Source: Saccharothrix ecbatanensis
GTDB lineage: Bacteria; Actinomycetota; Actinomycetes; Mycobacteriales; Pseudonocardiaceae
Assembly: GCF_014205015.1 (NCBI RefSeq)
Contig: NZ_JACHMO010000001.1
Location: forward strand, 2,604,001 to 2,668,000
DNA length: 64,000 nucleotides
Direction: 5' to 3'
Made by a program: the position numbers and the translations under genes. Below the pieces are notes generated by a model. It was given only the letters and a program-made list of their open reading frames with translations, was not told the origin of the DNA and ran no database searches. This document shows, in pieces, positions 1 to 64,000 of this stretch; positions within the stretch are counted from its first letter, which is position 1; the number at the start of each line of letters is the position of its first letter.

Positions 1-602
1 TCGGCTTCGAACATGATGCTCACCATGTGGCCCAGCGGCGGTGGGCCCTGCACGCCGATGCCCAGCGCCGTGCGGACGCCGCTGCGGCCACCGTCGGCGG
101 CGACCGCGTGGCGGGCGCGCACGACCGTCGACCGGCCGCCGGACTCCACCACCGCCCGCACTCCCGACGCGTCCTGCGTCAGTTCGGTCATGGTGGTGGA
201 GAACCGGACGTCCGCGCCGGGCTGCGACTCGGCGAGTGCGCGCAGCACGACCTCGAACTTGTCCTGTGCGCAGATGTAGGAGTAGGTGGGGCTCTGCGGC
301 GCGTCGGTGGCGATCTCGGCGACCTGGTGGTGGAAGTCGTCGGCGAGCAGCGACGAACCCACCCCCACCGCGAGGCTTTCCTCGCGCGGCAGCCCGACCC
401 GTTCGACCTCGTCCTGGATGCCCCATGCGCGCACCAGTTCCATGGTGCGGGTCGACATCAGCCGCGCCTTGGGGAAGATCGACGTGCCGGCGTGCCGCTC
501 CACCAACACCGAGGACAGCCCGTGCCGGGACGCCTCCACCGATGCGGACAGGCCGACCGGGCCGCCGCCAACTACGAGCACATCGACCTCGACCTCGTTC
601 AT
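1..602 (-). CDS. FAD-dependent aromatic-type monooxygenase (N-terminal part, cut by window edge)
   Basis: The first ~200 residues of a class A flavoprotein monooxygenase (PheA/TfdB/MhpA-like). The protein opens with a Rossmann beta-strand and the FAD motif VVGGGPVG, followed by a glutamate/arginine (VLVER) that should bind the ribose. A later GGRS..RTALG segment is typical of these hydroxylases. Such enzymes use NAD(P)H and O2 to hydroxylate phenolic or polyketide substrates. The ATG at 602 was chosen because the FAD motif begins 11 residues later; the Shine-Dalgarno signal is weak (GGGACG). It is transcribed away from the polyketide operon across a 136-bp gap, so it is probably a tailoring gene of the same cluster (inference). 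The C-terminal half lies outside the window. Confidence 0.85.
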   Translation of the reverse strand, partial: MNEVEVDVLVVGGGPVGLSASVEASRHGLSSVLVERHAGTSIFPKARLMSTRTMELVRAWGIQDEVERVGLPREESLAVGVGSSLLADDFHHQVAEIATDAPQSPTYSYICAQDKFEVVLRALAESQPGADVRFSTTMTELTQDASGVRAVVESGGRSTVVRARHAVAADGGRSGVRTALGIGVQGPPPLGHMVSIMFEA

Positions 603-738
603 GGCGGCAGCGTCGCGCACGTCCCGTGACTGGTCAACACGATGGATAACGATGTGAAAGAGCTCCGATATGGCGCTTCGTTAGCGTCCTGCGCCACAGC
701 GCGCAGACGCTCTCGAACGACGATGCTGGAGTTGCCGA
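603..738. promoter_or_regulatory. Divergent promoter region of the biosynthetic cluster
   Basis: This 136-bp gap separates the divergent monooxygenase from the 17-gene operon and must hold both promoters. It is richer in AT than its surroundings. An inverted pair TGGCGC (671-676) and GCGCCA (691-696), 14 bp apart, could be an operator. I see no convincing -35/-10 pair. Confidence 0.4.
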
Positions 739-1485
739 ATGTTCACCGAAGGCTCGGTAGCACTGGTCACCGGCGGGTCGCGCGGCATCGGCCGGGCGGT
801 CGCCCTCGACCTCGCCTCCCACGGCGTGCACGTGGTGGTCAACTACTCGAGATCCGAGCAGCCCGCCAAGGAACTGGTCGCGCAGATCGAGGCGGACGGT
901 GGCAGCGCGAGCACCGCCGGCGCGGACGTGACCGACGAGGCCGCGGTGCGCGCCATGTTCCAGGGTGTGCGCTCCGAGCACGGGCGGCTCGACGTCCTGG
1001 TCACCAGCGCCGGCGTGACCCGTGACCGGTTCATGGTGGTCATGGGCAGCAAGGACTTCCGCGAGACCATGGACGTCAACATGACGGGCACGTTCCTCGC
1101 CTGCCGGGAGGCGCTGCGCATCATGCAGCACCAGCGGCGCGGGGCGATTGTGACGCTGTCGTCGTCCAGCGGCTTGGACGGCGGGTTCCCCGGCCAGACG
1201 AACTACGTCGCGTCCAAGGGCGCGATCATCGCCTTCACCAAGGCGCTGTCCAACGAGGCCGCCCCGCACGGGGTGCGCGCCAACTGCGTCGCGCCGGGGT
1301 TCATCGCCACCGACATGACCAAGTCGATCCCCGCCAAGATCCGCGCGGAGTACGAGTCGCGCATCCGGCTGGGCCGGATGGGCACGCCCGAGGAGGTCGC
1401 GCAACTCGTGACGTTCCTCGCCTCGGACCGCGCCTCTTACATCACCAGCGAGACCTTCGTCGCCAACGGCGGCGGGCTGGCCTGA
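739..1485 (+). CDS. 3-oxoacyl-ACP reductase (FabG-like short-chain dehydrogenase)
   Basis: A 248-residue classical SDR, full length for FabG. It has the NADP(H) motif TGGSRGIG (residues 11-18), a TSAG in place of the usual NNAG, serines 141-144, and the catalytic pair Tyr156/Lys160 (YVASK). The tail (GGGLA) resembles FabG proteins. It should reduce beta-ketoacyl groups on the cluster ACP. GGAG lies 9 nt before the ATG. It is the first gene of the operon; the ACP gene follows after 17 bp. No close paralogue is in the window, so it is the only ketoreductase candidate for the KS-CLF system. Confidence 0.9.
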   Translation: MFTEGSVALVTGGSRGIGRAVALDLASHGVHVVVNYSRSEQPAKELVAQIEADGGSASTAGADVTDEAAVRAMFQGVRSEHGRLDVLVTSAGVTRDRFMVVMGSKDFRETMDVNMTGTFLACREALRIMQHQRRGAIVTLSSSSGLDGGFPGQTNYVASKGAIIAFTKALSNEAAPHGVRANCVAPGFIATDMTKSIPAKIRAEYESRIRLGRMGTPEEVAQLVTFLASDRASYITSETFVANGGGLA

Positions 1486-1502
1486 CACCCATCCACCGGG
1501 AG

Positions 1503-1814
1503 ATGAAGTTGAGCATCGACGAACTGCGCGCCACGGCGGCCGCGCGCCTGCAGACCTGCGCCCAGATCAAGAAGATGATCGTGTCCCGTCTCGACCTGCC
1601 GATCGAGCCGGACTGGATCACCGACGACCAGCCGCTGTTCGGCCGCGGCCTCGAGCTGGACAGCCTCGACGTGCTGGAGCTGTACGTGGCGATCGAGGCC
1701 GAGTTCGGCGTGGCGCTCTACGACAGCGACATGTCGGTGTTCGGGTCGGTGTCGCGGCTTGCCGACCACGTCAACCCGAAGCTGGCCGAGGCGAATTCGC
1801 TGACCGGGGCATGA
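1503..1814 (+). CDS. Acyl carrier protein
   Basis: A 103-residue carrier protein with the phosphopantetheine site LELDSLDVLEL; Ser54 should be modified. The N-terminal ~20 residues extend beyond a typical 80-residue ACP. The Shine-Dalgarno GGGAG abuts the ATG at 1503, so the TTG at 1509 with ideal spacing is an alternative start that would remove two residues. The stop overlaps the ATG of the dehydratase gene (ATGA), indicating translational coupling. It is the only ACP in the cluster, so it probably carries the growing chain through the KS-CLF, ketoreductase and dehydratase. Confidence 0.9.
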   Translation: MKLSIDELRATAAARLQTCAQIKKMIVSRLDLPIEPDWITDDQPLFGRGLELDSLDVLELYVAIEAEFGVALYDSDMSVFGSVSRLADHVNPKLAEANSLTGA

Positions 1815-2284
1815 TGCGCAACGGCACCCGCCCCCGCGAGAGCTCGGCGCTGACCAACGACCAGGTCCGCGAACTGCTCCCGCACCGGTGGCCGATGTTG
1901 CTGCTGGACCGGGTCGAGAAGATCGACGCGGGCGTCAGCGGTGTGGCGATCAAGAACGTCACCGGCACCGAACTGTGGTTCCAGGGCCACTTCCCCGAAG
2001 AGGCCGTGCTGCCCGGCGTCGTGGTCATCGAGGCCATGGCGCAGTTGTCCGGTGTCATCTTCTCCCTGGCCGGCTCCAGCCGGATCAGTTACCTCGCCGG
2101 GGTGCGGTCGATGCGGTTCCGCCGGCCGATCGTGCCCGGCGACCAGATCGTGCTGTCCGCACGACGCACCGCCGGCGGTGCGGGGTTCTGCGAGTTCAAG
2201 GTCGAGGCCAAGGTCGACGGCCAGGTCGCCGCCGAAGGCTCGCTCACCATCGCCGATCCCAGCAGCTCACTCGGAAGGGCCTGA
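1811..2284 (+). CDS. 3-hydroxyacyl-ACP dehydratase (FabZ/FabA-like hot-dog)
   Basis: A 157-residue hot-dog protein close to FabZ in length. It shows the early HRWPMLLLD segment, the catalytic histidine in FQGHFPEE (His60) and the catalytic glutamate in VVIEAMAQ (Glu74). The expected reaction is removal of water from 3-hydroxyacyl-ACP to give a trans-2-enoyl chain. It overlaps the ACP gene by 4 bp. Together with the SDR and KS-CLF it makes a chain-reducing type II system; no dedicated enoyl reductase of FabI type is seen, so double bonds may be kept (inference). Confidence 0.9.
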   Translation: MMRNGTRPRESSALTNDQVRELLPHRWPMLLLDRVEKIDAGVSGVAIKNVTGTELWFQGHFPEEAVLPGVVVIEAMAQLSGVIFSLAGSSRISYLAGVRSMRFRRPIVPGDQIVLSARRTAGGAGFCEFKVEAKVDGQVAAEGSLTIADPSSSLGRA

Positions 2285-2292
2285 CAAACACC

Positions 2293-3366
2293 ATGGATTC
2301 GCTGACCTCGCCGCTGGCCGCCGTCCACCCGGAGGGCACCGAGTACGGCGCCGCGCAGGAAGCCCACGTGGCTTTGCGCTACACCACGCTCGATGAGGAG
2401 TACACCGCGATCCGGGAGCGCGCCGCGGTGCTGGACCTGTCCGGTTCGCGCGTGCTGGAGGTCTCCGGCTCCGACGCGACCGACTTCATGCAGCGGGCGC
2501 TGGCCCGCGACGTGGAGTACCTGACCTCGGAGCGCTGCATGACGAGCCTCGTCCTGGACGAGGAGGGCCTGGTCGTGGACCAGGTCGTCGTGTGGGGCCG
2601 TGAGGACGGGATGCTCGTGGAGAGCTCCGTGGGCGGCGGCGCCCGGCTGTTGGAGCACCTGCGGTCCGTCGCGGGCGAGGACCGGGTCGAGATCAAGGAT
2701 CTGACCGGCGAGCAGGTCCTGCTGGGCCTGGAAGGGCCCTACGCGTGGGGTGTCGTCGGCCGCCTGGTCGACGGTGAGCTCGCCGCGCTGCCGTTCGAGT
2801 CCGTCGTGGACACCACCTGGGACGGCGTGGACGTGCTGTTCGCCCGCACCGGTGTCACCGGCGAGTACGGCTACAAGGTGCTCGTGCCGCACGACCAGGC
2901 CGCGACGCTGTGGGCCAAGGCCGTCGAGCAGGCCACCCCGGCGGGCCACGAGGCGCTGGAGCTGGCGATGCTGGAGGTCCGCCAGCCCACCCACCACGAG
3001 CACGCCGACGGCGCCGACGTCCTCACCATGGGCGCGAACTGGCTGGTCGACATCACCAAGGAGTCGTTCATCGGCCGGGACGCGGTGCTGGCCGCGTTCT
3101 CCGGTGGCGCGACCCGCCGCACCGTCGGGTTCTCCGGCGGCGACACCGTCCCCGCGGCCGGCACTCCGGTCACCGTGGGCGGCGAGCAGGTCGGCGTCGT
3201 CGTCCACGCCGTGCACAGCATCGGTCTCGGCGCGCCCCTGGGGTTGGCGCGCCTGGACGCCGACCTGGCTGCCGCCGGACTGCGGCTGACCGTCGGCGAC
3301 GCCGACGTCACCACCCTCACGAGCCCTTACGTCACGCCCAAGAGCTGGAGCACCCCGATCATCTGA
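2293..3366 (+). CDS. GcvT-like aminomethyltransferase/folate-binding protein
   Basis: A 357-residue protein of the glycine cleavage T-protein/YgfZ superfamily. It shows the N-terminal beta-barrel segment (VLDLSGSRVLEVSG, DFMQRALARDVEYL), the folate-fold segment with TGVTGEYGYKVLVP (residues ~193-207), the conserved LEVRQP region, and the C-terminal barrel starting near the KESFIGRDAV segment. These resemble canonical GcvT features (SLTGEDGYE, EAGL..YG, K..FIG), but other GCV genes are absent here. The T-protein normally moves a methylene from aminomethyl-lipoyl to tetrahydrofolate. Its task in a polyketide operon is unknown; a one-carbon transfer or demethylation on a pathway intermediate is speculation. 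The ATG has only a distant GGAAGGG upstream. Confidence 0.8.
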   Translation: MDSLTSPLAAVHPEGTEYGAAQEAHVALRYTTLDEEYTAIRERAAVLDLSGSRVLEVSGSDATDFMQRALARDVEYLTSERCMTSLVLDEEGLVVDQVVVWGREDGMLVESSVGGGARLLEHLRSVAGEDRVEIKDLTGEQVLLGLEGPYAWGVVGRLVDGELAALPFESVVDTTWDGVDVLFARTGVTGEYGYKVLVPHDQAATLWAKAVEQATPAGHEALELAMLEVRQPTHHEHADGADVLTMGANWLVDITKESFIGRDAVLAAFSGGATRRTVGFSGGDTVPAAGTPVTVGGEQVGVVVHAVHSIGLGAPLGLARLDADLAAAGLRLTVGDADVTTLTSPYVTPKSWSTPII

Positions 3367-3393
3367 TCGGGGCCAGGGAAGAAGGAGCACGCC

Positions 3394-5679
3394 ATGGCGC
3401 TGCGACCGGTCGTCATCACCGGGGTCGGCGTGATCTGCGCGATCGGCCGTGACCCGCAGGAGTTCTGGCAGCGGCTGGCCGCCGGTCGCAGCGGGATCAC
3501 CGAGATCGCCGACGACGCGTTCCACGCGTTCGACGCCCGTTATGCCGGGCAGGTGCCCGACGAGTGGATCGACGGGCAGTCCGGTCCCTCCGACGCGCAC
3601 CTGGACCGAACGTCCCGGTTGGCGCTGGTCGCGGCCCGCCAGGCGATCGCCCAGGCGGGACTGTCCGAGCAGGACCTCGACCAGGACCGCTACGGGCTGG
3701 TGCTGGGCAAGTGCCAGGCCACCCCGGCCGCGGACGGCGGCTACCAGCCGATGCACGCGACCGGTGACATCGTCGCCGGTGTGCTGGGCATGCGGGGTCC
3801 GCGGATCCTCGTGTCCACCGCGTGCGCGGCCGGCGGCAACGCGGTCGGGCTCGCCAAGGACAAGATCCTCACCGGCGAGGCCGACGTGGTCCTCGCCGGC
3901 GGGGTGGACCCGCTGCTGTTCGGCACCTACGCCGGGTTCGCCGGGCTGCACGCGCTGAGCGACCGGCCCTGCGGCCCCTACAGCCGTTCGGACGGCCTGA
4001 ACCTCGGCGAGGGCGCGGCGTTCGTCGTGGTCGAGCCGCTGGACCGGGTCCTGGCGCGGGGCGGGACGCCGCTGGCGGAGGTCGCCGGCTACGGCCTGTC
4101 CGCGGACGCCCACCACGCCACGGCGCCCGACCCCACGGGTCGCGGCGGTGTCAGCGCGATGCGCCGCGCCCTGGCCGACGCCGGCCTGACGTCGGACGAC
4201 GTGCACTACGTCAACGGGCACGGCACCGGCACCCCGGCGAACGACGCCATGGAGATCAAGGTGATGCGCACCGTGTTCGGTGACCGCGCGCCGCAGGTCC
4301 CCACCAGCAGCATCAAGTCGTTCCTCGGCCACACCCTCGGCGCCGCCGGCGCGGTCGAGGCGGTGGCGAGCGTGCTGGCGCTCAAGCACCAGACCGCGCC
4401 GCCGACGATCGGGTTCGAGGGCCGCGAGGCGCCGTCCGGGCTGGACTTCGTGCCCGACACGGCACGGCCGATGCCGATGTCGGTGGTGGCGTCGAACAAC
4501 TACGCCTTCGGCGGCAACAACGTGTCGCTGCTGCTCACCTCACCCCGTGACACCGGCGCGGACACGGCCGACGCGGACACCGCGGGCGGGTTGCCCGAGA
4601 TGGACGTGGTCATCTCCGGCCTCGGCCCGGTCGGCCCGCTGGGCGTCGGCATCGCGGAGGTCTCCGAGGCCCTCGCCACCGGCCGCCGCCAGGTGGGCGG
4701 GCAGCCGTCGCTGACCGGCCGCACGTTCGCGCCCCGGTCGCTGTGGCGGCACATGAACAACCTGTCGCGCATGGCGATCGCCGCGTCGCGGCTGTCGCTG
4801 GAGGACGCCGGCCTGCAGCTGTCCCGCGCCGAGGCCGAGAACGTGGGCGTCATGTTCGCCACCGCCGCGGGGTCGTGGGAGAGCACCGACGGGTTCGACG
4901 AGAGCGTCCTGGCCAACCCCAACAAGCCCGCCGTGCTGAGCTTCTCCAACGTGGTGCTCAACGCCACCGGCGGCGCGGTGTGCCAGACGCTGGGCCTGCG
5001 CGGGCCGACGACGACGATCTGCAACGGCGGCGCGTCGGCGTCCATCGCGCTGGACTGCGCGGTGGAGACCATCCGCGCGGGCAAGGCCGACGTGGTGCTC
5101 GTGGTCGCCGCCGACGAGGCGGCGCTCGCCGCCGAAGGTCTCGACGTCACCCCCTACGACCGGGTGAACAACGGGTCGGTGCCCGCGTCCGGAGCGGTGG
5201 CGCTGGTCGTGGAGTCGGCGCGGCACTGCGCCGAGCGCGGCGGCACGCCCTACGCGAAGGTCGTGGGCGGCGGCCACGTCGGCGGCGCCGGCGAGGACGA
5301 GCGGGTCCTGGTGGCGCGCAGCCTGGCGAAGGTCGACACGGAAGGCGTGCGGCTGGTGTTCGGCGCGGCGGTCGGCGACGAGCACGACGCCGACGAGGCC
5401 GCGGCGGTGTTCGACGCGGTCCCCGACGCGCTGCTGACCGCCACCACCGGTTACACCGGCGACTGCCGGGCCGCGACCGGCGGGTTGAACCTGGCGCTGG
5501 CCGCCCTGGCGGTCCGCGACGGCGTCGCACCCGCCGTGGCCGGCCTGACCACCCCGCAGGTGGGCGGCCTGTCCGGGTACGTCACGAAGTCGGAGCTCGA
5601 CGCACCGGTGGACCGGACGCTGGTCCTCAGCGCCGCCGCCGGGTCGGTGCGGGGCGTGACCGTGCTGGGCGCACCGTGA
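3394..5679 (+). CDS. Ketosynthase-chain length factor fusion (KSalpha-KSbeta in one chain)
   Basis: A 761-residue protein made of two consecutive FabF-type thiolase folds. The first half (~1-390) has the full catalytic triad: Cys144 in STACAAGG, His276 in NGHGTGT and His313 in FLGHTLGAAG. A short acidic linker (TGADTADADTAGG) follows. The second half (~400-761) keeps the fold (SVPASGAVALVVESA, ADVVLVV), but the position of the catalytic cysteine is Gly546 in the run ICNGGASAS and the two histidine motifs are not recognisable. That pattern is expected of a chain length factor. KSalpha and CLF are normally separate, translationally coupled genes; here they are one polypeptide. A good AAGGAG lies 7 nt before the ATG. 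The partners KR, DH, ACP and AT are in the same operon. Confidence 0.9.
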   Translation: MALRPVVITGVGVICAIGRDPQEFWQRLAAGRSGITEIADDAFHAFDARYAGQVPDEWIDGQSGPSDAHLDRTSRLALVAARQAIAQAGLSEQDLDQDRYGLVLGKCQATPAADGGYQPMHATGDIVAGVLGMRGPRILVSTACAAGGNAVGLAKDKILTGEADVVLAGGVDPLLFGTYAGFAGLHALSDRPCGPYSRSDGLNLGEGAAFVVVEPLDRVLARGGTPLAEVAGYGLSADAHHATAPDPTGRGGVSAMRRALADAGLTSDDVHYVNGHGTGTPANDAMEIKVMRTVFGDRAPQVPTSSIKSFLGHTLGAAGAVEAVASVLALKHQTAPPTIGFEGREAPSGLDFVPDTARPMPMSVVASNNYAFGGNNVSLLLTSPRDTGADTADADTAGGLPEMDVVISGLGPVGPLGVGIAEVSEALATGRRQVGGQPSLTGRTFAPRSLWRHMNNLSRMAIAASRLSLEDAGLQLSRAEAENVGVMFATAAGSWESTDGFDESVLANPNKPAVLSFSNVVLNATGGAVCQTLGLRGPTTTICNGGASASIALDCAVETIRAGKADVVLVVAADEAALAAEGLDVTPYDRVNNGSVPASGAVALVVESARHCAERGGTPYAKVVGGGHVGGAGEDERVLVARSLAKVDTEGVRLVFGAAVGDEHDADEAAAVFDAVPDALLTATTGYTGDCRAATGGLNLALAALAVRDGVAPAVAGLTTPQVGGLSGYVTKSELDAPVDRTLVLSAAAGSVRGVTVLGAP

Positions 5680-6446
5680 CCACCGCGGCGGATCCCGTGA
5701 CGGCCCCGGCGGCCGCTCCCGGGACGCCGTTCGACGTGGCGGAGACCGACCGGTTGCTGACCACCACCCGGTCGGTGCGCCGCCGGCTGGACCTGGACCG
5801 GCCGGTTCCCCGCGAGATCGTCGAGCAGGCCCTGGAAGTGGCGGTGCAGGCGCCGACGGCCAACGACCAGCAGAACTGGCGGTGGCTGGTCGTCACCGAG
5901 CAGTCGGTGAAGGACGAGCTGGCCGCCGTCGTGCGGCACGCGTGGAACTTCCACCAGCGCGAGGTGCTGACCAGGTCGGGGCGGCGGCGCAACAACGCGC
6001 AGAACCAGCGCAACAACGCCTCCGCCGCGACCCTGGTCGACATCCTGGCCAAGGTGCCGGTGCTGGTGATCCCGTGCGTGCTGGGCCGCCCGCCGGACAT
6101 CGGCGCGATCGACGAGGAGTACGTGCGCACCGCCGCGGGCCGGCGCAACGTCGGCACCTGGCAGGAGGACGTGCGGCTGGGCGCCATGCGGGCCAGCAAC
6201 TTCTACGGCTCGATCTTCCCCGCCGTGTGGTCGTTCCAGCTCGCGCTGCGCAGCCGGGGCCTGGGCTCCACGATCACCGGCCTGCACCTGCCGTTCGAGA
6301 AGCACGTCGGCGCCCTGCTGGGCATCCCCTCGGGGGTCACCCAGGTGTGCATGGTGCCGGTGGCCTACACCGTCGGCACCGACTTCCGCCCCGCGAGCCG
6401 GCACCCCGCCGCGGAGCGCACGCACTGGGAGAGGTGGCAGGGATGA
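5676..6446 (+). CDS. Nitroreductase-family FMN oxidoreductase
   Basis: A 256-residue nitroreductase-fold protein. The N-terminus carries the FMN-contact segment TTRSVRRRLDL and QAPTANDQQNWRWLVV, and the C-terminal part has LRSRGLGSTITG.H and a conserved GIPSGV turn. The GTG start overlaps the KS-CLF stop (GTGA). Family members reduce nitro, quinone or enone groups, or oxidise heterocycles, using FMN and NAD(P)H. In this operon it could act as an enoyl reductase or as a late tailoring oxidase; the sequence does not decide. An asparagine/arginine-rich insert (RRRNNAQNQRNNAS, residues ~106-119) is unusual. Confidence 0.85.
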   Translation: MTTAADPVTAPAAAPGTPFDVAETDRLLTTTRSVRRRLDLDRPVPREIVEQALEVAVQAPTANDQQNWRWLVVTEQSVKDELAAVVRHAWNFHQREVLTRSGRRRNNAQNQRNNASAATLVDILAKVPVLVIPCVLGRPPDIGAIDEEYVRTAAGRRNVGTWQEDVRLGAMRASNFYGSIFPAVWSFQLALRSRGLGSTITGLHLPFEKHVGALLGIPSGVTQVCMVPVAYTVGTDFRPASRHPAAERTHWERWQG

Positions 6447-7714
6447 CCCCCACAGGGACGGGTTCCGGCACGGGCACGGCACGGGTCGACGTGGTCGTCG
6501 TCGGCGGAGGGATCGCGGGCGCCTCGGCGGCGGCGAACCTCACCGCGAACGGCCTGTCGGTGCTGCTGCTGGAGAAGCAGGACACCTACCAGGACATCGT
6601 GCGCGGCGAGTGGATCGCCCCGTGGGGCATGCGCGAGGCGCAGCTGCTGGGCGTGGAGGACGCGTTCGGCGTCGGCGGCGCCTGGGAGATCCGCGAGTGG
6701 GTCCAGTGGGACGAGACCGTCGCCCCCGACGACGCCGAGGTCGTCGACATGACCCGCTTCGTGCCCGGTGTCGGCGGGCCGATGTCGTTCCCGCACCACA
6801 CGGTGTGCGAGCTGATGGTCGAGCAGGCCCACGGCAACGGCGGCCAGATCGTGATGGGCGTCCGCAAGGTCCGCGTCACGCAGGGCACCGAACCGGTGGT
6901 GACCTACCACACCGACGCGGGCGAGCACGAGGTGCGGGCGCGGATCGTGCTGGGCGCGACCGGCCGCGGCTGCACGGTGGGCCGCCAGGTCGGCGTCACC
7001 ATGGAGACCTCGGTGCACCACTGGGGCGGCGGGGTGCGCGTGTCGGGCCTGGACGACTGGCCGATGGACGTGCAGGCCATGGGCACCGAGGCCGACAAGA
7101 TGTTCATGGTGTTCCCGCAGGGCGAGGGCGTCGCCCGGCTCTACATCAACTTCCCCACCACCAACCGCGACCGCTACCGCGGGCCCAACGGCATGGAGCG
7201 GTTCATCGGCGACTTCGAGCTGGAGTGCCTGCCCGACCGCGGCAAGTCCGTCTACGCCGCGGCGGTGCCGCTGGGGCCGCTGAAGCTGTGGCCGTCGGTC
7301 AAGGCCGTGCCGGAGCGCCCGCCGGTGGTGGACGGCGTGGTGCTGATCGGCGACGAGGCCGGCGCCGCGGACACCGTGCTGGGCACCGGGTTGTCGTCGG
7401 CGCTGCGCGATTCCCGCGCGGTGTGCGGCATCCTGCTCGGCGGCGACGACTGGTCGCCCGCCGCGTTCGCCCCCTACCTGGCCGAACGCGACTTCCGGAT
7501 GGGGCGGCTGCACTTCGGCGCGGAGATCGTCGCCAAGCTGCACTGCGAGTTCGGCCCGGAAGCGGCCGAGCGGCGCCGCCGCGTCCGCGACCTCATGAAC
7601 GACAACTTCGCCGCGCAGGTCACCGGCCTGCTCAACATGGTCAGCCCCGAGGACGTGCCCGACTTCGGGTTCAGCGAGTTCTTCGCCGAACGGCTTTTCA
7701 GGGAGACGGTGTGA
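6443..7714 (+). CDS. FAD-dependent oxidoreductase/monooxygenase
   Basis: A 423-residue flavoprotein of the p-hydroxybenzoate hydroxylase/geranylgeranyl reductase fold. It opens with VDVVVVGGGIAGASAA (FAD pyrophosphate site), followed by LLLEKQ, and carries the second FAD motif VVLIGDEAGAADTVLGTG (residues ~300). The HHWGGGVR region around residue 193 lies where substrate enters in relatives. It overlaps the nitroreductase gene by 4 bp (ATGA) and the next hydrolase gene by 4 bp (GTGA). Likely roles are hydroxylation or epoxidation of the pathway product; the following epoxide-hydrolase-like gene would fit an epoxidation step (inference). Confidence 0.85.
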   Translation: MTPTGTGSGTGTARVDVVVVGGGIAGASAAANLTANGLSVLLLEKQDTYQDIVRGEWIAPWGMREAQLLGVEDAFGVGGAWEIREWVQWDETVAPDDAEVVDMTRFVPGVGGPMSFPHHTVCELMVEQAHGNGGQIVMGVRKVRVTQGTEPVVTYHTDAGEHEVRARIVLGATGRGCTVGRQVGVTMETSVHHWGGGVRVSGLDDWPMDVQAMGTEADKMFMVFPQGEGVARLYINFPTTNRDRYRGPNGMERFIGDFELECLPDRGKSVYAAAVPLGPLKLWPSVKAVPERPPVVDGVVLIGDEAGAADTVLGTGLSSALRDSRAVCGILLGGDDWSPAAFAPYLAERDFRMGRLHFGAEIVAKLHCEFGPEAAERRRRVRDLMNDNFAAQVTGLLNMVSPEDVPDFGFSEFFAERLFRETV

Positions 7715-8595
7715 GCGCCAACAACAGCTTGATCAACGCCCGCGCGCAGGTCAACGGGGTCGAGATCGCCTACGTCGACCAGGGCGAGGGCGACCCGGTG
7801 CTGCTGCTGCACGGCTTCCCCGACTCGCACTACCTGTGGCGCCACCAGATCCCGATGCTGGTAGACGCCGGGTTCCGGGTCATCGCGCCGGACCTGCGCG
7901 GGTTCGGCGAGTCGTCCAAGCCGCAGGAGATCGACGCCTACTCGATGCGCAACATCGTCAACGACGTCGTGGCGCTGACCATGCAGCTGGGCATCCAGAA
8001 GACCCACGTGGTGGGCCACGACTGGGGCGCCGCGGTGGCGTGGATGTACGCGTTCCTCATGCCCCGGCGGGTGGACCACCTCGCGGTGCTGTCGGTCGGG
8101 CACCCCGGCGTGTTCGCCACGCAGACGGTGCAGCAGCGCGCCGCCAGCTGGTACATGCTGCTCTACCAGTTCCCCGGCGTCAGCGAGCAGTTGTTGCGCC
8201 GCAACGGGTGGCGGCTGTTCAAGGAGATCATCGGCGGCGAGGGCGACCACCAGCGCTACCTGCGCGAGCTGGCCAAGCCGGGCGCGTTGACGGCGGGCCT
8301 GAACTGGTACCGGGCCAACCGGTCCCCGGAGGCCGAGCTGCGGGTGGAGGGCAACTTCCCGCCGGTGTTCGCGCCGACGCTGGGCATCTGGTCCAGCGGC
8401 GACAAGGCCCTGCTGGAGGACGGCATGGTCGGGTCGGCGAAGTTCGTCAAGGGCCCGTGGCGCTACGAGCGCGTCGAGGACGCCAGCCACTGGATCCCGC
8501 TGGACCAGCCCGAGCTGGTCGGCAAGCTGCTGCTGGGGTTCCTGGGCACCGAGCAGCCCGCGGCCGCGGCGGTCAGCCGCCGCCGCCGCATGTAG
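7711..8595 (+). CDS. Alpha/beta hydrolase, epoxide hydrolase-like
   Basis: A 294-residue alpha/beta hydrolase. The oxyanion motif LLLHGFPDSHYLW is at residues 31-43, the nucleophile elbow GHDWG places Asp104 as nucleophile (as in epoxide hydrolases and haloalkane dehalogenases, not serine esterases), and the catalytic histidine is in EDASHWIPLDQP near the C-terminus. The GTG start overlaps the upstream flavoenzyme stop. The Asp nucleophile argues against a thioesterase. It could open an epoxide made by the upstream flavoenzyme. The C-terminal tail is arginine-rich (SRRRRM). Confidence 0.85.
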   Translation: MSANNSLINARAQVNGVEIAYVDQGEGDPVLLLHGFPDSHYLWRHQIPMLVDAGFRVIAPDLRGFGESSKPQEIDAYSMRNIVNDVVALTMQLGIQKTHVVGHDWGAAVAWMYAFLMPRRVDHLAVLSVGHPGVFATQTVQQRAASWYMLLYQFPGVSEQLLRRNGWRLFKEIIGGEGDHQRYLRELAKPGALTAGLNWYRANRSPEAELRVEGNFPPVFAPTLGIWSSGDKALLEDGMVGSAKFVKGPWRYERVEDASHWIPLDQPELVGKLLLGFLGTEQPAAAAVSRRRRM

Positions 8596-8626
8596 ACGTC
8601 CGCCCATCGGGACCAACGGAGGACTC

Positions 8627-9541
8627 ATGATCGGGTATCTGTTCCCGGGCCAGGGCACGGTCCGCGTCGGCATGGGCGGCTGGCTGCGCCGCGACCCGGC
8701 GGGAGCGCGGGTGTTCGCCGCCGCCGACGACGTGCACGCCGACCTCGACGGCGGGCTGGCGGAGCTGTGCGCGCGCGGCCCGCTGGAGCGGCTGATCAGC
8801 ACCGACGTGGCCCAGCCGGTGGTGACCGCGTGCAACCTGGCGGCGTTGGAGGTGCTGCGGTCGCGGGGACACGTCCCGGACATCGTCGCCGGGCACAGCG
8901 TCGGCGAGCTCAGCGCCCTGTGCGCGGCGGGCGTGCTCGACGTGGAGGCCACGCTGCGGCTGGTCGCGGTCCGCTCCCGGCTGATGGCGGCACTGCCCGA
9001 CGTGGGCGGCATGACCGCGGTGCTGGGTCTCACCGAGCAGCGGGTGGCGGAGTTGGCGGCGGAGGCGTCGGCGCCCGGCGAACCCGCCGTGGTCGGCCTG
9101 GTCAACGGACCCGACAACATCGTCGTCTCCGGTGCGCTGCCCGCGTTGCAGCGGGTCGCGGACCTCGCCGTCGACGCCCGCAAGGTCGTGTCGCTGAAGG
9201 TCGGCGGCGCGTTCCACTCGCCGTTGATGGCGGGCGCCGTGGACGACTGGGCGGCGGCGGTGCGGGCGACACCGATGCGGCCACCGGCGGTGCCGGTCGT
9301 CCCGAACGTCACCGCCGAGCCCACCACGGACCTGGCCGAGATCACCGACGCGCTGATCGCCCAGCTCACCGGGCGGGTGCGGTGGGCCGAGACGGTGCTG
9401 CGCCTGACCGACGTGGACACGTGCGTGGAGGTCGGCGACAGCAAGGTCCTCACCGGGCTGCACCGCGGTGTCGGGGGCCGGTGCCTGACCATGGCCGACC
9501 CCACCGCGGTGCGCAGGCTTCGGGCGGAGTCGGTGGCATGA
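8627..9541 (+). CDS. Malonyl-CoA:ACP acyltransferase (FabD-like)
   Basis: A 304-residue FabD-type acyltransferase: the PGQG motif (residues 7-10), the nucleophile Ser91 in AGHSVGE, and the GGAFHSPLM segment that contains the second catalytic histidine and the substrate-selecting FHS motif typical of malonyl transferases. Standard length for FabD. GGAGGA lies a few bases before the ATG. Clustered type II PKS operons often borrow FabD from fatty acid synthesis; here a dedicated copy is present, so the pathway is self-contained with KS-CLF, KR, DH and ACP. The stop overlaps the next ATG (ATGA). Confidence 0.9.
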   Translation: MIGYLFPGQGTVRVGMGGWLRRDPAGARVFAAADDVHADLDGGLAELCARGPLERLISTDVAQPVVTACNLAALEVLRSRGHVPDIVAGHSVGELSALCAAGVLDVEATLRLVAVRSRLMAALPDVGGMTAVLGLTEQRVAELAAEASAPGEPAVVGLVNGPDNIVVSGALPALQRVADLAVDARKVVSLKVGGAFHSPLMAGAVDDWAAAVRATPMRPPAVPVVPNVTAEPTTDLAEITDALIAQLTGRVRWAETVLRLTDVDTCVEVGDSKVLTGLHRGVGGRCLTMADPTAVRRLRAESVA

Positions 9542-9996
9542 GGCGGTGGGGCAGCGCCGCGGTCGCGCTCGACGGGCTGACCGCGCCCCGGCAGCTGGTG
9601 TGGCCGATGCGGCTGGAGGACGTCTACTCCCGCGAGGAGCGGCTGCGGTCCGCCGCGGGCCGGACCCTCCAGCACTGGGCGGGAAGGCTGGCGGCGAAGT
9701 ACGCGGTGCTGTCGCTGCTGGGCCTGCCCGCGACGGCACTGCACCTGGGCCGGGTGGAGGTGCTGCCGCAGCCGTCGGCGATGTGCGCCCGCACCACGGC
9801 GTGCACGCACGGCCACCCGCCGTGCGTGCGGCTGCTGGACGGGCTGCCGAAGGACCCCGACACGGCCGACACCCTCGGCGGCGGGCGGATCGGCGTGTCC
9901 ATCAGCCACACCGCGGACCTGGCGTTCGCGGTGGCCCTGGTCTCGGCGCGGCTGCCCGAGGACGACGTGGTGGAGGCGGTGGGCGGGTGGAACTGA
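9538..9996 (+). CDS. Degenerate AcpS-type phosphopantetheinyl transferase
   Basis: A 152-residue protein that resembles holo-ACP synthase in length and in two segments: HWAGRLAAKYAVLSLLG (residues 46-62), the counterpart of the AcpS motif RFAAKEA, and GVSISHTADLAFAVALV near the C-terminus. The usual metal-binding glutamate of AAKEA is replaced by Tyr55, and the N-terminal GIDIVEI motif with its metal-binding aspartate is not recognisable. This copy may therefore be inactive, bind metal differently, or work as a subunit with the second AcpS-like protein (11821-12351). A Cys/His stretch (MCARTTACTHGHPPC) is an insertion. It overlaps both neighbours. Confidence 0.7.
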   Translation: MRRWGSAAVALDGLTAPRQLVWPMRLEDVYSREERLRSAAGRTLQHWAGRLAAKYAVLSLLGLPATALHLGRVEVLPQPSAMCARTTACTHGHPPCVRLLDGLPKDPDTADTLGGGRIGVSISHTADLAFAVALVSARLPEDDVVEAVGGWN

Positions 9997-11027
9997 CCGA
10001 CGCGGACCAGTCGGAGGGCGACGTGACCGACGTGGACCGGACCGACGTGGACCGGACCGACGTGGACCGGACCGATGCGAGCCCGACCGAGGGCGGCGGC
10101 TCCCGCGCGGAGCCGGGCGGGAAGGACACCGAAGGCTCGACGGGGCTGGACCTGGCGGGGCTGGACCTGGCGGGGGTCGCACGACGGCACATGGCCGCCT
10201 GGAGCGCCGCCGACCCGGCCGCGATCACCGCGACGATCGCCTCGTTCGACGACCCCGACACCCCCGGCCCCCTGACCGGCGACGACCTGGCCGGGCACGT
10301 CGCCTCGGTCCTGGCCCGGTTCGCCGAGCTGAAGCTGGAAGCCGACGAACCGGTCGTCGCCGGCGGCACGGCCGTGGTGACGTGGACGTTGCGCGCGGTC
10401 CACCGCGACGCCTACCTGGGGATGCCCGGCACGGGCGGCGAGGTCGAGGCGTCCGGTGTGGACGTGCTGACCGCCCGGGACGGCGCGGTGCACGTGCGCC
10501 GGGTGTTCGACCGGCTCACGGTGGCCGAGGCGCTGGGCTACACCCCGCGGTTCGTGCCCGCCGCCGACGGCGAGCGCGAGTTCGGCGTCAGCTCCCGCAC
10601 CCCGGCCCGCGCGTCGTCCGCCGGCACCCCGGTGGGCGCGCTCGTGCTGACCTGGCTCGACGTCCGCGACGACGCCGAGGCGGCCGACGTGGACCTGCTC
10701 AGCGTGGAGATCGTCAAGAGCCTGCGCGCCTCCAAGGGTTTCCTCGGCGCGACCAGCCTGGACGTGGGGCTGCGCAAGTACACCCTGACGGCGTTCGAGT
10801 CGGTCGACGCGGTGCGCGCCGTGCACGCCCGCCCCCACCAGCGGGCGCTGCGGAGGTTCTTCCGCAGCGGCCTGTGCACCGGGGCGTCGACCGGGGTGTG
10901 GGTGCCGCTGCGGGACAGCCTCTACACCCGCTGCCCCGACTGCGGGTCGGTCGTGACGCTGGACCGCGAACACCCCGACAAGTCCTGCGACTGCGGGTGG
11001 ATCCCCATCCCCGGCGCCCTCTTCTGA
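9987..11027 (+). CDS. SnoaL-like/ABM-like/zinc-ribbon fusion protein
   Basis: A 346-residue protein with a GTG start at 9987 that overlaps the upstream gene by 10 bp; GTG at 10023 is an alternative. The first ~60 residues are a low-complexity linker with three VDRTD repeats. Residues ~64-185 look like a SnoaL/NTF2 fold (ARRHMAAWSAADPAAI...GEVEASGVDVLT). Residues ~215-310 look like a dimeric alpha/beta barrel of the antibiotic-biosynthesis-monooxygenase type (VLTWLDVRDDA..FLGATSLDVG..YTLTAFESVDAV). The C-terminus has Cys316-x2-Cys319 and Cys334-x-Cys336, a zinc ribbon or rubredoxin-like knuckle. I do not know this arrangement; cyclisation or cofactor-free oxidation of the chain is a plausible job. 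Domain calls are from pattern only. Confidence 0.65.
   Translation: MELTDADQSEGDVTDVDRTDVDRTDVDRTDASPTEGGGSRAEPGGKDTEGSTGLDLAGLDLAGVARRHMAAWSAADPAAITATIASFDDPDTPGPLTGDDLAGHVASVLARFAELKLEADEPVVAGGTAVVTWTLRAVHRDAYLGMPGTGGEVEASGVDVLTARDGAVHVRRVFDRLTVAEALGYTPRFVPAADGEREFGVSSRTPARASSAGTPVGALVLTWLDVRDDAEAADVDLLSVEIVKSLRASKGFLGATSLDVGLRKYTLTAFESVDAVRAVHARPHQRALRRFFRSGLCTGASTGVWVPLRDSLYTRCPDCGSVVTLDREHPDKSCDCGWIPIPGALF
10032..10076 (+). repeat. Three in-frame 15-bp tandem repeats
   Basis: The unit GTGGACCGGACCGAC occurs three times in a row (last base changed in the third copy) and encodes VDRTD-VDRTD-VDRTD in the N-terminal linker of the fusion protein. The preceding GTGACCGAC is a partial unit. 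It looks like recent slippage expansion. Confidence 0.9.
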
Positions 11028-11041
11028 TCTGGAGTGTCCCC

Positions 11042-11824
11042 ATGACTGCCTTCACCTTCGAGCACATCACGGGCAAGGAGTCGCGGCCCGCGGTCGTGTT
11101 CATGTCCGCGCTGTTCGCCGGCGGCTGGATCTGGGACGACCCGGTGCGGCGACTCACCGCCGCCGGGTGGCCGGTGCTGCGCACCGTGGAACCGATCTGC
11201 GCGGTGGACAGCCGCATCGCCGGGTCCATCGAGCGCCTGGGCGACGAACTGCTGGCGGCGTGCGACGAGGCCGGTGTCGACGAGATCGTGGTGTGCGCGA
11301 ACTCGCTGGGCGGGCTGGTCGCGATCGACCTGGCGGGCCGGTTCCCGCAGCGCGTCAGGGGCATCGGGGTGTCCGGCGCGCCGGGCCTGACCCCGGACCC
11401 GAACGTGGGCCTCAACGTGGACAGCCGCGCCAGCGTGCAGCCCTCGGGCCCGGAGTTCGAGGACATCATGATGAAGGCGCTGTTCCACGGGCCGGCGCTG
11501 TTCACCCGCGAGCAGCTCACCGAGACCGCGGACCTGCTGCGCCAGGGCCCGGCGATGCTGTCGATGGCCCGCAGCATCCGCGCCACCCGCACCTACCAGG
11601 TCGAGCCCGCCCTGGACCGCATCACCTGCCCGTCGCTGTACGTGTGGGGCCGCCACGACCGGATGACGCCGATCGACCCGTGGGAGACGGTGATCCCGGG
11701 CCGTGCGGACACCGAGTTCGTCGCGGTCGAGGACTGCGGGCACATCCCGATGATCGAGGCGCCCGAGGAGTACTCCGACCGGTTGCTGGGATTCCTGGAC
11801 CGGGTGGCCGGGGCGCCGGTGTGA
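11042..11824 (+). CDS. Alpha/beta hydrolase (serine type)
   Basis: A 260-residue alpha/beta hydrolase. The nucleophile elbow is VCANSLGGLV with Ser88; the first glycine of GxSxG is alanine. The acid is probably the Asp in VWGRHDRMTP and the histidine that in EDCGHIPMIEAP. This is a different subfamily from the Asp-nucleophile hydrolase at 7711. A type II thioesterase or product-releasing hydrolase role is plausible in this operon. GGAG lies 6-8 nt before the ATG. The stop overlaps the GTG of the second phosphopantetheinyl transferase (GTGA). Confidence 0.85.
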   Translation: MTAFTFEHITGKESRPAVVFMSALFAGGWIWDDPVRRLTAAGWPVLRTVEPICAVDSRIAGSIERLGDELLAACDEAGVDEIVVCANSLGGLVAIDLAGRFPQRVRGIGVSGAPGLTPDPNVGLNVDSRASVQPSGPEFEDIMMKALFHGPALFTREQLTETADLLRQGPAMLSMARSIRATRTYQVEPALDRITCPSLYVWGRHDRMTPIDPWETVIPGRADTEFVAVEDCGHIPMIEAPEEYSDRLLGFLDRVAGAPV

Positions 11825-12351
11825 TCGACACGCTCTTCGGCGGTGTCGCGGGTGGACGGCCGGTGCTGTTCGGCGTGGACATCGTCGACATCAGCCGCGT
11901 CACCCGCGCCATCGCCTACAGCGGCCCCGCCTACCTGCGGCACGTCACCACGCCGCAGGAGCACGGGCTGCACCCCGACGAGGAGCTGGCCGCCGCGGCG
12001 AGCGTCGCGGTGAAGGAGTGCTTCATCAAGGCGGTCGGCGGCCGGCCGCCGGGGTTCAGCTGGCACGACTTCCGGGCCCTCGGCGACGTGGACCACGCGG
12101 CCCGGGAGTGGGCCGGGCCGCTGCTCGCGGGCGCGGCCCCCGAGGTGGAGAAGACCACCGGCATCCCGTTGGGCAACACCATGGCCTACAGCGTGCACGG
12201 CGCCAGCCACGCCGCCGCGCTGACCCGGTTGGCGCCGGGGCGGCCCGCGGCGGACGTGGTCGGCGAGGCCCGCTGGGGTTGGGCCGGCGACCGGGTCGTC
12301 GCGCTCGCGATCCTGACCGCTACCACCGATGAGGAGCAACGATGGCCGTGA
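11821..12351 (+). CDS. Holo-ACP synthase (AcpS-type phosphopantetheinyl transferase)
   Basis: A 176-residue AcpS-family protein, longer than the usual ~120-130. It retains both metal/CoA motifs: FGVDIVDISRV with Asp20 and AVKECFIKAVGG with Glu66 and Lys65. The C-terminal segment MAYSVHGASHAAALTRLA replaces the usual VSISH..YA strand. It should transfer 4'-phosphopantetheine from CoA to Ser54 of the cluster ACP. It is the intact counterpart of the degenerate AcpS-like gene at 9538. It overlaps the upstream hydrolase by 4 bp and the next gene by 10 bp, and its 3' end supplies the GAGGAG ribosome site of that gene. Confidence 0.85.
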   Translation: MIDTLFGGVAGGRPVLFGVDIVDISRVTRAIAYSGPAYLRHVTTPQEHGLHPDEELAAAASVAVKECFIKAVGGRPPGFSWHDFRALGDVDHAAREWAGPLLAGAAPEVEKTTGIPLGNTMAYSVHGASHAAALTRLAPGRPAADVVGEARWGWAGDRVVALAILTATTDEEQRWP

Positions 12352-13418
12352 ACCAGACCCTGGACCAGACTCCCCGACCCGCCGCCGACAACGAGATCCG
12401 GGTCGAGCCGGGCCAGTCGGTCCAGGAGGCGGTGGACCGCGCCGGCCCCGGCGCGACCGTGCTCCTCGCGGAGGGCACCCACAGCGGCAACGTCGTCGTC
12501 ACCCACCCCGGTGTGACGCTGAAGGGCGCCGGCGCCGGCCGCACGATCCTGGTGCCGGGCCCGGTCGCGCCGTCCACCGTGGCGCCGCTGCACGACGCCC
12601 CGCCGGACGTCGTCAGCGGCATCGTCGTGCACAGCGACACCGGCATCGGCGAGGTGGCCGTCGAGGGCCTGACCGTGCGCGGGTTCTCCGGCGCCGGGGT
12701 CTACGCCCACACCGTCACCGGTCTGCGGCTGCACGACGTGGAGGCCGTCGACAACGTCGTGTGGGGCCTGTACGTGCGGGAGTCCTCCGGCATCGACGTG
12801 TCGCGCTGCCGCGGCGAGAACAGCCGCTACGGCGGGATCGCGTTGGCGTTCTGCGCCCGCGCCGACGCCGTGGTCGCGGACAGCGAGTGCGTCGGCAACG
12901 CCTTCGGCGTGTTCGTCGACAACTCCAGCCGCGCCAGGGTGCTGCGCAACCGCTGCCACGGCAACGCCGCCGGGATGCTGCTGCTGCACCAGGTGTACCC
13001 CGGTGAGCCCGAGGGCGGCGTGCGCGACTGCCTGGTGTCCGACAACGACGTGTACGACAACACGCTCGCGGCGGGCGGCGACGACCCGGAGGCGCTGGGC
13101 GCGGCCGGTCCGCCGATCTCCGGTGTCGGTATCGCGCTGATCGGCACCGAGCGGGTGTCGGTGGTGGGCAACCGGCTGCACGGCAACCAGCCGGGCGGTT
13201 TCTCCGTCATGCCCGCCGCGCTGGTCGTCGATTCCTCCGCGGAATGGGGCGGATCGGACGCCGTGGACAATTCCCTGGAGTGGAATACGATCACCGGGAA
13301 CAGCCCGCTCGACGTGCGCATCAGCGTCGACGTGACACGCCAGCGGCTGGCCAACAACGTCGTGGGCGCGTCCGAGCCGGAATCCCTGTCGGGTCGCGCC
13401 GCGGAAGGGACCCAGTGA
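12342..13418 (+). CDS. NosD-like right-handed parallel beta-helix protein
   Basis: A 358-residue protein with repeated beta-helix rungs: IRVEPGQSVQEAVDRAGPGATVLLAEG at the start (written here only as a landmark at residues ~19-45), then many strands of the type GVYAHTVTGLRLHDVEAVDN, GIDVSRCRGENS, AVVADSECVGNAFGVFVDNS. This is the NosD/pectate-lyase superfamily. There is no signal peptide, so it is probably cytoplasmic, unlike periplasmic NosD. The fold serves polysaccharide lyases, epimerases and some cyclases; none of their catalytic residues can be assigned by eye. It lies directly before the ABC exporter genes with a 4-bp overlap (GTGA). Confidence 0.75.
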   Translation: MAVNQTLDQTPRPAADNEIRVEPGQSVQEAVDRAGPGATVLLAEGTHSGNVVVTHPGVTLKGAGAGRTILVPGPVAPSTVAPLHDAPPDVVSGIVVHSDTGIGEVAVEGLTVRGFSGAGVYAHTVTGLRLHDVEAVDNVVWGLYVRESSGIDVSRCRGENSRYGGIALAFCARADAVVADSECVGNAFGVFVDNSSRARVLRNRCHGNAAGMLLLHQVYPGEPEGGVRDCLVSDNDVYDNTLAAGGDDPEALGAAGPPISGVGIALIGTERVSVVGNRLHGNQPGGFSVMPAALVVDSSAEWGGSDAVDNSLEWNTITGNSPLDVRISVDVTRQRLANNVVGASEPESLSGRAAEGTQ

Positions 13419-14395
13419 CCTCGACGCCGATGGCTTCCCCGCCCCGGACCTCCACCGCGCCGCCCGCCTTGCAGTGCACCGGGCTGCGCAAGCGCTACGG
13501 CGACAAGACCGTGGTCGACGACGTGGGCTTCCACATCGACAGCGGCGAGGCGTACGGGCTGCTGGGTCCGAACGGCGCGGGCAAGACCACCACGATCTCC
13601 ATGCTCGTCGGGCTGCTGCGCCCGGACGAGGGTTCGGTGCGGGTGGGTGACGCGGTCCTGTCCGACGACCCCGCCGTCGCCAAGTCCCGCATCGGCTACG
13701 TGCCGCAGGAGATCGCCCTCTACCCGGAGCTGACGGCGCTGGAGAACCTGCGGTTCTTCGGCCGGCTGCACGGCATCCCCCGGCGCGCCCTGGCGGGGCG
13801 CATCGACGAGGTGCTGGAGATGGTGGGGCTGCGCGACCGCGCGAAGGACCGGGTGGAGACCTACTCCGGCGGCATGAAGCGCCGCTGCAACATCGCCGTG
13901 GCGCTGCTGCACGAACCGTCGCTGCTGATCCTGGACGAGCCGACCGTGGGCGTGGACCCGCAGAGCCGCGTCGCGATCCTGGACGGGGTGGAGGCGCTGG
14001 TCGCCGCCGGGATGAGCCTGCTCTACACCTCCCACTACATGGAGGAGGTCGAGCGGGTCTGCACCCGGGTCGGGATCATCGACCACGGCAAGCTCGTCGC
14101 GGAGGGCACCAAGGAGGAGCTCGTCGCCGGGCTGGGCAGCGCCGACCGGATCGAACTGGTCCTCGACGGCGACGTCACGCGCGCCGCGGACACGCTGCGC
14201 GGCATCGACGGGGTGAGCGAGGCCATCGTCACGGGCTCGCACTCGGTGCGGCTGCTCGCCACCGGCGGACGGCACCTGCTGCCGGCGCTGATCGGCGCGC
14301 TGCCCGGCATCGCCGCGGTGACGGGCGTGGAGGTGGTGGAACCCGACCTGGAGGCCGCGTTCCTGCACCTGACCGGCAAGTCGCTGAGGGACTAG
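13415..14395 (+). CDS. ABC transporter ATP-binding protein (drug exporter type)
   Basis: A 326-residue ATPase with Walker [11 protein letters not shown]-loop [10 protein letters not shown], signature YSGGMKRR, Walker [14 protein letters not shown] and the H-loop in TSHYMEEVE, followed by the ~90-residue C-terminal domain of DrrA/NatA-like exporters. The GTG start at 13415 overlaps the NosD-like gene (GTGA). With the two following ABC-2 permeases it forms an exporter, most likely for the cluster product and self-protection (inference from position). Confidence 0.95.
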
Positions 14396-14410
14396 AGGGC
14401 GGACGCGGAC

Positions 14411-15586
14411 GTGAGAGCCCTTTTCGTGGTGAGCCTGCACGAACTGCGCAGCCGGCTGCGCGACGGCACCGCGGTGCTGATCACCCTGGTGGCGCCGATC
14501 GCCCTGGCCACCCTGTTCGGGGTGGCGCTGGGCGGCGACGACCCGCCGCTGCGCACCACCATCGCCATCGTCGACCACGACGGCGGCGAGTTCCCCGCCA
14601 GCGTGCGCCGCGAGGCGCTGGCCGTGCCGGAGCTCGAGGACATCCTGACCTTCCGCGACTACACCGACGAGAACGCCGCACAGGCCGCGATCGACACCGG
14701 CGAGGCCGGTGCGGCGCTGGTGTTCCCCGCCGGGTTCACCGACAGCGTCGGCGCGGGCCGCGGCGGCGAGATGCAGGTCATCGAGTCCCCCGACACCCCG
14801 CTGGCGGGCACCATCGCCCGCAGCATCGTGGACCGGATCTCCGCGCTCGTCGACGCCCGCACCCTGGCGGCGAAGTCCGTGCTGGCGGCCGGGATGCCGC
14901 CGGAGCAGGTGAAGGCGTACGTGGAGGAGAACGGGGCCCGCGGTCCGACCCTGGAGTTGGCGGGCGACCCGTTGAGCGGCGGCGCCGTGGACCTGGCCGT
15001 GTACTACGGCTCGGGCATGGCGGTGCTGTTCGCGTTCTTCGTGGCGGGCTCCTCCGCCCGCAGCCTCCTGACGGAACGCCAGCTGGGCACGCTGGGCCGC
15101 ATCCGCGCCGCACCGGTGCCGGTGTGGACCGCCCCGGCCGGGAAGGCCGTGGTCGGGTTCGGGTTGGCGCTGCTGAGCATGTGCGCCACCTGGTGGTCGT
15201 CGGTGCTGATATTCGGCGAGTCGTGGGGCGATCCGGTGGGGGTGTTCGCGCTGTGCCTGGCGCACACGTTCGCCGCGACGTCCCTGGTGATGCTGGTGGC
15301 CAGCGGCGCGAAGACCGACGCGCAGGCCGACGGCTACACGCTGGGCATCGGGTTCGTGTTCGCGTTCCTCGGCGGCAGCCTGGTGCCGCTGTACAACCTG
15401 CCGGAGTTCCTCCAGCACGCCGCCCTCCTCACCCCCAACGGGTGGGTGGCGTCGGGCTTGACCCACCTGGCGAGCACCGGTGAGGGCGCGACGTCCGTCG
15501 CCGGTCCCGTCGCCGTGGTCGCCGGTATCGGTGTGGTGGCGGGCACGCTCGCGGTGTACCGCATCCGGAAGGGACTGCTCGCATGA
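14411..15586 (+). CDS. ABC-2 type exporter permease 1
   Basis: A 391-residue ABC-2 permease with GTG start. One N-terminal membrane helix (VLITLVAPIALATLFGVALGG) is followed by a ~150-residue extracytoplasmic domain and a block of about five helices (MAVLFAFFVAGSS, AVVGFGLALLSM, VFALCLAHTFAATSLVMLVAS, LGIGFVFAFLGGSLVPL, VAGIGVVAGTLAV). The conserved ABC-2 segment RQLGTLGRIRAAPVPVW is present. It pairs with the next gene, which it overlaps by 4 bp, and with the ATPase upstream. Confidence 0.9.
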   Translation: MRALFVVSLHELRSRLRDGTAVLITLVAPIALATLFGVALGGDDPPLRTTIAIVDHDGGEFPASVRREALAVPELEDILTFRDYTDENAAQAAIDTGEAGAALVFPAGFTDSVGAGRGGEMQVIESPDTPLAGTIARSIVDRISALVDARTLAAKSVLAAGMPPEQVKAYVEENGARGPTLELAGDPLSGGAVDLAVYYGSGMAVLFAFFVAGSSARSLLTERQLGTLGRIRAAPVPVWTAPAGKAVVGFGLALLSMCATWWSSVLIFGESWGDPVGVFALCLAHTFAATSLVMLVASGAKTDAQADGYTLGIGFVFAFLGGSLVPLYNLPEFLQHAALLTPNGWVASGLTHLASTGEGATSVAGPVAVVAGIGVVAGTLAVYRIRKGLLA

Positions 15587-16737
15587 GCGGCATGAGGCCG
15601 CGGCCGATCACCGCGCTGGTGGCGGCGAACCTGCGCCGCCAGGTCAAGGACCGCGTCGGGTTGTTCTTCATCGTGGTCATGCCGATCCTGACGATCCTGT
15701 TCGTCGGCATGGCGTTGGGCGGCACGTCGGGCACGGGCGCGATGCCGGTCGGCGTGGTCGCCCAGGACTCCGACCCCGTCGCCGCGGCGCTGCTGCGGGA
15801 GTTGGCGGCCAACCCGAAGCTCGAGGTGCATCGGCACGACACCGAGGACGAGATGCGTGAGGGCGTGCGCCGGGGCGCGCTGGCCGCCGGCCTCGTGGTG
15901 CGGCCGGACGACCCGTCGCTGGACCTGGTGACACCGCAGGGCAGCGGCAGCGCCCTGGCCGCGCGCAGCGAGATCGACGTGGCGGTCGGCAAGGTGTCCG
16001 CGGTGCGGGAGGCGACGCGTGCCGCGCTGGGCGCGGGCGCCACCCCCGAGTTGGCGGAGAAGTACGTGTCGGCCGCGCAGGCGGAGTCCGGTGACGTCGC
16101 GATCCGCCGTTCCGGGCAGGGGGCCGACACGCCGACCGGGTTCGCCTACACGGCGCCGGCGAACCTGCTGCTGTTCACGTTCATCAACTCGCTGGCGGTG
16201 GCGGCGGCGCTGGTGGAGAGCCGCCGGATCGGCATGGTGCGCCGGGCGCTGGCCACCCCGGTCGGGCCGGGCCGGGTGCTGGCGGGCGAGGCGCTGAGCC
16301 GGTTCCTGGTGGCGTTGTCGCAGTCGCTGCTGATCATCGTGGTGAGCCGGTTGCTGTTCGACGTCCGCTGGGGTGACCCGGTGGCGGTGGCGGCGGTGGT
16401 GACGGTGTTCTGCCTGGTCGCCACCGGCGCGGCGATGCTGGTGGGCGCGTTGGTGCGCTCGCCGTCGCAGGCGCCCGCCATCGGCCCGCCGATCGGGATC
16501 GTGCTGGGCATGCTCGGCGGCTGCCTGTGGCCGCGGGAGGTCGCCGGGGAGACCCTGACCACCATCGGCTACCTGTTCCCGCACTCGTGGGCGATGGACG
16601 CGCTGCTGGCGCTGTCCACCCCCGGCACGGGCGTGGGCGCGGTGCTGACCGAGATCGCCGTGCTGGCCGGGATGGCGACGGTCGTGCTCGGCGTGGCACT
16701 GGTGGTCTTCCGCCGCCGCGCCCTCGCACTGCGGTAG
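15583..16737 (+). CDS. ABC-2 type exporter permease 2
   Basis: A 384-residue ABC-2 permease of the same layout as its upstream partner: helix (FFIVVMPILTILFVGMAL), extracytoplasmic domain, then a cluster of helices ending with IAVLAGMATVVLGVALVVF. The conserved segment RRIGMVRRALATPVGPGRVL precedes the helix block. Two different permeases with one ATPase suggest a heterodimeric exporter. It is the last gene of the operon; a terminator follows 23 bp downstream. Confidence 0.9.
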   Translation: MSGMRPRPITALVAANLRRQVKDRVGLFFIVVMPILTILFVGMALGGTSGTGAMPVGVVAQDSDPVAAALLRELAANPKLEVHRHDTEDEMREGVRRGALAAGLVVRPDDPSLDLVTPQGSGSALAARSEIDVAVGKVSAVREATRAALGAGATPELAEKYVSAAQAESGDVAIRRSGQGADTPTGFAYTAPANLLLFTFINSLAVAAALVESRRIGMVRRALATPVGPGRVLAGEALSRFLVALSQSLLIIVVSRLLFDVRWGDPVAVAAVVTVFCLVATGAAMLVGALVRSPSQAPAIGPPIGIVLGMLGGCLWPREVAGETLTTIGYLFPHSWAMDALLALSTPGTGVGAVLTEIAVLAGMATVVLGVALVVFRRRALALR

Positions 16738-16760
16738 GTCTTCCTCCAGCTCCTCCTGCA

Positions 16761-16802
16761 CGGGTTCCGGTGGTTCCGCAAGGGCCACCGGAACCCGTTT
16801 TT
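16761..16802 (+). terminator. Intrinsic terminator of the biosynthetic operon
   Basis: A perfect 13-bp stem CGGGTTCCGGTGG (16761-16773) with CCACCGGAACCCG (16785-16797), an 11-nt loop and then TTTTT. This is a textbook Rho-independent terminator and marks the 3' end of the 17-gene operon. Confidence 0.9.
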
Positions 16803-16953
16803 CGTCTTCCCGGCGGCTGCGGTCCCCGCCGGGGACCTGGTGCTGCGACCTGCGCGTGCACCCGTCGACGAGTCCCGGTCATGCCGCGCCCCGGCGTTTC
16901 GCCCCGGGCCGGTGTGGTCGGGCGGGGGGTGGCGGGTGCGGGAGGATCCGCGG

Positions 16954-19900
16954 GTGCGGTTCGGGGTGTTGGGTCCGATGGTGGCGCGGCGTGCGGACGG
17001 GTCGGAGGTCCGGGTCGGTGGGCCGCGGTTGCGTGCGTTGTTGGCCGTGTTGGTGGTGGACGCGGGCCGGGTGGTGGGGGTCGACCGGGTGAGCGAGGCC
17101 CTGTACGGGTCGGAGCCGCCGGTGGGGGTGGGTAACGCGATCCAGTCGCAGGTGTCGCGGTTGCGGTCGTTGGTGGGCGTGGAGGTGGAGCGCTCCCCCG
17201 CCGGGTATCGGCTGGCGGTGGATCCGGGTGAGGTCGACGCGCTGCGGTTCGAGGAGTTGGTGGCGCGGGGCCGTCCGGGTGAGGCGTTGGCGTTGTGGCG
17301 TGGTCCGGCGTTGCGGGATGTGGGTGACGCGCCGTTCGCGGCGGTGGCGGCGGCGCGGTGGGAGGAGCTGCGGCTGCGCGTGGTGGAGGACCACGACGTG
17401 GCGCCGGTGGGATTGTTGCGGGAGTTGGTGGCGGCGCATCCGACGCGGGAGCGGCTGGTGGCGCGGTTGATGCGGGTGTTGCACCGGGAGGGGCGGCAGG
17501 CGGAGGCGCTGGAGCTGTTCGGTCGGGTGCGGGGCGTGTTGGCGGACGGGTTGGGTGCGGATCCGTCTCCCGTGTTGGCGGCGGCGCACGGCGAGGTGGT
17601 GCGGGGTGACGTGCCGCGGGCTCGGCATGTGCTGCCGGCGCAGTTGACGGGTCTGGTGGGTCGTGACGGTGAGGTGCGGCTGGTGACGGCGGCGTTGGGG
17701 GCGTCGCGGCTGGTGACGTTGACGGGTCCGGGCGGGGTGGGGAAGACGCGGTTGGCGGTGGAGGTCGCGGGCCGGGATCCGGGTGAGGCGCTGTTCGTGG
17801 ATCTGGCGCCGTTGGCGGTGGGCGGGGATGTGCCGCGGGCGGTGGTGTCGGCGTTGGGGTTGCGTGAGGACGGGTTGCGTCCGGCGCCGGACCCGGTGGA
17901 GCGGTTGGTGGAGGCGTTGCGGGACCGGCCGGTGTTGGTGGTGTTGGACAACTGCGAGCACGTGGTGGAGGACGCGGCGGCGTTGGCGGGCCGGTTGTTG
18001 GCGGCGTGTGCGGGGTTGCGGGTGTTGGCGACGTCGCGGGAGGCGTTGGGGGTGACCGGGGAGGCGGTGCGTCCGGTGCCGCCGTTGGGGTCGGACGGTG
18101 TGGGGTCGGCGGCGGTGCGGTTGTTCGCGGAGCGGGCGGTGGCGGTGAGTCCGTCGTTCCGGCTGGATCCGGTGACGGCGGGTGTGGTGGTGGACATCTG
18201 CCGTGCGTTGGAGGGGTTGCCGTTGGCGATCGAGTTGGCGGCGGCGCGGGTGCGGTCGTTGCCGGTGTCGGAGGTGGCGGCGCGGTTGGGTGACCGGTTC
18301 CGGTTGTTGTCGCGGGGCAGTCGGGGCGGGGCGCCGCGGCATCGGACGTTGCACGCGGTGGTGGAGTGGAGTTGGGGGCTGCTGGACGACGGGGAGCGGG
18401 CGTTGGCGCGGCGGCTGACGGTGTTCCGGGGTGGTGCGACGTTGTCGGCCGCGGTGGCGGTGTGCGGGGTGGCGGGGACGGACGAGTTGTTGCCGTCGTT
18501 GGCGGACAAGTCGTTGGTGGAGGTGTCCGGGGACCGGTATCGGATGTCGGACACGATCCGGGCGTTCTGCGCGGGCCGGTTGGCGGAGTCGGGCGAGGAG
18601 GAGGTGCTGCGGCGGGCGCACGCGGAGCATTTCGCGGCGTTGGTGGCGGAGGCGTCGCCGCACCTGTACGGGTCGGGGCAGTTGGCGTGGTTGGGGCGGT
18701 TGGCGGCGGAGCACGGGAATTTCCTGGCGGCGGTGCGGTGGGCGGCGGGGCGCGACCACGGGTTGGCGTTGCGGTTGGCGGCGGATCTGGGGTGGCCGTT
18801 GTGGCTGCGGGGGTTGCGGTCGGAGGGTGCGGCGCTGGCGGCGGAGGTGGTGCGGGCGGTGGGGCCGGTGCCGCCCGCCGGGGTGGCCGAGGAGCATTTG
18901 CTGTGTGTGGTGAACGCGTCGTCGACGGGTGTGGGGTTGCCGGGTGCGCCGTCGCCGAGGGAGCCGACGCCGGAGGGGTTCGCGGGTCCGCCGACGCGTC
19001 CGTTCCTGTCGGTGCTGTGGGGTCTGGCGCACGGGGTGCCGCGGATGGATCTGCGGGAGGCGGAGGTCCTGCGGATGCGGGCGAGCCTGTTGGCGACGGA
19101 TCCGTGGAGTCGGGCGTTGGGGCGGCTGGGCTCGGGGATGCAGCACCAGTACCTGGGGCGGGTGGGTGTGGCGTGGGAGGAGCACACGGCGGCGCTGGCG
19201 GGATTCCGCGCGGTCGGCGAGCGGTGGGGTATGTCGATGGCGCTGTCGCAGTTGGCGGAGTTGGCGCGGGCGCGCGGGGATCTGGCGGGGGCGGTAGGGT
19301 TCCTGGACGAGGCGTTGGCGTTGTCGCGTCAGTTCGGGGCGACCGAGCACACGGCGAGTCTGCTGTGCCGGCGGTCGGAGTGGGCGCTGCACGCGGGCGA
19401 CCTGGACGGCGCGGCGGCGGATGTGGAGCGGGCGGCGGACCTGGCCCGGTCGCAGGGTGTGGTGGAGACGGTGGCGCAGGCGTGGTTGGGGATGGCGGAG
19501 GTCGCGCGGCGGCGGGGTGATCCGGGGGCGGCGCGGCGGTGGTGCGCGGAGGCGTTGCGGGTGTGTCCGGAGGGCTGGTTCGGGTCGGACGAGACGCGGT
19601 CGCTGGTCCACGTGACGGCGGGGCGGGTCGAGTTGGAGTGCGGTGACCAGGGTGCCGCGGTGCGGCGGTGGCGGCTCGCGGCGGGGACGGCGTTGGGCTG
19701 GGGCAATCAGGTGGTGCTGGCGCGGGTGGTGGACGCGCACGCGGCGTTGGCCGTGGTGGTGGGTGACGGTGCGCGGGCGGCGTTGTTGGCGGGTGCGGCC
19801 CGGGGGTTGCGGGGTGAGGTGGCGGTGGTGGACCCGGACGTGCTGGAGGTGGAGCGCGCGGCGCGGGAGGCGGTGGGTGACGGGTTCGACGCGGTGTCGG

Positions 19901-19974
19901 CGCGCGGTGCGGCGTTGGGGCGGGACGAACTGGTCGCGCTCCTCGACACCGCGCCGGCCGACACCGCGCCGTAG
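16954..19974 (+). CDS. SARP/AfsR-type regulator with BTAD and NB-ARC domains
   Basis: A ~1006-residue regulator. Residues ~1-85 form an OmpR-like winged helix (VRFGVLGPMVARRADG...), ~90-215 the bacterial transcriptional activator domain, ~230-500 an NB-ARC ATPase (Walker A GPGGVGKTRL, Walker B LVVLDNCEHV), and the rest TPR-like helices. The GTG at 16954 was chosen because GGAGG sits just upstream and the winged helix starts at once. Codon use differs sharply from the upstream operon: TTG, GTG, GCG and CGG dominate, so the plus strand is G-rich. It follows the cluster terminator directly and could be its pathway activator, but it is a separate transcription unit. Confidence 0.9.
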   Translation: MRFGVLGPMVARRADGSEVRVGGPRLRALLAVLVVDAGRVVGVDRVSEALYGSEPPVGVGNAIQSQVSRLRSLVGVEVERSPAGYRLAVDPGEVDALRFEELVARGRPGEALALWRGPALRDVGDAPFAAVAAARWEELRLRVVEDHDVAPVGLLRELVAAHPTRERLVARLMRVLHREGRQAEALELFGRVRGVLADGLGADPSPVLAAAHGEVVRGDVPRARHVLPAQLTGLVGRDGEVRLVTAALGASRLVTLTGPGGVGKTRLAVEVAGRDPGEALFVDLAPLAVGGDVPRAVVSALGLREDGLRPAPDPVERLVEALRDRPVLVVLDNCEHVVEDAAALAGRLLAACAGLRVLATSREALGVTGEAVRPVPPLGSDGVGSAAVRLFAERAVAVSPSFRLDPVTAGVVVDICRALEGLPLAIELAAARVRSLPVSEVAARLGDRFRLLSRGSRGGAPRHRTLHAVVEWSWGLLDDGERALARRLTVFRGGATLSAAVAVCGVAGTDELLPSLADKSLVEVSGDRYRMSDTIRAFCAGRLAESGEEEVLRRAHAEHFAALVAEASPHLYGSGQLAWLGRLAAEHGNFLAAVRWAAGRDHGLALRLAADLGWPLWLRGLRSEGAALAAEVVRAVGPVPPAGVAEEHLLCVVNASSTGVGLPGAPSPREPTPEGFAGPPTRPFLSVLWGLAHGVPRMDLREAEVLRMRASLLATDPWSRALGRLGSGMQHQYLGRVGVAWEEHTAALAGFRAVGERWGMSMALSQLAELARARGDLAGAVGFLDEALALSRQFGATEHTASLLCRRSEWALHAGDLDGAAADVERAADLARSQGVVETVAQAWLGMAEVARRRGDPGAARRWCAEALRVCPEGWFGSDETRSLVHVTAGRVELECGDQGAAVRRWRLAAGTALGWGNQVVLARVVDAHAALAVVVGDGARAALLAGAARGLRGEVAVVDPDVLEVERAAREAVGDGFDAVSARGAALGRDELVALLDTAPADTAP

Positions 19975-19983
19975 CCGTGGCCC

Positions 19984-20853
19984 CTAGTCGGCCGCTCGCG
20001 GCCCGGGGTTGGGGAAGTCGTGGAGGTGGTCGACGAGGAAGTCGGGGTCGTCGAGCCACGGGAAGTGGCCGGCGTCGGGTTGTTCGACGTAGCGGGCGCT
20101 GGGGATCAGGTCCGCGAGCTGCCGCACGAGGTGGGGTGGGGACACCGGGTCGGCGCCGCCGGCGTGGACGAGCACGGGGACGTCGAGGCTGGCGAGGGCA
20201 CGTCGGGTGTGGCCGGGGCTGAACGCGCCCTCGGCGTCGTAGCCGGCGGCGGCGGCCGGGGCGGCTTCGGCGGTTTCGGCGGCGGCGTGCGCGCGGGCCT
20301 GGTCGTCCCAGCGGCCGTAGAACAGGGGTGAGGAGGCGAGCCGGTTCGCGGGGGTGTCGTCGCCCCGGCTCCAGGCGGTGAGCGCGGCGGCGGCTTCGGC
20401 GTACCAGGGCTGGTGGGCGTGACGGCCCAGGTGGGCGCCCCAGTCTGCTTCGGTGGGCGACGCGCCGACGGCGCGCAGGGCCGGGGTGAGCAGCACGAGC
20501 GACGCGAGCCGGTCGGGGTGCTGTTCGGCGTAGGCCATGGCGATGCCCGCGCCGGCGGAGTGGCCGAGCAGGTCGACGCGGTCGAGGCCGAGGTGGGCGC
20601 GCAGGGCGTCGACGTCGGCGGCGAGCCGGTCACGCCGGTAGGTGGCCGGGTCGGCGGGGACGTCGGAGTCGCCGGTGCCGCGGTTGTCGAGGAGCAGCAG
20701 GGTGCGGTGGCGGTCGAGTCCGCCGAGGTCGCCGAGGTAGGAGGCGGCGCGGCCGGGGCCGCCGGGCACGCACAGCAGAGGCGGGCCGTCGCCGGTTTCG
20801 CGGTAGGCGAGCTTGGTTCCGTCGTGAGCGGTGAATCGGGGCATGGTGGTCAT
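19984..20853 (-). CDS. Alpha/beta hydrolase, proline iminopeptidase-like
   Basis: A 289-residue alpha/beta hydrolase. The segments VPGGPGRAASYLGDL (oxyanion region), LLDNRGTGDSDVP and the elbow LLGHSAGAGIAM match the prolyl aminopeptidase/S33 group. Asp in HAGGADPVSP and His in QPDAGHFPWLDDP complete the triad. It converges on the SARP gene with a 9-bp gap and no visible terminator. ATG at 20853 or 20844 could start it; neither has a clear ribosome site. The natural substrate is not predictable. Confidence 0.85.
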   Translation of the reverse strand: MTTMPRFTAHDGTKLAYRETGDGPPLLCVPGGPGRAASYLGDLGGLDRHRTLLLLDNRGTGDSDVPADPATYRRDRLAADVDALRAHLGLDRVDLLGHSAGAGIAMAYAEQHPDRLASLVLLTPALRAVGASPTEADWGAHLGRHAHQPWYAEAAAALTAWSRGDDTPANRLASSPLFYGRWDDQARAHAAAETAEAAPAAAAGYDAEGAFSPGHTRRALASLDVPVLVHAGGADPVSPPHLVRQLADLIPSARYVEQPDAGHFPWLDDPDFLVDHLHDFPNPGPRAAD

Positions 20854-20892
20854 CTTCGCCCAGCCGTGCGGTGCGGGAGACCGGTGGGCGGG

Positions 20893-20920
20893 TTGCCGGT
20901 GGGGCGGGTTCTCCTAGGCT
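20893..20920 (+). promoter_or_regulatory. Promoter of a leaderless gene (PPOX protein)
   Basis: TTGCCG (20893-20898), a 16-bp spacer and TAGGCT (20915-20920) lie upstream, and the ATG follows the -10 by only 6 nt with no ribosome site. This spacing predicts that transcription starts at or next to the A of the ATG. Confidence 0.55.
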
Positions 20921-20926
20921 GGTGGC

Positions 20927-21388
20927 ATGCCGAGAATCGCCACCGCCGACGCCGTGCCCCGCGACGAGTTGCTCGCTTTCCTCCGGCCGCGTCACCGGGC
21001 GCTGTTGGTGACCGCGCGGGCGGACGGGCGGCCCCAGGTGTCGCCGGTGTCGTGCGGGGTGGACGGCGAGGGCCGGATCGTGGTGTCGACGTATCCGGGG
21101 CGGGCGAAGTCGCGTAACGCGCGCCGGGACGAGCGGGTGACGGTGTGCGTGTTGTCCGACGACTGGGACGGCCCGTACGTGCAGGTGGACGGGCGTGCGG
21201 AGGTGCTGGACCTGCCGGCGGCGCTGGAGCCGTTGGTGGAGTACTACCGGTCGATCGCCGGTGAGCACCCGGACTGGGACGAGTACCGGGAGGCGATGCG
21301 CCGCCAGGGGAAGGTCCTGATCCGGGTGACGATCGACCGGTGGGGTCCGGTGGCGACGGGCGGTTTCCCGCCCGAACTCGCCGACTGA
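20927..21388 (+). CDS. PPOX-class pyridoxamine oxidase-like/F420-dependent oxidoreductase
   Basis: A 153-residue split-barrel flavin/F420 protein: HRALLVTARADGRPQVSPVSCGVDGEGRIVVST fits the PNPOx fold, with the KSRNARRDERVTV segment that contacts the cofactor phosphate and VQVDGRAEVLD after it. Actinobacterial members bind F420 or FMN; the exact cofactor is not fixed by what I can see. It is a single gene with a likely leaderless promoter, and it converges on the transporter gene across a 31-bp gap. Confidence 0.8.
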   Translation: MPRIATADAVPRDELLAFLRPRHRALLVTARADGRPQVSPVSCGVDGEGRIVVSTYPGRAKSRNARRDERVTVCVLSDDWDGPYVQVDGRAEVLDLPAALEPLVEYYRSIAGEHPDWDEYREAMRRQGKVLIRVTIDRWGPVATGGFPPELAD

Positions 21389-21419
21389 CGCCCCAGTCCC
21401 CTCCCCCGGTGTCCTCGGC

Positions 21420-22817
21420 TCACACCTTGGCGGGCACCGGGTTGCCGGAGGCGACGATCGCGCGCCGCACCGGCACGAAGATCATCAGGACGAAGCCGAC
21501 GACGAAGAACACGACCAGCGAGATGATCGCGAGCCGGAACGACCCGGTGGCCTGGCCGACGCCGGCGAACACCATGGGGCCCAGCCACGAGGTGGAGCGC
21601 TCGCCCACCTCGTAGAGGGAGAAGTACTGGGCTTCGCGGCCGGGCGGGATCATCTGGCTGAACAGCGACCGGGACAGGGCGTTGGTGCCGCCCAGGACGA
21701 GGCCGATGCCGGCGGCGAGGGCGTAGAACTGGGTCTGCTGCCCGGCCTGCACGAAGAACGCCGCGCCGATGACGACGATCCACACGCACAGGCTGACCAT
21801 GATGGTGCGTTTCGCGCCCCACGACTTGGCGAGCCGTCCGTGGAGCATGCCGCCGAAGAACGCGACGAACTGGACGATGAGGATCGTGGTGATCAGCACC
21901 GTCTCGTCGAGCATGAGCTCGTCGCGGCCGTACTGGGCGGAGACGTTGGCGACGGTGGCGATGCCGTCGGTGTAGATGAGGTAGGTGCCCAGGAACGCGA
22001 GGGTGAGCGGGAACATGCGGGCCTGTTTGACGGTCTGGCGCAGTTCGGCGAACCCGGCGGTGATGACGGACGCGCCGGATTCGGTGCCGTGCGGCGCCTG
22101 GTGCCGTTTGAGGCGGGCCAGCGGGATGAGGGTGAACCCGGCCCACCACAGGCCCGAGAGGATGAAGCCGACGCGGACGGCGCCGCCTTCGCTGAGGCCG
22201 ATGGCGTCGTGGCCGATGAACAGGGCGAGCTGCATGCCCAGTGCGAGGCCGCCGCCGAGGTAGCCGAACGCCCAGCCGCGGGCGGACACGGCGTCGCGTT
22301 CGTCGGGTCCGGCGATCTCGGGCAGGAACGCGTAGTAGACGACGACGGACGCGCCGTAGCAGATGTTGCCGAGGATGAACAGGACGACGCCGAGGTGCCA
22401 GTTGTCGCCGGAGACGGTGGCGAGGGCGATGGTGGCGACGGAGCCGGAGAACGCGAGGGCGCCGAGCATGCGCCGCTTGTTCTGGGTGCGGTCGGCGATG
22501 GCGCCCATGAGGGGCAGCACGAGGACCTGGACGAGGGTGGCGATGGACAGCAGGTAGCCCCACAGCGACCCGGCCGGGAAGTAGGCGCCGAACAGGGAGA
22601 TGTCGCACTGCTTCAGGGATCCGTCGGCGCAGGCGTTGGGGCCGTTGCGGGCGGTGTCGGCGATGGCCGCTTCCTTGGCCACGGCGGTGAGGTAGCCGGA
22701 GAGGAACACGGTGATCACCGAGGTGGGGAACACCGAGTTCGCCCAGTCGTACCAGGTCCACCCGCGCTGTTCCCGCTTGCGGTCCACGGCGGGTGCGGTG
22801 CTGTCGGCCACGCTCAT
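21420..22817 (-). CDS. MFS transporter, UMF1/Atg22-like
   Basis: A 465-residue membrane protein with about 12 helices. The opening WTWYDWANSVFPTSVITVFLSGY is the hallmark of the UMF1 (Atg22-like) branch of the major facilitator superfamily, and DRTQNKRRML is the loop 2-3 motif. Helices such as LGVVLFILGNICYGASVVVYYAFL and LAIISLVVFFVVGFVLMIFV follow. Some relatives export amino acids; the substrate here is unknown. ATG 22817 is preferred over 22892 because a TACAGT -10 sits 8 nt upstream of it, suggesting a leaderless message. Confidence 0.85.
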   Translation of the reverse strand: MSVADSTAPAVDRKREQRGWTWYDWANSVFPTSVITVFLSGYLTAVAKEAAIADTARNGPNACADGSLKQCDISLFGAYFPAGSLWGYLLSIATLVQVLVLPLMGAIADRTQNKRRMLGALAFSGSVATIALATVSGDNWHLGVVLFILGNICYGASVVVYYAFLPEIAGPDERDAVSARGWAFGYLGGGLALGMQLALFIGHDAIGLSEGGAVRVGFILSGLWWAGFTLIPLARLKRHQAPHGTESGASVITAGFAELRQTVKQARMFPLTLAFLGTYLIYTDGIATVANVSAQYGRDELMLDETVLITTILIVQFVAFFGGMLHGRLAKSWGAKRTIMVSLCVWIVVIGAAFFVQAGQQTQFYALAAGIGLVLGGTNALSRSLFSQMIPPGREAQYFSLYEVGERSTSWLGPMVFAGVGQATGSFRLAIISLVVFFVVGFVLMIFVPVRRAIVASGNPVPAKV

Positions 22818-22825
22818 GGGCGGGG

Positions 22826-22831
22826 ACTGTA
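22826..22831 (-). promoter_or_regulatory. Putative -10 box of the UMF1 transporter gene
   Basis: On the minus strand TACAGT is followed by 8 nt and the ATG at 22817. No ribosome site lies between, consistent with a leaderless transcript. Confidence 0.45.
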
Positions 22832-22916
22832 TATCGCCCGCCACCGGTTCGTGGTGATCACCGCCAACCTGTTGCCAACCGGCCGCCCGCACGCCATCCG
22901 CGCCCCCCGGGGGGTG

Positions 22917-23693
22917 TCAGCTGCCGGTCCAGGCCCCGCGGTCGATCAGCACGTCGCGCAGCCGGTCGGGGCGGTCGGTGACGAGGCCGTCGACGCCGAG
23001 GTCGAGCAGCCGGCGCATGGCGGTCTCGTCGTCGATGGTCCAGACGTGCACTTCGAGGCCGCGGCGGTGGGCGGCGCGCACGAACCGGTCGTCGACCACC
23101 AGCAGTCGGCCCTGGTTGACGGGGACCTGCGCGATCATGCCGCGCACGGGCAGCCCGACCAGCGGCATCCGGCCCGCAGCCCACAGCGCGCCCGCCGAGC
23201 GCGGCCCCATGGAGGTGAGGAGGTCGGGGCCGCCGAGGCGGCGCAGCCGGGCGAGGCGTTTCTCGGAGAACGACGCGAGGCACACCCGGTGCACGGCGTC
23301 GGTGCGGCGCAGCACTTCCAGGACGGGCACGACGGCGGAGTCGGCCTTGACGTCGATGTTGACCAGCGCGTCGGGCAGTTCCTCCAACAGCTGGTCGAGC
23401 CGCGTGATCGGCTCCCGTCCCCCGACGTTCGCGCGCCGCACCGCGGACCACGGCTGCGACGCGACGGGGCCTTCGGCGTCGGTGGTGCGGTCGAGGACGT
23501 CGTCGTGGTGGACGACGACGACACCGTCGGAGGTGGCGTGGACGTCGGTCTCCAGGTACCGGAAGCCCTCCTGGGCGGCGCGGCGGAACGCGGCCAGCGA
23601 GTTCTCCATCCCCGCCAGTTCGGCGAGGTGCCAGCCCCGGTGGGCGAACGCCCTGGGGTGCGGTCCGGACAGGTACGGGTGGTTCGCGGTCAC
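22917..23693 (-). CDS. Glycerophosphodiester phosphodiesterase
   Basis: A 258-residue GDPD TIM barrel. It shows AFAHRGW (catalytic His/Arg), MENSLAAFRRA, the metal motif YLETDVHATSDGVVVVHHD and the downstream NIDVKAD, VWTIDDE and GLVTDRPDRL strands. It hydrolyses glycerophosphodiesters to glycerol-3-phosphate and an alcohol. No signal peptide is present, so a cytoplasmic enzyme. GTG at 23693 is preferred over the ATG at 23762, because the latter would overlap the divergent zinc-finger gene and its promoter. Confidence 0.9.
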   Translation of the reverse strand: MTANHPYLSGPHPRAFAHRGWHLAELAGMENSLAAFRRAAQEGFRYLETDVHATSDGVVVVHHDDVLDRTTDAEGPVASQPWSAVRRANVGGREPITRLDQLLEELPDALVNIDVKADSAVVPVLEVLRRTDAVHRVCLASFSEKRLARLRRLGGPDLLTSMGPRSAGALWAAGRMPLVGLPVRGMIAQVPVNQGRLLVVDDRFVRAAHRRGLEVHVWTIDDETAMRRLLDLGVDGLVTDRPDRLRDVLIDRGAWTGS

Positions 23694-23760
23694 ACCCGGA
23701 GTCTGCCCTGGCGGCGTGGCGTGGTGGTGACCGGCGGGTAGCCGGATACCGTCGCGCGCC

Positions 23761-24117
23761 ATGGAGTCGGTGACCGAGGCCGTGGCGGCGCGCCGTGAGG
23801 AAGCCAGGCACTGCTCGTGGTGCGGGCGTCGTCTGCCGGACAGCGGGCGGATCGGCCGGCCCCGCCGGTATTGCGCGCAACCGTGCCGGCAGCGCGCCTA
23901 CGAGCGCCGTGCCGCGGTGCAGCGGGGCGGGTTGCCGGAGGACGCGGTGGTGCTGTCGGCCGGCGAGCTGGCGGACCTCCAGGACCGCTTGTTCCAGTTG
24001 CGGTGCGCCGCGGAGGACGTGGCGACCGCGGCGGAGGACGGTGCGGCGCGCGCCGAGCTGCGGCGCCTCGCGGGAGAACTCGTGGACACCGCGCGCGGGC
24101 TGGAACGGCTGCGCTGA
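23761..24117 (+). CDS. Small zinc-finger protein, function unknown
   Basis: A 118-residue protein. Residues 18-45 hold CSWCGRRL...YCAQPCRQRAYERR, a four-cysteine knuckle followed by a basic helix of the type found in many small actinobacterial proteins. The remainder (LSAGELADLQDRLFQLRCAAEDVATAAEDG) is an amphipathic helix with coiled-coil character. A nucleic-acid-binding role is plausible but unproven. TACCGT lies 8 nt upstream of the ATG with no ribosome site, so the message may be leaderless. Confidence 0.7.
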   Translation: MESVTEAVAARREEARHCSWCGRRLPDSGRIGRPRRYCAQPCRQRAYERRAAVQRGGLPEDAVVLSAGELADLQDRLFQLRCAAEDVATAAEDGAARAELRRLAGELVDTARGLERLR

Positions 24118-24251
24118 CCTCCCCCGACGTCCCGCTCGGGCCTCTGCGGGGGTGCGCGGGGCGGGTTCGGGGGTGTGCGGGCTGAATCGTGTCGGCTTGC
24201 CCGTTCCGCGTGGTCTCGACCATCATGGCGCGCGGGTGGCGAGGAGGGCGC

Positions 24252-26312
24252 GTGGACGGCAACGGCGCGTTGCACCGTGAGGTGCTCGACCGGGCCGACG
24301 TCGGTTTCGGTGTGACGGACGCGGACGGCGTGCTGGCGTGGGTGAATCCGGCGCTGGCGGAGATCCTGGGTGTCCCGGCGGGTCACGTGGTGGGCCGGTC
24401 GCTGCCCGCGTTGCTGCCCGGCGCCCCGGACCGGCCGCGGTCGGGTCTGGCGCTGCTCGCGCCCAGCTCCTACCGGCGGGGCCACCGCTGGCTGGACGTG
24501 ACGTGCCAGACGTTGGGGTCGGACGGGCAGTTGCTGTACCGGGTCGCGGACGTCACGGCGTGGCGTGACCGCGAGCTGGAGGCGACGCACGAGGCGGACG
24601 CGTTGCGGCGCGCGCAGGTCCTGGGCCGGATGGGCACGTGGGAGTGGCACGTCGCCGAGGACCGGGTGGTGTGGTCGGACACCCTGTTGGAGATGTTCGG
24701 GTTCCCGGCGGGCACGGACCTGGACTTCGAGGGCTACGCCGCGTTGGTGCACGCCGACGACATGCCGATGATCCAGGCGACGCTGGAGGAGGCGATGCGG
24801 TCGGGCGTGGGCTTCTCCTACACCCACCGCATGATGCTCGCGGACCGGTGCACGGAGCGGTGGTTCGAGTGTTTCGGCGAGATCGTCGCCGACGCGGACG
24901 GCACCCCGCTGCGGGTGCTGGGCACCGCGCACGACATCACGCGGGCCCGCCGGGTGCACGACGAGCTGCTGGCGCTCGCGGAACAGGATCCGTTGACGGG
25001 GCTCGCGAACCGGCGCGCGGTGACGCGGGAGCTGGAGCGGCAGCTCGCCGGCGGCGGTCCGGGCGCGTTGCTGCTGCTGGACCTGGACAACTTCAAGGAC
25101 GTCAACGACCTGCGCGGCCACGCCGTCGGCGACCGGCTGATGAAGGCGCTGGCGACGGCGCTGCGGTCGCGGCTGGAACCGGCGCAGCTGATCGGCCGGC
25201 TGGGCGGCGACGAGTTCGCGGTGGTGCTGCCCGGCACGGCGTCCGCCGACGCGGCGCGCATCGCCGAGGGCCTTCGGGACGCCGTAGCGTCGTTGCCGCT
25301 CGTCGGACCCGCCCGGGGCATCACGGTGTCGACGGGTGTCGCCGAGTACGGGCCGGGCGACACGTGGGAGCTGGTCCTCGCGAACGCCGACCTCGCGCTC
25401 TACGCGTCGAAGGCGGCGGGCCGCAACCGGGTGACCGTGTACGAGCCGGGCCACTACGCCGACACCGCCAAGCGGGTGTCGGTGCTGGACCGGCTGCGCG
25501 CCGCCCTGGACGGCGGTGGTCTGGCGCTGCACGCGATGCCGATGCTGCACCTGGCCACCGGCCGCACGCTGGGTCACGAGCTGCTGCTGCGGTTGGAGGA
25601 CGGCAAGGACCCGTACCTGGGGCCGGCGGAGTTCCTGCCCGAGGCCGAGCGGTCCGACCTGGTGCTCGACATCGACCGCTGGGTGCTGTCGACCGCGATC
25701 GACGCCCTGGTGCGCCACCCCGATCCGGGGCTGCGGTTCAACGTCAACATCTCCGGGCGGACCCTGGAGGACGAGGACTTCGGCGGGTTCGTCCTCGACC
25801 GCCTCGCCACCGCCGGCGTCGCGCCGGGCCGGCTGGGGTTGGAGATCACGGAGACGGCGGCGGTGACGAACCTCGACGCGGCGCGCGCCCTGGCGTTGCA
25901 GCTGCGGGCGTTCGGGTGCCGCATCATCCTGGACGACTTCGGCTCCGGGTTCGGGTCGTTCGTCCACCTCAAGCACCTGCCGATCACCGGCATCAAGATC
26001 GACGGCGAGTTCGTGCGCGGCATCGACGAGCGGTCCACCGACGCGGTCCTCGTCGCGGGCATCGTGGAGATCGCCCGCGGCCTGGGTCTGGACGCGGTCG
26101 CCGAGTGGGTCGAACGCCCCGCCCAGGTCGACGCGCTGCTGCGGCTGGGCGTCCGGGTGGGCCAGGGTTTCCACCTGGGCAAGCCGATCCCGCTCACCCA
26201 CGTGCTGTCGGCGCAGGCCCGGACCGAGCAGAGCCATACCGGGCAGGCCCCTTCCGGCCCGACCTCCTCCGGTCAGGTCCGCCCGGGTCAGGTCCGATCG
26301 GGTCAGGGATAG
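24252..26312 (+). CDS. PAS-PAS-GGDEF-EAL cyclic-di-GMP signalling protein
   Basis: A 686-residue soluble protein. Two PAS domains (~10-105 and ~115-240) precede a GGDEF domain with an intact RLGGDEFAVVLPG site (~245-405) and an EAL domain (~415-665). In the EAL domain the motif reads HELLLR, but NVNIS, EITET, LDDFGSGFGS, IKID and GQGFHLGKP keep the metal and substrate residues, so both synthesis and hydrolysis of cyclic di-GMP are possible. Start at GTG 24252 because GAGGAGG is 4 nt upstream. No membrane helix. The C-terminal ~30 residues are low complexity (SGQVRPGQVRSGQG), from short direct repeats. Confidence 0.9.
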   Translation: MDGNGALHREVLDRADVGFGVTDADGVLAWVNPALAEILGVPAGHVVGRSLPALLPGAPDRPRSGLALLAPSSYRRGHRWLDVTCQTLGSDGQLLYRVADVTAWRDRELEATHEADALRRAQVLGRMGTWEWHVAEDRVVWSDTLLEMFGFPAGTDLDFEGYAALVHADDMPMIQATLEEAMRSGVGFSYTHRMMLADRCTERWFECFGEIVADADGTPLRVLGTAHDITRARRVHDELLALAEQDPLTGLANRRAVTRELERQLAGGGPGALLLLDLDNFKDVNDLRGHAVGDRLMKALATALRSRLEPAQLIGRLGGDEFAVVLPGTASADAARIAEGLRDAVASLPLVGPARGITVSTGVAEYGPGDTWELVLANADLALYASKAAGRNRVTVYEPGHYADTAKRVSVLDRLRAALDGGGLALHAMPMLHLATGRTLGHELLLRLEDGKDPYLGPAEFLPEAERSDLVLDIDRWVLSTAIDALVRHPDPGLRFNVNISGRTLEDEDFGGFVLDRLATAGVAPGRLGLEITETAAVTNLDAARALALQLRAFGCRIILDDFGSGFGSFVHLKHLPITGIKIDGEFVRGIDERSTDAVLVAGIVEIARGLGLDAVAEWVERPAQVDALLRLGVRVGQGFHLGKPIPLTHVLSAQARTEQSHTGQAPSGPTSSGQVRPGQVRSGQG

Positions 26313-26410
26313 CAGCCGAACGGAGCATTGCCGTCCCGTATGGGGGGTGCGGAGGATGGGGCGCGTTCCTGATCTCCGCCGCTCCGCCCCCCGATGGGAA
26401 ACCCTCCGCC

Positions 26411-27091
26411 GTGCCCGGTACCCCCGACAGCCCCGCGCGCGGTGTCCGCCGCGTCGAGCTGAGCACCACCGATCCCGAGAAGACCGCCCAGTTCTACGCC
26501 CACCTGCTGGGGTGGGTCCTGATCGCCGAGCCGGACGGCTCGTTCACCGGCTGGGTGGGCGACCGCCTCGCGCTGCGCGTCCGTGCCGGCGACCCCGGCT
26601 GGCTCGTCGTGTTCGCCGGCCGCGAGCCGCGTGACCTGCGCGACGAGTCCGGCCACAGTGCCGCCGTGGACCAGGGGCGGGTGCTGCACGGGCCGTGGGC
26701 GCCCGAGCCGCGGCCCGGCGAACCCTGCTGGGTCGAGCTGATGGCCGACCCCGGTGTCGACGAGCACTGGGCCGGCGAGCTGGGCTGGCGGGTCCGCGAC
26801 CCCGGCGCCGAGTTCACCCTCTACGACGCGCACGTGGCCGACGACCGCCGTGCCGTCGCCGGGCGTCTCACCGCGCCGGGCGGCTGGACGTGCTACTTCG
26901 CCGTCCCCGACGCGGCCAGGACCGCGGCGGAGGCGACGGAGTTCGGCGGCAGGGTCCTGATCGGCCCGAAGGAGGTCCCCACCGGTGTGGTGGCGGCCGT
27001 CGCCGATCCCTCCGGGAGCGTCTTCGCGATCCTGGAGAACCCGGCCGGTTGGGGCGGCGCCTGGCGCACGCCCCGCCGCAAACCCGACTAG
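26411..27091 (+). CDS. VOC-superfamily protein (two glyoxalase-like domains)
   Basis: A ~226-residue protein with two tandem glyoxalase/bleomycin-resistance modules: the first begins RRVELSTTDPEKTAQFYAHLLGW, the second WVELMADPGVDEHWAGELGW and ends with VAAVADPSGSVFAILE. Similar actinobacterial proteins are annotated as hydroxylases or resistance proteins without proven substrate. GTG 26411 is the most upstream sensible start in frame; the open frame continues far upstream but only as a shadow of the preceding gene. Confidence 0.8.
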   Translation: MPGTPDSPARGVRRVELSTTDPEKTAQFYAHLLGWVLIAEPDGSFTGWVGDRLALRVRAGDPGWLVVFAGREPRDLRDESGHSAAVDQGRVLHGPWAPEPRPGEPCWVELMADPGVDEHWAGELGWRVRDPGAEFTLYDAHVADDRRAVAGRLTAPGGWTCYFAVPDAARTAAEATEFGGRVLIGPKEVPTGVVAAVADPSGSVFAILENPAGWGGAWRTPRRKPD

Positions 27092-27097
27092 TCCTCG

Positions 27098-27129
27098 ATC
27101 CCCGGTGCCCGCCTTCGGGCACCGGGGAT
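27098..27129. terminator. Bidirectional hairpin between convergent genes
   Basis: A perfect 14-bp stem ATCCCCGGTGCCCG (27098-27111)/CGGGCACCGGGGAT (27116-27129) with a 4-nt loop. It sits between the convergent VOC and HAAS-type genes. There is no T-tract, which is common for actinomycete terminators. Confidence 0.75.
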
Positions 27130-27160
27130 TCCTGTCCAGCGGCTCTGGCGGCTCGCGAGC

Positions 27161-27187
27161 GGCTCCAGTGGCTCCAGTGGCTCTAGT
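27161..27187. repeat. Three 9-bp tandem repeats
   Basis: GGCTCCAGT, GGCTCCAGT, GGCTCTAGT in a row, preceded by the related GGCTCTGGC and GGCTCGCGA. The array overlaps the stop codon of the minus-strand membrane protein. Confidence 0.7.
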
Positions 27188-27911
27188 GGCCGGTTGTCGC
27201 CGGGGTCGTGGCGCGGGCCGTCCACGGGCGGAACGCGGCCACCACGGCCACGGCGACCAGCCACGACAGCAGCATCGTCGCCGTCGACAGGCCCGGCGTG
27301 AACAGCACCGACGCCGCACCGACGACGAGCGCGACCGGCGCCATCACCCACCACACCCGCGGCACCGGCGGCGCCTCCCGGTGGAACCCGAGCAGCACGG
27401 CCACCGCCGTCACCCACACCGGCAGCTGCCACAGCACGTGCGGCCACCCCATCGCCCCGACCTCGGCCAGCGTCCACACGACCGGCCACAGCGCCGCCAG
27501 GCCCAACAGCCCTCCGGCGACCCGCCCGGCCGCGCGCCGCCCCGACACGAGCGCCGCGAACGCCGCCACGGCGAGCACGTCGTACCACCACACCGGCCGG
27601 TCCCCCGCCCAGCCGAACCTGGCCGACACGGTCCACGACTGCGCCGCGACCACCAGCAGGCCCAGCAGACCGGTCAACGCCAGCAGCCGCACCACCGCGC
27701 CCGCCGGACGCCCCACCCCGAACCGCACCCGCACGGCCAGGCCGAGCGTCGCCGCCGCCTCACCCCACCCCGGCCACCCGTGCTCCAGGTCCAGGTCGTC
27801 ACCGCGGTCGGCGAAGAAGATCCCGACCATCTCCTCCTCGCGCTCCGCCCGGTACCAGGCGGGCAGGACCCGCAGCAGCGTCCGGTAGCGGCGTTCCAGG
27901 TTCGAGCTCAC
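27183..27911 (-). CDS. Membrane protein of the PadR-linked HAAS/permease-prefix type
   Basis: A 242-residue protein. The first ~60 residues (SSNLERRYRTLLRVLPAWYRAEREEEMVGIFFAD) match the short helical domain seen in proteins encoded next to PadR regulators in Gram-positives. About six membrane helices follow (LLALTGLLGLLVVAA, VLWQLPVWVTAVAVLLG, VMAPVALVVGAASVLF, MLLSWLVAVAVVAAF). The GTG start overlaps the PadR stop (GTGA), so the pair is co-translated. The role is unknown; signalling with, or control by, the PadR protein is likely from gene pairing. Confidence 0.7.
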   Translation of the reverse strand: MSSNLERRYRTLLRVLPAWYRAEREEEMVGIFFADRGDDLDLEHGWPGWGEAAATLGLAVRVRFGVGRPAGAVVRLLALTGLLGLLVVAAQSWTVSARFGWAGDRPVWWYDVLAVAAFAALVSGRRAAGRVAGGLLGLAALWPVVWTLAEVGAMGWPHVLWQLPVWVTAVAVLLGFHREAPPVPRVWWVMAPVALVVGAASVLFTPGLSTATMLLSWLVAVAVVAAFRPWTARATTPATTGH

Positions 27912-28222
27912 AGCGCACCCCTCGCCTTCAGCACCGACGACGCGGCGCGCACGTTCGCCGACAGCCGGGCCACCTCCGCGGACAACACCCGCACACCCGC
28001 GTCGGTCAACCGGTAGTAGCGGCGCAACCGGCCCTGGTGCACCTCCTCGCGGTCCCGCTCGGCCAGGCCCTCCGCGACCAACCGGTCCAGCACCCCGTAG
28101 AGCGTGCCCACCCGCAACCGCATCCGACCCTCCGACAACCCGTCGACCGCGCGCACGATCGCGTACCCGTGCAACGGCTCCTCCGCCAACGCGGTGAGCA
28201 CCAGGAACACCTGCTCCGACAT
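27908..28222 (-). CDS. PadR-family transcriptional regulator
   Basis: A ~104-residue PadR winged-helix protein: SEQVFLVLTALAEEPLHGYAIVRAVDGLSEGRMRLRVGTLYGVLDRLVAEGLAE (landmark, residues 2-55 in part) with the typical HGYAI and GTLYGVLDRL motifs, then the wing RRYYRLTDAG. The ATG at 28222 is preferred to 28231. A near-palindrome lies 18 bp upstream of the start and may be its own operator. Co-transcribed with the downstream membrane protein. Confidence 0.9.
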   Translation of the reverse strand: MSEQVFLVLTALAEEPLHGYAIVRAVDGLSEGRMRLRVGTLYGVLDRLVAEGLAERDREEVHQGRLRRYYRLTDAGVRVLSAEVARLSANVRAASSVLKARGAL

Positions 28223-28240
28223 ACCTCTCACACCGCACGT

Positions 28241-28259
28241 TATATCGCGAAGCGGTATA
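28241..28259. promoter_or_regulatory. Palindromic operator upstream of padR gene
   Basis: TATATCGC (28241-28248), GAA, GCGGTATA (28252-28259): 8-bp inverted arms with one mismatch. Its AT-rich ends stand out in this GC-rich DNA. Autoregulation by the PadR protein is the simple reading. Confidence 0.55.
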
Positions 28260-28392
28260 TCTCGTCCAGTGTCACCCGTGTGGTCGCGCGCAGCGGGCGG
28301 CCGTCACACCCCGGCGCGGGAACCGGTCGGGTCGGTACTGCGTCCTCCCGGCGCTCCGAGGAGCCGTCGACGCCCGCGCCGGTACCGCCCAT

Positions 28393-28398
28393 TAGGGT
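28393..28398 (+). promoter_or_regulatory. -10 box of the thymidine kinase gene (leaderless)
   Basis: TAGGGT is followed by 8 nt and the GTG start at 28407. No ribosome site is present in between. Confidence 0.5.
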
Positions 28399-28406
28399 GG
28401 CGCGCC

Positions 28407-29129
28407 GTGGAACCGATCAACGCCTCACCCGACCCGACCGACGCGCTGTCCTCCGTGCCCGCCTCCGGCGACGGCCGCGCGCCCACGGGGCGGTTGCGGT
28501 TCTTCTTCGGCCCCATGGACTGCGGCAAGTCGACCCTCGCGCTCCAGATCGACCACAACCAGGCCCGCCAGGGCCGCCGCGGACTGCTCCTGGTCCGCCA
28601 CGACCGCTCCGGCACGCCCACCATCTCCAGCCGCATGGGCCTGGCCCGCAACGCGCTGGAGGTGCACCAGGCCATGGACCTGCGCACCCTGGTCCGCGAC
28701 CACTGGACCCGCGGCGCCCGGGTGGACTACCTCATCGTCGACGAGGCCCAGTTCCTGTCCCCCGAGCAGGTCGACCAGCTCGCCGAACTCGCCGACGACA
28801 CCCACCTGGAGGTGTACTGCTTCGGCCTGGCCACCGACTTCCGCAGCACCCTGTTCCCGGGTTCGCAGCGCCTGTTCGAACTGGCCGACGAGCTCGACGC
28901 CATCCAGGTCGAGGTGCTGTGCTGGTGCGGCCGTCCGGGCCGGTTCAACGCCCGCGTCCACGACGGCGACGTGGTCCGCGCGGGCGACACGGTCCTGGTC
29001 GCCGACACCGCGCCGCCCGCCGCGCCCGACGGCGTCGACATCCGCTACCAGGTCCTGTGCCGCAACCACTACCGCACCGGCGACCTCGGCCCGCACGCCG
29101 TCAAGGGCCACCAGCTCAGCCTCACCTGA
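28407..29129 (+). CDS. tdk: Thymidine kinase (type II)
   Basis: A 240-residue kinase, with ~25 extra N-terminal residues compared with most bacterial Tdk. Walker A is FGPMDCGKST, the Walker B/catalytic segment is YLIVDEAQFL, and FGLATDF precedes the zinc-binding part, where Cys-x-Cys (CWCGRPGRFNAR) and YQVLCRNHY supply ligands. It phosphorylates thymidine in the salvage pathway. GTG 28407 is supported by a -10 box 8 nt upstream and by lack of any other start near it. Confidence 0.9.
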   Translation: MEPINASPDPTDALSSVPASGDGRAPTGRLRFFFGPMDCGKSTLALQIDHNQARQGRRGLLLVRHDRSGTPTISSRMGLARNALEVHQAMDLRTLVRDHWTRGARVDYLIVDEAQFLSPEQVDQLAELADDTHLEVYCFGLATDFRSTLFPGSQRLFELADELDAIQVEVLCWCGRPGRFNARVHDGDVVRAGDTVLVADTAPPAAPDGVDIRYQVLCRNHYRTGDLGPHAVKGHQLSLT

Positions 29130-29207
29130 CCCCGCCCCGACCCTCACCCGATCCCCCGCACGCGGCGGTCCGGGCAGTGCTGCGGGCGGTCGGTTCACGC
29201 GGTGGGT

Positions 29208-30119
29208 TCAGGCGGCCGTGAACACCAGGTCGGCGTTGACGGCCACCCCGGCCTTCGCGCCCGCCGCCGCGGCGGACACCACCTGTGCCATCGCGTCCAC
29301 CACGTTCCCCGCCGCGTAGACACCGGGCACGCTCGTCGCGCCCCACCCGTCCACCCGCACCCAGCCCGCGTCGTCCCGCTCGCACCCCAACGCGTCGAGG
29401 AACCCGTCGCGGGGCAGGAACTCGGGCGCCACGAACACCGCCCGACGCGGCACGAGCCCTTCCGCCTCGGTCTCGACCCCGGCGGCCGTCACCGCGTGGA
29501 CCGGTCCGTCGACGATCCGGATGCCCCGCTTGGTCAACGCGGCCCGGTCGTCGTCGGACAACGGCCGCACGGCGAAGAACACCAGGTCCGACGACCACTG
29601 CCGGACCAGCAACGCCTGGTGCGCGGACCGTTCGTGCGTCCCGAGGATGCCCAGCGGCCCGTCGGCCACCTCGTACCCGTGGCAGTACGGGCAGTGCAGC
29701 GCGTAGGCGCCCCACCCTTCCCGCACACCGGGCACGTCCGGCAGTTCGTCGCGCAGCCCGGTGGCCACGACGACCCGTGCGGCGGCCAGCACGGTCCCGT
29801 CCTCCAGCACCACCCGGAACGACGGCCCGTCCCCCGCCTCCTGCTCCACCCGCGCGACCCGGCCGGACACGAACCGGCCCCCGTACCGGGCCACCTCGTC
29901 CCGTCCGACCGCCAGCAGCTCGCCGGGCGGCATCCCGTCGCGCGACAGGAACCCGTGCACGCCCTCCGCTGGGGCGTTGCGAGGCTCCCCCGAGTCGACC
30001 ACCGCGACCGAACGCCGCGCCCGCCCCAGCACCAGCGCGGCGTTCAGCCCCGCCGCGCCACCTCCGATCACCACGACCTCGTACCTGTCCGAGCTGTACC
30101 CGCTGTCACCGATCTCCAT
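29208..30119 (-). CDS. Thioredoxin reductase-like FAD/NAD(P)H oxidoreductase
   Basis: A ~303-residue two-dinucleotide-fold flavoprotein: VVVIGGGAAGLNAALVLGRARRSVAVVD at the start, the redox pair in HCPYCHGYEV, and the C-terminal FAD motif GVYAAGNVVD. The CPYCHGYE variant belongs to the TrxR-like group outside classical TrxB (CATCDG). Starts at 30119, 30131 and 30149 are all possible; 30119 is placed just before the fold. It diverges from an XRE-cupin regulator, a pairing that suggests direct control. Confidence 0.85.
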   Translation of the reverse strand: MEIGDSGYSSDRYEVVVIGGGAAGLNAALVLGRARRSVAVVDSGEPRNAPAEGVHGFLSRDGMPPGELLAVGRDEVARYGGRFVSGRVARVEQEAGDGPSFRVVLEDGTVLAAARVVVATGLRDELPDVPGVREGWGAYALHCPYCHGYEVADGPLGILGTHERSAHQALLVRQWSSDLVFFAVRPLSDDDRAALTKRGIRIVDGPVHAVTAAGVETEAEGLVPRRAVFVAPEFLPRDGFLDALGCERDDAGWVRVDGWGATSVPGVYAAGNVVDAMAQVVSAAAAGAKAGVAVNADLVFTAA

Positions 30120-30145
30120 GTGGACGAGCATCCCCCCGATGTCCC

Positions 30146-30163
30146 ACAATGGACAAACCTTGT
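30146..30163. promoter_or_regulatory. Possible operator between oxidoreductase and XRE-cupin regulator
   Basis: ACAAaccTTGT (30153-30163) is a short inverted repeat, flanked by a further ACAA at 30146. It lies in the small divergent gap, where an XRE regulator would be expected to bind. The match is short. Confidence 0.3.
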
Positions 30164-30184
30164 TGCCGAAACCGGGAAACGATC

Positions 30185-30802
30185 ATGAACAGTACGACCG
30201 GCCCGCCCGACCACCCGACCGACGACCTGGCAGACGACCCGACCGACGACGTGCTGGGCAAGGTGGGTGAACGGCTCCGTCACGTCCGCACCAGCCGGGG
30301 CGCGACGCTCGCCGACCTCGCGGAGGCCACCGGCATCTCCAAGAGCACCCTGTCGCGGCTGGAGTCGGGGCAGCGGCGTCCCAGCCTGGAGCTGCTGCTG
30401 CCCATCGCCCGCGCGCACCGCGTCCCGCTGGACGAGCTGGTGGGCGCGCCGCCGGTGGGCGATCCGCGGATCCGTCCGGTGCCGGTGCGCCGTGACGGCA
30501 TGACGATCCTGCCGCTCACCCAGCAGCCCGGCGGCCTCCAGGCCTACAAGATGATCATCCCGCCGCGCGGCGAGCCGGATCCGCGCACGCACACCGGCTA
30601 CGAGTGGCTGTACGTGCTGTCGGGGCGGCTGCGGCTGATCCTGGCGGACCACGACGTGGTGCTGGTGACGGGCGAGGCGGCCGAGTTCGACACCCGCCTG
30701 CCGCACTGGTTCGGCCCGGCGGACGACGAGCCGGTCGAGCTGCTGAGCCTGTTCGGCAAGCAGGGCGAGCAGATCCACATGCGCACCCGCCGCAAGACCT
30801 GA
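30185..30802 (+). CDS. XRE-family regulator with cupin domain
   Basis: A 205-residue regulator. Residues ~25-85 form an XRE helix-turn-helix (GERLRHVRTSRGATLADLAEATGISKSTLSRLESG, landmark only in part) and ~115-195 a cupin barrel (GEPDPRTHTGYEWLYVLSGRLRLILADHDVVL). Such proteins sense small ligands or metals. The divergent flavin oxidoreductase is its likely target. The first 20 residues are aspartate/proline-rich. Its 3' end lies inside an imperfect 20-bp repeat array. Confidence 0.9.
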   Translation: MNSTTGPPDHPTDDLADDPTDDVLGKVGERLRHVRTSRGATLADLAEATGISKSTLSRLESGQRRPSLELLLPIARAHRVPLDELVGAPPVGDPRIRPVPVRRDGMTILPLTQQPGGLQAYKMIIPPRGEPDPRTHTGYEWLYVLSGRLRLILADHDVVLVTGEAAEFDTRLPHWFGPADDEPVELLSLFGKQGEQIHMRTRRKT

Positions 30803-30851
30803 CCCGCCGCCGGAAGGCCTGACCACCCGCCGCAAGGGCCTGACCCGCCGC
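30791..30851 (+). repeat. Three imperfect 20-21 bp tandem repeats at a gene end
   Basis: Units start at 30791, 30811 and 30831. Each has the core CCTGACC followed by CGC-rich sequence. The first unit contains the stop codon of the XRE-cupin gene, so the repeats are duplicates of the gene's own 3' end. Confidence 0.75.
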
Positions 30852-30911
30852 CGCGCTCCGGGACGCCGGCCCGCACCGGTCCGGCGGTGCGGGACACGTC
30901 ACACTGTGCGC

Positions 30912-31388
30912 ATGACAGGCAGGCGCAGCGCCGGGATCCTGCTCCACCGCGTGGTGGACGGCGAACTCCAGGTGCTCCTCGGGCACATGGGCGGCCCGTT
31001 CTGGGCCCGCAGGGACGACGGCGCGTGGTCGATCCCGAAGGGCGAGCCCGACGGCGACGAGGATCCGGAGGCCACGGCGCGCCGCGAGTTCACCGAGGAG
31101 CTGGGCCTGCCGGTCCCGGAGGGTGAGCTGGTGCCGCTCGGCGAGGTCCGCCAGTCGGGCGGGAAAGTCGTCCAGGCGTGGGCGCTGGCCGCCGACCTCG
31201 ATCCCGATCAGGTGATTCCGGGCACGTTCACGCTGGAATGGCCGCGGGGGTCGGGTCGGTTCCGGGAGTATCCCGAGGTCGACCGGGTGGCGTGGTTTCC
31301 GCTGGTCGAGGCGAGGGTGAAAGTCGTGGGGGCGCAACGGGAGCTGCTCGACCGACTGGTCGGGAACGTTGCGTTCGGGCAACACTGA
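30912..31388 (+). CDS. Nudix hydrolase
   Basis: A 158-residue Nudix protein. The box GEPDGDEDPEATARREFTEE (followed by LGL) fits Gx5Ex7REuxEExGu exactly. Upstream, SAGILLHRVVDGELQVLLGH and AWSIPKGE are typical of the fold; the C-terminal EYPEVDRVAWFPLVEAR matches MutT-like proteins active on diphosphorylated nucleosides. ATG 30912 was preferred to GTG 30906. The substrate is not predictable. Confidence 0.85.
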   Translation: MTGRRSAGILLHRVVDGELQVLLGHMGGPFWARRDDGAWSIPKGEPDGDEDPEATARREFTEELGLPVPEGELVPLGEVRQSGGKVVQAWALAADLDPDQVIPGTFTLEWPRGSGRFREYPEVDRVAWFPLVEARVKVVGAQRELLDRLVGNVAFGQH

Positions 31389-31767
31389 AGTCATCGAGGG
31401 GACCAAGCGCCCGGATGGACGTTTGGGGGCGGTCCGGACGGGTGATTCATCCTCATGTCCGCCACCGTCCACACCCGCGCCGCCACCGAGCGTGGCGACG
31501 TGGCCGAAAAACTCCGGATTAACTTTGCGTAACCGTAACCATGACGGGCGTCACTACTGTCGAGTTAAACCCGCCGTAACGTCGCCCTACGTGTTCGGTC
31601 TAAGCTGTCGCAGCCGCACGACTTCTCCCGGGACTGCTCCATCAGTGTGATGAAGTACCCCGGTAGCTTGATAACGCGTCACGAACCGGTCGCGATTGCA
31701 TCCCTTAGGAGGAAGCCTTCGTTGACGGGTGAAAGACGTCACTGTGGGCGACGATGACCGTGAAGCC
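31389..31767. other. Intergenic region upstream of rbpA
   Basis: This ~380-bp stretch has lower GC than its surroundings and no convincing gene. It holds the direct repeat GTAACCGTAACC near 31530 and a third CGTAAC near 31576, and an AGGAGG at 31708-31713. Two mini-ORFs downstream of that AGGAGG are listed separately. An untranslated RNA cannot be excluded, but I recognise no known motif. Confidence 0.4.
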
Positions 31768-31831
31768 GGGAACGAACGGAGCAGTCCGATCGTTGCACTC
31801 GGTGAGCAACAAGCCTGGGCCCCGGCCCTGA
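31722..31831 (+). other. Two coupled mini-ORFs upstream of rbpA (uncertain)
   Basis: AGGAGG at 31708-31713 precedes TTG at 31722, which opens MTGERRHCGRR and stops at 31757. Its stop overlaps an ATG at 31754 (ATGA) that opens a 25-codon frame ending at 31831, 21 bp before rbpA. The pattern of a ribosome site plus ATGA coupling is suggestive. The likely rbpA start site (about 31800) lies inside the second frame, so translation would need an upstream promoter. Confidence 0.25.
31768..31795 (+). promoter_or_regulatory. SigR/SigH-type promoter of rbpA
   Basis: GGGAAC (31768-31773), exactly 18 bp, then GTTG (31792-31795) matches the consensus GGGAAT/C-N18-GTT of the thiol-oxidative-stress ECF sigma factors (SigR in Streptomyces, SigH in mycobacteria). 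The rbpA ATG is at 31853. In S. coelicolor rbpA belongs to the SigR regulon, which supports the call. Confidence 0.75.
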
Positions 31832-31852
31832 GCCGAGCGAAAGGACACCGCC

Positions 31853-32197
31853 ATGGCCGACCGCGTTCTACGGGGTAGCCGGCTCGGAGCAGTCAGCTAC
31901 GAGACCGACCGCAATCACGACCTCGCCCCGCGCCGGTCGGTGCGGTACGCCTGCCCCAAGGGCCACGACTTCGAGGTGCCGTTCTCCGACGACGCGGAGA
32001 TCCCGCACACCTGGGAGTGCCGTCTGCACGGCCAGGTGTCGAAGATCATCGACGGTGCCGTGCCGGAGGAGAAGAAGGTCAAGCCGCCGCGGACGCACTG
32101 GGACATGCTCCTGGAGCGGCGCACGATCCCGGAGCTCGAAGAGCTGCTGGACGAGCGGCTGGAAGAGCTGAAGGGGCGGCGCACCCGCACCGCCTGA
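31853..32197 (+). CDS. rbpA: RNA polymerase-binding protein RbpA
   Basis: A 114-residue actinobacterial RbpA, full length. The N-terminus MADRVLRGSRLGAVSYETDRN is characteristic, followed by the core domain with Cys34 and Cys56 (YACPKGHDFEVPF...WECRLHG), a basic linker (EEKKVKPPRTHWDMLLERR) and the C-terminal sigma-interaction helix (IPELEELLDERLEELKGRR). It binds RNA polymerase and the principal sigma factor and stabilises open complexes. AAAGGAC lies upstream of the ATG. A stress-type promoter precedes it and a bidirectional terminator follows. Confidence 0.97.
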   Translation: MADRVLRGSRLGAVSYETDRNHDLAPRRSVRYACPKGHDFEVPFSDDAEIPHTWECRLHGQVSKIIDGAVPEEKKVKPPRTHWDMLLERRTIPELEELLDERLEELKGRRTRTA

Positions 32198-32205
32198 GCC
32201 GCATG

Positions 32206-32252
32206 ACGCCGAAGGGGCCCGCCGGATTGATTCCGGCGGGCCCCTTCGGCGT
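32206..32252. terminator. Bidirectional terminator between rbpA and ppm1
   Basis: A perfect 21-bp stem from 32206-32226 to 32232-32252 with a 5-nt loop (TTGAT), core CGAAGGGGCCCGCCGG. It is one of the strongest hairpins in the window and separates two convergent genes. Confidence 0.9.
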
Positions 32253-32271
32253 TCGTGCGTCCGTGGACCGC

Positions 32272-33063
32272 TCAGCGGCTGCTGGGGGTCTTCGGCTTGG
32301 GGGCGAACAGGTCGCGCAGCTGGCCGCCGCGGCGCCGCAGGCCCCACTTCGTGACCCGCCACAGGGCTTCGCGGACGATGTTGCCGCTCATCTTCGACTC
32401 GCCGACCTCACGCTCGGTGAACGTGATGGGCACCTCGACGACGCGGTGGCCAAGTTCGATGGTGCGCCAGGCGAGGTCGATCTGGAAGCAGTAGCCCTGC
32501 GAGGCGACGGTGTCGAGCTTGAGGCTTTCGAGGACCTCGGCGCGGAACGCGCGGAACCCGCCGGTGATGTCCTTGACCTTCGCGCCCAGGGCGATCTGGG
32601 AGTACACGTTGCCGCCGCGGGAGATGAGCTCCCGGTACTTGGGCCAGTTGACCGTGCTGCCGCCGGGCACGTAGCGGGAGCCGAGGACGAGGTCCGCGTC
32701 GCGCAGCGCGTCGAGGAGCCGGGGCAGGTCCTCGGGGGCGTGGGAGCCGTCGGCGTCCATTTCGACGACCACGGCGTAGCCGCGGTCCAGTGCCCACCGG
32801 AAACCGGCGACGTAGGCGGCGCCGAGGCCTGCTTTCTCCGTGCGGTGCATCACGTGCACCCGGTCGTCGGCGGCGGCCATCTCGTCGGCGAGGTCGCCTG
32901 TGCCGTCGGGGCTGCCGTCGTCGACGACGAGCGCGTGCACGTCCGGCAGTGCCGTGTGCAGCCGTCGCACGATCTTCCCGATGTTGTCCCGCTCGTTGTA
33001 GGTCGGGATCACCACCAGCACCGGCCCGAGCTCGCGGTCAGGCTGCGCCTGCTGGTCCGCCAT
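32272..33063 (-). CDS. ppm1: Polyprenol-phosphate mannosyltransferase (dolichol-phosphate mannose synthase-like)
   Basis: A 263-residue GT2 enzyme: [14 protein letters not shown] at the start, the DXD-like EMDADGSH motif, GSRYVPGGS, and the C-terminal [17 protein letters not shown] that is diagnostic for DPM synthases. It makes polyprenyl-phospho-mannose from GDP-mannose for lipoglycans and protein mannosylation. No C-terminal membrane helix is present. It overlaps the lnt gene by 26 bp. In M. tuberculosis the two activities are fused in one protein; here they are separate but coupled. Confidence 0.95.
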
Positions 33064-34657
33064 CCGTTTCCTCCTCGCCGACGCCCTCTTCGGGGGTCGG
33101 ACGCGATCGTCGTTTCGTCGTCACGCTGAACGCCACGGCCAGAAGGCCCAGGGCGGTCATCACCCACTCGGGCCATGCGCCGAGCCGGGTGGCCAGCGTA
33201 GCCTCCCCCCGCAGCGGCACGGTCGCCACCAGCGCGTCGGGCGTGAACATGCCGGTACGCGCGGTGACGGACCCGTCGGGTTGGACGATGGCGCTCACCC
33301 CGCTGGTGGCCGCGACGACCACCGTCTTGCCGTACTCGACGGCACGCACACGGGACATCGCGAGCTGCTGGTAGGTCATCTCGGTGTAGCCGAACGTGGC
33401 GTTGTTGGTGGGGATGGCGATCATGTTCGCGCCGGCGGCGACGGAGTCGCGGACCACACCGTCGAACGCGACTTCGTAACACGTGTCGATGGCCACTTTC
33501 GCCGGTCCCATGGTGAAGCCCTCGGGGTCGGTGCCCGGTTGGAACGTGCCGGCGCGGTCGACGGTCTCGCTGAAGATCCGGAAGAACGACCGGTAGGGCA
33601 TGGTCTCGCCGAAGGGCTGGAGCTGCCGTTTGGTGTAGGTGTCGGTGGCGCCGCGGCCGGGTTCGTAGAGGACGACGGTGTTGCGGGGCAGCCGGTCGTC
33701 GGGGTCGATGACGACGGCGCCGACGGCGATGGGCGCGCCGATGGTCTCGGTGGCGAGTCGGATGCGGGCGGCGGCGTCGGCGTTGCGGAACGGGTCGATG
33801 TCGGAGGAGTTCTCCGGCCAGATGACCAGGTCGGGTTGCTCGGCGCGGCCGGCGCGGACGTCGTCGGCGAGTTGCAGGGTGCGTTTGACGTGGTTGTCGA
33901 GGACGGCGCGGCGCTGGGCGTTGAAGTCGAGGCCGGCGCGGGGGACGTTGCCCTGGATGGCGGCGACGGTGGCGGTGCCCTGGTCGGGGTTCGTGTGCAC
34001 GAGCGCGGACGCGCCGACACCGGCGGCGAGGGGCAGCACCACGGCGGCGGCCGCGATCCCCCGGCCGCTCCAGGCCCGTTGGCGCAGGAGGTGGGCGGCG
34101 CCGAGGCCGGTGAGGGCGACGGCGAACCCGATCAGCGGGGCGCCGCCGACGGAGGCGAGCGGCAGGTACCAGCCCTCGGGCTGCCCGAACGCGATCTTGC
34201 CCCAGGGGAAGCCGCCGAACGGGACGACGGCGCGCAGTGCCTCGTCGGCGACCCACACCAGCGCCATCCACAGGGGCGCGCCGGGCAGTCGGGACACGAC
34301 GGCCATGGCGGCGGTGCCGACGGCGATGAGCAGGGCGCACAGCAGGGCGAGGGGCAGCCAGGCGACGAGGCCGACGAACTCGCCGGTCCACCGCAGCAGC
34401 GGCACCATGAACCCCAGCCCCCACACCAGGCCGAGCCCGAACCCGGCCCGCGCGCGCCGCCCGTGCAGCAGGACGCCGAGGACGGCGAACCCGACGGGCG
34501 CCAGCCACCACACCGTGCGGGGCGGGAAGCTGAGGAACACCGCCCCGCCGCCCAGCGCGGCCACCACGACCCGCGTCAGCGTGCCGCGCAGGTCCCGGCG
34601 GCGGGCGGGGGGCGTGTCGGCGACGGACTGACCCGGCGCCACGGGGGTTGCGACCAC
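33038..34657 (-). CDS. lnt: Apolipoprotein N-acyltransferase
   Basis: A 539-residue protein: about six or seven N-terminal membrane helices (~25-215), then a nitrilase-like domain with the catalytic triad in VIWPENSSD (Glu), [14 protein letters not shown] (Lys) and [11 protein letters not shown] (Cys), and one C-terminal helix ([13 protein letters not shown]). It acylates the N-terminal cysteine of lipoproteins on the outer face of the membrane. Gene order rbpA-ppm1-lnt is conserved in actinobacteria. The tail [19 protein letters not shown] overlaps the ppm1 start. Confidence 0.95.
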
Positions 34658-34690
34658 CCGATCAGCCTACGAGCCCCCGGTCACGAACCC

Positions 34691-34722
34691 ACAGCCCGTC
34701 CCACGCCCGGGGGACGGGCTGT
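34691..34722. other. Hairpin in the lnt-PspC intergenic region
   Basis: A perfect 12-bp inverted repeat ACAGCCCGTCCC (34691-34702)/GGGACGGGCTGT (34711-34722) in the 270-bp gap between the divergent lnt and PspC-domain genes. There is no T-tract. It could be a transcript structure or a protein site; the rest of the gap is G-rich with short direct repeats (GGTCGGCGGTCGG) and no gene. Confidence 0.5.
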
Positions 34723-34927
34723 CCGTTCTGTCCGGGATCGGCGGTCGGGCCTGCGCGCGGCCGGCGTCCGTCCTGCGCGGGGTCGGCGGTCGGCGCGCGG
34801 TGTCGCCGGGGGTGGGTGGACGTGTGGGCGGGGTGGTGGTTGCCCTGGGGTTGGGGTGGGGCGGGCGGGGGTATCAATCAGGGTTCCCACCGATGTGGGG
34901 GGCGTCCAGTGCGGGGATGGTGGAGTC

Positions 34928-35113
34928 ATGACCACGTTGACCAGGCCTCAGAACCAGAAGGTGATCGCGGGCGTGTGTGCGGGGCTGGCGGCCCGGTACG
35001 GGTGGAAGCCCAACACCGTGCGGTTGGTGTTCGTGTTGTCGTGCCTGCTTCCGGGACCGCAGTTCCTGATCTACCTGGTGTTGTGGGTGATGATGCCCAA
35101 GCGTCCCTACTGA
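34928..35113 (+). CDS. Small PspC-domain membrane protein
   Basis: A 61-residue protein that is almost only a PspC domain: KVIAGVCAGLAARYGWKPNTVRLVFVLSCLLPGPQFLIYLVLWVMMPKR has the AGVCAGLA motif and two hydrophobic stretches. Single PspC proteins of this size are common in actinomycetes and may serve in envelope stress responses. It overlaps the convergent TetR gene by 7 bp at the 3' ends. Confidence 0.85.
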   Translation: MTTLTRPQNQKVIAGVCAGLAARYGWKPNTVRLVFVLSCLLPGPQFLIYLVLWVMMPKRPY

Positions 35114-35853
35114 CGGGACCGGACCAGCGCTTCGATGCCGTCGAGCACGCGTTCCAGCCCGAACGTGAACGCGTGCCCGCCGTCGTAGGCCGCGCCGTGC
35201 GCCTCCCCCGCCGCCGCTCCGACCCGGGCGGCGGTGGGGAAGCGGTCGGGGTTGAAGACCTTCGCCAGGAACGGCGCGGCGGCCTGCCACCACTGCTCGT
35301 CGGTGAGGCCGGTGCGCTGTTCGACGCGTGCGGCGTCGACGGCGATCCGGGCGGCGGCCCGCACGTGGGCGAGGACGAGGGTGAGGACCGAGTCCATCTC
35401 CAGGTCGGTGAGGCCGATGCCGTCCACCGCGCCGAGTTCGTAGTCGTACTTGGCGGCGACGTTGGGCCCGAGGACGGCGCGGTGCGCGATGACGTCGAGC
35501 AGCCACGGGTGGCGCAGGTGCAGCGCCCAGTTCTCCCGCGCCACCTGGGTCAGCCTGCCGCGCCACCCGCCGGGGACGTCGACGGGCCGCGCGGTCTCCG
35601 CCTGCACGGCGTCGACCATCACGTCCACCAGCTCGGCCTTGCCGGGGACGTGCGTGTACAGCGACATGGTGCCCACGCCGAGCCTCTCGGCGACGCGCCG
35701 CATGGACAGCGCGCCGAGGCCTTCCTCGTCGGCCAGCGCGACGGCGGCGACGACGATGCGATCCACGCCGAGGTCCTTGCGCGCCGTGCGTTCCGTGGTG
35801 CGCCACAGCACCGCGAGGGTCCGGGCGGGGTCGCCGCCGTGTTCGTTCGCCAC
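35107..35853 (-). CDS. TetR-family regulator (TetR_C type)
   Basis: A 248-residue regulator with the helix-turn-helix in ALSMRRVAERLGVGTMSLYTHVPGKAEL (residues ~48-75) and a long all-helical C-terminal domain of the class that resembles tetracycline repressor and ActII-type regulators (LRHPWLLDVIAHRAVLGPN). No neighbouring transporter is an obvious target; the adjacent GntR gene is transcribed in the same direction 17 bp upstream. Confidence 0.85.
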   Translation of the reverse strand: MANEHGGDPARTLAVLWRTTERTARKDLGVDRIVVAAVALADEEGLGALSMRRVAERLGVGTMSLYTHVPGKAELVDVMVDAVQAETARPVDVPGGWRGRLTQVARENWALHLRHPWLLDVIAHRAVLGPNVAAKYDYELGAVDGIGLTDLEMDSVLTLVLAHVRAAARIAVDAARVEQRTGLTDEQWWQAAAPFLAKVFNPDRFPTAARVGAAAGEAHGAAYDGGHAFTFGLERVLDGIEALVRSRQ

Positions 35854-35870
35854 CCGCCCAACCCTACGGG

Positions 35871-36224
35871 TCAGCCGGCCAGCGCCGCGCGCACGATCTC
35901 CAGCGCCTCGTCCGCGGTGAGGCCCTGCTCGCGGGCGGTGGCCGCGTAGGAGCGGGCGGCGCGCAGGACGCGTTCACGGCTGCGTTCCCCGGCGGCGCTC
36001 ACAACCGTCCCCGCCCGGCCGCGGGTCTCGATGAGACCGGCTTCCTCCAGTTCGCGGTAGGCGCGGGCGACCGTGTTCACGGCGAGGCCCAGTTCCGCGG
36101 CCAACGCCCGCACCGTCGGCAGACGGGTGCCGACGGCGAGTTCCCGCTCGGTGATCTGGCGGGCGAACTGCGACCGCACCTGCTCGTAGGGCGGCACGGC
36201 GGAGGCCGGATCGAGACTGATCAC
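35871..36224 (-). CDS. GntR-family regulator, YtrA-like
   Basis: A 117-residue short GntR protein. The start of the winged helix, DPASAVPPYEQVRSQFARQI, and the recognition segment LPTVRALAAELGLAVNTVARAYRELEEAGLIETR are typical, with a short C-terminal helical tail as in the YtrA subgroup. GTG 36224 was chosen since the conserved start lies right behind it. YtrA-like proteins usually regulate ABC transporters; none adjoins here. Confidence 0.9.
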   Translation of the reverse strand: MISLDPASAVPPYEQVRSQFARQITERELAVGTRLPTVRALAAELGLAVNTVARAYRELEEAGLIETRGRAGTVVSAAGERSRERVLRAARSYAATAREQGLTADEALEIVRAALAG

Positions 36225-36322
36225 GTGACCGATCCTGGCAGAACGGCGGCGCGGTGCGTGCCGCGGCACGCGGGGTGACGCTGGGTCGCGGCCGTGCGAC
36301 GGTACGTGGCAGGCTGGTGCCC

Positions 36323-36760
36323 GTGGTTCGCAGACCGCTGCTGCTCACCGTGGGCCTCGCGCTGGCCACCGGCGTCACCGCGCTCCTGGTGGTCTTCCCG
36401 CAGGCCCGGCACGTCCCCGGCGCCCCGACCCCGTACTGCACCGCGTTGCAGGTGCTGTTCGACGCCGACGACGAGATGCGGCGCGTCGCCGACGAGCTCC
36501 GCGACGACGACCGCGTGCGGGAAGTGCGCGACGAGCGGACCAAGGCGGAGAACCACCGGCGGCTCACGGACGAGCTGCGCGAGGCGGGACGCGAGGATCT
36601 CGCCGACGCCGCCGCCGTGGACCACACCCCGGCGTCGCTGCGGGTGGTGGAGGCGTTCGGGGTCGACGCCGGGGTGTTCGCCGACGAGCTGAGGCTGCGG
36701 CACCGGGTCAACCACGTCGACGCGTGCGAGAACCCCGAAGTCCTCCAGGAGGGCGACTAG
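36323..36760 (+). CDS. Membrane-anchored or secreted small protein, unknown
   Basis: A ~145-residue protein with GTG start at 36323 (or 36317). Residues 3-25 (RRPLLLTVGLALATGVTALLVVF) are a signal peptide or anchor. The remainder is charged and helical (DEMRRVADELRDDDRVREVRDERTKAENHRR) with only two cysteines (YCTAL, DACENP) that could form a disulfide. I do not recognise the family. It converges on kal with a 17-bp gap. Confidence 0.6.
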   Translation: MVRRPLLLTVGLALATGVTALLVVFPQARHVPGAPTPYCTALQVLFDADDEMRRVADELRDDDRVREVRDERTKAENHRRLTDELREAGREDLADAAAVDHTPASLRVVEAFGVDAGVFADELRLRHRVNHVDACENPEVLQEGD

Positions 36761-36777
36761 TCCGGCCGGGGGTCGGC

Positions 36778-37257
36778 TCAGGCGGGCTTGGGTGCGACGA
36801 CCGTGCCGCGGGCGCGGGTGACGACCAGGGGCGGGTCGAGGACGACGGCGGCCGACGGGCCCCGGTCGGGGGCGGAACGGCACACGACACGCGCCTCGAA
36901 GTCGATCTCGCGGGAACGGGTGCCGACCCGGACGAGGGTGGCGGTGGCCTCGACGACGTCGCCGGCGAGGACGGGGGCGAGGAACTCGACCGAGGAGTAG
37001 GCGGCGAAGAGTCCTTCGTCGCCGTCGGTGCGGATGAGCAGTTCGGTGGCGACGTCGCCGAACAGCCCCAGCCCGTACGCGCCGTCGACCAGGGCGCCGC
37101 CGTAGTGGGCGTGCGAGTGCGGCACGTACCGGCGGTGGGTGACGGCGAATCCCTCGGTGACCGATCCCGCGGTGACCGAGGGATCGGTCACCGTCCCCGC
37201 AGCGCCCGACCCCGCGGGGACGGGTTCGGCGGTGGCGGATCCTTCGGCGAGGCTCAC
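36778..37257 (-). CDS. kal: 3-aminobutyryl-CoA ammonia-lyase
   Basis: A 159-residue hot-dog protein. The segment [22 protein letters not shown] and the following [20 protein letters not shown] match 3-aminobutyryl-CoA ammonia-lyase of the lysine fermentation pathway, which removes ammonia to give crotonyl-CoA. The first ~35 residues are low complexity. The GTG start overlaps the kamE stop (GTGA). The assignment rests on family resemblance plus its place behind kamE and kamD; a generic thioesterase is the alternative. Confidence 0.8.
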
Positions 37258-38042
37258 GTGTTCTCCTTCGTCTTCGCGCTCGTCACCCGCGCGGCTTTGA
37301 CAGGCGGTGCGGTTTTCCTGGTCTGGACGGCGTGCACGAGGTAGCCGGCGACCTCGCCGGGGGTGGTGCCGCGACCGAACACGCGGTCCACGCCCAGTTC
37401 GCCGGCCATCAGCGGGTCGAAGCGGGGTCCGCCGGCGATGAGCAGCGGCCGCCGCTCCCCCATCGCCTCGCGGAACGCGGCGGCCATCTCCCGGATGTTG
37501 AGCAGGTGCGCGTCACGTTGGGTCACGACCTGCGACACGAGCACCGCGTCGGCCTTCTCCGCACGCGCACGCCGCACCAGCTCGGGCACGGACACCTGCG
37601 CGCCGAGGTTCACCACCTTCAGCTCCCGGTAGTACTCCAGGCCCTTCTCGCCGGCGAATCCCTTGATGTTGAGGATCGCGTCGATGCCGACGGTGTGGGC
37701 GTCGCTGCCGATGCACGCCCCGACCACGACGAGCTTGCGGCGCAGCAGCTTCTTCAGCGTCGTGTTCACCTCGGCGGGCGACAGCAGCGGGTATTCGCGT
37801 TCCACGACGCGCACGTCGTCGAGGTCCACGATGTGCTGCACGGAGCCGTAGACGACGAAGAACGTGAAGTCGTCGCCGATGGGCTTCGAGTGCACGACCA
37901 TGGCGGGGTCGACGCCCATCCGGTTCGCGAGCTGCCGGGCGGCGCCGTCGGCTTTGGGGCCGGCGGGGACGGGCAGGGTGAACGACATCTGCACCATGCC
38001 GTCGCCGGTGGTGTCGCCGTAGGGTCGGACGTGCCGTGTCAC
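37254..38042 (-). CDS. kamE: Lysine 5,6-aminomutase beta subunit
   Basis: A 262-residue B12/PLP-dependent subunit. The cobalamin motif D-x-H-x-x-G is at Asp114-His116-Gly119 (GSDAHTVGI), and Lys127 in LNIKGFAG corresponds to the PLP-binding lysine of the Clostridium enzyme. With KamD it moves the terminal amino group of beta-lysine (or D-lysine) from C6 to C5. GTG 38042 overlaps the kamD stop by 4 bp. The length matches the family. Confidence 0.95.
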
Positions 38043-39604
38043 CGTGCCTCCAGCAGCTCGGACGCCGGGTTGAGGTAGTCGTCGGCCTTCTCGACCACGC
38101 CGTCGGCGCCGCGTCCCCCGTCGGCGGGGCGTTTCATCAGGCCGAACGTGCCGTCCGCGATGGCGTTGAGCAGTCCGTCGTCGACGATGCGGGCGAGCAG
38201 GTCCACCGCTTCCCCCAGCACCTGGTGCGCGCGTTTCACGATCAGCCCGTCGGGCGCGGGCCGGAAGTCCTCGGCGAGACCTCCCGCCGCGTCCAGGACG
38301 TAGCGGACGTTGGCCAGGGCGAGGTCGCGGTCGGACAGGAACGGCGTCACCACGGCCTCGGTCATCATGCCGACGAGCAGGATGCTCTGCCCGGTGAGGA
38401 CGCCGGCGAGGGTGAAGAACCCGTCGAGCAGGTAGCCCTCGAACACGTTGCCGGTCATGTGCTTGGTGGGCGGCATCCACTTGAGCGGCGCGTCGGGGAA
38501 CAGCTCGCGGGCCAGCAGGGCGTGGGCGAGTTCGAGGCGGAACGACCCGGGGATCTTCGGGTCGATCTCGAACGCGTGACCGAGGCCCAGCAGGTGGTCG
38601 GACAGGCCGGCTTCGTGGGCGAAGTGCTCGTTGAGCAGCTGCGACACGGTGACGGTGTGCGCGGCGTCCACGGCGTCGTCGGTGGTGAGGTAGTTGTCCT
38701 CGCCGGTGTTGATGACGATGCCGGCGCGGGCGTGGACCTGCCGGGAGAACCGCTGGTCCACGAACGTGCGGACCGGGTTGATGTCGCGGAACAGGATTCC
38801 GTACATCGAGTCGTTGAGCATCATGTCCAGGCGCTGCAACCCGGCGAGCACCGCGATCTCCGGCATGCACAGGCCGGAGGCGTAGTTGGTGAGCCGCACG
38901 TACCGGCCCACCTCGGCCGACACGTCGTCCAGCGCGGCGCGCATGATGCGGAAGTTCTCCTGCGTGGCGTACGTGCCCGCGAACCCGTGGTGGGTGGCGC
39001 CTTCGGGAACGTAGTCGAGCAGGGACTGCCCGGTGGAGCGGATCACGGCGATCACGTCCGCGCCGGCGCGCGCGGCGTTCTTGGCCTGCACGACGTCCTC
39101 GTCGATGTCGCCCGTCGCCACGATCAGGTAGATCCACGGCCGCCGGGGCGGATCGCCGAGCCGCGTGACGAGCCGGTCCCGCTGGGCGCGGTTGCGGTCC
39201 ACGATCTTCAGACCCTTGATGACGGCGGCTGTCGCGGCCTTGCCGGCGCGTTCCCGGTCGCGCCCGGTGGGCAGCGAGTATCGGACCTGCCCGGCGGCCG
39301 TCGCCTCGGCCAGGTCGGTGAGCCCGGCCAAGTTGTGCTCCCGCAACGCGTGGAACACCGGCAGCACCACGCCGTGTTCCAGACCGCAGTGCTCCCGCAC
39401 GGTGTCCACGACCCGGTTCACCCACGGCACGTCGCCCGCGCGGTGGGTCGAGTCGGCGCCGGTGATGCCGGCGAGGCGCAGCGTGGCGCGCTCGACCGCC
39501 ACCGTGGTGTGGGCCTTCGCCAGGGCCACCACCGGTTCGGCGGCCCGCGCGGCGAGTTCCCGCGCCGTGGCGACCACCTTCGGGTCGAGGTCGAGCAACG
39601 CCAT
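38039..39604 (-). CDS. kamD: Lysine 5,6-aminomutase alpha subunit
   Basis: A 521-residue TIM-barrel subunit of the B12-dependent aminomutase, the standard length. Landmarks are VPWVNRVVDTVR, YLIVATGDIDEDVVQAKNAARAGADVIAVIRSTGQSLLDYVPEG and MPPTKHMTGNVFEGYLLDGFF. AGGAG is 8 nt upstream of the ATG. It forms a complex with KamE. The operon context (kdd upstream, kamE and kal downstream) shows a catabolic rather than antibiotic-precursor role. Confidence 0.95.
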   Translation of the reverse strand: MALLDLDPKVVATARELAARAAEPVVALAKAHTTVAVERATLRLAGITGADSTHRAGDVPWVNRVVDTVREHCGLEHGVVLPVFHALREHNLAGLTDLAEATAAGQVRYSLPTGRDRERAGKAATAAVIKGLKIVDRNRAQRDRLVTRLGDPPRRPWIYLIVATGDIDEDVVQAKNAARAGADVIAVIRSTGQSLLDYVPEGATHHGFAGTYATQENFRIMRAALDDVSAEVGRYVRLTNYASGLCMPEIAVLAGLQRLDMMLNDSMYGILFRDINPVRTFVDQRFSRQVHARAGIVINTGEDNYLTTDDAVDAAHTVTVSQLLNEHFAHEAGLSDHLLGLGHAFEIDPKIPGSFRLELAHALLARELFPDAPLKWMPPTKHMTGNVFEGYLLDGFFTLAGVLTGQSILLVGMMTEAVVTPFLSDRDLALANVRYVLDAAGGLAEDFRPAPDGLIVKRAHQVLGEAVDLLARIVDDGLLNAIADGTFGLMKRPADGGRGADGVVEKADDYLNPASELLEAR

Positions 39605-39608
39605 CAGG

Positions 39609-39829
39609 TCACTCCTGCTCTTCGGGGTCTGGAATTTCGCTCATCGCCTGGCTCATCCGCGCGCCGCGCTCGGCGACGGCCCGGCCGGTCGTCGGGCGCG
39701 GCGGCCCGAAACCGGTCCGGTCGCGAGCAGGTTCCACCTGTGGTCCGGGAGACGCGCCGGTCGCGACTCGGTCGGGTCGTCGCGGACCGAGCCGGGGAAC
39801 GCGGGCACGTCGCCCGCGAAGACCGTCAC
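39609..39829 (-). CDS. Two coupled mini-ORFs between amidohydrolase and kamD (uncertain)
   Basis: GTG at 39829 overlaps the amidohydrolase stop (GTGA) and opens a 58-residue frame that ends at 39653. That stop overlaps an ATG at 39656 (ATGA), which opens MSQAMSEIPDPEEQE and ends at 39609, just before kamD. Every other junction in this operon uses the same overlap, so translation through both is plausible. The 58-residue product is arginine/proline-rich and matches nothing I know. A decayed or frameshifted gene is the other reading. Confidence 0.35.
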
Positions 39830-41433
39830 GGGGCCTCCCGGTCGAAGATCGTGCGGCCCCGCAGGACGGTGCGCAGGCACGTCGGGGCGGGGCCGTCGAG
39901 CGCGGGCAGGGCGGGAACGCGGGAACGGGGGTCGGTGGACCAGCGCTGCACCCGGCTGTCCGGGGCGGCGACCTCCAGGTCGCCGGCGTCCCACACGGCG
40001 TAGGTGGCGGGCGCGCCGGGCTGGAGGGTGCCGGTGACACCGTCGTCCACACCCGCCGCACGCCACCCGCCGCGGGTGTGGGCGGTGAACGCGGCGCGCG
40101 CGGACAGGCCGGAGCCGTCGGTGCGGTGCCGCACGGCGGCCTTGATCGCCGCCCACGGGTCGACCGCCGTCACCGGCGCGTCGGAACCCAGCGCGAGGAT
40201 CATGCCGGCGGCGGCGAGCCGCGAGAACGGGTTCAACGCCGTCCCCCGCTCCACCCCCAGCCGCTGCGCGTACATGCCGTCCGGGCCGCCCCACTCGCGG
40301 TCGAACAAGGGCTGCACCGACGCGACGACACCCCAGGAGCCGAGCTTCACCGCCTGCTCCGCGGTGACCATCTCCAGATGTTCCAGACGGTGCCTGCGGG
40401 CGGCGAGCGCAGGGACGCCGACCACCGCCGCGGCCTTCTCGAAGCCCTCGACCACGGCCGCGACGGCGGCGTCACCGATGACGTGGAACCCGCCCTGCAA
40501 CCCCGCCTCCGTGCACGCGACCAGGTGACGGGCGATCGCGTCGGCGTCCAGGTACAAGACGCCGGACGTGTCCGCGTCCGCATACGGGGAGCACAACGCG
40601 GCCGTGCGGGAACCGAGGGCGCCGTCCACGAACAGGTCACCCGCCAGACCGCGCACGGGCAGGTCCACCGGCTCCAGACCACCCCAGTAGAGACCACCCC
40701 AGTAGCCGACGACGTCGAGCACGTCGGTGGCCAGCAGGTCGGCCAGGTCGTCCACGCCGGAGATGTCCGGTCCGGCGCATTCGTGCACCGAGGCGATACC
40801 GCGCGACGCGGCGTGCGAGAGGAACGCCTGCTGCGCCGCCCGCCGCCGCCCCACCGGGATCGCCTCCTTCGCCGCCCCCCGCACGTGGTGGTGCGCCGCG
40901 CGGGACAGCGGCCCGTCGGGCGACCAGCCGTCGGCGTCACGCGCCGCCGGGGCGAGCTCGACCAGCGCCGACGACACCAGCGCGGAGTGCACGTCGATAC
41001 GGGACAGGTAGACCCGCGCCCCACGGGCGGCGGCGTCGAGTTCGGCACGGGTCGGCGGACGGTTCTCCGGCCACCGCGTCTCGTCCCACCCGTGACCCCA
41101 CACCACCGGCCCCTCCGCCGCACGCACCGCGTCCAACAGCTCGGCGAGAGAGCGGCAGCCGGTGAGATCCAAGCCGGTCAGCAGCAGACCGGCCGACGTG
41201 GCGTGCACGTGGGCGTCGACGAACGCGGGCGCGACGAACGCCCCGTCCAACTCGACCACCTCCGCGTCGGGATGCAGCGCGCGCCCCACGGAATCCCGGC
41301 CCAGCCACACCACGGTGCCGTCGCTGATCGCCATCGCCGTCGCGTCCGGCGCGGTCGGAGAGTGGACGCGTCCCCCCACGAGCAGACGCGTCGCAGGACT
41401 GGCCGACGCCGGGACGCCGTTCACGGTAGTCAC
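39826..41433 (-). CDS. YtcJ-like amidohydrolase
   Basis: A 535-residue amidohydrolase of the YtcJ/N-substituted formamide deformylase type. It has LLVGGRVHSPTAPDATAMAISDG, the metal motif VDAHVHA, the long insertion of this family, HRLEHLEMV, and LGSDAPVTAVDPW near the end. It sits inside the lysine operon: the GTG start overlaps the kdd stop, and its own stop overlaps the next mini-ORF. Its reaction is unknown; deacylation of an N-acyl lysine derivative would fit the context but is speculation. It does not resemble the Kce cleavage enzyme. Confidence 0.85.
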   Translation of the reverse strand: MTTVNGVPASASPATRLLVGGRVHSPTAPDATAMAISDGTVVWLGRDSVGRALHPDAEVVELDGAFVAPAFVDAHVHATSAGLLLTGLDLTGCRSLAELLDAVRAAEGPVVWGHGWDETRWPENRPPTRAELDAAARGARVYLSRIDVHSALVSSALVELAPAARDADGWSPDGPLSRAAHHHVRGAAKEAIPVGRRRAAQQAFLSHAASRGIASVHECAGPDISGVDDLADLLATDVLDVVGYWGGLYWGGLEPVDLPVRGLAGDLFVDGALGSRTAALCSPYADADTSGVLYLDADAIARHLVACTEAGLQGGFHVIGDAAVAAVVEGFEKAAAVVGVPALAARRHRLEHLEMVTAEQAVKLGSWGVVASVQPLFDREWGGPDGMYAQRLGVERGTALNPFSRLAAAGMILALGSDAPVTAVDPWAAIKAAVRHRTDGSGLSARAAFTAHTRGGWRAAGVDDGVTGTLQPGAPATYAVWDAGDLEVAAPDSRVQRWSTDPRSRVPALPALDGPAPTCLRTVLRGRTIFDREAP

Positions 41434-42446
41434 GCCTGCCGAGTCTGCCGGTGCTCGAACAACGCCCGCACGGCAGGTTCGGCCCGCAGCAGATCCAGCG
41501 CGAACGCGGCGTGACCGGGCACGTAACCGTTCCCGACCAGCATCTCCACATCCGCCGCCAGACCCTCCGCGCCGAGCGCCGCGGCAGAGAACGACGTCGC
41601 CATCGAGAAGAACACCACCGTGCCGCCGTCGGCCGTGGCGAGGATCGCCCCGTGCTCGCACCCCGGCACGTCCACGCACACCACCGTCACGTCGACCGGG
41701 GCACCGACCGCCTCCGCGACCGCCACCGGGTCACGGGCATCGGCCACCACGACCACATCGGCCAGCCCAGCGTCACGCACCGCGCCCGCCTCACGCTCCG
41801 TCGGCACCAACGCGACCAGCCGCGACGCCCCCGCCCGACGCGCGGCGGCCAGCGACAACGACCCAGACTTGCCCCCACCACCCAACACCAGCACCGACGG
41901 CGCGCCGTGACGCCGCACGACCCGATCGGTCAACGCGGGCGCACCGCACACGTCCAGCACCGACAACGCCAACCCCGCCGGCAGATCGTCCGGCAACACC
42001 GCCGCGATCGACCGGCCGAACAGCACCGCCGTGCCCGAACACGGCACCTGCTCATCCGCGCCGTCCCACCGCGCCAGACCGTCCGTGATCCGCAACGGGG
42101 TCAACGTCAGCGACACCAACGTCGCAACCCGGTCACCCACCCGCAGACCCAGAGGCGACGACGCACCCACCGCGCGGACCGTGCCCAACAGCATCCCGCC
42201 CGACCCGGTGACCGGGTTCTGCATCTTCCCGCGCGACGCCACGATGTCCAGCACCGCCCGCCGCACCCCCGCGACACCGTGCTCCTCGCGCAACTGCCGG
42301 TACGACGCCGCGTCCAGGTTCAGCCGCTCCACGTCGACCACGACCTCGTCCGCACCGCACTCCGGGGACGCGTCCAACCGCCACGCCTGCTGCGGCAACA
42401 CCCCCGCGGGCTCGACGACACGATGCAGACCGTACGGCGAAGTCAT
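41430..42446 (-). CDS. kdd: L-erythro-3,5-diaminohexanoate dehydrogenase
   Basis: A 338-residue protein of the MDR-like Kdd family: GLHRVVEPAGVLPQQAWRLD at the start, then MQNPVTGSGGMLLGTV, VSLTLTPLRI and the nucleotide-binding VLVLGGGGKSGSLSLAAARRAGASR. It oxidises 3,5-diaminohexanoate (made by KamDE from beta-lysine) to 5-amino-3-oxohexanoate with NAD+. GAAGGA precedes the ATG. First gene of the minus-strand lysine operon. Confidence 0.93.
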   Translation of the reverse strand: MTSPYGLHRVVEPAGVLPQQAWRLDASPECGADEVVVDVERLNLDAASYRQLREEHGVAGVRRAVLDIVASRGKMQNPVTGSGGMLLGTVRAVGASSPLGLRVGDRVATLVSLTLTPLRITDGLARWDGADEQVPCSGTAVLFGRSIAAVLPDDLPAGLALSVLDVCGAPALTDRVVRRHGAPSVLVLGGGGKSGSLSLAAARRAGASRLVALVPTEREAGAVRDAGLADVVVVADARDPVAVAEAVGAPVDVTVVCVDVPGCEHGAILATADGGTVVFFSMATSFSAAALGAEGLAADVEMLVGNGYVPGHAAFALDLLRAEPAVRALFEHRQTRQA

Positions 42447-42479
42447 GGAAATCCTTCGGTCGACAAGGTCAGGACGCGA

Positions 42480-42490
42480 ATATCTTCACG
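42480..42490 (+). promoter_or_regulatory. Motif shared with the kamA upstream region
   Basis: ATATCTTCACG occurs here, 33 bp upstream of the kdd start, and again at 45740-45750, 24 bp upstream of kamA. Here it extends to the palindrome TTCACGTGAA. It may be the operator of a lysine-pathway regulator. Confidence 0.5.
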
Positions 42491-42557
42491 TGAACGACCG
42501 GGATTCCGCAAGTATCTGGTTCGAACGTAGTCGCGGGCTACGCGGGCGTCGGCGGGG

Positions 42558-44099
42558 CTACCGCACCTGCCGGAACCACCGACAGTCGTAAGGACCCAAC
42601 TCCACCTGCGCCTTGCCGTCCTTCACCGGCACCGTGCCGTCCACCAACACGTCCGTCAGCTCACCCTCCAACTCCGACAACTCCACCGTCACCTCCCGCT
42701 CCGCGAAGTTGTGCACCGCCACCACCGTGCCGCCGTCGATGTCACAGCGATGCGCGAACACCGCCGGATCCGCCGTGTCCACCACCTTGAACGTCCCCCA
42801 CGCCAACTCCGGGCACTCCCGGTACCGCTCGACCAGCAACTGCGTCCACGCCAGCAGCGAGTCCCCGTCCCGCCGCTGCTCGGCCACCGCGTCCCACCAC
42901 ATCGGCGTCCGCACCGCGCCCCGACCCTCCACGGCCAGGTCCTCCGTCATCCCGACCTCCTCCCCGTAGAACAGGACCGGAGTGCCCGGCAGCGAGAACA
43001 ACAGGCTGTACACCATCCGGATCCGCCGCAGGTCGAAGTCCAACATCCCCGGCAACCGCCGCCGCAGACCCCGCCCGTACAACTGCATGTCCTCATCCGG
43101 ACCGAACGCCTCGAACACCTCCTGCCGCTCAGGCACCGTCAACTTGTCCAACGTCAACTCGTCGTGGTTACGCACGAACGTCGCCCAATGGCAGTCACGC
43201 GGCGGCACCGGACGCTCCGTCAACGCGTGCGTCAACGGACCCGCGTCCTTCCGCGCCAACGACAAATACATCTGCTGCATCCCGATGAAGTCGAAACACA
43301 AGTGCAACTCGTCACCCACGCCGTCGGAGCGGCCGAAGAACTTCATCGTCTCCGCATAAGGCAAATTCACCTCGCCCAACAACACACCCTCGCCATTGCG
43401 ACGCGACAGGAACGCCCGCAGATCACCCAGGTAGTCATGCGGATCCGGCAACTCCTCGATCGGCGCCTCCAACAGGAACGGCACCGCGTCCACCCGGAAC
43501 CCCGACAACCCCAACTCCATCCAGAACCCCATCACCCGCGCGATCTCGTCCCGCACCGCCGGGTTCCCCACGTTCAGATCAGGCTGGTGCTTGTAGAACC
43601 GGTGCAGGTAGTACCGCTTCGCCTTCCGGTCGTACGTCCACAGCGACTTCTCCTTGTCCGGGAACACCACACCCTTCTCCGCGTCCGGCGGCGGCTCGTC
43701 CCGCCACACGTACCAGTCGTGGAACGGACTCCCCGGATCCCGCGCGGCCTGGAACCACGGATGCTTGTCCGACGTGTGGTTCACCACCAGGTCCGCGATC
43801 ACCCGGATACCCCGATCACGGGCCGTGCGCACGAACTCCACGAAATCCCCGAGCGTGCCCAAGCGGGAATCCACACCGTAGAAATCGGTGATGTCATAAC
43901 CATCGTCCCGCTCCGGCGTCGGAAAGAACGGCATCAACCACACACACGTCACACCCAACCGGTGCAGATGGTCGACGCGCTGCGTCAACCCCCGGAAATC
44001 ACCACAACCATCGCCGTCCGAATCATGGAACGTCTCCACATCCAGGCAGTACACAACAGCGTTCTTCCACCACAGGTCCGCCGTCCGCGTCAGCTTCAC
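42558..44099 (-). CDS. GH13 alpha-amylase-family enzyme (trehalose synthase-like)
   Basis: A 513-residue GH13 protein without signal peptide. The opening WWKNAVVYCLDVETFHDSDGDGCGDFRGL and the segment DDGYDITDFYGVDSRLGTLGDF resemble trehalose synthases. The catalytic nucleophile is in GFRVDAVPF, the acid/base in LLGEVNLPY and the third carboxylate in FVRNHDEL. It is shorter than true TreS and may be a cytoplasmic glucosidase or transglycosidase. The GTG start overlaps the LLM oxidoreductase stop (GTGA), so they are co-translated. Confidence 0.85.
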   Translation of the reverse strand: MKLTRTADLWWKNAVVYCLDVETFHDSDGDGCGDFRGLTQRVDHLHRLGVTCVWLMPFFPTPERDDGYDITDFYGVDSRLGTLGDFVEFVRTARDRGIRVIADLVVNHTSDKHPWFQAARDPGSPFHDWYVWRDEPPPDAEKGVVFPDKEKSLWTYDRKAKRYYLHRFYKHQPDLNVGNPAVRDEIARVMGFWMELGLSGFRVDAVPFLLEAPIEELPDPHDYLGDLRAFLSRRNGEGVLLGEVNLPYAETMKFFGRSDGVGDELHLCFDFIGMQQMYLSLARKDAGPLTHALTERPVPPRDCHWATFVRNHDELTLDKLTVPERQEVFEAFGPDEDMQLYGRGLRRRLPGMLDFDLRRIRMVYSLLFSLPGTPVLFYGEEVGMTEDLAVEGRGAVRTPMWWDAVAEQRRDGDSLLAWTQLLVERYRECPELAWGTFKVVDTADPAVFAHRCDIDGGTVVAVHNFAEREVTVELSELEGELTDVLVDGTVPVKDGKAQVELGPYDCRWFRQVR

Positions 44100-45055
44100 G
44101 CCCTCACCCCCGGCAGCACCCGCGCCCCGAACACATCCAGGAAACGCTCCTGCTCCCGACCCACGTGGTGCAGGAACAACCCGTCGAACCCCAACCCCGC
44201 GTAATCCCGCAACACCGCGACATGCCGATCGAGATCCGACGACACGTTCACCACCGCCGCCACCTGCTCCGGCGTCACCCGCTCCGACACCACGTCGAAG
44301 TGCTCCACCGTCTCCAAGTCCCAACACACCGGCGGACCGAACACATTGCTCCGCCACTGGTCATGCGCGACCGCCGACGCCTCCTCCTCCGACTCCGCCC
44401 AACTCAAATGCACCTGCAGGTACAGCGGACCCCGACCACCCGCGTCCCGATACGCCCCCACCATCCGCTTCAGGTGCTCCACCGGCGCGTTCACCGTGAT
44501 CAACCCGTCCGCCCACTCCGCGCACCACCGCGCGGTCGCCTCACTCACCGCCGCACCCACCAGCGGCGGAGGCACCTCCGGCCTCGTCCACAACCGCGCC
44601 CGGTCCACCCGCACCAGCCCGTCGTGCGAGACCTCCTCCCCCGCCAACAACGCCCTGATCACGTCCACACACTCACGCAACCGCGCCGACCACACGTCCT
44701 TACGCGGCCACACCCCACCCGTGATGTGCTCGTTGCTCGCCTCACCGGTCCCCAACGCCGCCCAGAACCGACCCGGGAACATCGCCCCCAACGTCCCGAT
44801 CGCCTGCGCCACCACCGCCGGGTGATACCGCTGACCCGGCGCGTTGACCACCCCGAACGGCAACGACGTCGCCTGGAGCGCCGCACCCAGCCACGACCAC
44901 GCGAACCCCGACTGCCCCTGACGCTCACTCCACGGCGAGAAGTGATCCGAACTCATCGCCGCGTCGAACCCGACCTCCTCCGCCCGACGCACCGCCTCCA
45001 ACAGCGCCGACGGATGTACCTGCTCATGCGAGGCGTGCACACCGATGACCGTCAT
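44096..45055 (-). CDS. LLM-class flavin oxidoreductase
   Basis: A 319-residue luciferase-like monooxygenase fold protein: GVHASHEQVHPSALLEAVRRAEEVGFDAAMSSDHFSPW at the start (landmark), LGTGEASNEHI and LFLHHVGREQERFL near the end. The family includes F420-dependent glucose-6-phosphate dehydrogenases; a subgroup of this size is thought to use FMN rather than F420. It precedes and overlaps the GH13 gene, a pairing I have seen described in actinobacteria, so a sugar-linked substrate is possible. Confidence 0.8.
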   Translation of the reverse strand: MTVIGVHASHEQVHPSALLEAVRRAEEVGFDAAMSSDHFSPWSERQGQSGFAWSWLGAALQATSLPFGVVNAPGQRYHPAVVAQAIGTLGAMFPGRFWAALGTGEASNEHITGGVWPRKDVWSARLRECVDVIRALLAGEEVSHDGLVRVDRARLWTRPEVPPPLVGAAVSEATARWCAEWADGLITVNAPVEHLKRMVGAYRDAGGRGPLYLQVHLSWAESEEEASAVAHDQWRSNVFGPPVCWDLETVEHFDVVSERVTPEQVAAVVNVSSDLDRHVAVLRDYAGLGFDGLFLHHVGREQERFLDVFGARVLPGVRA

Positions 45056-45117
45056 GCCGTGTCACGTACCCAACGCCCCACCACACGACACCCCGGCAGG
45101 GTCGGCAGCCGACCCGC

Positions 45118-45198
45118 GCTCAGGTCAACCCGGGCTCACGACAACTCGGCTCATCAGCAATTCGGGCTCAGGTCAACCGGCGCTCACGGCAACTCGGG
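45118..45198. repeat. Five degenerate 15-17 bp tandem repeats
   Basis: Units begin at 45118, 45134, 45149, 45166 and 45182 and follow the pattern GCTCAnnnCAAyyCGG. The array fills the gap between the LLM gene and the FxsA gene and runs into the 3' end of the latter. Confidence 0.7.
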
Positions 45199-45666
45199 CC
45201 GGTCCACCGGCGCCGGACCCGGGCGCACGTCCCCCTCGACCACCACACCGTCCACCACCACACCACCGGCCATCGGCGACTGCCCATAGCGGAAGTTCAA
45301 CGCCATCGCCCGCTCACGCTCCTCCGCGCGCCGGACGATCCGCCGGCTCACCAACCTCCGCGTCGGCGGGAACAGCAGGAACAACCCCACCACGTCACTG
45401 ATGAACCCCGGCACGATGATCAGGAAACCCGCCGCCGCGATCAACACGCCGTCCGCGATCTCCTGATGCGGCGCACGACGCGTCCGCAACGCCTCCGAGA
45501 ACGCCCCCATCGTGCGGGCGCCCTCCCGGCGCATCAGCACCGAACCCACCACCCCGCCCACGATCAACAACCCGAGGGTCGGCAACGCACCCCAGGCGTC
45601 GAACGCCGCCACCAGGGCTGTGACCTCGACCGCCAGGCCGACGAGCAGTACCGCCAACACACGCAT
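45184..45666 (-). CDS. FxsA-family membrane protein
   Basis: A 160-residue protein with the FxsA pattern: RVLAVLLVGLAVEVTALVAAFDAWGALPTLGLLIVGGVVG (residues 2-41, landmark), a cytoplasmic loop with RREGARTM, and the helix pair ADGVLIAAAGFLIIVPGFISDVVGLFLLFPPTR. FxsA affects phage T7 exclusion in E. coli; the general role is unknown. ATG 45666 starts exactly at the first helix. It diverges from kamA. Confidence 0.85.
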   Translation of the reverse strand: MRVLAVLLVGLAVEVTALVAAFDAWGALPTLGLLIVGGVVGSVLMRREGARTMGAFSEALRTRRAPHQEIADGVLIAAAGFLIIVPGFISDVVGLFLLFPPTRRLVSRRIVRRAEERERAMALNFRYGQSPMAGGVVVDGVVVEGDVRPGPAPVDRPELP

Positions 45667-45739
45667 ACACACCCCAACGCACGAACACCCCGAAACGCTC
45701 CCCGCCGAAATATTTACGTCGCAGGGCCCATCTGGCAAC

Positions 45740-45750
45740 ATATCTTCACG
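45740..45750 (+). promoter_or_regulatory. Motif shared with the kdd upstream region
   Basis: ATATCTTCACG, identical to 42480-42490. A second, looser copy (AATATTTACG) begins at 45709. Both lie between the FxsA gene and the kamA start. Confidence 0.5.
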
Positions 45751-45774
45751 CCACTCGACGGGTAGGGAGCACAG

Positions 45775-47163
45775 ATGACTGCGCTGCAGGAGGTCACGCC
45801 CACGTCACACCGGGCCGACCTACAGCCCTACACCTACGTGCGCCAAGAACTGACCGAACCCGACTGGCGCCGCTTCCCCGGCTGGCGCGACGTCACCGAC
45901 GCCCAATGGCGCGACGCCCAGTGGCAACGCGCCCACTGCGTCAAGAACCTCAAACAGCTCCGCACCCTCATGGGCGACCTGCTCACCGACCGCTTCTACG
46001 AAGACCTGGTCGCCGACCAGGAACACGCGGCCACCATGTCCATGCTCACGCCGCCCCAGATGCTCAACACCATGGCGCCCCACGCGCCACTGGACCCCGA
46101 AACGTTCACCACGGCGTTCCTCGCCGACCCCATCCGCCGCTACATGATCCCCGTCCGCTCCGACCGCGACCCGGACTGGCCCAGCCACCCCCACTCCAGC
46201 CGCGACTCCCTCCACGAAGCCGAGATGTGGGTCGTCGAAGGCCTCACCCACCGCTACCCCACCAAAGTCCTCGCCGAACTCGTCTCCACCTGCCCCCAGT
46301 ACTGCGGCCACTGCACCCGCATGGACCTCGTCGGCAACTCCACCCCGCAGATCCAGAAGCAGAAGCTCGCCCTGAAACCGGTCGACCGCCAAGACCAGAT
46401 GATCGACTACCTCAAGCGCACACCCGGCGTACGCGACGTGGTCGTCTCCGGCGGCGACGTAGCCAACGTCCCCTGGCCCCAACTCGAGTCGTTCCTCATG
46501 CGGCTGCTCGACATCGAGACCGTCCGCGACATCCGACTCGCCACCAAGGCACTCGCCGGACTCCCCCAGCACTGGCTCCAGCCCAAGGTCGTCGAAGGCC
46601 TCGAACGCGTCGCCCGCACCGCCTCCCGACGCGGCGTCAACCTCGCCATCCACACCCACGTCAACCACGTGCAGTCCGTGACACCACTCGTCGCCGAAGC
46701 CGCACGCACCGCGCTGGAAGTCGGCGTCCGCGACGTCCGCAACCAGGGCGTGCTGATGAAGGGCGTCAACGCCACCCCGGACGACCTGCTCGACCTGTGC
46801 TTCGCACTCCAAGGCGAGGCGAGCATCCTGCCGTACTACTTCTACATGTGCGACATGATCCCCAACGCCGAACACTGGCGCGTCGCCGTCTGGGAAGCCC
46901 AGGAACTCCAGCACGCCATCATGGGCTACCTCCCCGGCTACGCCACGCCGCGCATCGTCTGCGACGTCCCGTACGTCGGCAAGCGCTGGGTCCACCAACT
47001 CCACGAGTACGACCGCGAACTCGGCATCTCGTACTGGACCAAGAACTACCGCACCGGCATCGAACTGGACGACCCGGACGCGCTGGACCGCCGGTACCCG
47101 TACTACGACCCGATCTCCACGCTCGGCGAATCCGGCCGTCAGTGGTGGGCATCGCAACCCTGA
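45775..47163 (+). CDS. kamA: Lysine 2,3-aminomutase (radical SAM)
   Basis: A 462-residue KamA-family enzyme. The 4Fe4S/SAM motif is CPQYCGHC (C-x3-C-x2-C), the PLP lysine is probably that in CDVPYVGKRW, and the aspartates in MCDMIPNAEHWR and IVCDVP occupy the places of Asp293 and Asp330 that hold the lysine epsilon-amino group in the Clostridium enzyme. This favours lysine over glutamate as substrate. It converts L-lysine to beta-lysine, the first step for the KamDE/Kdd/Kal operon on the other strand. The N-terminus is ~40 residues longer than in Clostridium. C-ending codons dominate. Confidence 0.93.
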   Translation: MTALQEVTPTSHRADLQPYTYVRQELTEPDWRRFPGWRDVTDAQWRDAQWQRAHCVKNLKQLRTLMGDLLTDRFYEDLVADQEHAATMSMLTPPQMLNTMAPHAPLDPETFTTAFLADPIRRYMIPVRSDRDPDWPSHPHSSRDSLHEAEMWVVEGLTHRYPTKVLAELVSTCPQYCGHCTRMDLVGNSTPQIQKQKLALKPVDRQDQMIDYLKRTPGVRDVVVSGGDVANVPWPQLESFLMRLLDIETVRDIRLATKALAGLPQHWLQPKVVEGLERVARTASRRGVNLAIHTHVNHVQSVTPLVAEAARTALEVGVRDVRNQGVLMKGVNATPDDLLDLCFALQGEASILPYYFYMCDMIPNAEHWRVAVWEAQELQHAIMGYLPGYATPRIVCDVPYVGKRWVHQLHEYDRELGISYWTKNYRTGIELDDPDALDRRYPYYDPISTLGESGRQWWASQP

Positions 47164-47172
47164 GCCGTCGTT

Positions 47173-47215
47173 GCAAGGAAGCCCCCGGCCCCGCCCGGGG
47201 CTTCCTTGCTGTTTT
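47173..47215 (+). terminator. Intrinsic terminator of kamA
   Basis: GCAAGGAAGCCCC (47173-47185) pairs with GGGGCTTCCTTGC (47197-47209) and is followed by TGTTTTGG. A 13-bp stem with a T-rich tail. Confidence 0.85.
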
Positions 47216-47262
47216 GGTTGTTTGTTGGGGCCGGACCACTGGGTTGGGGCTAATTTTGGTCA

Positions 47263-47279
47263 ACACTGAAGCTATTGAG
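47263..47279 (+). promoter_or_regulatory. Upstream motif shared by P450 and PfkB genes
   Basis: ACACTGAAGCTATTGAG here, 86 bp before the P450 start, matches ACACTGAAGGTATAGAG at 48636-48652 before the PfkB gene in 15 of 17 positions. Both copies sit in unusually AT-rich DNA. Confidence 0.45.
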
Positions 47280-47365
47280 ATAATTATCCTGTGACGATCG
47301 CTCGATTACGCCATTCCGTTGGCGCGCATGGCCTCCGACCGTGACGACGGGACAGACTGGCGTTC

Positions 47366-48583
47366 ATGAGCGATTCAGCCGTTGCCGTCCAGTCCTACGA
47401 CCTGTTCACCCCCGAGGCCATGGCCGATCCCACAGGGCTGCTGCACCGCATCCGCGCCGAGAGCCCGGTCAGCCATGTCCCCCAGCTCGACGCGTACATG
47501 CTCACCCGGCACGCGGACATCATGGCCGCGCTCAAGGACCGCCGCCTCTCCCCCGCCAACATGACCCAGACCATCTCCACGCTCAGCCAGGACGAGCAGG
47601 ACGAACTACTCCCCCTGCGCCAGTCGATGGAGCTGTGGATGGGCCACACGGTCGAGGCCGACCACCTGCGGTTCCAGCACCTGCTCAAGCGCTACTTCAC
47701 CCCCGCGACCGTCAACGGCTTACGCCCGCGGGTGCGTGAGCTGACCAACGAACTGCTCGACGCGGTCGCCGAGCGGGGCCGGATGGACGTCGTCGCCGAC
47801 CTGGCGTACCCGTTGCCCGCCAACGTGATCGCCGAGATGCTCGGCATGCCCACCGACGAACGCGAACAGCTCCAGGCGTGGTCGAGGGACATCCTGGCGA
47901 TCTTCCTGCTTTCCGACGTCGACCAGCTGCGCCAGTCGCAGCGCAGCGTGCTGGAGATGCAGGAGTACGTGCGCGGCCTGGTCCGGCAACGCCGTGCGGA
48001 GGCGCGTGAGGACCTGATCAGCATGTTCGTGGCCGCCGAGCGGGAAGGGCAGGTCACCGAGGACGAGATCGTGGCCAACTGCGTGCTGCTGCTGTTCGCG
48101 GGCCACGAGACGACCGCCGGGCTCATCGCCAACGGGCTCGCGCTGCTGTTCGAGAACCCCGGCGAGCTGGCGCGGCTGAAGGCCGACCCGGAGCTGACGC
48201 CCGGCGCGGTGGAGGAGATGCTGCGCTGTGACGGGCCGGCGGGCGTGATCGTCCGGGAGAGCACCGAGCCGGTCGAGGTGGGCGGCCTGGACCTGCCCGC
48301 CGGCAAGCGGTTCTACCTGGCGATGATGGCGGGCAACCGCGACCCCGAGGTGTTCACCGACCCGGACCGCTTCGACATCACCCGTAAGCCGAACCGGCAC
48401 ACCGCGTTCGGCCTCGGCGCGTTCTACTGCCTGGGCGCCGCCCTGGCCCGCACCGAAGCCGACGAGTGCTTCCGCATCCTGCTGAACCGCTTCCCCGACA
48501 TCCGCCCGGCCAACGCCGTCCTCGACCGCACACCCCTGCCCCCGCTCGGCCACCGGCTGCACACGCTCAACGTGGAGTTCTGA
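47366..48583 (+). CDS. Cytochrome P450
   Basis: A 405-residue class I bacterial P450. The I-helix is LLLFAGHETTAGLI, the haem loop AFGLGAFYCLGAALAR. The histidine two residues before the cysteine in the usual FGxGxHxC is phenylalanine here, which is uncommon and may change haem propionate contacts. The EALR-type acid/arginine is not in its usual form near VEEMLRCDGPAG. No ferredoxin or reductase gene is adjacent. Substrate unknown. Ends before an AT-rich gap carrying a motif shared with its own upstream region. Confidence 0.9.
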   Translation: MSDSAVAVQSYDLFTPEAMADPTGLLHRIRAESPVSHVPQLDAYMLTRHADIMAALKDRRLSPANMTQTISTLSQDEQDELLPLRQSMELWMGHTVEADHLRFQHLLKRYFTPATVNGLRPRVRELTNELLDAVAERGRMDVVADLAYPLPANVIAEMLGMPTDEREQLQAWSRDILAIFLLSDVDQLRQSQRSVLEMQEYVRGLVRQRRAEAREDLISMFVAAEREGQVTEDEIVANCVLLLFAGHETTAGLIANGLALLFENPGELARLKADPELTPGAVEEMLRCDGPAGVIVRESTEPVEVGGLDLPAGKRFYLAMMAGNRDPEVFTDPDRFDITRKPNRHTAFGLGAFYCLGAALARTEADECFRILLNRFPDIRPANAVLDRTPLPPLGHRLHTLNVEF

Positions 48584-48635
48584 AATCGGCGGACGGTCGT
48601 GCTTTGAGCAGAGCGATACTGGTTCTTTTTATTCT

Positions 48636-48652
48636 ACACTGAAGGTATAGAG
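48636..48652 (+). promoter_or_regulatory. Second copy of the P450/PfkB upstream motif
   Basis: ACACTGAAGGTATAGAG, 75 bp upstream of the PfkB-family gene, see 47263-47279. The surrounding gap 48584-48727 has a T-run (TTCTTTTTATT) and no gene. Confidence 0.45.
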
Positions 48653-48727
48653 GCGAGTATGACAGCACTTGCAGCCAGCGCTGCCGAGCGCTCGCCCGTT
48701 TGTTGATCACGCCCGACAATGGCGGGC

Positions 48728-49573
48728 ATGCGGAAACCAAGGGTGTTCGTCGCGGGGCCGGTGTCGTGGAACCGACTGGTCTTCCTGGACCAGTTGCCCG
48801 AGGCACGGCCGCACACCGTGTTCGCCTCAGGCCACCGGACGACAGTCGGCGGCACGTCGGCGGGCAAGGCGTTGAACCTCGCCTCGCTCGGCGCGGACGT
48901 CACGCTGCGGACCGTCGTGGGTGACGACGCCGCCGGCCGCGCGGTGCTCGACGTGCTGGAACGGGCTGGGGTCGAGGTGATCGCGGAGGTGGCGGACGGC
49001 GCCACTGAGCAGCACCTCAACCTGATGGACCCGCACGGCGGGCGGGTGTCGATCTACCTGGAGCTGCCGGAGCTGCGTGTCTCCCGGCACGACGAGCGGA
49101 CGGCGGCGGCGTTGGCGGCGGCCGATGCGGCGGTGATCGACCTCGCCGACCACGCCCGTCCCCTGCTGTCCGCCGCCCGCGCGGCCGGGGTGCCGGTGTG
49201 GTGCGACCTGCACGACTACGACGGGGTCGCCGACTTCCACCGTGACTTCCTGGAAGCCGCCGACTACGTGTTCCTCAACAACGACGCCTTCACGGGCGAG
49301 GACGCGCTGTCAGTGTTCCTGAAGTCGCTCGACAAACCCGCCGTGGCCACGCTGGGAGCCGCCGGAGCGCTGGGTGTGGCCGAAGGCGCCGTCCACCGCG
49401 TCCCGGCTGTGCCGATCGAGGAGATCGTGGACACCAACGGCGCCGGTGACGCGTTCTTCTCCGGCTTCCTGCTGGCCCACCTCGCCAGCGCGGACATGCC
49501 GGCGGCCATGACCGCCGGAGCCGAACAGGCCGCCCGCTGCCTGGCCTCACCGAACCTGGCACCGGAGGCGTAA
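48728..49573 (+). CDS. PfkB-family sugar/nucleoside kinase
   Basis: A 281-residue ribokinase-fold protein. The N-terminal part has VGGTSAGKALNLASLGADVTLRTVVGDDAAG (GG motif, landmark) and the C-terminal signature is VDTNGAGDAFFSGFLLAHL with the catalytic aspartate in NGAGD. The sugar is unknown. ATG 48728 is preferred; 48719 is also open. It precedes a LacI regulator in the same direction, a usual arrangement for sugar utilisation. Confidence 0.9.
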   Translation: MRKPRVFVAGPVSWNRLVFLDQLPEARPHTVFASGHRTTVGGTSAGKALNLASLGADVTLRTVVGDDAAGRAVLDVLERAGVEVIAEVADGATEQHLNLMDPHGGRVSIYLELPELRVSRHDERTAAALAAADAAVIDLADHARPLLSAARAAGVPVWCDLHDYDGVADFHRDFLEAADYVFLNNDAFTGEDALSVFLKSLDKPAVATLGAAGALGVAEGAVHRVPAVPIEEIVDTNGAGDAFFSGFLLAHLASADMPAAMTAGAEQAARCLASPNLAPEA

Positions 49574-49584
49574 GTTGTCAAGGG

Positions 49585-49605
49585 CTTGCAGAAACCGCTT
49601 GCAAG
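49585..49605. promoter_or_regulatory. Probable LacI-family operator upstream of the lacI-type gene
   Basis: CTTGCAGAAACCGCTTGCAAG contains two TTGCA half-elements, one inside the palindrome CTTGCAAG. Maltose-type LacI regulators of actinomycetes bind sites rich in TTGCAA/CTTGCAG. Similar sequences lie before the amylase gene at 54723. Confidence 0.6.
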
Positions 49606-49652
49606 GACTTTCCTAACGGGTGCGTGTGTCGCCACGAAGGAGAGGACCCGAC

Positions 49653-50678
49653 ATGGACGGCGTGACCGCGAGGTTGAGCGATATCGCCGCGCAGGCGGGC
49701 GTCAGCGAGGCGACCGTCAGCCGGGTGTTCAACGGCAAGTCGGGCGTCTCCGCCGCCACCCGGCAGGCCGTGGTCGCCGCGATGGACCTGCTCGGCTACG
49801 AACGCCCACCCCGGCTGCGGCAGCGCAGCGCCGGGCTCATCGGGCTGATCACCCCCGAGCTGAGCAACCCGATCTTCCCCGCCCTCGCCCAGGTCGTGGA
49901 GCAGGTGCTGACCAGCGCGGGCTACACGCCGCTGCTGTGCACGCAGACGCCAGGCGGCTCGACCGAGGACCAGCTGACCGAGATGCTGGTGGACCGGGGC
50001 GTGGCCGGCATCGTGTTCGTCTCCGGCCTGCACGCCGACTCCACCGCCGACATGGACCGCTACACCAAGCTCGCCGGGCGCGGCATCCCGTTCGTCATGA
50101 TCAACGGTTACACGGAGAAGATCTCGGCGCCGTTCATGTCCACCGACGACCGCGCGGCCATGCGGCTCGCGGTGTCACACCTGGCCGAACTGGGTCACGA
50201 GCGCATCGGTCTGGCCGTCGGGCCACGCCGGTTCGTGCCGGTGCTGCGCAAGATCGAGGGTTTCGTGCAGCACATGCGCACGGTCCTCCCCTACACCGCC
50301 GAACAGGCCGAAGAGCTCGTCCAGCACTCCCTCTTCACGGTCGAAGGCGGCCAGTCCGCGGCGACGGCGTTGCTGGACAAGGGCTGCACGGCGATCGTGT
50401 GCGGCAGCGACCTGATGGCGTTCGGCGCGATCCGGGCGGCCCGGCAACGCGGGCTGAACGTGCCGCAGGACGCCTCGGTGGTCGGGTTCGACGACTCGCC
50501 GCTGATCGTGTTCGCCGACCCGCCGCTGACCACCCTGCGCCAGCCCGTGGAGGCGATGGGCCAGGCCGCCGTGAACGCGTTGCTGGAGGAGATCGGCGGC
50601 ACACCGGCGCCGCACGCGGAGTTCGTGTTCATGCCCGAGCTGGTGGTCCGCGGCTCGACGGGCGCGGGGCCGAGGTGA
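49653..50678 (+). CDS. LacI-family transcriptional regulator
   Basis: A 341-residue LacI protein: DNA-binding helix-turn-helix and hinge LSDIAAQAGVSEATVSRVFNGKSGVSAATRQAV (landmark), then a periplasmic-binding-protein fold (IGLITPELSNPIFPALAQVVEQVL, GVAGIVFVSGLH, VVGFDDSPLIVFADPPLTTLRQP). Similar to MalR/AmlR-like regulators. AAGGAGAGG precedes the ATG. The likely operators next to this gene and next to the amylase point to control of starch use (inference). Its stop overlaps the next gene (GTGA). Confidence 0.9.
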   Translation: MDGVTARLSDIAAQAGVSEATVSRVFNGKSGVSAATRQAVVAAMDLLGYERPPRLRQRSAGLIGLITPELSNPIFPALAQVVEQVLTSAGYTPLLCTQTPGGSTEDQLTEMLVDRGVAGIVFVSGLHADSTADMDRYTKLAGRGIPFVMINGYTEKISAPFMSTDDRAAMRLAVSHLAELGHERIGLAVGPRRFVPVLRKIEGFVQHMRTVLPYTAEQAEELVQHSLFTVEGGQSAATALLDKGCTAIVCGSDLMAFGAIRAARQRGLNVPQDASVVGFDDSPLIVFADPPLTTLRQPVEAMGQAAVNALLEEIGGTPAPHAEFVFMPELVVRGSTGAGPR

Positions 50679-51652
50679 CCGCCGGTCGGGCGAGGGCGCT
50701 GCGCATGCGGGCGCAACGCCTGACGACCCCCGCCCGCTCACTGCCCGAACTGCTGCGCGACGTGCTCGCCGTGCAGGCGCAGGACATCACGGCCGCCGGT
50801 CTCGCCGTGCGGGCCCGCACCACCGGCGTCACGCCCGCCGACCTCGTCACCGCGCTCGACTCCGGCGACGTCGTGCGGACGTGCGCGATGCGCGGCGCGG
50901 TGCACCTGCTGCGCCACGAGGACGTCGGCTGGCTGGTGGCGCTGCTCGGCCCGGTGAACGTGGCCCGCTCCCGGCGGCACCGGCTCGAACTCGGGCTCAC
51001 CGACGAGCTGTCCGCGCAGGCGTTGGCGGCCCTGCGGGAAGTGCTGACCGAACCCCTCACCAGACCTCAGGTCGTCGCCCGGCTCGCCGAGGTGGGCGTG
51101 GTGCTCGACCCGTCCACCGCCGCGGCGGCCTACCTGCTCGCCTACGCCGCGAACAAGGGTGTGGTGTGCGTGGGAAGGTCGACCTACCGGCTACTCCCCC
51201 ACACCGACGACACCCGACACGGCATCCCGGAGCTGGTCCGCCGCTATCTGCGCGCCTACGGCCCCGCCACGGTCGAGGACTTCACCGCGTGGAGCGGGCT
51301 GCCCGCGGTCGACGCGCACGCCGCGTTCCCGTTCGACGAGCTGGTGGAGGGCAAGCACGGCTGGCAGCTGCCGGCCACCGACGCCGCCGACCTCGACGGC
51401 ACGGTCCGCCTGCTCGGCCCGTTCGACACGTTCCTGCTCGGCTACCAGGACCGCGACCTGCTGCTCGACCCGCAGCACGCGCCGCTCGTGCGGGGTGGCG
51501 TCGGCGGCGCCCCGATACCGCACGTCGTGGTGGACGGGCAGGTGCGCGGCACGTGGCGGCGGCGGGACGGGCGGATCGTGGTGGAGCAGTTCGGCCACAT
51601 CCCGGTGTCCGAACTCGACGTCGAGGTGGAGTCGGTGCTGGCCTGGGCGTGA
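50675..51652 (+). CDS. AlkZ/YcaQ-like winged-helix protein
   Basis: A 325-residue member of the winged-helix family that includes the DNA interstrand crosslink glycosylase AlkZ. The QAQD motif in LAVQAQDITAAGLAVRART is the QxQ catalytic motif; later landmarks are MRGAVHLL, LLGPFDTFLLGYQDRDLLL and GTWRRRDGRIVVEQF. Members protect producers of alkylating antibiotics or act in base repair. GTG 50675 is coupled to the LacI stop. Nothing else here says which DNA lesion it removes. Confidence 0.8.
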   Translation: MTAGRARALRMRAQRLTTPARSLPELLRDVLAVQAQDITAAGLAVRARTTGVTPADLVTALDSGDVVRTCAMRGAVHLLRHEDVGWLVALLGPVNVARSRRHRLELGLTDELSAQALAALREVLTEPLTRPQVVARLAEVGVVLDPSTAAAAYLLAYAANKGVVCVGRSTYRLLPHTDDTRHGIPELVRRYLRAYGPATVEDFTAWSGLPAVDAHAAFPFDELVEGKHGWQLPATDAADLDGTVRLLGPFDTFLLGYQDRDLLLDPQHAPLVRGGVGGAPIPHVVVDGQVRGTWRRRDGRIVVEQFGHIPVSELDVEVESVLAWA

Positions 51653-51660
51653 CCCTGGGA

Positions 51661-51704
51661 TCCGGCGGGCGGGCGGTGGGAGAGAAGCACGCCCGCCCGC
51701 CGGA
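51661..51704. terminator. Bidirectional hairpin terminator
   Basis: A perfect 15-bp stem TCCGGCGGGCGGGCG (51661-51675)/CGCCCGCCCGCCGGA (51690-51704) with a 14-nt loop, between the convergent AlkZ-like and amylase genes. Confidence 0.8.
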
Positions 51705-51706
51705 AG

Positions 51707-54688
51707 TCACTTCAGGTACGGCCCGTCGACGCCGACCTTGCCCGGCGCCGGGTTGCCCGGCAGGTCCAGCACGTAGACCCGCACGTTCCCCTTGCCGCCC
51801 ACCGACGCGGACAGGCTGCCGCCGGTGACGACCTTCGTGTCACCCGTGACGACGTCGCGGTAGGTGCCGTTGGGGATGCCGCCGAACGTCGCCGACCCGG
51901 AGACGGTGACCAGCGCGAAGCTGTCCACCGACCCGGACGTGTAGCGGCGCTTGAACGCCATGCCGCCGGAGACGCCGTCGGTCGAGTACTGGCCCTTCTG
52001 CAACGCGGGCACCGCCCGGCGGATCTGGTTGAGCCGCTGCACGTGCTTGACCAGCGGCTTCTGCAACGTGGTGGCGACGGTGCCGGACGCGGACGACACC
52101 ACGCCGTAGTCGGACGCCGTGACCTGACCCGCGATCTGGTCGCCGAAGTAGGCCCGCCCGGTGGTGGCCAGCGGGCACGTCGGTCCGCAGTCGATCGGCT
52201 TGCCCGCCTGGAACTCGACCTCCGAGCCGTAGTAGAGCGTCGGGATGCCCCGGAACGTCCACATGAGACTCATGTTCTCCGCCCACGCGTCCGTGCCGCC
52301 CGAGTAGCGCACGCTGGACTTGTTCGGCCCGAAGTCGTGCGAGTCCACGTACGTCACGTTGTAGGTGGCGTCGTTGGTCGAGTCGTCCGAGTCCTTGGCG
52401 TTCCAGAACGCGTTGTTCGCATCGCCAAAGTTCATGTGCATACGCATGTCGATGATGTTCATGCCGGAGAACTTCGAGTGGTCCGGCGCGTGGTAGGCGT
52501 TGCCGTCGAGGAACGCGTTGCGGCTCGTCGGCTGCCCGCCCGTGCCCATGCCCTGCTCGTAGTCGTACTGCTCCAGCGAGGCGGTGGCGTCGTCGGCGCT
52601 GTACTCGCGGCGCTCCTTCCAGGTGAAGAACTGCGCCGAGTGGTTGACCGAGCCGCGGTTCCACTTGTCGTTGACGAACGCGGCGACCTCGCCGAAGACG
52701 AAGAAGTCGCGGCCCTTCTCGCCGAACTTCGCGGTGGCGTGCTGCTGGATCGCGGGCAGGAACCGGCGGTTCCAGGTCACGCGGGGGATGTGCACGGCGG
52801 TGTCGACCCGGAAGCCGTCCACGCCCATGTCGATGAACCGGTTGTAGGCGTCGATCAGGTACTTCTGCACGATCGGGTTCTCGGTGTTGAAGTCCGCCAG
52901 GTCGTCGTGCAGCCAGCACGAGCGTGAGTCCTCACCCTCCCAGTTGCCGATCCAGCAGCGGTGGTAGAGCTGCGCGGGGAACATGCCCGAGGTGGGGCTG
53001 GGCCACTGGCAGCTGTAGATGCGGTAACCCTCGGGGCTCGTGTATTGGGTGGGTTTGCCCCAGTCGACGCACGTGTTGCCGGTCGGCTCGGTGGTCGACC
53101 ACAGGTCGCCGTTGTAGTACGACTTGCCGGTGTTCGGGTCGATGGTCAGTCCGTCGTACTCGAAGCCCTGCACGGGCTGGTCGTAGTGCCAGGACCACTG
53201 GTTGTCGCGGACGCCGAAGACCTTGGCCTGGAACAGGCCCTTCGCGCCCCAGCGGGAACTGTGGTTGTAGACGACGTCCTGGTAGATCTTCAGGCCCTTG
53301 GCGTGCGCCTTGTTGATCAGGTCCTGGTACGACGCGCCGGGGGTCTCCAGGCGCGGGTCGACGCGGTAGAAGTCCCAGCCGTGGTAGCCGTGGAAGTCGT
53401 AGTCCGAGCGGTTGAGCACGACCGGGGTGATCCAGACGGCGGAGAAGCCGAGGCCCTTGATGTAGTCGAGCTTGTCGACCAGGCCTTGGAAGTCGCCGCG
53501 GAACATCGGGTCGTTGTTGGCCGCGTTGCCGGAGCGGACGTGCTGGCTGCCGCCCCGGTTGTTGGCCGTGACGCCGTCGTTGAAGCGTGCGGTCATCACG
53601 AAGTAGATCGAGTCCTCGCGCGGGTCGCCGCCCAACGGTGTGCCGCCGGGTGGGGCGGGTGGCGCGTCTCCCGTGGTCACCGCGACGGACGCGGTGGAGG
53701 CGGACTTGTTGCCCGCCGCGTCGTAGGCCTTGAGGGTGTAGGTGTAGGTGGTGTTCGCGGTCAGCGGGCCGTCGGCGAAACCCACGTTGCCGGTGTTGCG
53801 CACGACCGTGCCCAGCGCGCCGCCGGTGCGGGTGATCTCGTAGCCCGCGACGGCGACGTTGTCGGTGGAGGCGGTCCAGGCCAGGGAGACGGTGAGTTCG
53901 GACGCGGTGGCTTGGAGGCCGGTCGGCACGGTGGGCGCGATCGTGTCCTGCGGGGCAGGGGGTCCGCAGGGATCGGCCGCGCCCGCGGTGACCACGCCGT
54001 CCTTGACGGTGCTGCGCCCGGTTCCGATGGTGTAGTCGGCGCCGTTGTTGTTGTCCCACTGGCCGGAGCCGTTGTTGAACGCGGCTTTGAGGCCGGTGGC
54101 GGTGCCGAGGTCGACCGAGGCTCGTGCCCAGTCCGCGCAGACCTGTTCCATGGGCACGCCCGGCACGGCGGTCCACGTGCCGCCGGTGGGCTGGTAGTGG
54201 ATGCGGGTCGCGGTCCAGTTCCGGGTCTTGGTGAAGTAGTAGACCTCGGCGTCGCCGGTCGGGTCCGGGCCCGGGCCTGGGTCGGCGCCGCAGGGGTCTC
54301 CGGTGCCCGTGACGCCGGCGGCGACCGTGACGTTCCCGGTGCCCAGGCTGTAGTTCTGCCCGTTGTTGTTGTCCCAGGTGCCCGAGCCGTTGTTGAACAC
54401 CGCGACCAGGCCGGTGGCGTCGGCGAGCGACACGGTCCGGCGCACCCAGCCGGCGCACGCCGCTTCCATACGTTCCCCGGGCACGGCGGTCCACGGCCCG
54501 TTTCGCGGTTGGTAGTGCACGTTGGCCACCGGCCAGCCCGACGGCAGGCGGTAGAAGACGGTCGTGGAGCCGGCCGCGGCCGGCGGTGTGGTCGAGTCCT
54601 CGGCGGAACCGATCGGCGCGGCCCAGGTCGCCGCGGCCAGGCCCGCCGCCACGAGTAAGGCGGTCCATCGTTGCGATCTTGCTCGCAT
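51707..54688 (-). CDS. Secreted alpha-amylase with two CBM25-like modules and an FN3 domain
   Basis: A 993-residue secreted GH13 enzyme. Signal peptide residues 1-29 (RWTALLVAAGLAAATWAAPIGSA), two starch-binding modules (~40-135 and ~150-250) each with FNNGSG.WDNNNG..Y, a fibronectin III domain (~258-342), then the catalytic barrel (~350-870) with GFRVDTAVHIPR, FFVFGEVAAF and YVDSHDFGPN, and a C-terminal beta domain. ATG 54688 is used because GGGAG stands 5 nt upstream and the signal peptide begins there. TGCAA/TTGCA elements upstream suggest control by the LacI protein. Confidence 0.93.
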   Translation of the reverse strand: MRARSQRWTALLVAAGLAAATWAAPIGSAEDSTTPPAAAGSTTVFYRLPSGWPVANVHYQPRNGPWTAVPGERMEAACAGWVRRTVSLADATGLVAVFNNGSGTWDNNNGQNYSLGTGNVTVAAGVTGTGDPCGADPGPGPDPTGDAEVYYFTKTRNWTATRIHYQPTGGTWTAVPGVPMEQVCADWARASVDLGTATGLKAAFNNGSGQWDNNNGADYTIGTGRSTVKDGVVTAGAADPCGPPAPQDTIAPTVPTGLQATASELTVSLAWTASTDNVAVAGYEITRTGGALGTVVRNTGNVGFADGPLTANTTYTYTLKAYDAAGNKSASTASVAVTTGDAPPAPPGGTPLGGDPREDSIYFVMTARFNDGVTANNRGGSQHVRSGNAANNDPMFRGDFQGLVDKLDYIKGLGFSAVWITPVVLNRSDYDFHGYHGWDFYRVDPRLETPGASYQDLINKAHAKGLKIYQDVVYNHSSRWGAKGLFQAKVFGVRDNQWSWHYDQPVQGFEYDGLTIDPNTGKSYYNGDLWSTTEPTGNTCVDWGKPTQYTSPEGYRIYSCQWPSPTSGMFPAQLYHRCWIGNWEGEDSRSCWLHDDLADFNTENPIVQKYLIDAYNRFIDMGVDGFRVDTAVHIPRVTWNRRFLPAIQQHATAKFGEKGRDFFVFGEVAAFVNDKWNRGSVNHSAQFFTWKERREYSADDATASLEQYDYEQGMGTGGQPTSRNAFLDGNAYHAPDHSKFSGMNIIDMRMHMNFGDANNAFWNAKDSDDSTNDATYNVTYVDSHDFGPNKSSVRYSGGTDAWAENMSLMWTFRGIPTLYYGSEVEFQAGKPIDCGPTCPLATTGRAYFGDQIAGQVTASDYGVVSSASGTVATTLQKPLVKHVQRLNQIRRAVPALQKGQYSTDGVSGGMAFKRRYTSGSVDSFALVTVSGSATFGGIPNGTYRDVVTGDTKVVTGGSLSASVGGKGNVRVYVLDLPGNPAPGKVGVDGPYLK

Positions 54689-54722
54689 CACTGCTCCCGT
54701 CACGCGTCTTTGCGCAAGGTCA

Positions 54723-54810
54723 TGCAATTCCTTGCAGGCTAGACCTGGGGCTGTACCGCTGTAAACGGAGTGAAGTGCTTCGATTCAGGGCGAGCTTCGC
54801 AAGGATTTGC
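54723..54810. promoter_or_regulatory. LacI-type operator elements upstream of the amylase
   Basis: TGCAATTCCTTGCA (54723-54736) is a perfect 5-bp inverted repeat with 4-bp spacer, and GCAAGGATTTGC (54799-54810) is a second one. Both resemble the site upstream of the LacI gene at 49585. They lie in the divergent gap between the amylase and an NB-ARC-LuxR regulator. Confidence 0.6.
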
Positions 54811-54869
54811 AGAGTGATTCGCCTGCGGGCCGCTTCGGCGATCTCACGCCGCGTCGGCGATCGGTGTCG

Positions 54870-54875
54870 TACGGT
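54870..54875 (+). promoter_or_regulatory. -10 box of the NB-ARC-LuxR gene (leaderless)
   Basis: TACGGT is followed by 6 nt and then the ATG at 54882; no ribosome site is visible. Confidence 0.5.
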
Positions 54876-54881
54876 GTCCGG

Positions 54882-57242
54882 ATGACCGACCGGGCATCGG
54901 GAAGCGGTGTCATGCCGCGTGCACTGAGTTCATTCGTGGGACGGAAGGAACTACTCGCCGAACTGCGTCGACGGATCGGCGTCGCACCGCTCATAACGCT
55001 CACCGGCGTGGGCGGTGCGGGCAAGACCCGGTTGGCGCTGGAACTGGCCGCGCAGGTGGACCGCGCCTACGACGACGGCGTGCGCCTGGTCGAGCTGGCG
55101 TCCGCCCGCGGCGGCGACCCGGAGTTGTTGGCGCAGGTCGTGGCGAGCGCGGTCGGCGTGCCGGACCAGGCCACCACGACGCCGTTGGAGACGCTGGTCG
55201 ACTACCTCAAGCCGCGGAAACTCCTGCTGGTGCTGGACAACTGCGAGCACCTGGTCGAACCGGTGGCGCACCTCGTGCGCACGGTGCTCGGCGCGGCGCC
55301 CGGACTGCGGATCGTGGCCACCAGCCGGGCCCGGCTCCGGGTGCCCGGCGAGGTGCTGGTCATGGTGCCGCCGCTGGACGTGCCCGCTGAGGGCTCGCCG
55401 CTCGACCTGGGCCACGAGTCGGTGGCGCTGCTGGTCGACCGCGCCGAGGCGAGCGTGCCCGGCTGGGGTGGTGTCACGCCGGAGAACTGGCCGGACGTGG
55501 TGCGGGTGCTGCGCCGGGTCGCGGGCATCCCGTTGGCGATCGAGCAGGCCGTGGTGCGGATGCGGTCCATGCCGGTGTCGTTGCTGGCCGATCGGCTGGA
55601 CGACGTGATGCGCGTGCTCACCGCCAACGACACCACCGCGGTCGAGCACCACCAGACGATGGCCGCCCTGATCGACTGGAGCCACGACCACTGCACGCCC
55701 GCCGAACGCCTGTTATGGGCACGGCTGTCGGTGTTCGAGGGCGGGTTCACGCTGCCCGCGGCCGAGGCGGTGTGCGCGGGCGACGGGCTGGACGCCTACG
55801 ACGTGGCCGACACGCTGGCCGGGCTGGTGGACAAGTCGATCGCCCTGCCGTCCGCCGACCGCAGCCGCTACCACCTGCTGGAACCGTTGCGGCAGCACGG
55901 CGCGGCCCGGCTGCGGGACGCGGGCGAGGTGGACGACGTCCGGCTCCGCCACCAGGACTACTTCCGACGTGACGCGGCCCGGCTGGCCGAGTCGTTCGTC
56001 GGGCACAACGAGGCCGCGCTGCTCGCCGCGGTCGACGCGGACATGGCCAACCACCGGGTGGTGCTGGCGGACCTGATCGGCAACCCCGCCACCGCGTACG
56101 CCGGGCTCCAGATGAGCGTCGACCTGGCCCGCACCCGCTGGTACACCTACGCCGGCCGATTACCGGAAGAGCGGCTGTGGCTGGGGCGCGCGCTGGCCGC
56201 CGCACCCGTCGCCGCCGACCCGTTGCGGGCCAGTGCCATCGCCCTCGACGCGTGGATCGCGTTGTGCCTGGGCGTGGAACGGCAGCAGGTCGCGCGGCGG
56301 GTGGACGAGGCCGTCGCGTTGGCCCGCGAGGTGGACGTGCCGCTGGCCGCGGTGACGTTCGTGGGCGGCGCGTACATCGTGCTGGCGACCGGCGACCTCG
56401 ACGGCGTGGAGCTGCTTCGGCAGGCGCACAAGGAGTTCGGGGAGCTCGGGCAGCCGTTCGCGGTGGACCACCACCTCGCGCACATCCTGCTCACCGTGTC
56501 GCTCGTGCTGCTCGGCACCCGTGAGCAGGCCGAGCCCGCGGCGGACGACTTCCTCACCACCTGCCAACAGCTCGAAGCGGCCTGGGGGCTGAGCTGGGCG
56601 CACTGGTGCAACGGCGTGGTCGAGACCCGGTGGGGTGATCCGAAACGGGCACTGGAAGTGCTGCGGGAGGGCCTGCGGATCCAGCGGGCGATCCGCGACA
56701 AGTGGGGCCCGCTGTGGACGATCGAGGCTTTGGGCTGGGCGCACGTGCGCGCCGGTGACGCCCGCGCCGCCGCACGGATGCTGGGCCTGGCACACCGGCT
56801 GCACCGCGTCACCGGCGTGCGGGTCGACGGCCTGGTGCCGTTCTCGCTGCTCTCGGAGCAGACCGCGGCCCAGGCCAGGGCGGCGCTCGGCGACGACGAG
56901 TACGAGCGGGCCTACGCGAGCCGGGCCGAGTCCGTGGACGAGGCGCTGGCAATCGTGCTCGACGAGGACGTCGCCGCGAACAGCGCGCCGGACCACCGCC
57001 CGGCCGGGCTCACCCCGGCCGAGTGGAACGTGGCCCGGCTGGTGGGTGACGGCCTGTCCAACACGGAGGTCGCCACCAGGCTGGTGATCTCCCCCGCGAC
57101 CGTGCACACCCACCTGACCCGGATCTACCGCAAGCTCGACATCGCCAACCGCCACCAGCTCATCACCCTGCTGGCGAGCATGGTCGAACGGCCGCCCCCC
57201 GGCACCGTCCGCCGCAGCTCGCCCAGTCGTGCCGACATGTGA
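54882..57242 (+). CDS. NB-ARC ATPase-LuxR transcriptional regulator
   Basis: A 786-residue LAL/AfsR-like regulator. Residues ~15-60 carry FVGRKELLAELRRRIG and the Walker A GVGGAGKTRL; Walker B is LLLVLDNCEHL. A winged-helix/TPR middle region follows, and the C-terminal ~65 residues are a LuxR helix-turn-helix (LTPAEWNVARLVGDGLSNTEVATRLVISPATVHTHLTRIYRKL, landmark). It is preferred to start at 54882 because of the -10 box 6 nt upstream. It diverges from the amylase; whether it controls it is unknown. Confidence 0.9.
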   Translation: MTDRASGSGVMPRALSSFVGRKELLAELRRRIGVAPLITLTGVGGAGKTRLALELAAQVDRAYDDGVRLVELASARGGDPELLAQVVASAVGVPDQATTTPLETLVDYLKPRKLLLVLDNCEHLVEPVAHLVRTVLGAAPGLRIVATSRARLRVPGEVLVMVPPLDVPAEGSPLDLGHESVALLVDRAEASVPGWGGVTPENWPDVVRVLRRVAGIPLAIEQAVVRMRSMPVSLLADRLDDVMRVLTANDTTAVEHHQTMAALIDWSHDHCTPAERLLWARLSVFEGGFTLPAAEAVCAGDGLDAYDVADTLAGLVDKSIALPSADRSRYHLLEPLRQHGAARLRDAGEVDDVRLRHQDYFRRDAARLAESFVGHNEAALLAAVDADMANHRVVLADLIGNPATAYAGLQMSVDLARTRWYTYAGRLPEERLWLGRALAAAPVAADPLRASAIALDAWIALCLGVERQQVARRVDEAVALAREVDVPLAAVTFVGGAYIVLATGDLDGVELLRQAHKEFGELGQPFAVDHHLAHILLTVSLVLLGTREQAEPAADDFLTTCQQLEAAWGLSWAHWCNGVVETRWGDPKRALEVLREGLRIQRAIRDKWGPLWTIEALGWAHVRAGDARAAARMLGLAHRLHRVTGVRVDGLVPFSLLSEQTAAQARAALGDDEYERAYASRAESVDEALAIVLDEDVAANSAPDHRPAGLTPAEWNVARLVGDGLSNTEVATRLVISPATVHTHLTRIYRKLDIANRHQLITLLASMVERPPPGTVRRSSPSRADM

Positions 57243-57260
57243 GTTCCCGTCCTGTTCGCT

Positions 57261-58502
57261 CTACGCGTCCAACGCCACGTGCACGGCGGCGAAGGTGTTG
57301 GGCACGACCTTGTCGCCACGCTCCAACTCGGCCGCGTCCACCGACAGCCGTGCCTGCGGCGCGCGTTCACGCAACGCCAAGAGTGCGGCGCGCGTCTCGA
57401 TCCGGGCCAGGTAGTGGCCCACGCAGAAGTGCACCCCGTAGCCGAACGTCGCGTGGCCCAGCGTCGCGTTGCCGGTCGCGGGCACGCGCGTCGGGTCGAA
57501 GCGGTCCGCGGTCGGTCCGTGCACCAGCGGGTCGCGACCGGCCGTGCCCATGCCGATCATCACCACGGAACCCTCCGGGATGACGCCGCCGGGCACGTCC
57601 ACGTCGACGGTGGCGCGGTAGTGCGGGGTGACGCGGACCGGCGGGTCCCAGCGTGCCGTTTCCTCGACCGCGGCGGACACGGTGTCCTCGTTCAACGCCG
57701 CCCACGCGCCGGGGGTGGCGAGCAGGGCGGTGGCGGCGTTGCCGATGAGGCCGGTCGTGGTCTCGTGTCCCGCCACGACAAGCAGGATCGCGGTGGTCAG
57801 CAGTTCTTCGGGGGTCAGCCGGTCGCCGTCGATCTCCGCCTGCGCCATCGCGCTGAGCAGCGCGTCGTCCGGCTGCTCGCGCTTGTACTCGATCAGACCG
57901 GCGAGGTAGCCGAACATGGCGTCGGAGGCGGGCACGACCAGCTCAGGGCGTTCGGTCATCATCGCCGTGGTCCAGTGGTGCAACTGGGCGCGGTCCTCGG
58001 CCGGCACGCCGAGCAGGTCGCAGATCACCGCCAGGGGAAACGGGAACGCCAGTCCGCTGATCAGGTCGGCGTCCTGGGGCAGGGCGGCGACCATCTCGCG
58101 GGCCGTCTTCTCCACCGCCGGGCGCAGCTCTTCGACACGGCGTGACGTGAACGCCTGCGACACGAGCGCGCGCAGCTTGCGGTGGTGCGGCGGGTCCGTG
58201 TTGAGCATCGACGGGCCGATGATCCGGGACAGGTCGGTCGGTCTGCCCTTGCGCGCCAACTGGTCCTGCATCGCGGACCGCAGCGAGGCGGCGTCCTTGG
58301 CCATCCGGCCGTCGTTGAGCAGGGCCCTGGTCGCCTCCAGGCCCAGCGTGGTGACCAGGACTTCCAGACCGTTCGGCAGTTCGGCCGGGTGCACGGGACC
58401 GAGACGTGCCAGCGCGTCCTCGTGCGCGTGGTGCTGCCATCCGCGCAGCGGACCGCCGACAAGGGTCTGTCGGTCCGGGGCGAACTCCGCGGTCAGCTGC
58501 AC
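57261..58502 (-). CDS. Cytochrome P450 (second copy type)
   Basis: A 413-residue P450 with canonical motifs: I-helix LLVVAGHETTTGLI, the ExxR helix VEETARWDPPVR, and haem loop ATFGYGVHFCVGHYLAR with the normal histidine. GTG 58502 has GGAGA 4 nt upstream. It is not closely similar to the P450 at 47366. No redox partner gene is adjacent. An inverted repeat lies upstream (58576-58603) and may regulate it. Confidence 0.9.
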   Translation of the reverse strand: MQLTAEFAPDRQTLVGGPLRGWQHHAHEDALARLGPVHPAELPNGLEVLVTTLGLEATRALLNDGRMAKDAASLRSAMQDQLARKGRPTDLSRIIGPSMLNTDPPHHRKLRALVSQAFTSRRVEELRPAVEKTAREMVAALPQDADLISGLAFPFPLAVICDLLGVPAEDRAQLHHWTTAMMTERPELVVPASDAMFGYLAGLIEYKREQPDDALLSAMAQAEIDGDRLTPEELLTTAILLVVAGHETTTGLIGNAATALLATPGAWAALNEDTVSAAVEETARWDPPVRVTPHYRATVDVDVPGGVIPEGSVVMIGMGTAGRDPLVHGPTADRFDPTRVPATGNATLGHATFGYGVHFCVGHYLARIETRAALLALRERAPQARLSVDAAELERGDKVVPNTFAAVHVALDA

Positions 58503-58575
58503 ATCGTCTCCTTGGCATGGTGCGGTTGCCTCGTCTACTTTGCTGTGACCGCCCCGCTTCGCGCATCCACCGCGA

Positions 58576-58630
58576 TCCGTATCCCTGTGGGACGACATAC
58601 GGAGACAGGTGTACGTCCGCGTATACGGAT
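58576..58630. promoter_or_regulatory. Inverted repeats in the P450/secreted-protein divergent gap
   Basis: TCCGTAT (58576-58582), 14 bp, ATACGGA (58597-58603), then a third arm ATACGGAT (58623-58630) that also pairs with ATCCGTAT at 58575. Three arms of one word in a 196-bp divergent gap suggest an operator cluster. Confidence 0.5.
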
Positions 58631-58698
58631 GCGAACCGACCTCGCGGTACTCGGCGTGCCGGCAGACTTCGGTGATGTCATCTCGCACAACGGTTCCC

Positions 58699-59931
58699 AT
58701 GCGGAAGCTCCGAAGACTTGTCGTCGCGCTGGTGGCGATCACAGCCGTGGTCGTGCCGTCGGCGCCGGCCGGCGCCGCAGCCGCCACGCCTCGGTTGACC
58801 AGGGTCGACACCGACACCGCCGGTCAGCCCGACCCCAAAGGCGGCGTCGTCTTCACCGGGCTGTCCGGTGACGGTCGGCACGCGCTGTTGGCGGCGTACA
58901 GCCACAGCACCCTGGTGCCCGCCCCTCACCGCACTCCCGCGGACCAAGGGGTCTACTTGGTTCGCAAAGACCTGCAGTCCGGCGCGCTTGTTCTCGTGAG
59001 CGTGCGGGAGAACGGCAGTCCGCTCGCGGTGAGCTGGGAGGCCGGGATGGGGCACACCGGCACGACGTTCGCGTACGCCGGCCGGGTGAACGCAGGTCCG
59101 ATGGTCCTCTACTACCGCGACCTGACTTCCGGCGTTCGCCCGATCTACACCATGTCGGGCGACTGGTCCCCCAACAAGATCACGCTGTCCTCCGACGGGC
59201 GATGGCTGTCGTGGCTGGCCAGAAACAACGCGGCGGGCGGTGTCATCATCCGGCACGACCTCCACACCGGCCAGACCACCAGGCTGCTCGAGTGCGCGGA
59301 CCCGCTCACCGGCTGCTACATCTACACGGGGCCGCTCTTCTCCGACGACGGCACCACGATCGCGTTGCAGTACCGGAAGACCCCCGCCGACCCCATCCGG
59401 CTGGCGGTTCTCGACCCCGGGGCCGTCGAGCCGCGCATCCTCCCGGAAGGCGTGCAGGGCGAAGGCTTCGTGATCAGCGGCAACGGCAAGTGGATCTTCT
59501 ACGGCCGCGGCAGCGGCTGCCCGGGTTGCGGCGGGGGCAGGTTCGAACTCAAGAGGATCGCCACCACGCCCGGCGCCTCTCCACAGCTGCTGCGGGCGTG
59601 GGAGGACGGGGTCACGTGGGGCCTGTATCCGACCTCCAGTGACCGCACCGGCACTCTGGTCGGCTACTTTCGGCAGACCGGCGACAGCGGGAAGTACTAC
59701 GCCGCGGCGCGCGGCTACCTGCACGACATGCTGACCGGCATCGAGACCCGGCTCCCCGAACCGCGTACAGAGCTGGCCTATGCGGCGCAGCCCAAGATCA
59801 GCTCGAACTCGCGGGTGGCCGTGTTCGTCGAATCCTGCCTGTCGGCCACATCGTGCTACCCGACAGGCACCTACGCGGTCGCGCTGACCACGTTGCTGCC
59901 AGGTCGGATGTGGGCTTTCGACCAGCGTTGA
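58699..59931 (+). CDS. Secreted TolB/WD40-like protein
   Basis: A 410-residue protein with a clear signal peptide (residues 1-27, RRLVVALVAITAVVVPSAPAGAAAA). The rest has repeated strands of the kind GDGRHALLAAYS, SSDGRWLSWLARNN, SDDGTTIALQYR and SGNGKWIFYGRG, which are typical of TolB-type beta-propeller blades. Cysteines (ECADPLTGCY, CPGCGGG, SCLSATSCY) may form disulfides. Function unknown. It converges on the hydrolase gene with a 20-bp gap. Confidence 0.75.
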   Translation: MRKLRRLVVALVAITAVVVPSAPAGAAAATPRLTRVDTDTAGQPDPKGGVVFTGLSGDGRHALLAAYSHSTLVPAPHRTPADQGVYLVRKDLQSGALVLVSVRENGSPLAVSWEAGMGHTGTTFAYAGRVNAGPMVLYYRDLTSGVRPIYTMSGDWSPNKITLSSDGRWLSWLARNNAAGGVIIRHDLHTGQTTRLLECADPLTGCYIYTGPLFSDDGTTIALQYRKTPADPIRLAVLDPGAVEPRILPEGVQGEGFVISGNGKWIFYGRGSGCPGCGGGRFELKRIATTPGASPQLLRAWEDGVTWGLYPTSSDRTGTLVGYFRQTGDSGKYYAAARGYLHDMLTGIETRLPEPRTELAYAAQPKISSNSRVAVFVESCLSATSCYPTGTYAVALTTLLPGRMWAFDQR

Positions 59932-59951
59932 CCCGGCGGCGGTGCGGCGTC

Positions 59952-60896
59952 TCACTTGTCGTCGATACGCCCGATCGGGTCGGTGGTCTCCGCGAGTTCG
60001 GCCTGCACCTGCTTCCACGCGATGTCGTCGATCCCGAGAGCGCTGCGGAGGTAGGCCCAGCAAGCCCACCGGATCAACGCGACGCGCTCGGGGCTCTCGT
60101 CGGTGGTGTCCGTGGCGTTGTAGGCGTGGATCCCGCCGAGCAGGTGCTCGCCCCCGAACAGGGTGAGCAGGCTGCGGGCGCCGGGGCTGTGCCGGTGCAC
60201 GTCGGTGAACCAGTCGGGGCCACGAGTGGAGAGCGCGGACTGGTCGTGGTCGCCCGCGACCACGAGGGTCGGTGTGGTCAGGCGGTCGAAGTCGGGGCTC
60301 ATGAAGGAGAAGTTCTCCTTGGCGAACGGCGTCAGGTCGTCGCCGCCGAGGCCCGTCGTCGCCAGGAGCACACCGGCTTTCACGCGGGCATCGGTCTTGT
60401 CGGGTCCCGGCTGTCCGTCCGCGCCGACGACGCGTGCGCCGAGAAGCATGCCGGCGGTCTGCCCACCCCAGGAGTGTCCCGCGACGGCGATGCGGTCCCG
60501 GTCGACGCGGTCACCGAGCCCCGGGACTTCGGCGAGGATGTGGTCGAGTTCGTCGAGCACATGTCCGACGTCCTGCACCCGGATGCGCCAGATGTCCGCG
60601 TACCGGGGGTCGGCGGGGGTGATGCCGAGGGTGCGCGAGTCGAGGAACGTGGGCTGGATGACGACGAAGCCGTTGCCCGCCCAGAAATCGACCAGCGGGT
60701 CGTAGGAGGACATCGACTTGCCGAAGCCGTGGGCGAGGACGAGGACCGGGAGACCGGCGCCGGAAGCCGGGGCCGACACGCGCACCTGTAGGTCGTCGCC
60801 ACGTTCCGGCGCGGGCAGGACAACCGGCTTGACGCTGATGATCGGGGTGGTCATGGCCGGGACGGCGCTCGGCGTGGCCGTGACGGGTGCGGGCAT
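59952..60896 (-). CDS. Alpha/beta hydrolase (chlorophyllase/dienelactone hydrolase-like)
   Basis: A ~314-residue hydrolase. The oxyanion segment is LPVLVLAHGFGKSMSSY, the elbow AVAGHSWGGQTAG with the catalytic serine, and an Asp in VVAGDHDQSAL plus the His in FGGEHLLGGI complete the triad. The fold resembles cutinase/chlorophyllase-type esterases. It has no clear signal peptide. It is divergent from a TetR gene with two direct repeats between them, so it is the likely target of that regulator. Confidence 0.85.
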   Translation of the reverse strand: MPAPVTATPSAVPAMTTPIISVKPVVLPAPERGDDLQVRVSAPASGAGLPVLVLAHGFGKSMSSYDPLVDFWAGNGFVVIQPTFLDSRTLGITPADPRYADIWRIRVQDVGHVLDELDHILAEVPGLGDRVDRDRIAVAGHSWGGQTAGMLLGARVVGADGQPGPDKTDARVKAGVLLATTGLGGDDLTPFAKENFSFMSPDFDRLTTPTLVVAGDHDQSALSTRGPDWFTDVHRHSPGARSLLTLFGGEHLLGGIHAYNATDTTDESPERVALIRWACWAYLRSALGIDDIAWKQVQAELAETTDPIGRIDDK

Positions 60897-60977
60897 GTGT
60901 GGCTTCCTCACAGTGCTTGTGGGCGTTGTGTCGGCGCGGGCTGTCGAGCGAGTGGACAACCGGATAGGCTCGTAACC

Positions 60978-61011
60978 GGAGCGTTGTTCCAAATATACGG
61001 AGCAGTGTTCC
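60978..61011. promoter_or_regulatory. Two direct repeats, probable TetR operators
   Basis: GGAGCGTTGTTCC (60978-60990) and GGAGCAGTGTTCC (60999-61011), 21 bp apart (two helical turns). Each is itself an imperfect palindrome (GGAgc...gTTCC). They lie in the gap between the hydrolase and the TetR gene. Confidence 0.6.
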
Positions 61012-61045
61012 GTTTGGCAAGCGCGGTCGTGGAAGGAGTGCAGTC

Positions 61046-61657
61046 GTGGGAGAGGAGCGCCGCGTGGGCGCAGGAGACGAGCCGTTGTCGAGGACCGCGA
61101 ACCCGACCAAACGCGCGGACGCCCGGCGGAACGAGAAGGCGCTGCTCGATGCCGCGGCATCGGTGTTCGTCACCGACGGGGTGGACGCGCCGGTTCGCCG
61201 GATCGCCGCCGAGGCGGGCGTCGGCATGGGGACCATCTACCGGCACTTCCCCACCCGCGCCGACCTCGTCGTGGCCGTCTACCGGCACCAGGTCGACGCC
61301 TGCGCCGAAGCCGGACCCGCCCTGCTCGCGACAGCAGCGTCACCGTTCGTCGCGATGACTCGATGGGTGAACCTCTTCGCGGACTTCCTGGTGACCAAAC
61401 ACGGGCTCGCCGCCGCGATGCGCGACGACCACGACGGCTTCACCGCCCTGCACGCGCTGTTCCTCGATCGCCTGGTGCCGGTGCTGGCCGACATCCTCGC
61501 CGCGGCCCGCGACGCGGGCGAAGTCAAGGCTGACCTCACCGCCTACCAACTGCTTCGCGCGATCGGCGACGTCTGCGCGGGCGCCGAACGGGTCGATCCC
61601 GCATACGACGCGCGTCTGACCGTTCAGCTGCTGCTCGACGGATGCCGACAGCGGTAG
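61046..61657 (+). CDS. TetR-family regulator
   Basis: A 203-residue TetR protein: helix-turn-helix APVRRIAAEAGVGMGTIYRHFPTRADLVVAVYRHQV (landmark, residues ~48-83) and a helical ligand domain. GGAAGGAG is 7 nt upstream of the GTG at 61046. It diverges from the alpha/beta hydrolase, and paired direct repeats between the two are probable operators, so autoregulation and control of the hydrolase are likely. Confidence 0.9.
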   Translation: MGEERRVGAGDEPLSRTANPTKRADARRNEKALLDAAASVFVTDGVDAPVRRIAAEAGVGMGTIYRHFPTRADLVVAVYRHQVDACAEAGPALLATAASPFVAMTRWVNLFADFLVTKHGLAAAMRDDHDGFTALHALFLDRLVPVLADILAAARDAGEVKADLTAYQLLRAIGDVCAGAERVDPAYDARLTVQLLLDGCRQR

Positions 61658-61899
61658 TTCCGTTGGCGCACAAGGAACTCAAGACGCTGCACAGCGGCGC
61701 GTGACGGCCCTCCGACCAAACCCGGCACGCCGTCATGACGCTGTGTGACACCACCCACTTGCCGTCGCGTTGACACGACGGTCACGTGAATGGCGGGTAA
61801 AGTCGCACGTCGGCGGTTTCGTGGTTGCGATCGCCGAGGCTGCTTGGCCGGTCCCCGCCGGGTGCGGAGCAGCGATCCGACCCTTCGGAGGACTACACA

Positions 61900-61932
61900 G
61901 TGCGTTCGCGTCCCATCGGTGCCCGCCGGTGA
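61900..61932 (+). other. Ten-codon leader ORF coupled to the peptide synthetase
   Basis: GGAGGA at 61887-61892 stands 7 nt before GTG 61900, which opens MRSRPIGARR. The stop overlaps the GTG of the synthetase (GTGA, 61929-61932), while the synthetase start has no ribosome site of its own. The leader therefore appears to deliver ribosomes to the synthetase. The 240-bp gap before it (61658-61899) contains TTGACA at 61770 and TAAAGT at 61798 but with a 22-bp spacing, and no gene. Confidence 0.6.
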
Positions 61933-64000
61933 CCATCGCCCCCGACACCGCCTTCCCCACGCTGATCGACGCGCCGGCGCTGTTCCGCGCCGGGGCCGCC
62001 GCGCCCGAGCGCACCCTGCTCGACGTCCTGGCCGACACGGCCCGCCGGCACCCCCACTCCCCCGCGCTGGACGACGGCGTCACTTCGCTGACCTACCGCG
62101 CGCTCCTGGACGAGGTCGACGCGCGGAGCCAGGTGTTGACCTCGTCCGGCGTGGGTGTCGGCGACCGGGTCGGCATCCGCGTCCCGTCCGGCACGGTCGA
62201 CCTGTACCTGGCGGTGCTGTCCGTTCTCGCGGCCGGTGCGGCGTACGTGCCGGTGGACGCCGACGATCCCGACGAGCGCGCCGAACTCGTGTTCACCGAA
62301 GCGGGTGTGTGCGCCGTCGTCGGCGAAACGCTGGAGATGCGCGGCACTCCGATGGGTCTGCTGGGCACGCCGAGCCCGGACGACGACGCGTGGATCATCT
62401 TCACCTCCGGTTCGACCGGCAAGCCCAAGGGCGTCGCCGTCTCGCACCGGTCCGCCGCCGCGTTCGTGGACGCCGAGGCCCGCCTGTTCCTGCCGGACGA
62501 CCCGATCGGCCCGGACGACCGCGTGCTCGCCGGCCTGTCGGTGGCGTTCGACGCCTCGTGCGAGGAGATGTGGCTCGCCTGGCGCAACGGCGCGTGCCTG
62601 GTGCCCGCGCCCCGGGCGTTGGTGCGCACCGGTTTCGACCTCGGCCCGTGGTTGGTCGAGCGCGAGGTGACGGTGGTGTCCACGGTGCCGACGCTGGCCG
62701 CGCTGTGGCCGGTGGACGCGCTGGACGACGTCCGGCTGCTGATCTTCGGCGGTGAGGCGTGCCCGCCCGAACTGGCCGAGCGGCTCGCCGTCGACGGCCG
62801 CGAGGTGTGGAACACGTACGGCCCGACCGAGGCCACCGTGGTGGCGTGCGCGGCACGGCTGACCGGTGACGGTCCCGTGCGCATCGGCCTGCCGCTGGAC
62901 GGCTGGGAGCTGGCCGTGGTCGACGCCACGGGCGCGCCGGTGCCGATGGGCGGTTCCGGTGAGCTGGTGATCGGCGGCGTCGGCCTGGCCCGCTACCTCG
63001 ACCCGGCCAAGGACGCGGAGAAGTTCGCGCCGCTGCCCGGGTTGGCCTCGTACGGGCCGGGCTGGGACCGCGCCTACCGCAGCGGTGACCTGGTCCGCGC
63101 CGAACCCGAGGGCCTGCTGTTCCTCGGCCGCGCGGACGAGCAGGTCAAGCTCGGTGGACGGCGGATCGAGCTGGGCGAGGTGGACGCGGCGTTGCAGGCG
63201 CTGCCCACCGTCGCCGGCGCAGCCGCGGCCGTGCGCACCACCAAGGGCGGCAACCAGGTCCTGGTCGGGTACGTCGTCGCTGCCGAAGACTTCGACCACG
63301 CCGACGCGTTGGCCCGGCTGCGGACCGCCCTGCCCGCGGCGCTCGTGCCGCTGCTCGCCGTGGTGGACACCCTGCCCACGCGCACGTCCGGCAAGGTGGA
63401 CCGGGCCGCGCTGCCGTGGCCGCTGCCGTCCCTCGACGTCGGCGTGCCCGAGGACACCCTCACCGGCACCGAGGCGTGGCTGGCGGAGCAGTGGACGGAG
63501 CTGCTGGGCGCGCGGATCACCAGTCCAGACGCGGACTTCTTCGCCCACGGCGGCGGCAGCCTCGCCGCCGCGCAGCTCGTCTCCACGATCCGGACCCGCC
63601 ACTCCGGCGGTTCGGTCAACGACATCTACCAGCACCCCACGCTGCGGCAGCTGGCCGCGCGGCTGGACGAGCTGAGCGGCCACCGTGCCGCCACCCGCGA
63701 GGTCGTGCCGACGCCGCGGCGGACCGGCGTGATCCAGTCCCTGCTGCTGATCCCGCTCATGAGCCTCATCGGCTTGCGCTGGTCGGTCGCCCTGGCCGCG
63801 GTCGGCAACCTCATCGGCTTCACCACGCCGGTCTCGTGGTGGTGGATCGCCGCCGGGTGGCTGCTGTTCGTCAGCCCGCCCGGCAAGGTCGCCATCGCGG
63901 CGGGCGGCGCACGGCTGCTGCTGCGCGGTCTGCGTCCGGGCACGTACCCGCGTGGCGGCGGCGTGCACCTGCGGCTGTGGACCGCCGAACGGCTGGCCGA
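61929..64000 (+). CDS. Pls/PosA-family membrane non-ribosomal peptide synthetase (5' part)
   Basis: The first ~690 residues, open at the window end. An adenylation domain (~25-505) has IFTSGSTGKPKG (A3), SVAFDASCEEMW (A4, with the aspartate that anchors an amino-acid amino group), NTYGPTEATV (A5), YRSGDL (A7), GRADEQVKLGGRRIEL (A8) and RTSGKVDR (A10). A carrier domain follows with FFAHGGGSLAAAQLV (Ser). Then come membrane helices (TGVIQSLLLIPLMSLIGLRW, SWWWIAAGWLLFVS). This A-T-membrane order is that of epsilon-poly-lysine synthetase and its relatives, in which tandem acyltransferase-like domains polymerise the amino acid. Which amino acid is used is unknown. Confidence 0.88.
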   Translation, partial: MTIAPDTAFPTLIDAPALFRAGAAAPERTLLDVLADTARRHPHSPALDDGVTSLTYRALLDEVDARSQVLTSSGVGVGDRVGIRVPSGTVDLYLAVLSVLAAGAAYVPVDADDPDERAELVFTEAGVCAVVGETLEMRGTPMGLLGTPSPDDDAWIIFTSGSTGKPKGVAVSHRSAAAFVDAEARLFLPDDPIGPDDRVLAGLSVAFDASCEEMWLAWRNGACLVPAPRALVRTGFDLGPWLVEREVTVVSTVPTLAALWPVDALDDVRLLIFGGEACPPELAERLAVDGREVWNTYGPTEATVVACAARLTGDGPVRIGLPLDGWELAVVDATGAPVPMGGSGELVIGGVGLARYLDPAKDAEKFAPLPGLASYGPGWDRAYRSGDLVRAEPEGLLFLGRADEQVKLGGRRIELGEVDAALQALPTVAGAAAAVRTTKGGNQVLVGYVVAAEDFDHADALARLRTALPAALVPLLAVVDTLPTRTSGKVDRAALPWPLPSLDVGVPEDTLTGTEAWLAEQWTELLGARITSPDADFFAHGGGSLAAAQLVSTIRTRHSGGSVNDIYQHPTLRQLAARLDELSGHRAATREVVPTPRRTGVIQSLLLIPLMSLIGLRWSVALAAVGNLIGFTTPVSWWWIAAGWLLFVSPPGKVAIAAGGARLLLRGLRPGTYPRGGGVHLRLWTAERLA

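Follow-up and report, generated by a model that had tools for sequence, protein, structure and literature searches.

What does a polyketide synthase operon build when its ketosynthase (KS) and the partner of that ketosynthase are encoded as one chain? The question is raised by the window analysed here, a 64,000-nt stretch of the Saccharothrix ecbatanensis genome, in which an open reading frame at 3394-5679 (+) translates into 761 residues without an inner stop and is preceded, by eye, by a ribosome-binding-like sequence upstream of its ATG. A preliminary description made from the letters alone had read this frame as one fused KS-KS protein, and ketosynthase domains are indeed recognised in both halves. 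The first half matches PF00109 and PF02801; the second matches PF00109 (55.5 bits), with PF02801 remaining under threshold (19.1 against a cut-off of 20.8 bits). The residues named in that description, Cys144, His276 and His313 in the first half and Gly546 in the second, are exact. By alignment, Lys308 is present as well, which gives the first half the complete ketosynthase catalytic set. At the aligned positions the second half carries G546, A658, T685 and D690, that is, none of the four catalytic residues. Judged by these residues, the protein, here called KS-KS', is a covalent pair of a ketosynthase and a catalytically dead KS partner.

The predicted fold was examined with an AlphaFold2 model built on 49 sequences (pLDDT 92.9, pTM 0.94), whose weakest ten-residue block by confidence, 391-400, lies inside the linker between the halves. 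A Foldseek search with the whole model returned the KS-CLF didomain of PfaC (6riw) as the top match, and this was the only one of the 50 rows shown to cover both halves. Searched by itself, the second half tied between FabF-type ketosynthases and the KS chains of KS-CLF pairs, in a search that showed one best chain per entry and did not single out chain length factor (CLF) chains. The earlier proposal of a fused KS-CLF heterodimer thus stands as far as the inactive KS partner is concerned, but its second part does not follow from the fold: the name chain length factor derives from the position of this half, and its control of chain length is putative.

Single-chain KS-KS proteins proved to be widespread in Actinomycetota and Bacillota among the matches listed, and the fusion is not unique to the window. 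A protein search with KS-KS' gave 5521 matches at E ≤ 1e-10 among 8000 candidates scored. The best 120 of these include full-length fused relatives with 56-76% identity in many genera, among them Saccharothrix, Lentzea, Actinokineospora, Nonomuraea, Streptosporangium and Actinoalloteichus. In databases such relatives bear generic names (beta-ketoacyl-ACP synthase family protein, 3-oxoacyl-ACP synthase, hypothetical protein). At the level of DNA, residues 1-760 or 1-761 are encoded at 17 of 17 genome loci. Because independent, full-length fused copies exist in many genomes, a stop or frameshift between the halves, which the preliminary description had considered, is excluded, as is misassembly.

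The length-filtered search for other KS-KS fusions that it had proposed was also run. Listed matches of 690-870 residues, grouped by their order in the lists, gave three sets: group 1 with 88 fused proteins at least 56% identical to the window protein (which is itself counted twice, as P0001 and as the database entry P0002), group 2 with 28 at 43-47% identity, and a wide set of 114 listed by a search with a Streptomyces piniterrae protein. C144, H276, K308 and H313 are retained in all 230 aligned proteins (88 + 28 + 114). A cysteine at position 546 was found in none of the 116 members of groups 1 and 2, the closest relatives; 66 of the 114 wide-set proteins have one, and 89 of the 114 keep a histidine at position 690. 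The wide set thus often retains Cys and His in the second half, and the partner half is not equally degraded throughout the fused family.

A tree was computed from 49 KS rows. One clade in it (99/97) unites the first halves from groups 1 and 2, from a third group (loci L041 and L042) and from a second fused protein of the own genome, and stands outside the separate KS/CLF pairs of the same genome; this tree contained no characterised reference ketosynthases. The corresponding second halves of groups 1-3 cluster at 85/69. Computed from this same set, the topology suggests an old fusion. In a tree of 31 fused proteins, the window protein and group 2 fall together (100/100). Three of its branches are long and its root is weak; one single fusion event is only suggested by these sequences.

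The catalytic half differs from other fused ketosynthases in one segment. Between residue 105 and Cys144, the spacing is 39-46 residues in group 1 (39 in 78 of 88) and 31-44 in group 2 (40 in 23 of 28), against mostly 58 in the wide set (107 of 114), which makes the window protein about 19 residues shorter here. The corresponding stretch of the second half is near-constant, with 54 residues in group 1, 47-54 in group 2 and 55-56 in the wide set. In KS structures generally, this stretch is located where the two subunits meet, close to the acyl tunnel. In the family of the window protein, the active half thus appears to have given up part of its interface and the partner half its active-site cysteine, a direction of change that we infer from the alignments.

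Ketosynthases with a partner on the same chain or beside it are known from several systems. In multidomain lipid synthases, PfaC and HglC carry KS and CLF on a single chain (PMC3098273). KS-KS' shares with PfaC (6riw) the order of KS then CLF on a single chain, at 18% identity. PfaC, however, continues beyond the didomain into DH domains and belongs to a multidomain synthase that has tandem ACPs (PMC3098273), whereas the window chain ends after its second half and is accompanied by discrete partners. Like the highly reducing type II polyketide synthases (PKSs), the window operon has discrete ACP, ketoreductase (KR) and dehydratase (DH) genes; in the ishigamide representative of that class, Iga11-Iga12 (6kxd), KS and CLF are separate, while the window has one 761-residue chain, the shortened segment in its KS half and a GcvT-like partner. 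Among solved proteins, the first half scores highest with 9s5h (258.6 bits, 38% identity over 377 aligned positions), likewise a KS pair on separate chains, B and C, which have 413 and 412 residues. A single-chain KS-CLF is therefore already known from PfaC and HglC. A stand-alone fused form with discrete partners, or one with a GcvT neighbour, was not described in the open-licence literature searched, and this combination seems to be new. A covalent KS-CLF outside multidomain PUFA-type synthases would fix the pairing at 1:1 and could serve as a scaffold for chain-length studies and type II engineering.

The surrounding row comprises the following 18 genes:

739..1485, + strand, FabG-like SDR ketoreductase (PF13561 215 bits; TIGR01830 278, below the cut-off of 297.75)
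1503..1814, + strand, acyl carrier protein (PF00550 38.5 bits; LDSLD serine motif by eye)
1811..2284, + strand, FabZ-type dehydratase (NF000582 144.7 bits, cut-off 113; TIGR01750 140.6, below 155.15)
2293..3366, + strand, GcvT-like protein (PF01571 130 bits; Gln97 at the canonical catalytic Asp position)
3394..5679, + strand, fused KS-KS' (residues about 1-385 predicted active KS, about 386-402 linker, about 403-761 predicted inactive KS fold)
5676..6446, + strand, nitroreductase-family flavoprotein (PF00881 64.7 bits; start overlaps the KS stop)
6443..7714, + strand, FAD-dependent oxidoreductase of the monooxygenase / geranylgeranyl-reductase superfamily (PF01494 71 bits; TIGR02032 70.6, below cut-off)
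7711..8595, + strand, epoxide-hydrolase-like alpha/beta hydrolase (epoxide hydrolase 5ng7 202 bits; GHDWG nucleophile motif by eye)
8627..9541, + strand, FabD-like malonyl-type acyltransferase (PF00698 129 bits; TIGR00128 208, below the cut-off of 260.9)
9538..9996, + strand, degenerate AcpS-like protein (PF17837 only, 16.8 bits, below 27; AcpS reading by eye)
9987..11027, + strand, SnoaL-like protein (PF07366 44.7 bits, cut-off 28.4, scanned as 9984-11024; start by eye)
11042..11824, + strand, alpha/beta hydrolase, candidate release thioesterase (PF12697 53.9 bits)
11821..12351, + strand, AcpS-type phosphopantetheinyl transferase, AcpSb (PF01648 24.5, just under 25; NF000832 34.8, below cut-off)
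12342..13418, + strand, beta-helix protein with NosD-like repeats (PF13229 48.5 bits, PF05048 33.3 bits)
13415..14395, + strand, ABC transporter ATPase (PF00005 118 bits; start by eye)
14411..15586, + strand, ABC-2 membrane protein (PF12698 101 bits)
15583..16737, + strand, ABC-2 membrane protein (PF12698 127 bits)
16840..19974, + strand, large SARP/AfsR-type regulator, BTAD-AAA-TPR (PF03704 80 bits)

Several adjacent genes overlap by 4 bases. The KR, FabZ-type DH, ACP, acyltransferase (AT) and AcpS named in the preliminary description are all present; the GcvT-like protein, the nitroreductase, the FAD enzyme, the epoxide hydrolase, the second AcpS-like protein, the beta-helix protein and the ABC genes had been overlooked. 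A single ACP was counted among the 18 cluster proteins scanned, and no dedicated enoyl reductase was recognised in the operon.

This gene row is conserved as a unit. Among 24 related loci (17 named and 7 unnamed, some of which may share a species), 16 carry all 17 operon genes in collinear order, and the other 8 miss only terminal genes of the row, where the fetched DNA or the contig ends. The cluster is present in 13 of 397 genomes of the order, the own genome included and one of the 13 belonging to group 2, and in 6 of 60 genomes of the relatives set, all six (own included) from the own genus. L043, the one group 2 locus compared, has the nitroreductase, the AcpS-like pair and the alpha/beta hydrolase in common with group 1, which additionally has the FAD enzyme, the epoxide hydrolase, the SnoaL-like protein and the transporter. 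FabZ gave no match in L043; a MaoC-type protein was recognised by Pfam at the opposite end of its row.

Based on gene content, gene order, residues, predicted fold and conservation, we consider it probable (roughly 0.65) that the operon encodes an iterative, reducing PKS of dissociated proteins with a covalent KS-CLF at its centre, with the enzyme roles, reactions and product type proposed as follows. KS-KS' would act as a covalent pseudo-heterodimer in which the first half condenses and the dead second half, by analogy to CLFs, serves as dimer partner and contributes part of the acyl tunnel. AcpSb would activate the single ACP, the AT would load malonyl units, and the fused KS would elongate the chain, with KR and FabZ reducing and then dehydrating each beta-keto unit. 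Since no dedicated enoyl reductase was recognised, the chain would be largely unsaturated, although the nitroreductase-like flavoprotein could reduce some of the double bonds. Release of the chain would most likely fall to the alpha/beta hydrolase at 11042-11824. The FAD enzyme, the epoxide hydrolase and the SnoaL-like protein would tailor the chain, most simply by epoxidation and subsequent opening, and the ABC set would export the product. A reduced or polyene product, as proposed earlier, is compatible with KR and FabZ in an operon where no dedicated enoyl reductase was recognised. The shortened segment of the KS half could, however, reshape the tunnel, so the polyene analogy might fail. 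As in the preliminary description, no link to a known product was found.

The resemblance to PfaC, the top structural match of the whole chain, raises the alternative of a specialised fatty-acid or membrane-lipid synthase, PUFA-like and not dedicated to a secreted small molecule. A fused-KS locus in Lachnospira eligens, with AccD, FabZ, MCAT and PlsX nearby, points in the same direction. In the window, however, a single ACP stands among discrete proteins in an operon with no recognised dedicated enoyl reductase, the row includes a SARP-type regulator and an ABC-2 transporter, and the patchy spread across the order fits a secondary metabolite. We therefore regard such a lipid function as unlikely. 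The Lachnospira locus itself (L061, on a large replicon) comprises fused KS, ACP, 3-oxoacyl-ACP reductase, FabZ, MCAT, AccD and PlsX, and a dedicated lipid pathway is possible there.

An aromatase/cyclase had been said to be lacking. This was imprecise, as the protein at 9987-11027 has the SnoaL-like polyketide-cyclase fold. It was found in 23 of the 24 close loci (in L008 the contig ends before it), and fused KS loci on Streptomyces plasmids carry annotated ester cyclases, one of which is SnoaL by Pfam. This makes room for a cyclised product, and one might go further and assume a cyclised or aromatic polyketide made by the fused KS-CLF with the SnoaL-like protein as its cyclase. Yet SnoaL folds serve other reactions too, Pfam recognised no other cyclase/aromatase domain among the 18 cluster proteins, and both a KR and a FabZ-type DH are present in the operon. 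Moreover, the window SnoaL-like protein had no match at E 0.01 in the group 2 locus L043 or in the Priestia locus L059. On balance, this alternative appears quite unlikely.

The cispentacin system offers a different use for a ketosynthase with a non-catalytic partner. According to PMC10698177, its KS is paired with a non-CLF partner (CYF), which is described as being without some CLF features; the two are separate proteins that perform a single extension, and the ligase AmcH occurs in each of the three types of gene cluster defined there. A KS and a non-catalytic partner in a type II-like set are common to AmcF-AmcG and the window, and the second half of KS-KS' could accordingly assist in forming a small ring once a single C2 unit has been added. 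The alignment of the first half with the NCBIfam model of AmcF runs from end to end (249 bits alone, 267 bits for the whole protein), and the model (369 positions) is as short as this half. This score nevertheless lies under both the cut-off of 325 and the fabF score of 327.7. In favour of this alternative, the ACP and the DH also resemble AmcB (31.5 bits) and AmcE (72.8 bits), weakly and below cut-off; against it, the DH scores higher with the FabZ model (144.7, cut-off 113). The window protein is fused, and Pfam found no AmcH-like adenylate-forming domain among the 18 cluster proteins. The AmcF profile gave no match at E ≤ 1e-75 in 296 genomes of the phylum, a search without bearing on the question, as the control genomes gave none either. 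Taken together, a single-extension cyclising system is very unlikely, and we retain the iterative reducing PKS as the preferred reading.

A further component of this PKS may be the GcvT-like protein. Its match ends 14-80 bases ahead of the fused KS match in 24 of 24 close loci, and at the thresholds used both genes occur in the same 6 of 60 genomes of the relatives set, with neither found alone. The two genes also adjoin each other in group 2 (L043) and group 3 (L041 and L042). On plasmid pBM500 of Priestia megaterium QM B1551, the genes are annotated, in order, as PPTase, MCAT, FabG, ACP, FabZ, glycine cleavage T barrel protein and KS family protein, with a thioesterase also nearby (L059). 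Both this plasmid and S. piniterrae (L042) have a single-chain KS-KS beside FabG-, ACP-, FabZ- and GcvT-like genes, as in the window; the wider fused set differs by its longer KS-half segment, and the Priestia cluster is leaner. The lean Priestia set (MCAT, KR, ACP, DH, GcvT, KS-KS' and PPTase) may represent the PKS core. Because the GcvT-like gene is kept there, it probably belongs to the core rather than to tailoring. The KR-ACP-DH-GcvT-KSKS cassette, common to Actinomycetota and Bacillota, is either old or has moved between the phyla. Given how widespread it is, a single solved product could account for many orphan clusters.

The GcvT-like proteins of these clusters look like a separate family. 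The window protein matches its Priestia counterpart with 189 bits (34%), more strongly than the best other homologue in the own genome (L057, 78.5 bits), and L057 as query found no match in the Priestia locus at E 0.01. The GCV_T fold is present (PF01571). We take Asp96 of the Thermotoga maritima T protein, the second D of its IIDD motif, to be the catalytic aspartate. At the aligned position, none of ten cluster proteins (window, L059, L041, L042, L043, L001, L003, L012, L015 and L044; 5 of the 24 close loci) has Asp; six have Gln, two Glu, one Leu and one Ile. All ten retain the Glu of the xxEYGY motif. The remaining rows of the alignment were L057, which has Asp, a weaker own-genome homologue (L058), which has His, the T. 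maritima fragment and a protein from L063. We conclude that the GcvT fold is reused in the cluster, and canonical aminomethyl transfer is unlikely on the basis of these residues. A tentative possibility is that this fold, without its catalytic Asp, was recruited as a core PKS component that acts on or binds the ACP-tethered chain, in the way that T protein engages the lipoyl arm of H protein, and adds a step new to type II PKSs; this step would shape the chain, transfer one carbon or release the product. The conserved neighbour hints at a further PKS component whose chemistry can be tested with few proteins.

Fused ketosynthases also occur without this neighbour. With five GcvT queries, tblastn found no match at E 0.01 in 20-26 kb each of six fused-KS loci: L047 of the own genome, L060 and L062 on Streptomyces plasmids, L061 of Lachnospira, L063 of Pseudalkalibacillus and L064 of Nonomuraea gerenzanensis. 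A fused KS as such therefore does not need GcvT, which marks some uses of fused KSs and not all. In L063, a 360-residue gene before the fused KS had been a GcvT candidate by its length and was rejected, as Pfam recognises only an alpha/beta hydrolase.

The gene sets at these and other loci vary. Two separate KS genes and a KR accompany the second fused KS-KS of the own genome (10224-12530 of L047; G000:C1, about 1798224-1800530), as do, by eye, two P450-like genes and a SnoaL-like protein. The Streptomyces plasmids carry a comparable set of KS, KS, fused KS and KASIII. On the Pseudalkalibacillus plasmid (L063), the fused KS is found next to a HAD-IIIC family protein, a second ACP and an E2-type acyltransferase, a combination also known from tetronate clusters. 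The group 3 locus L041 combines fused KS and GcvT-like genes with a PALP PLP enzyme, an ornithine cyclodeaminase-family protein and a 704-residue GNAT-domain protein, and its product is possibly a diaminopropionate joined to a reduced chain.

Several smaller features of the window were also noted. The two AcpS-like proteins resemble an active/inactive PPTase pair: by eye, the one at 9538-9996 has lost the Glu and the second Lys, and the motif at 11821-12351 looks intact. Both proteins are encoded in 23 of 24 close loci (the L008 contig ends before them) and in L043, and the HWAGRLA-K stretch of the degenerate protein is conserved in 24 homologous stretches. The C-terminal end of the SnoaL-like protein is cysteine-rich and, by eye, zinc-ribbon-like. 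At 12342-16737, the beta-helix, ABC ATPase and ABC-2 proteins are like a NosDFY set, with a beta-helix protein that has no obvious signal peptide by eye. An aromatic-ring hydroxylase (PF01494 and PF21274, on L048) is encoded at 1-539 (-), divergently before the KR. Upstream of the KR, related loci show a SARP-like partial match with 32-38% identity; the SARP gene of the window lies downstream. Four imperfect inverted repeats, and no direct repeats, were found upstream of the KR.
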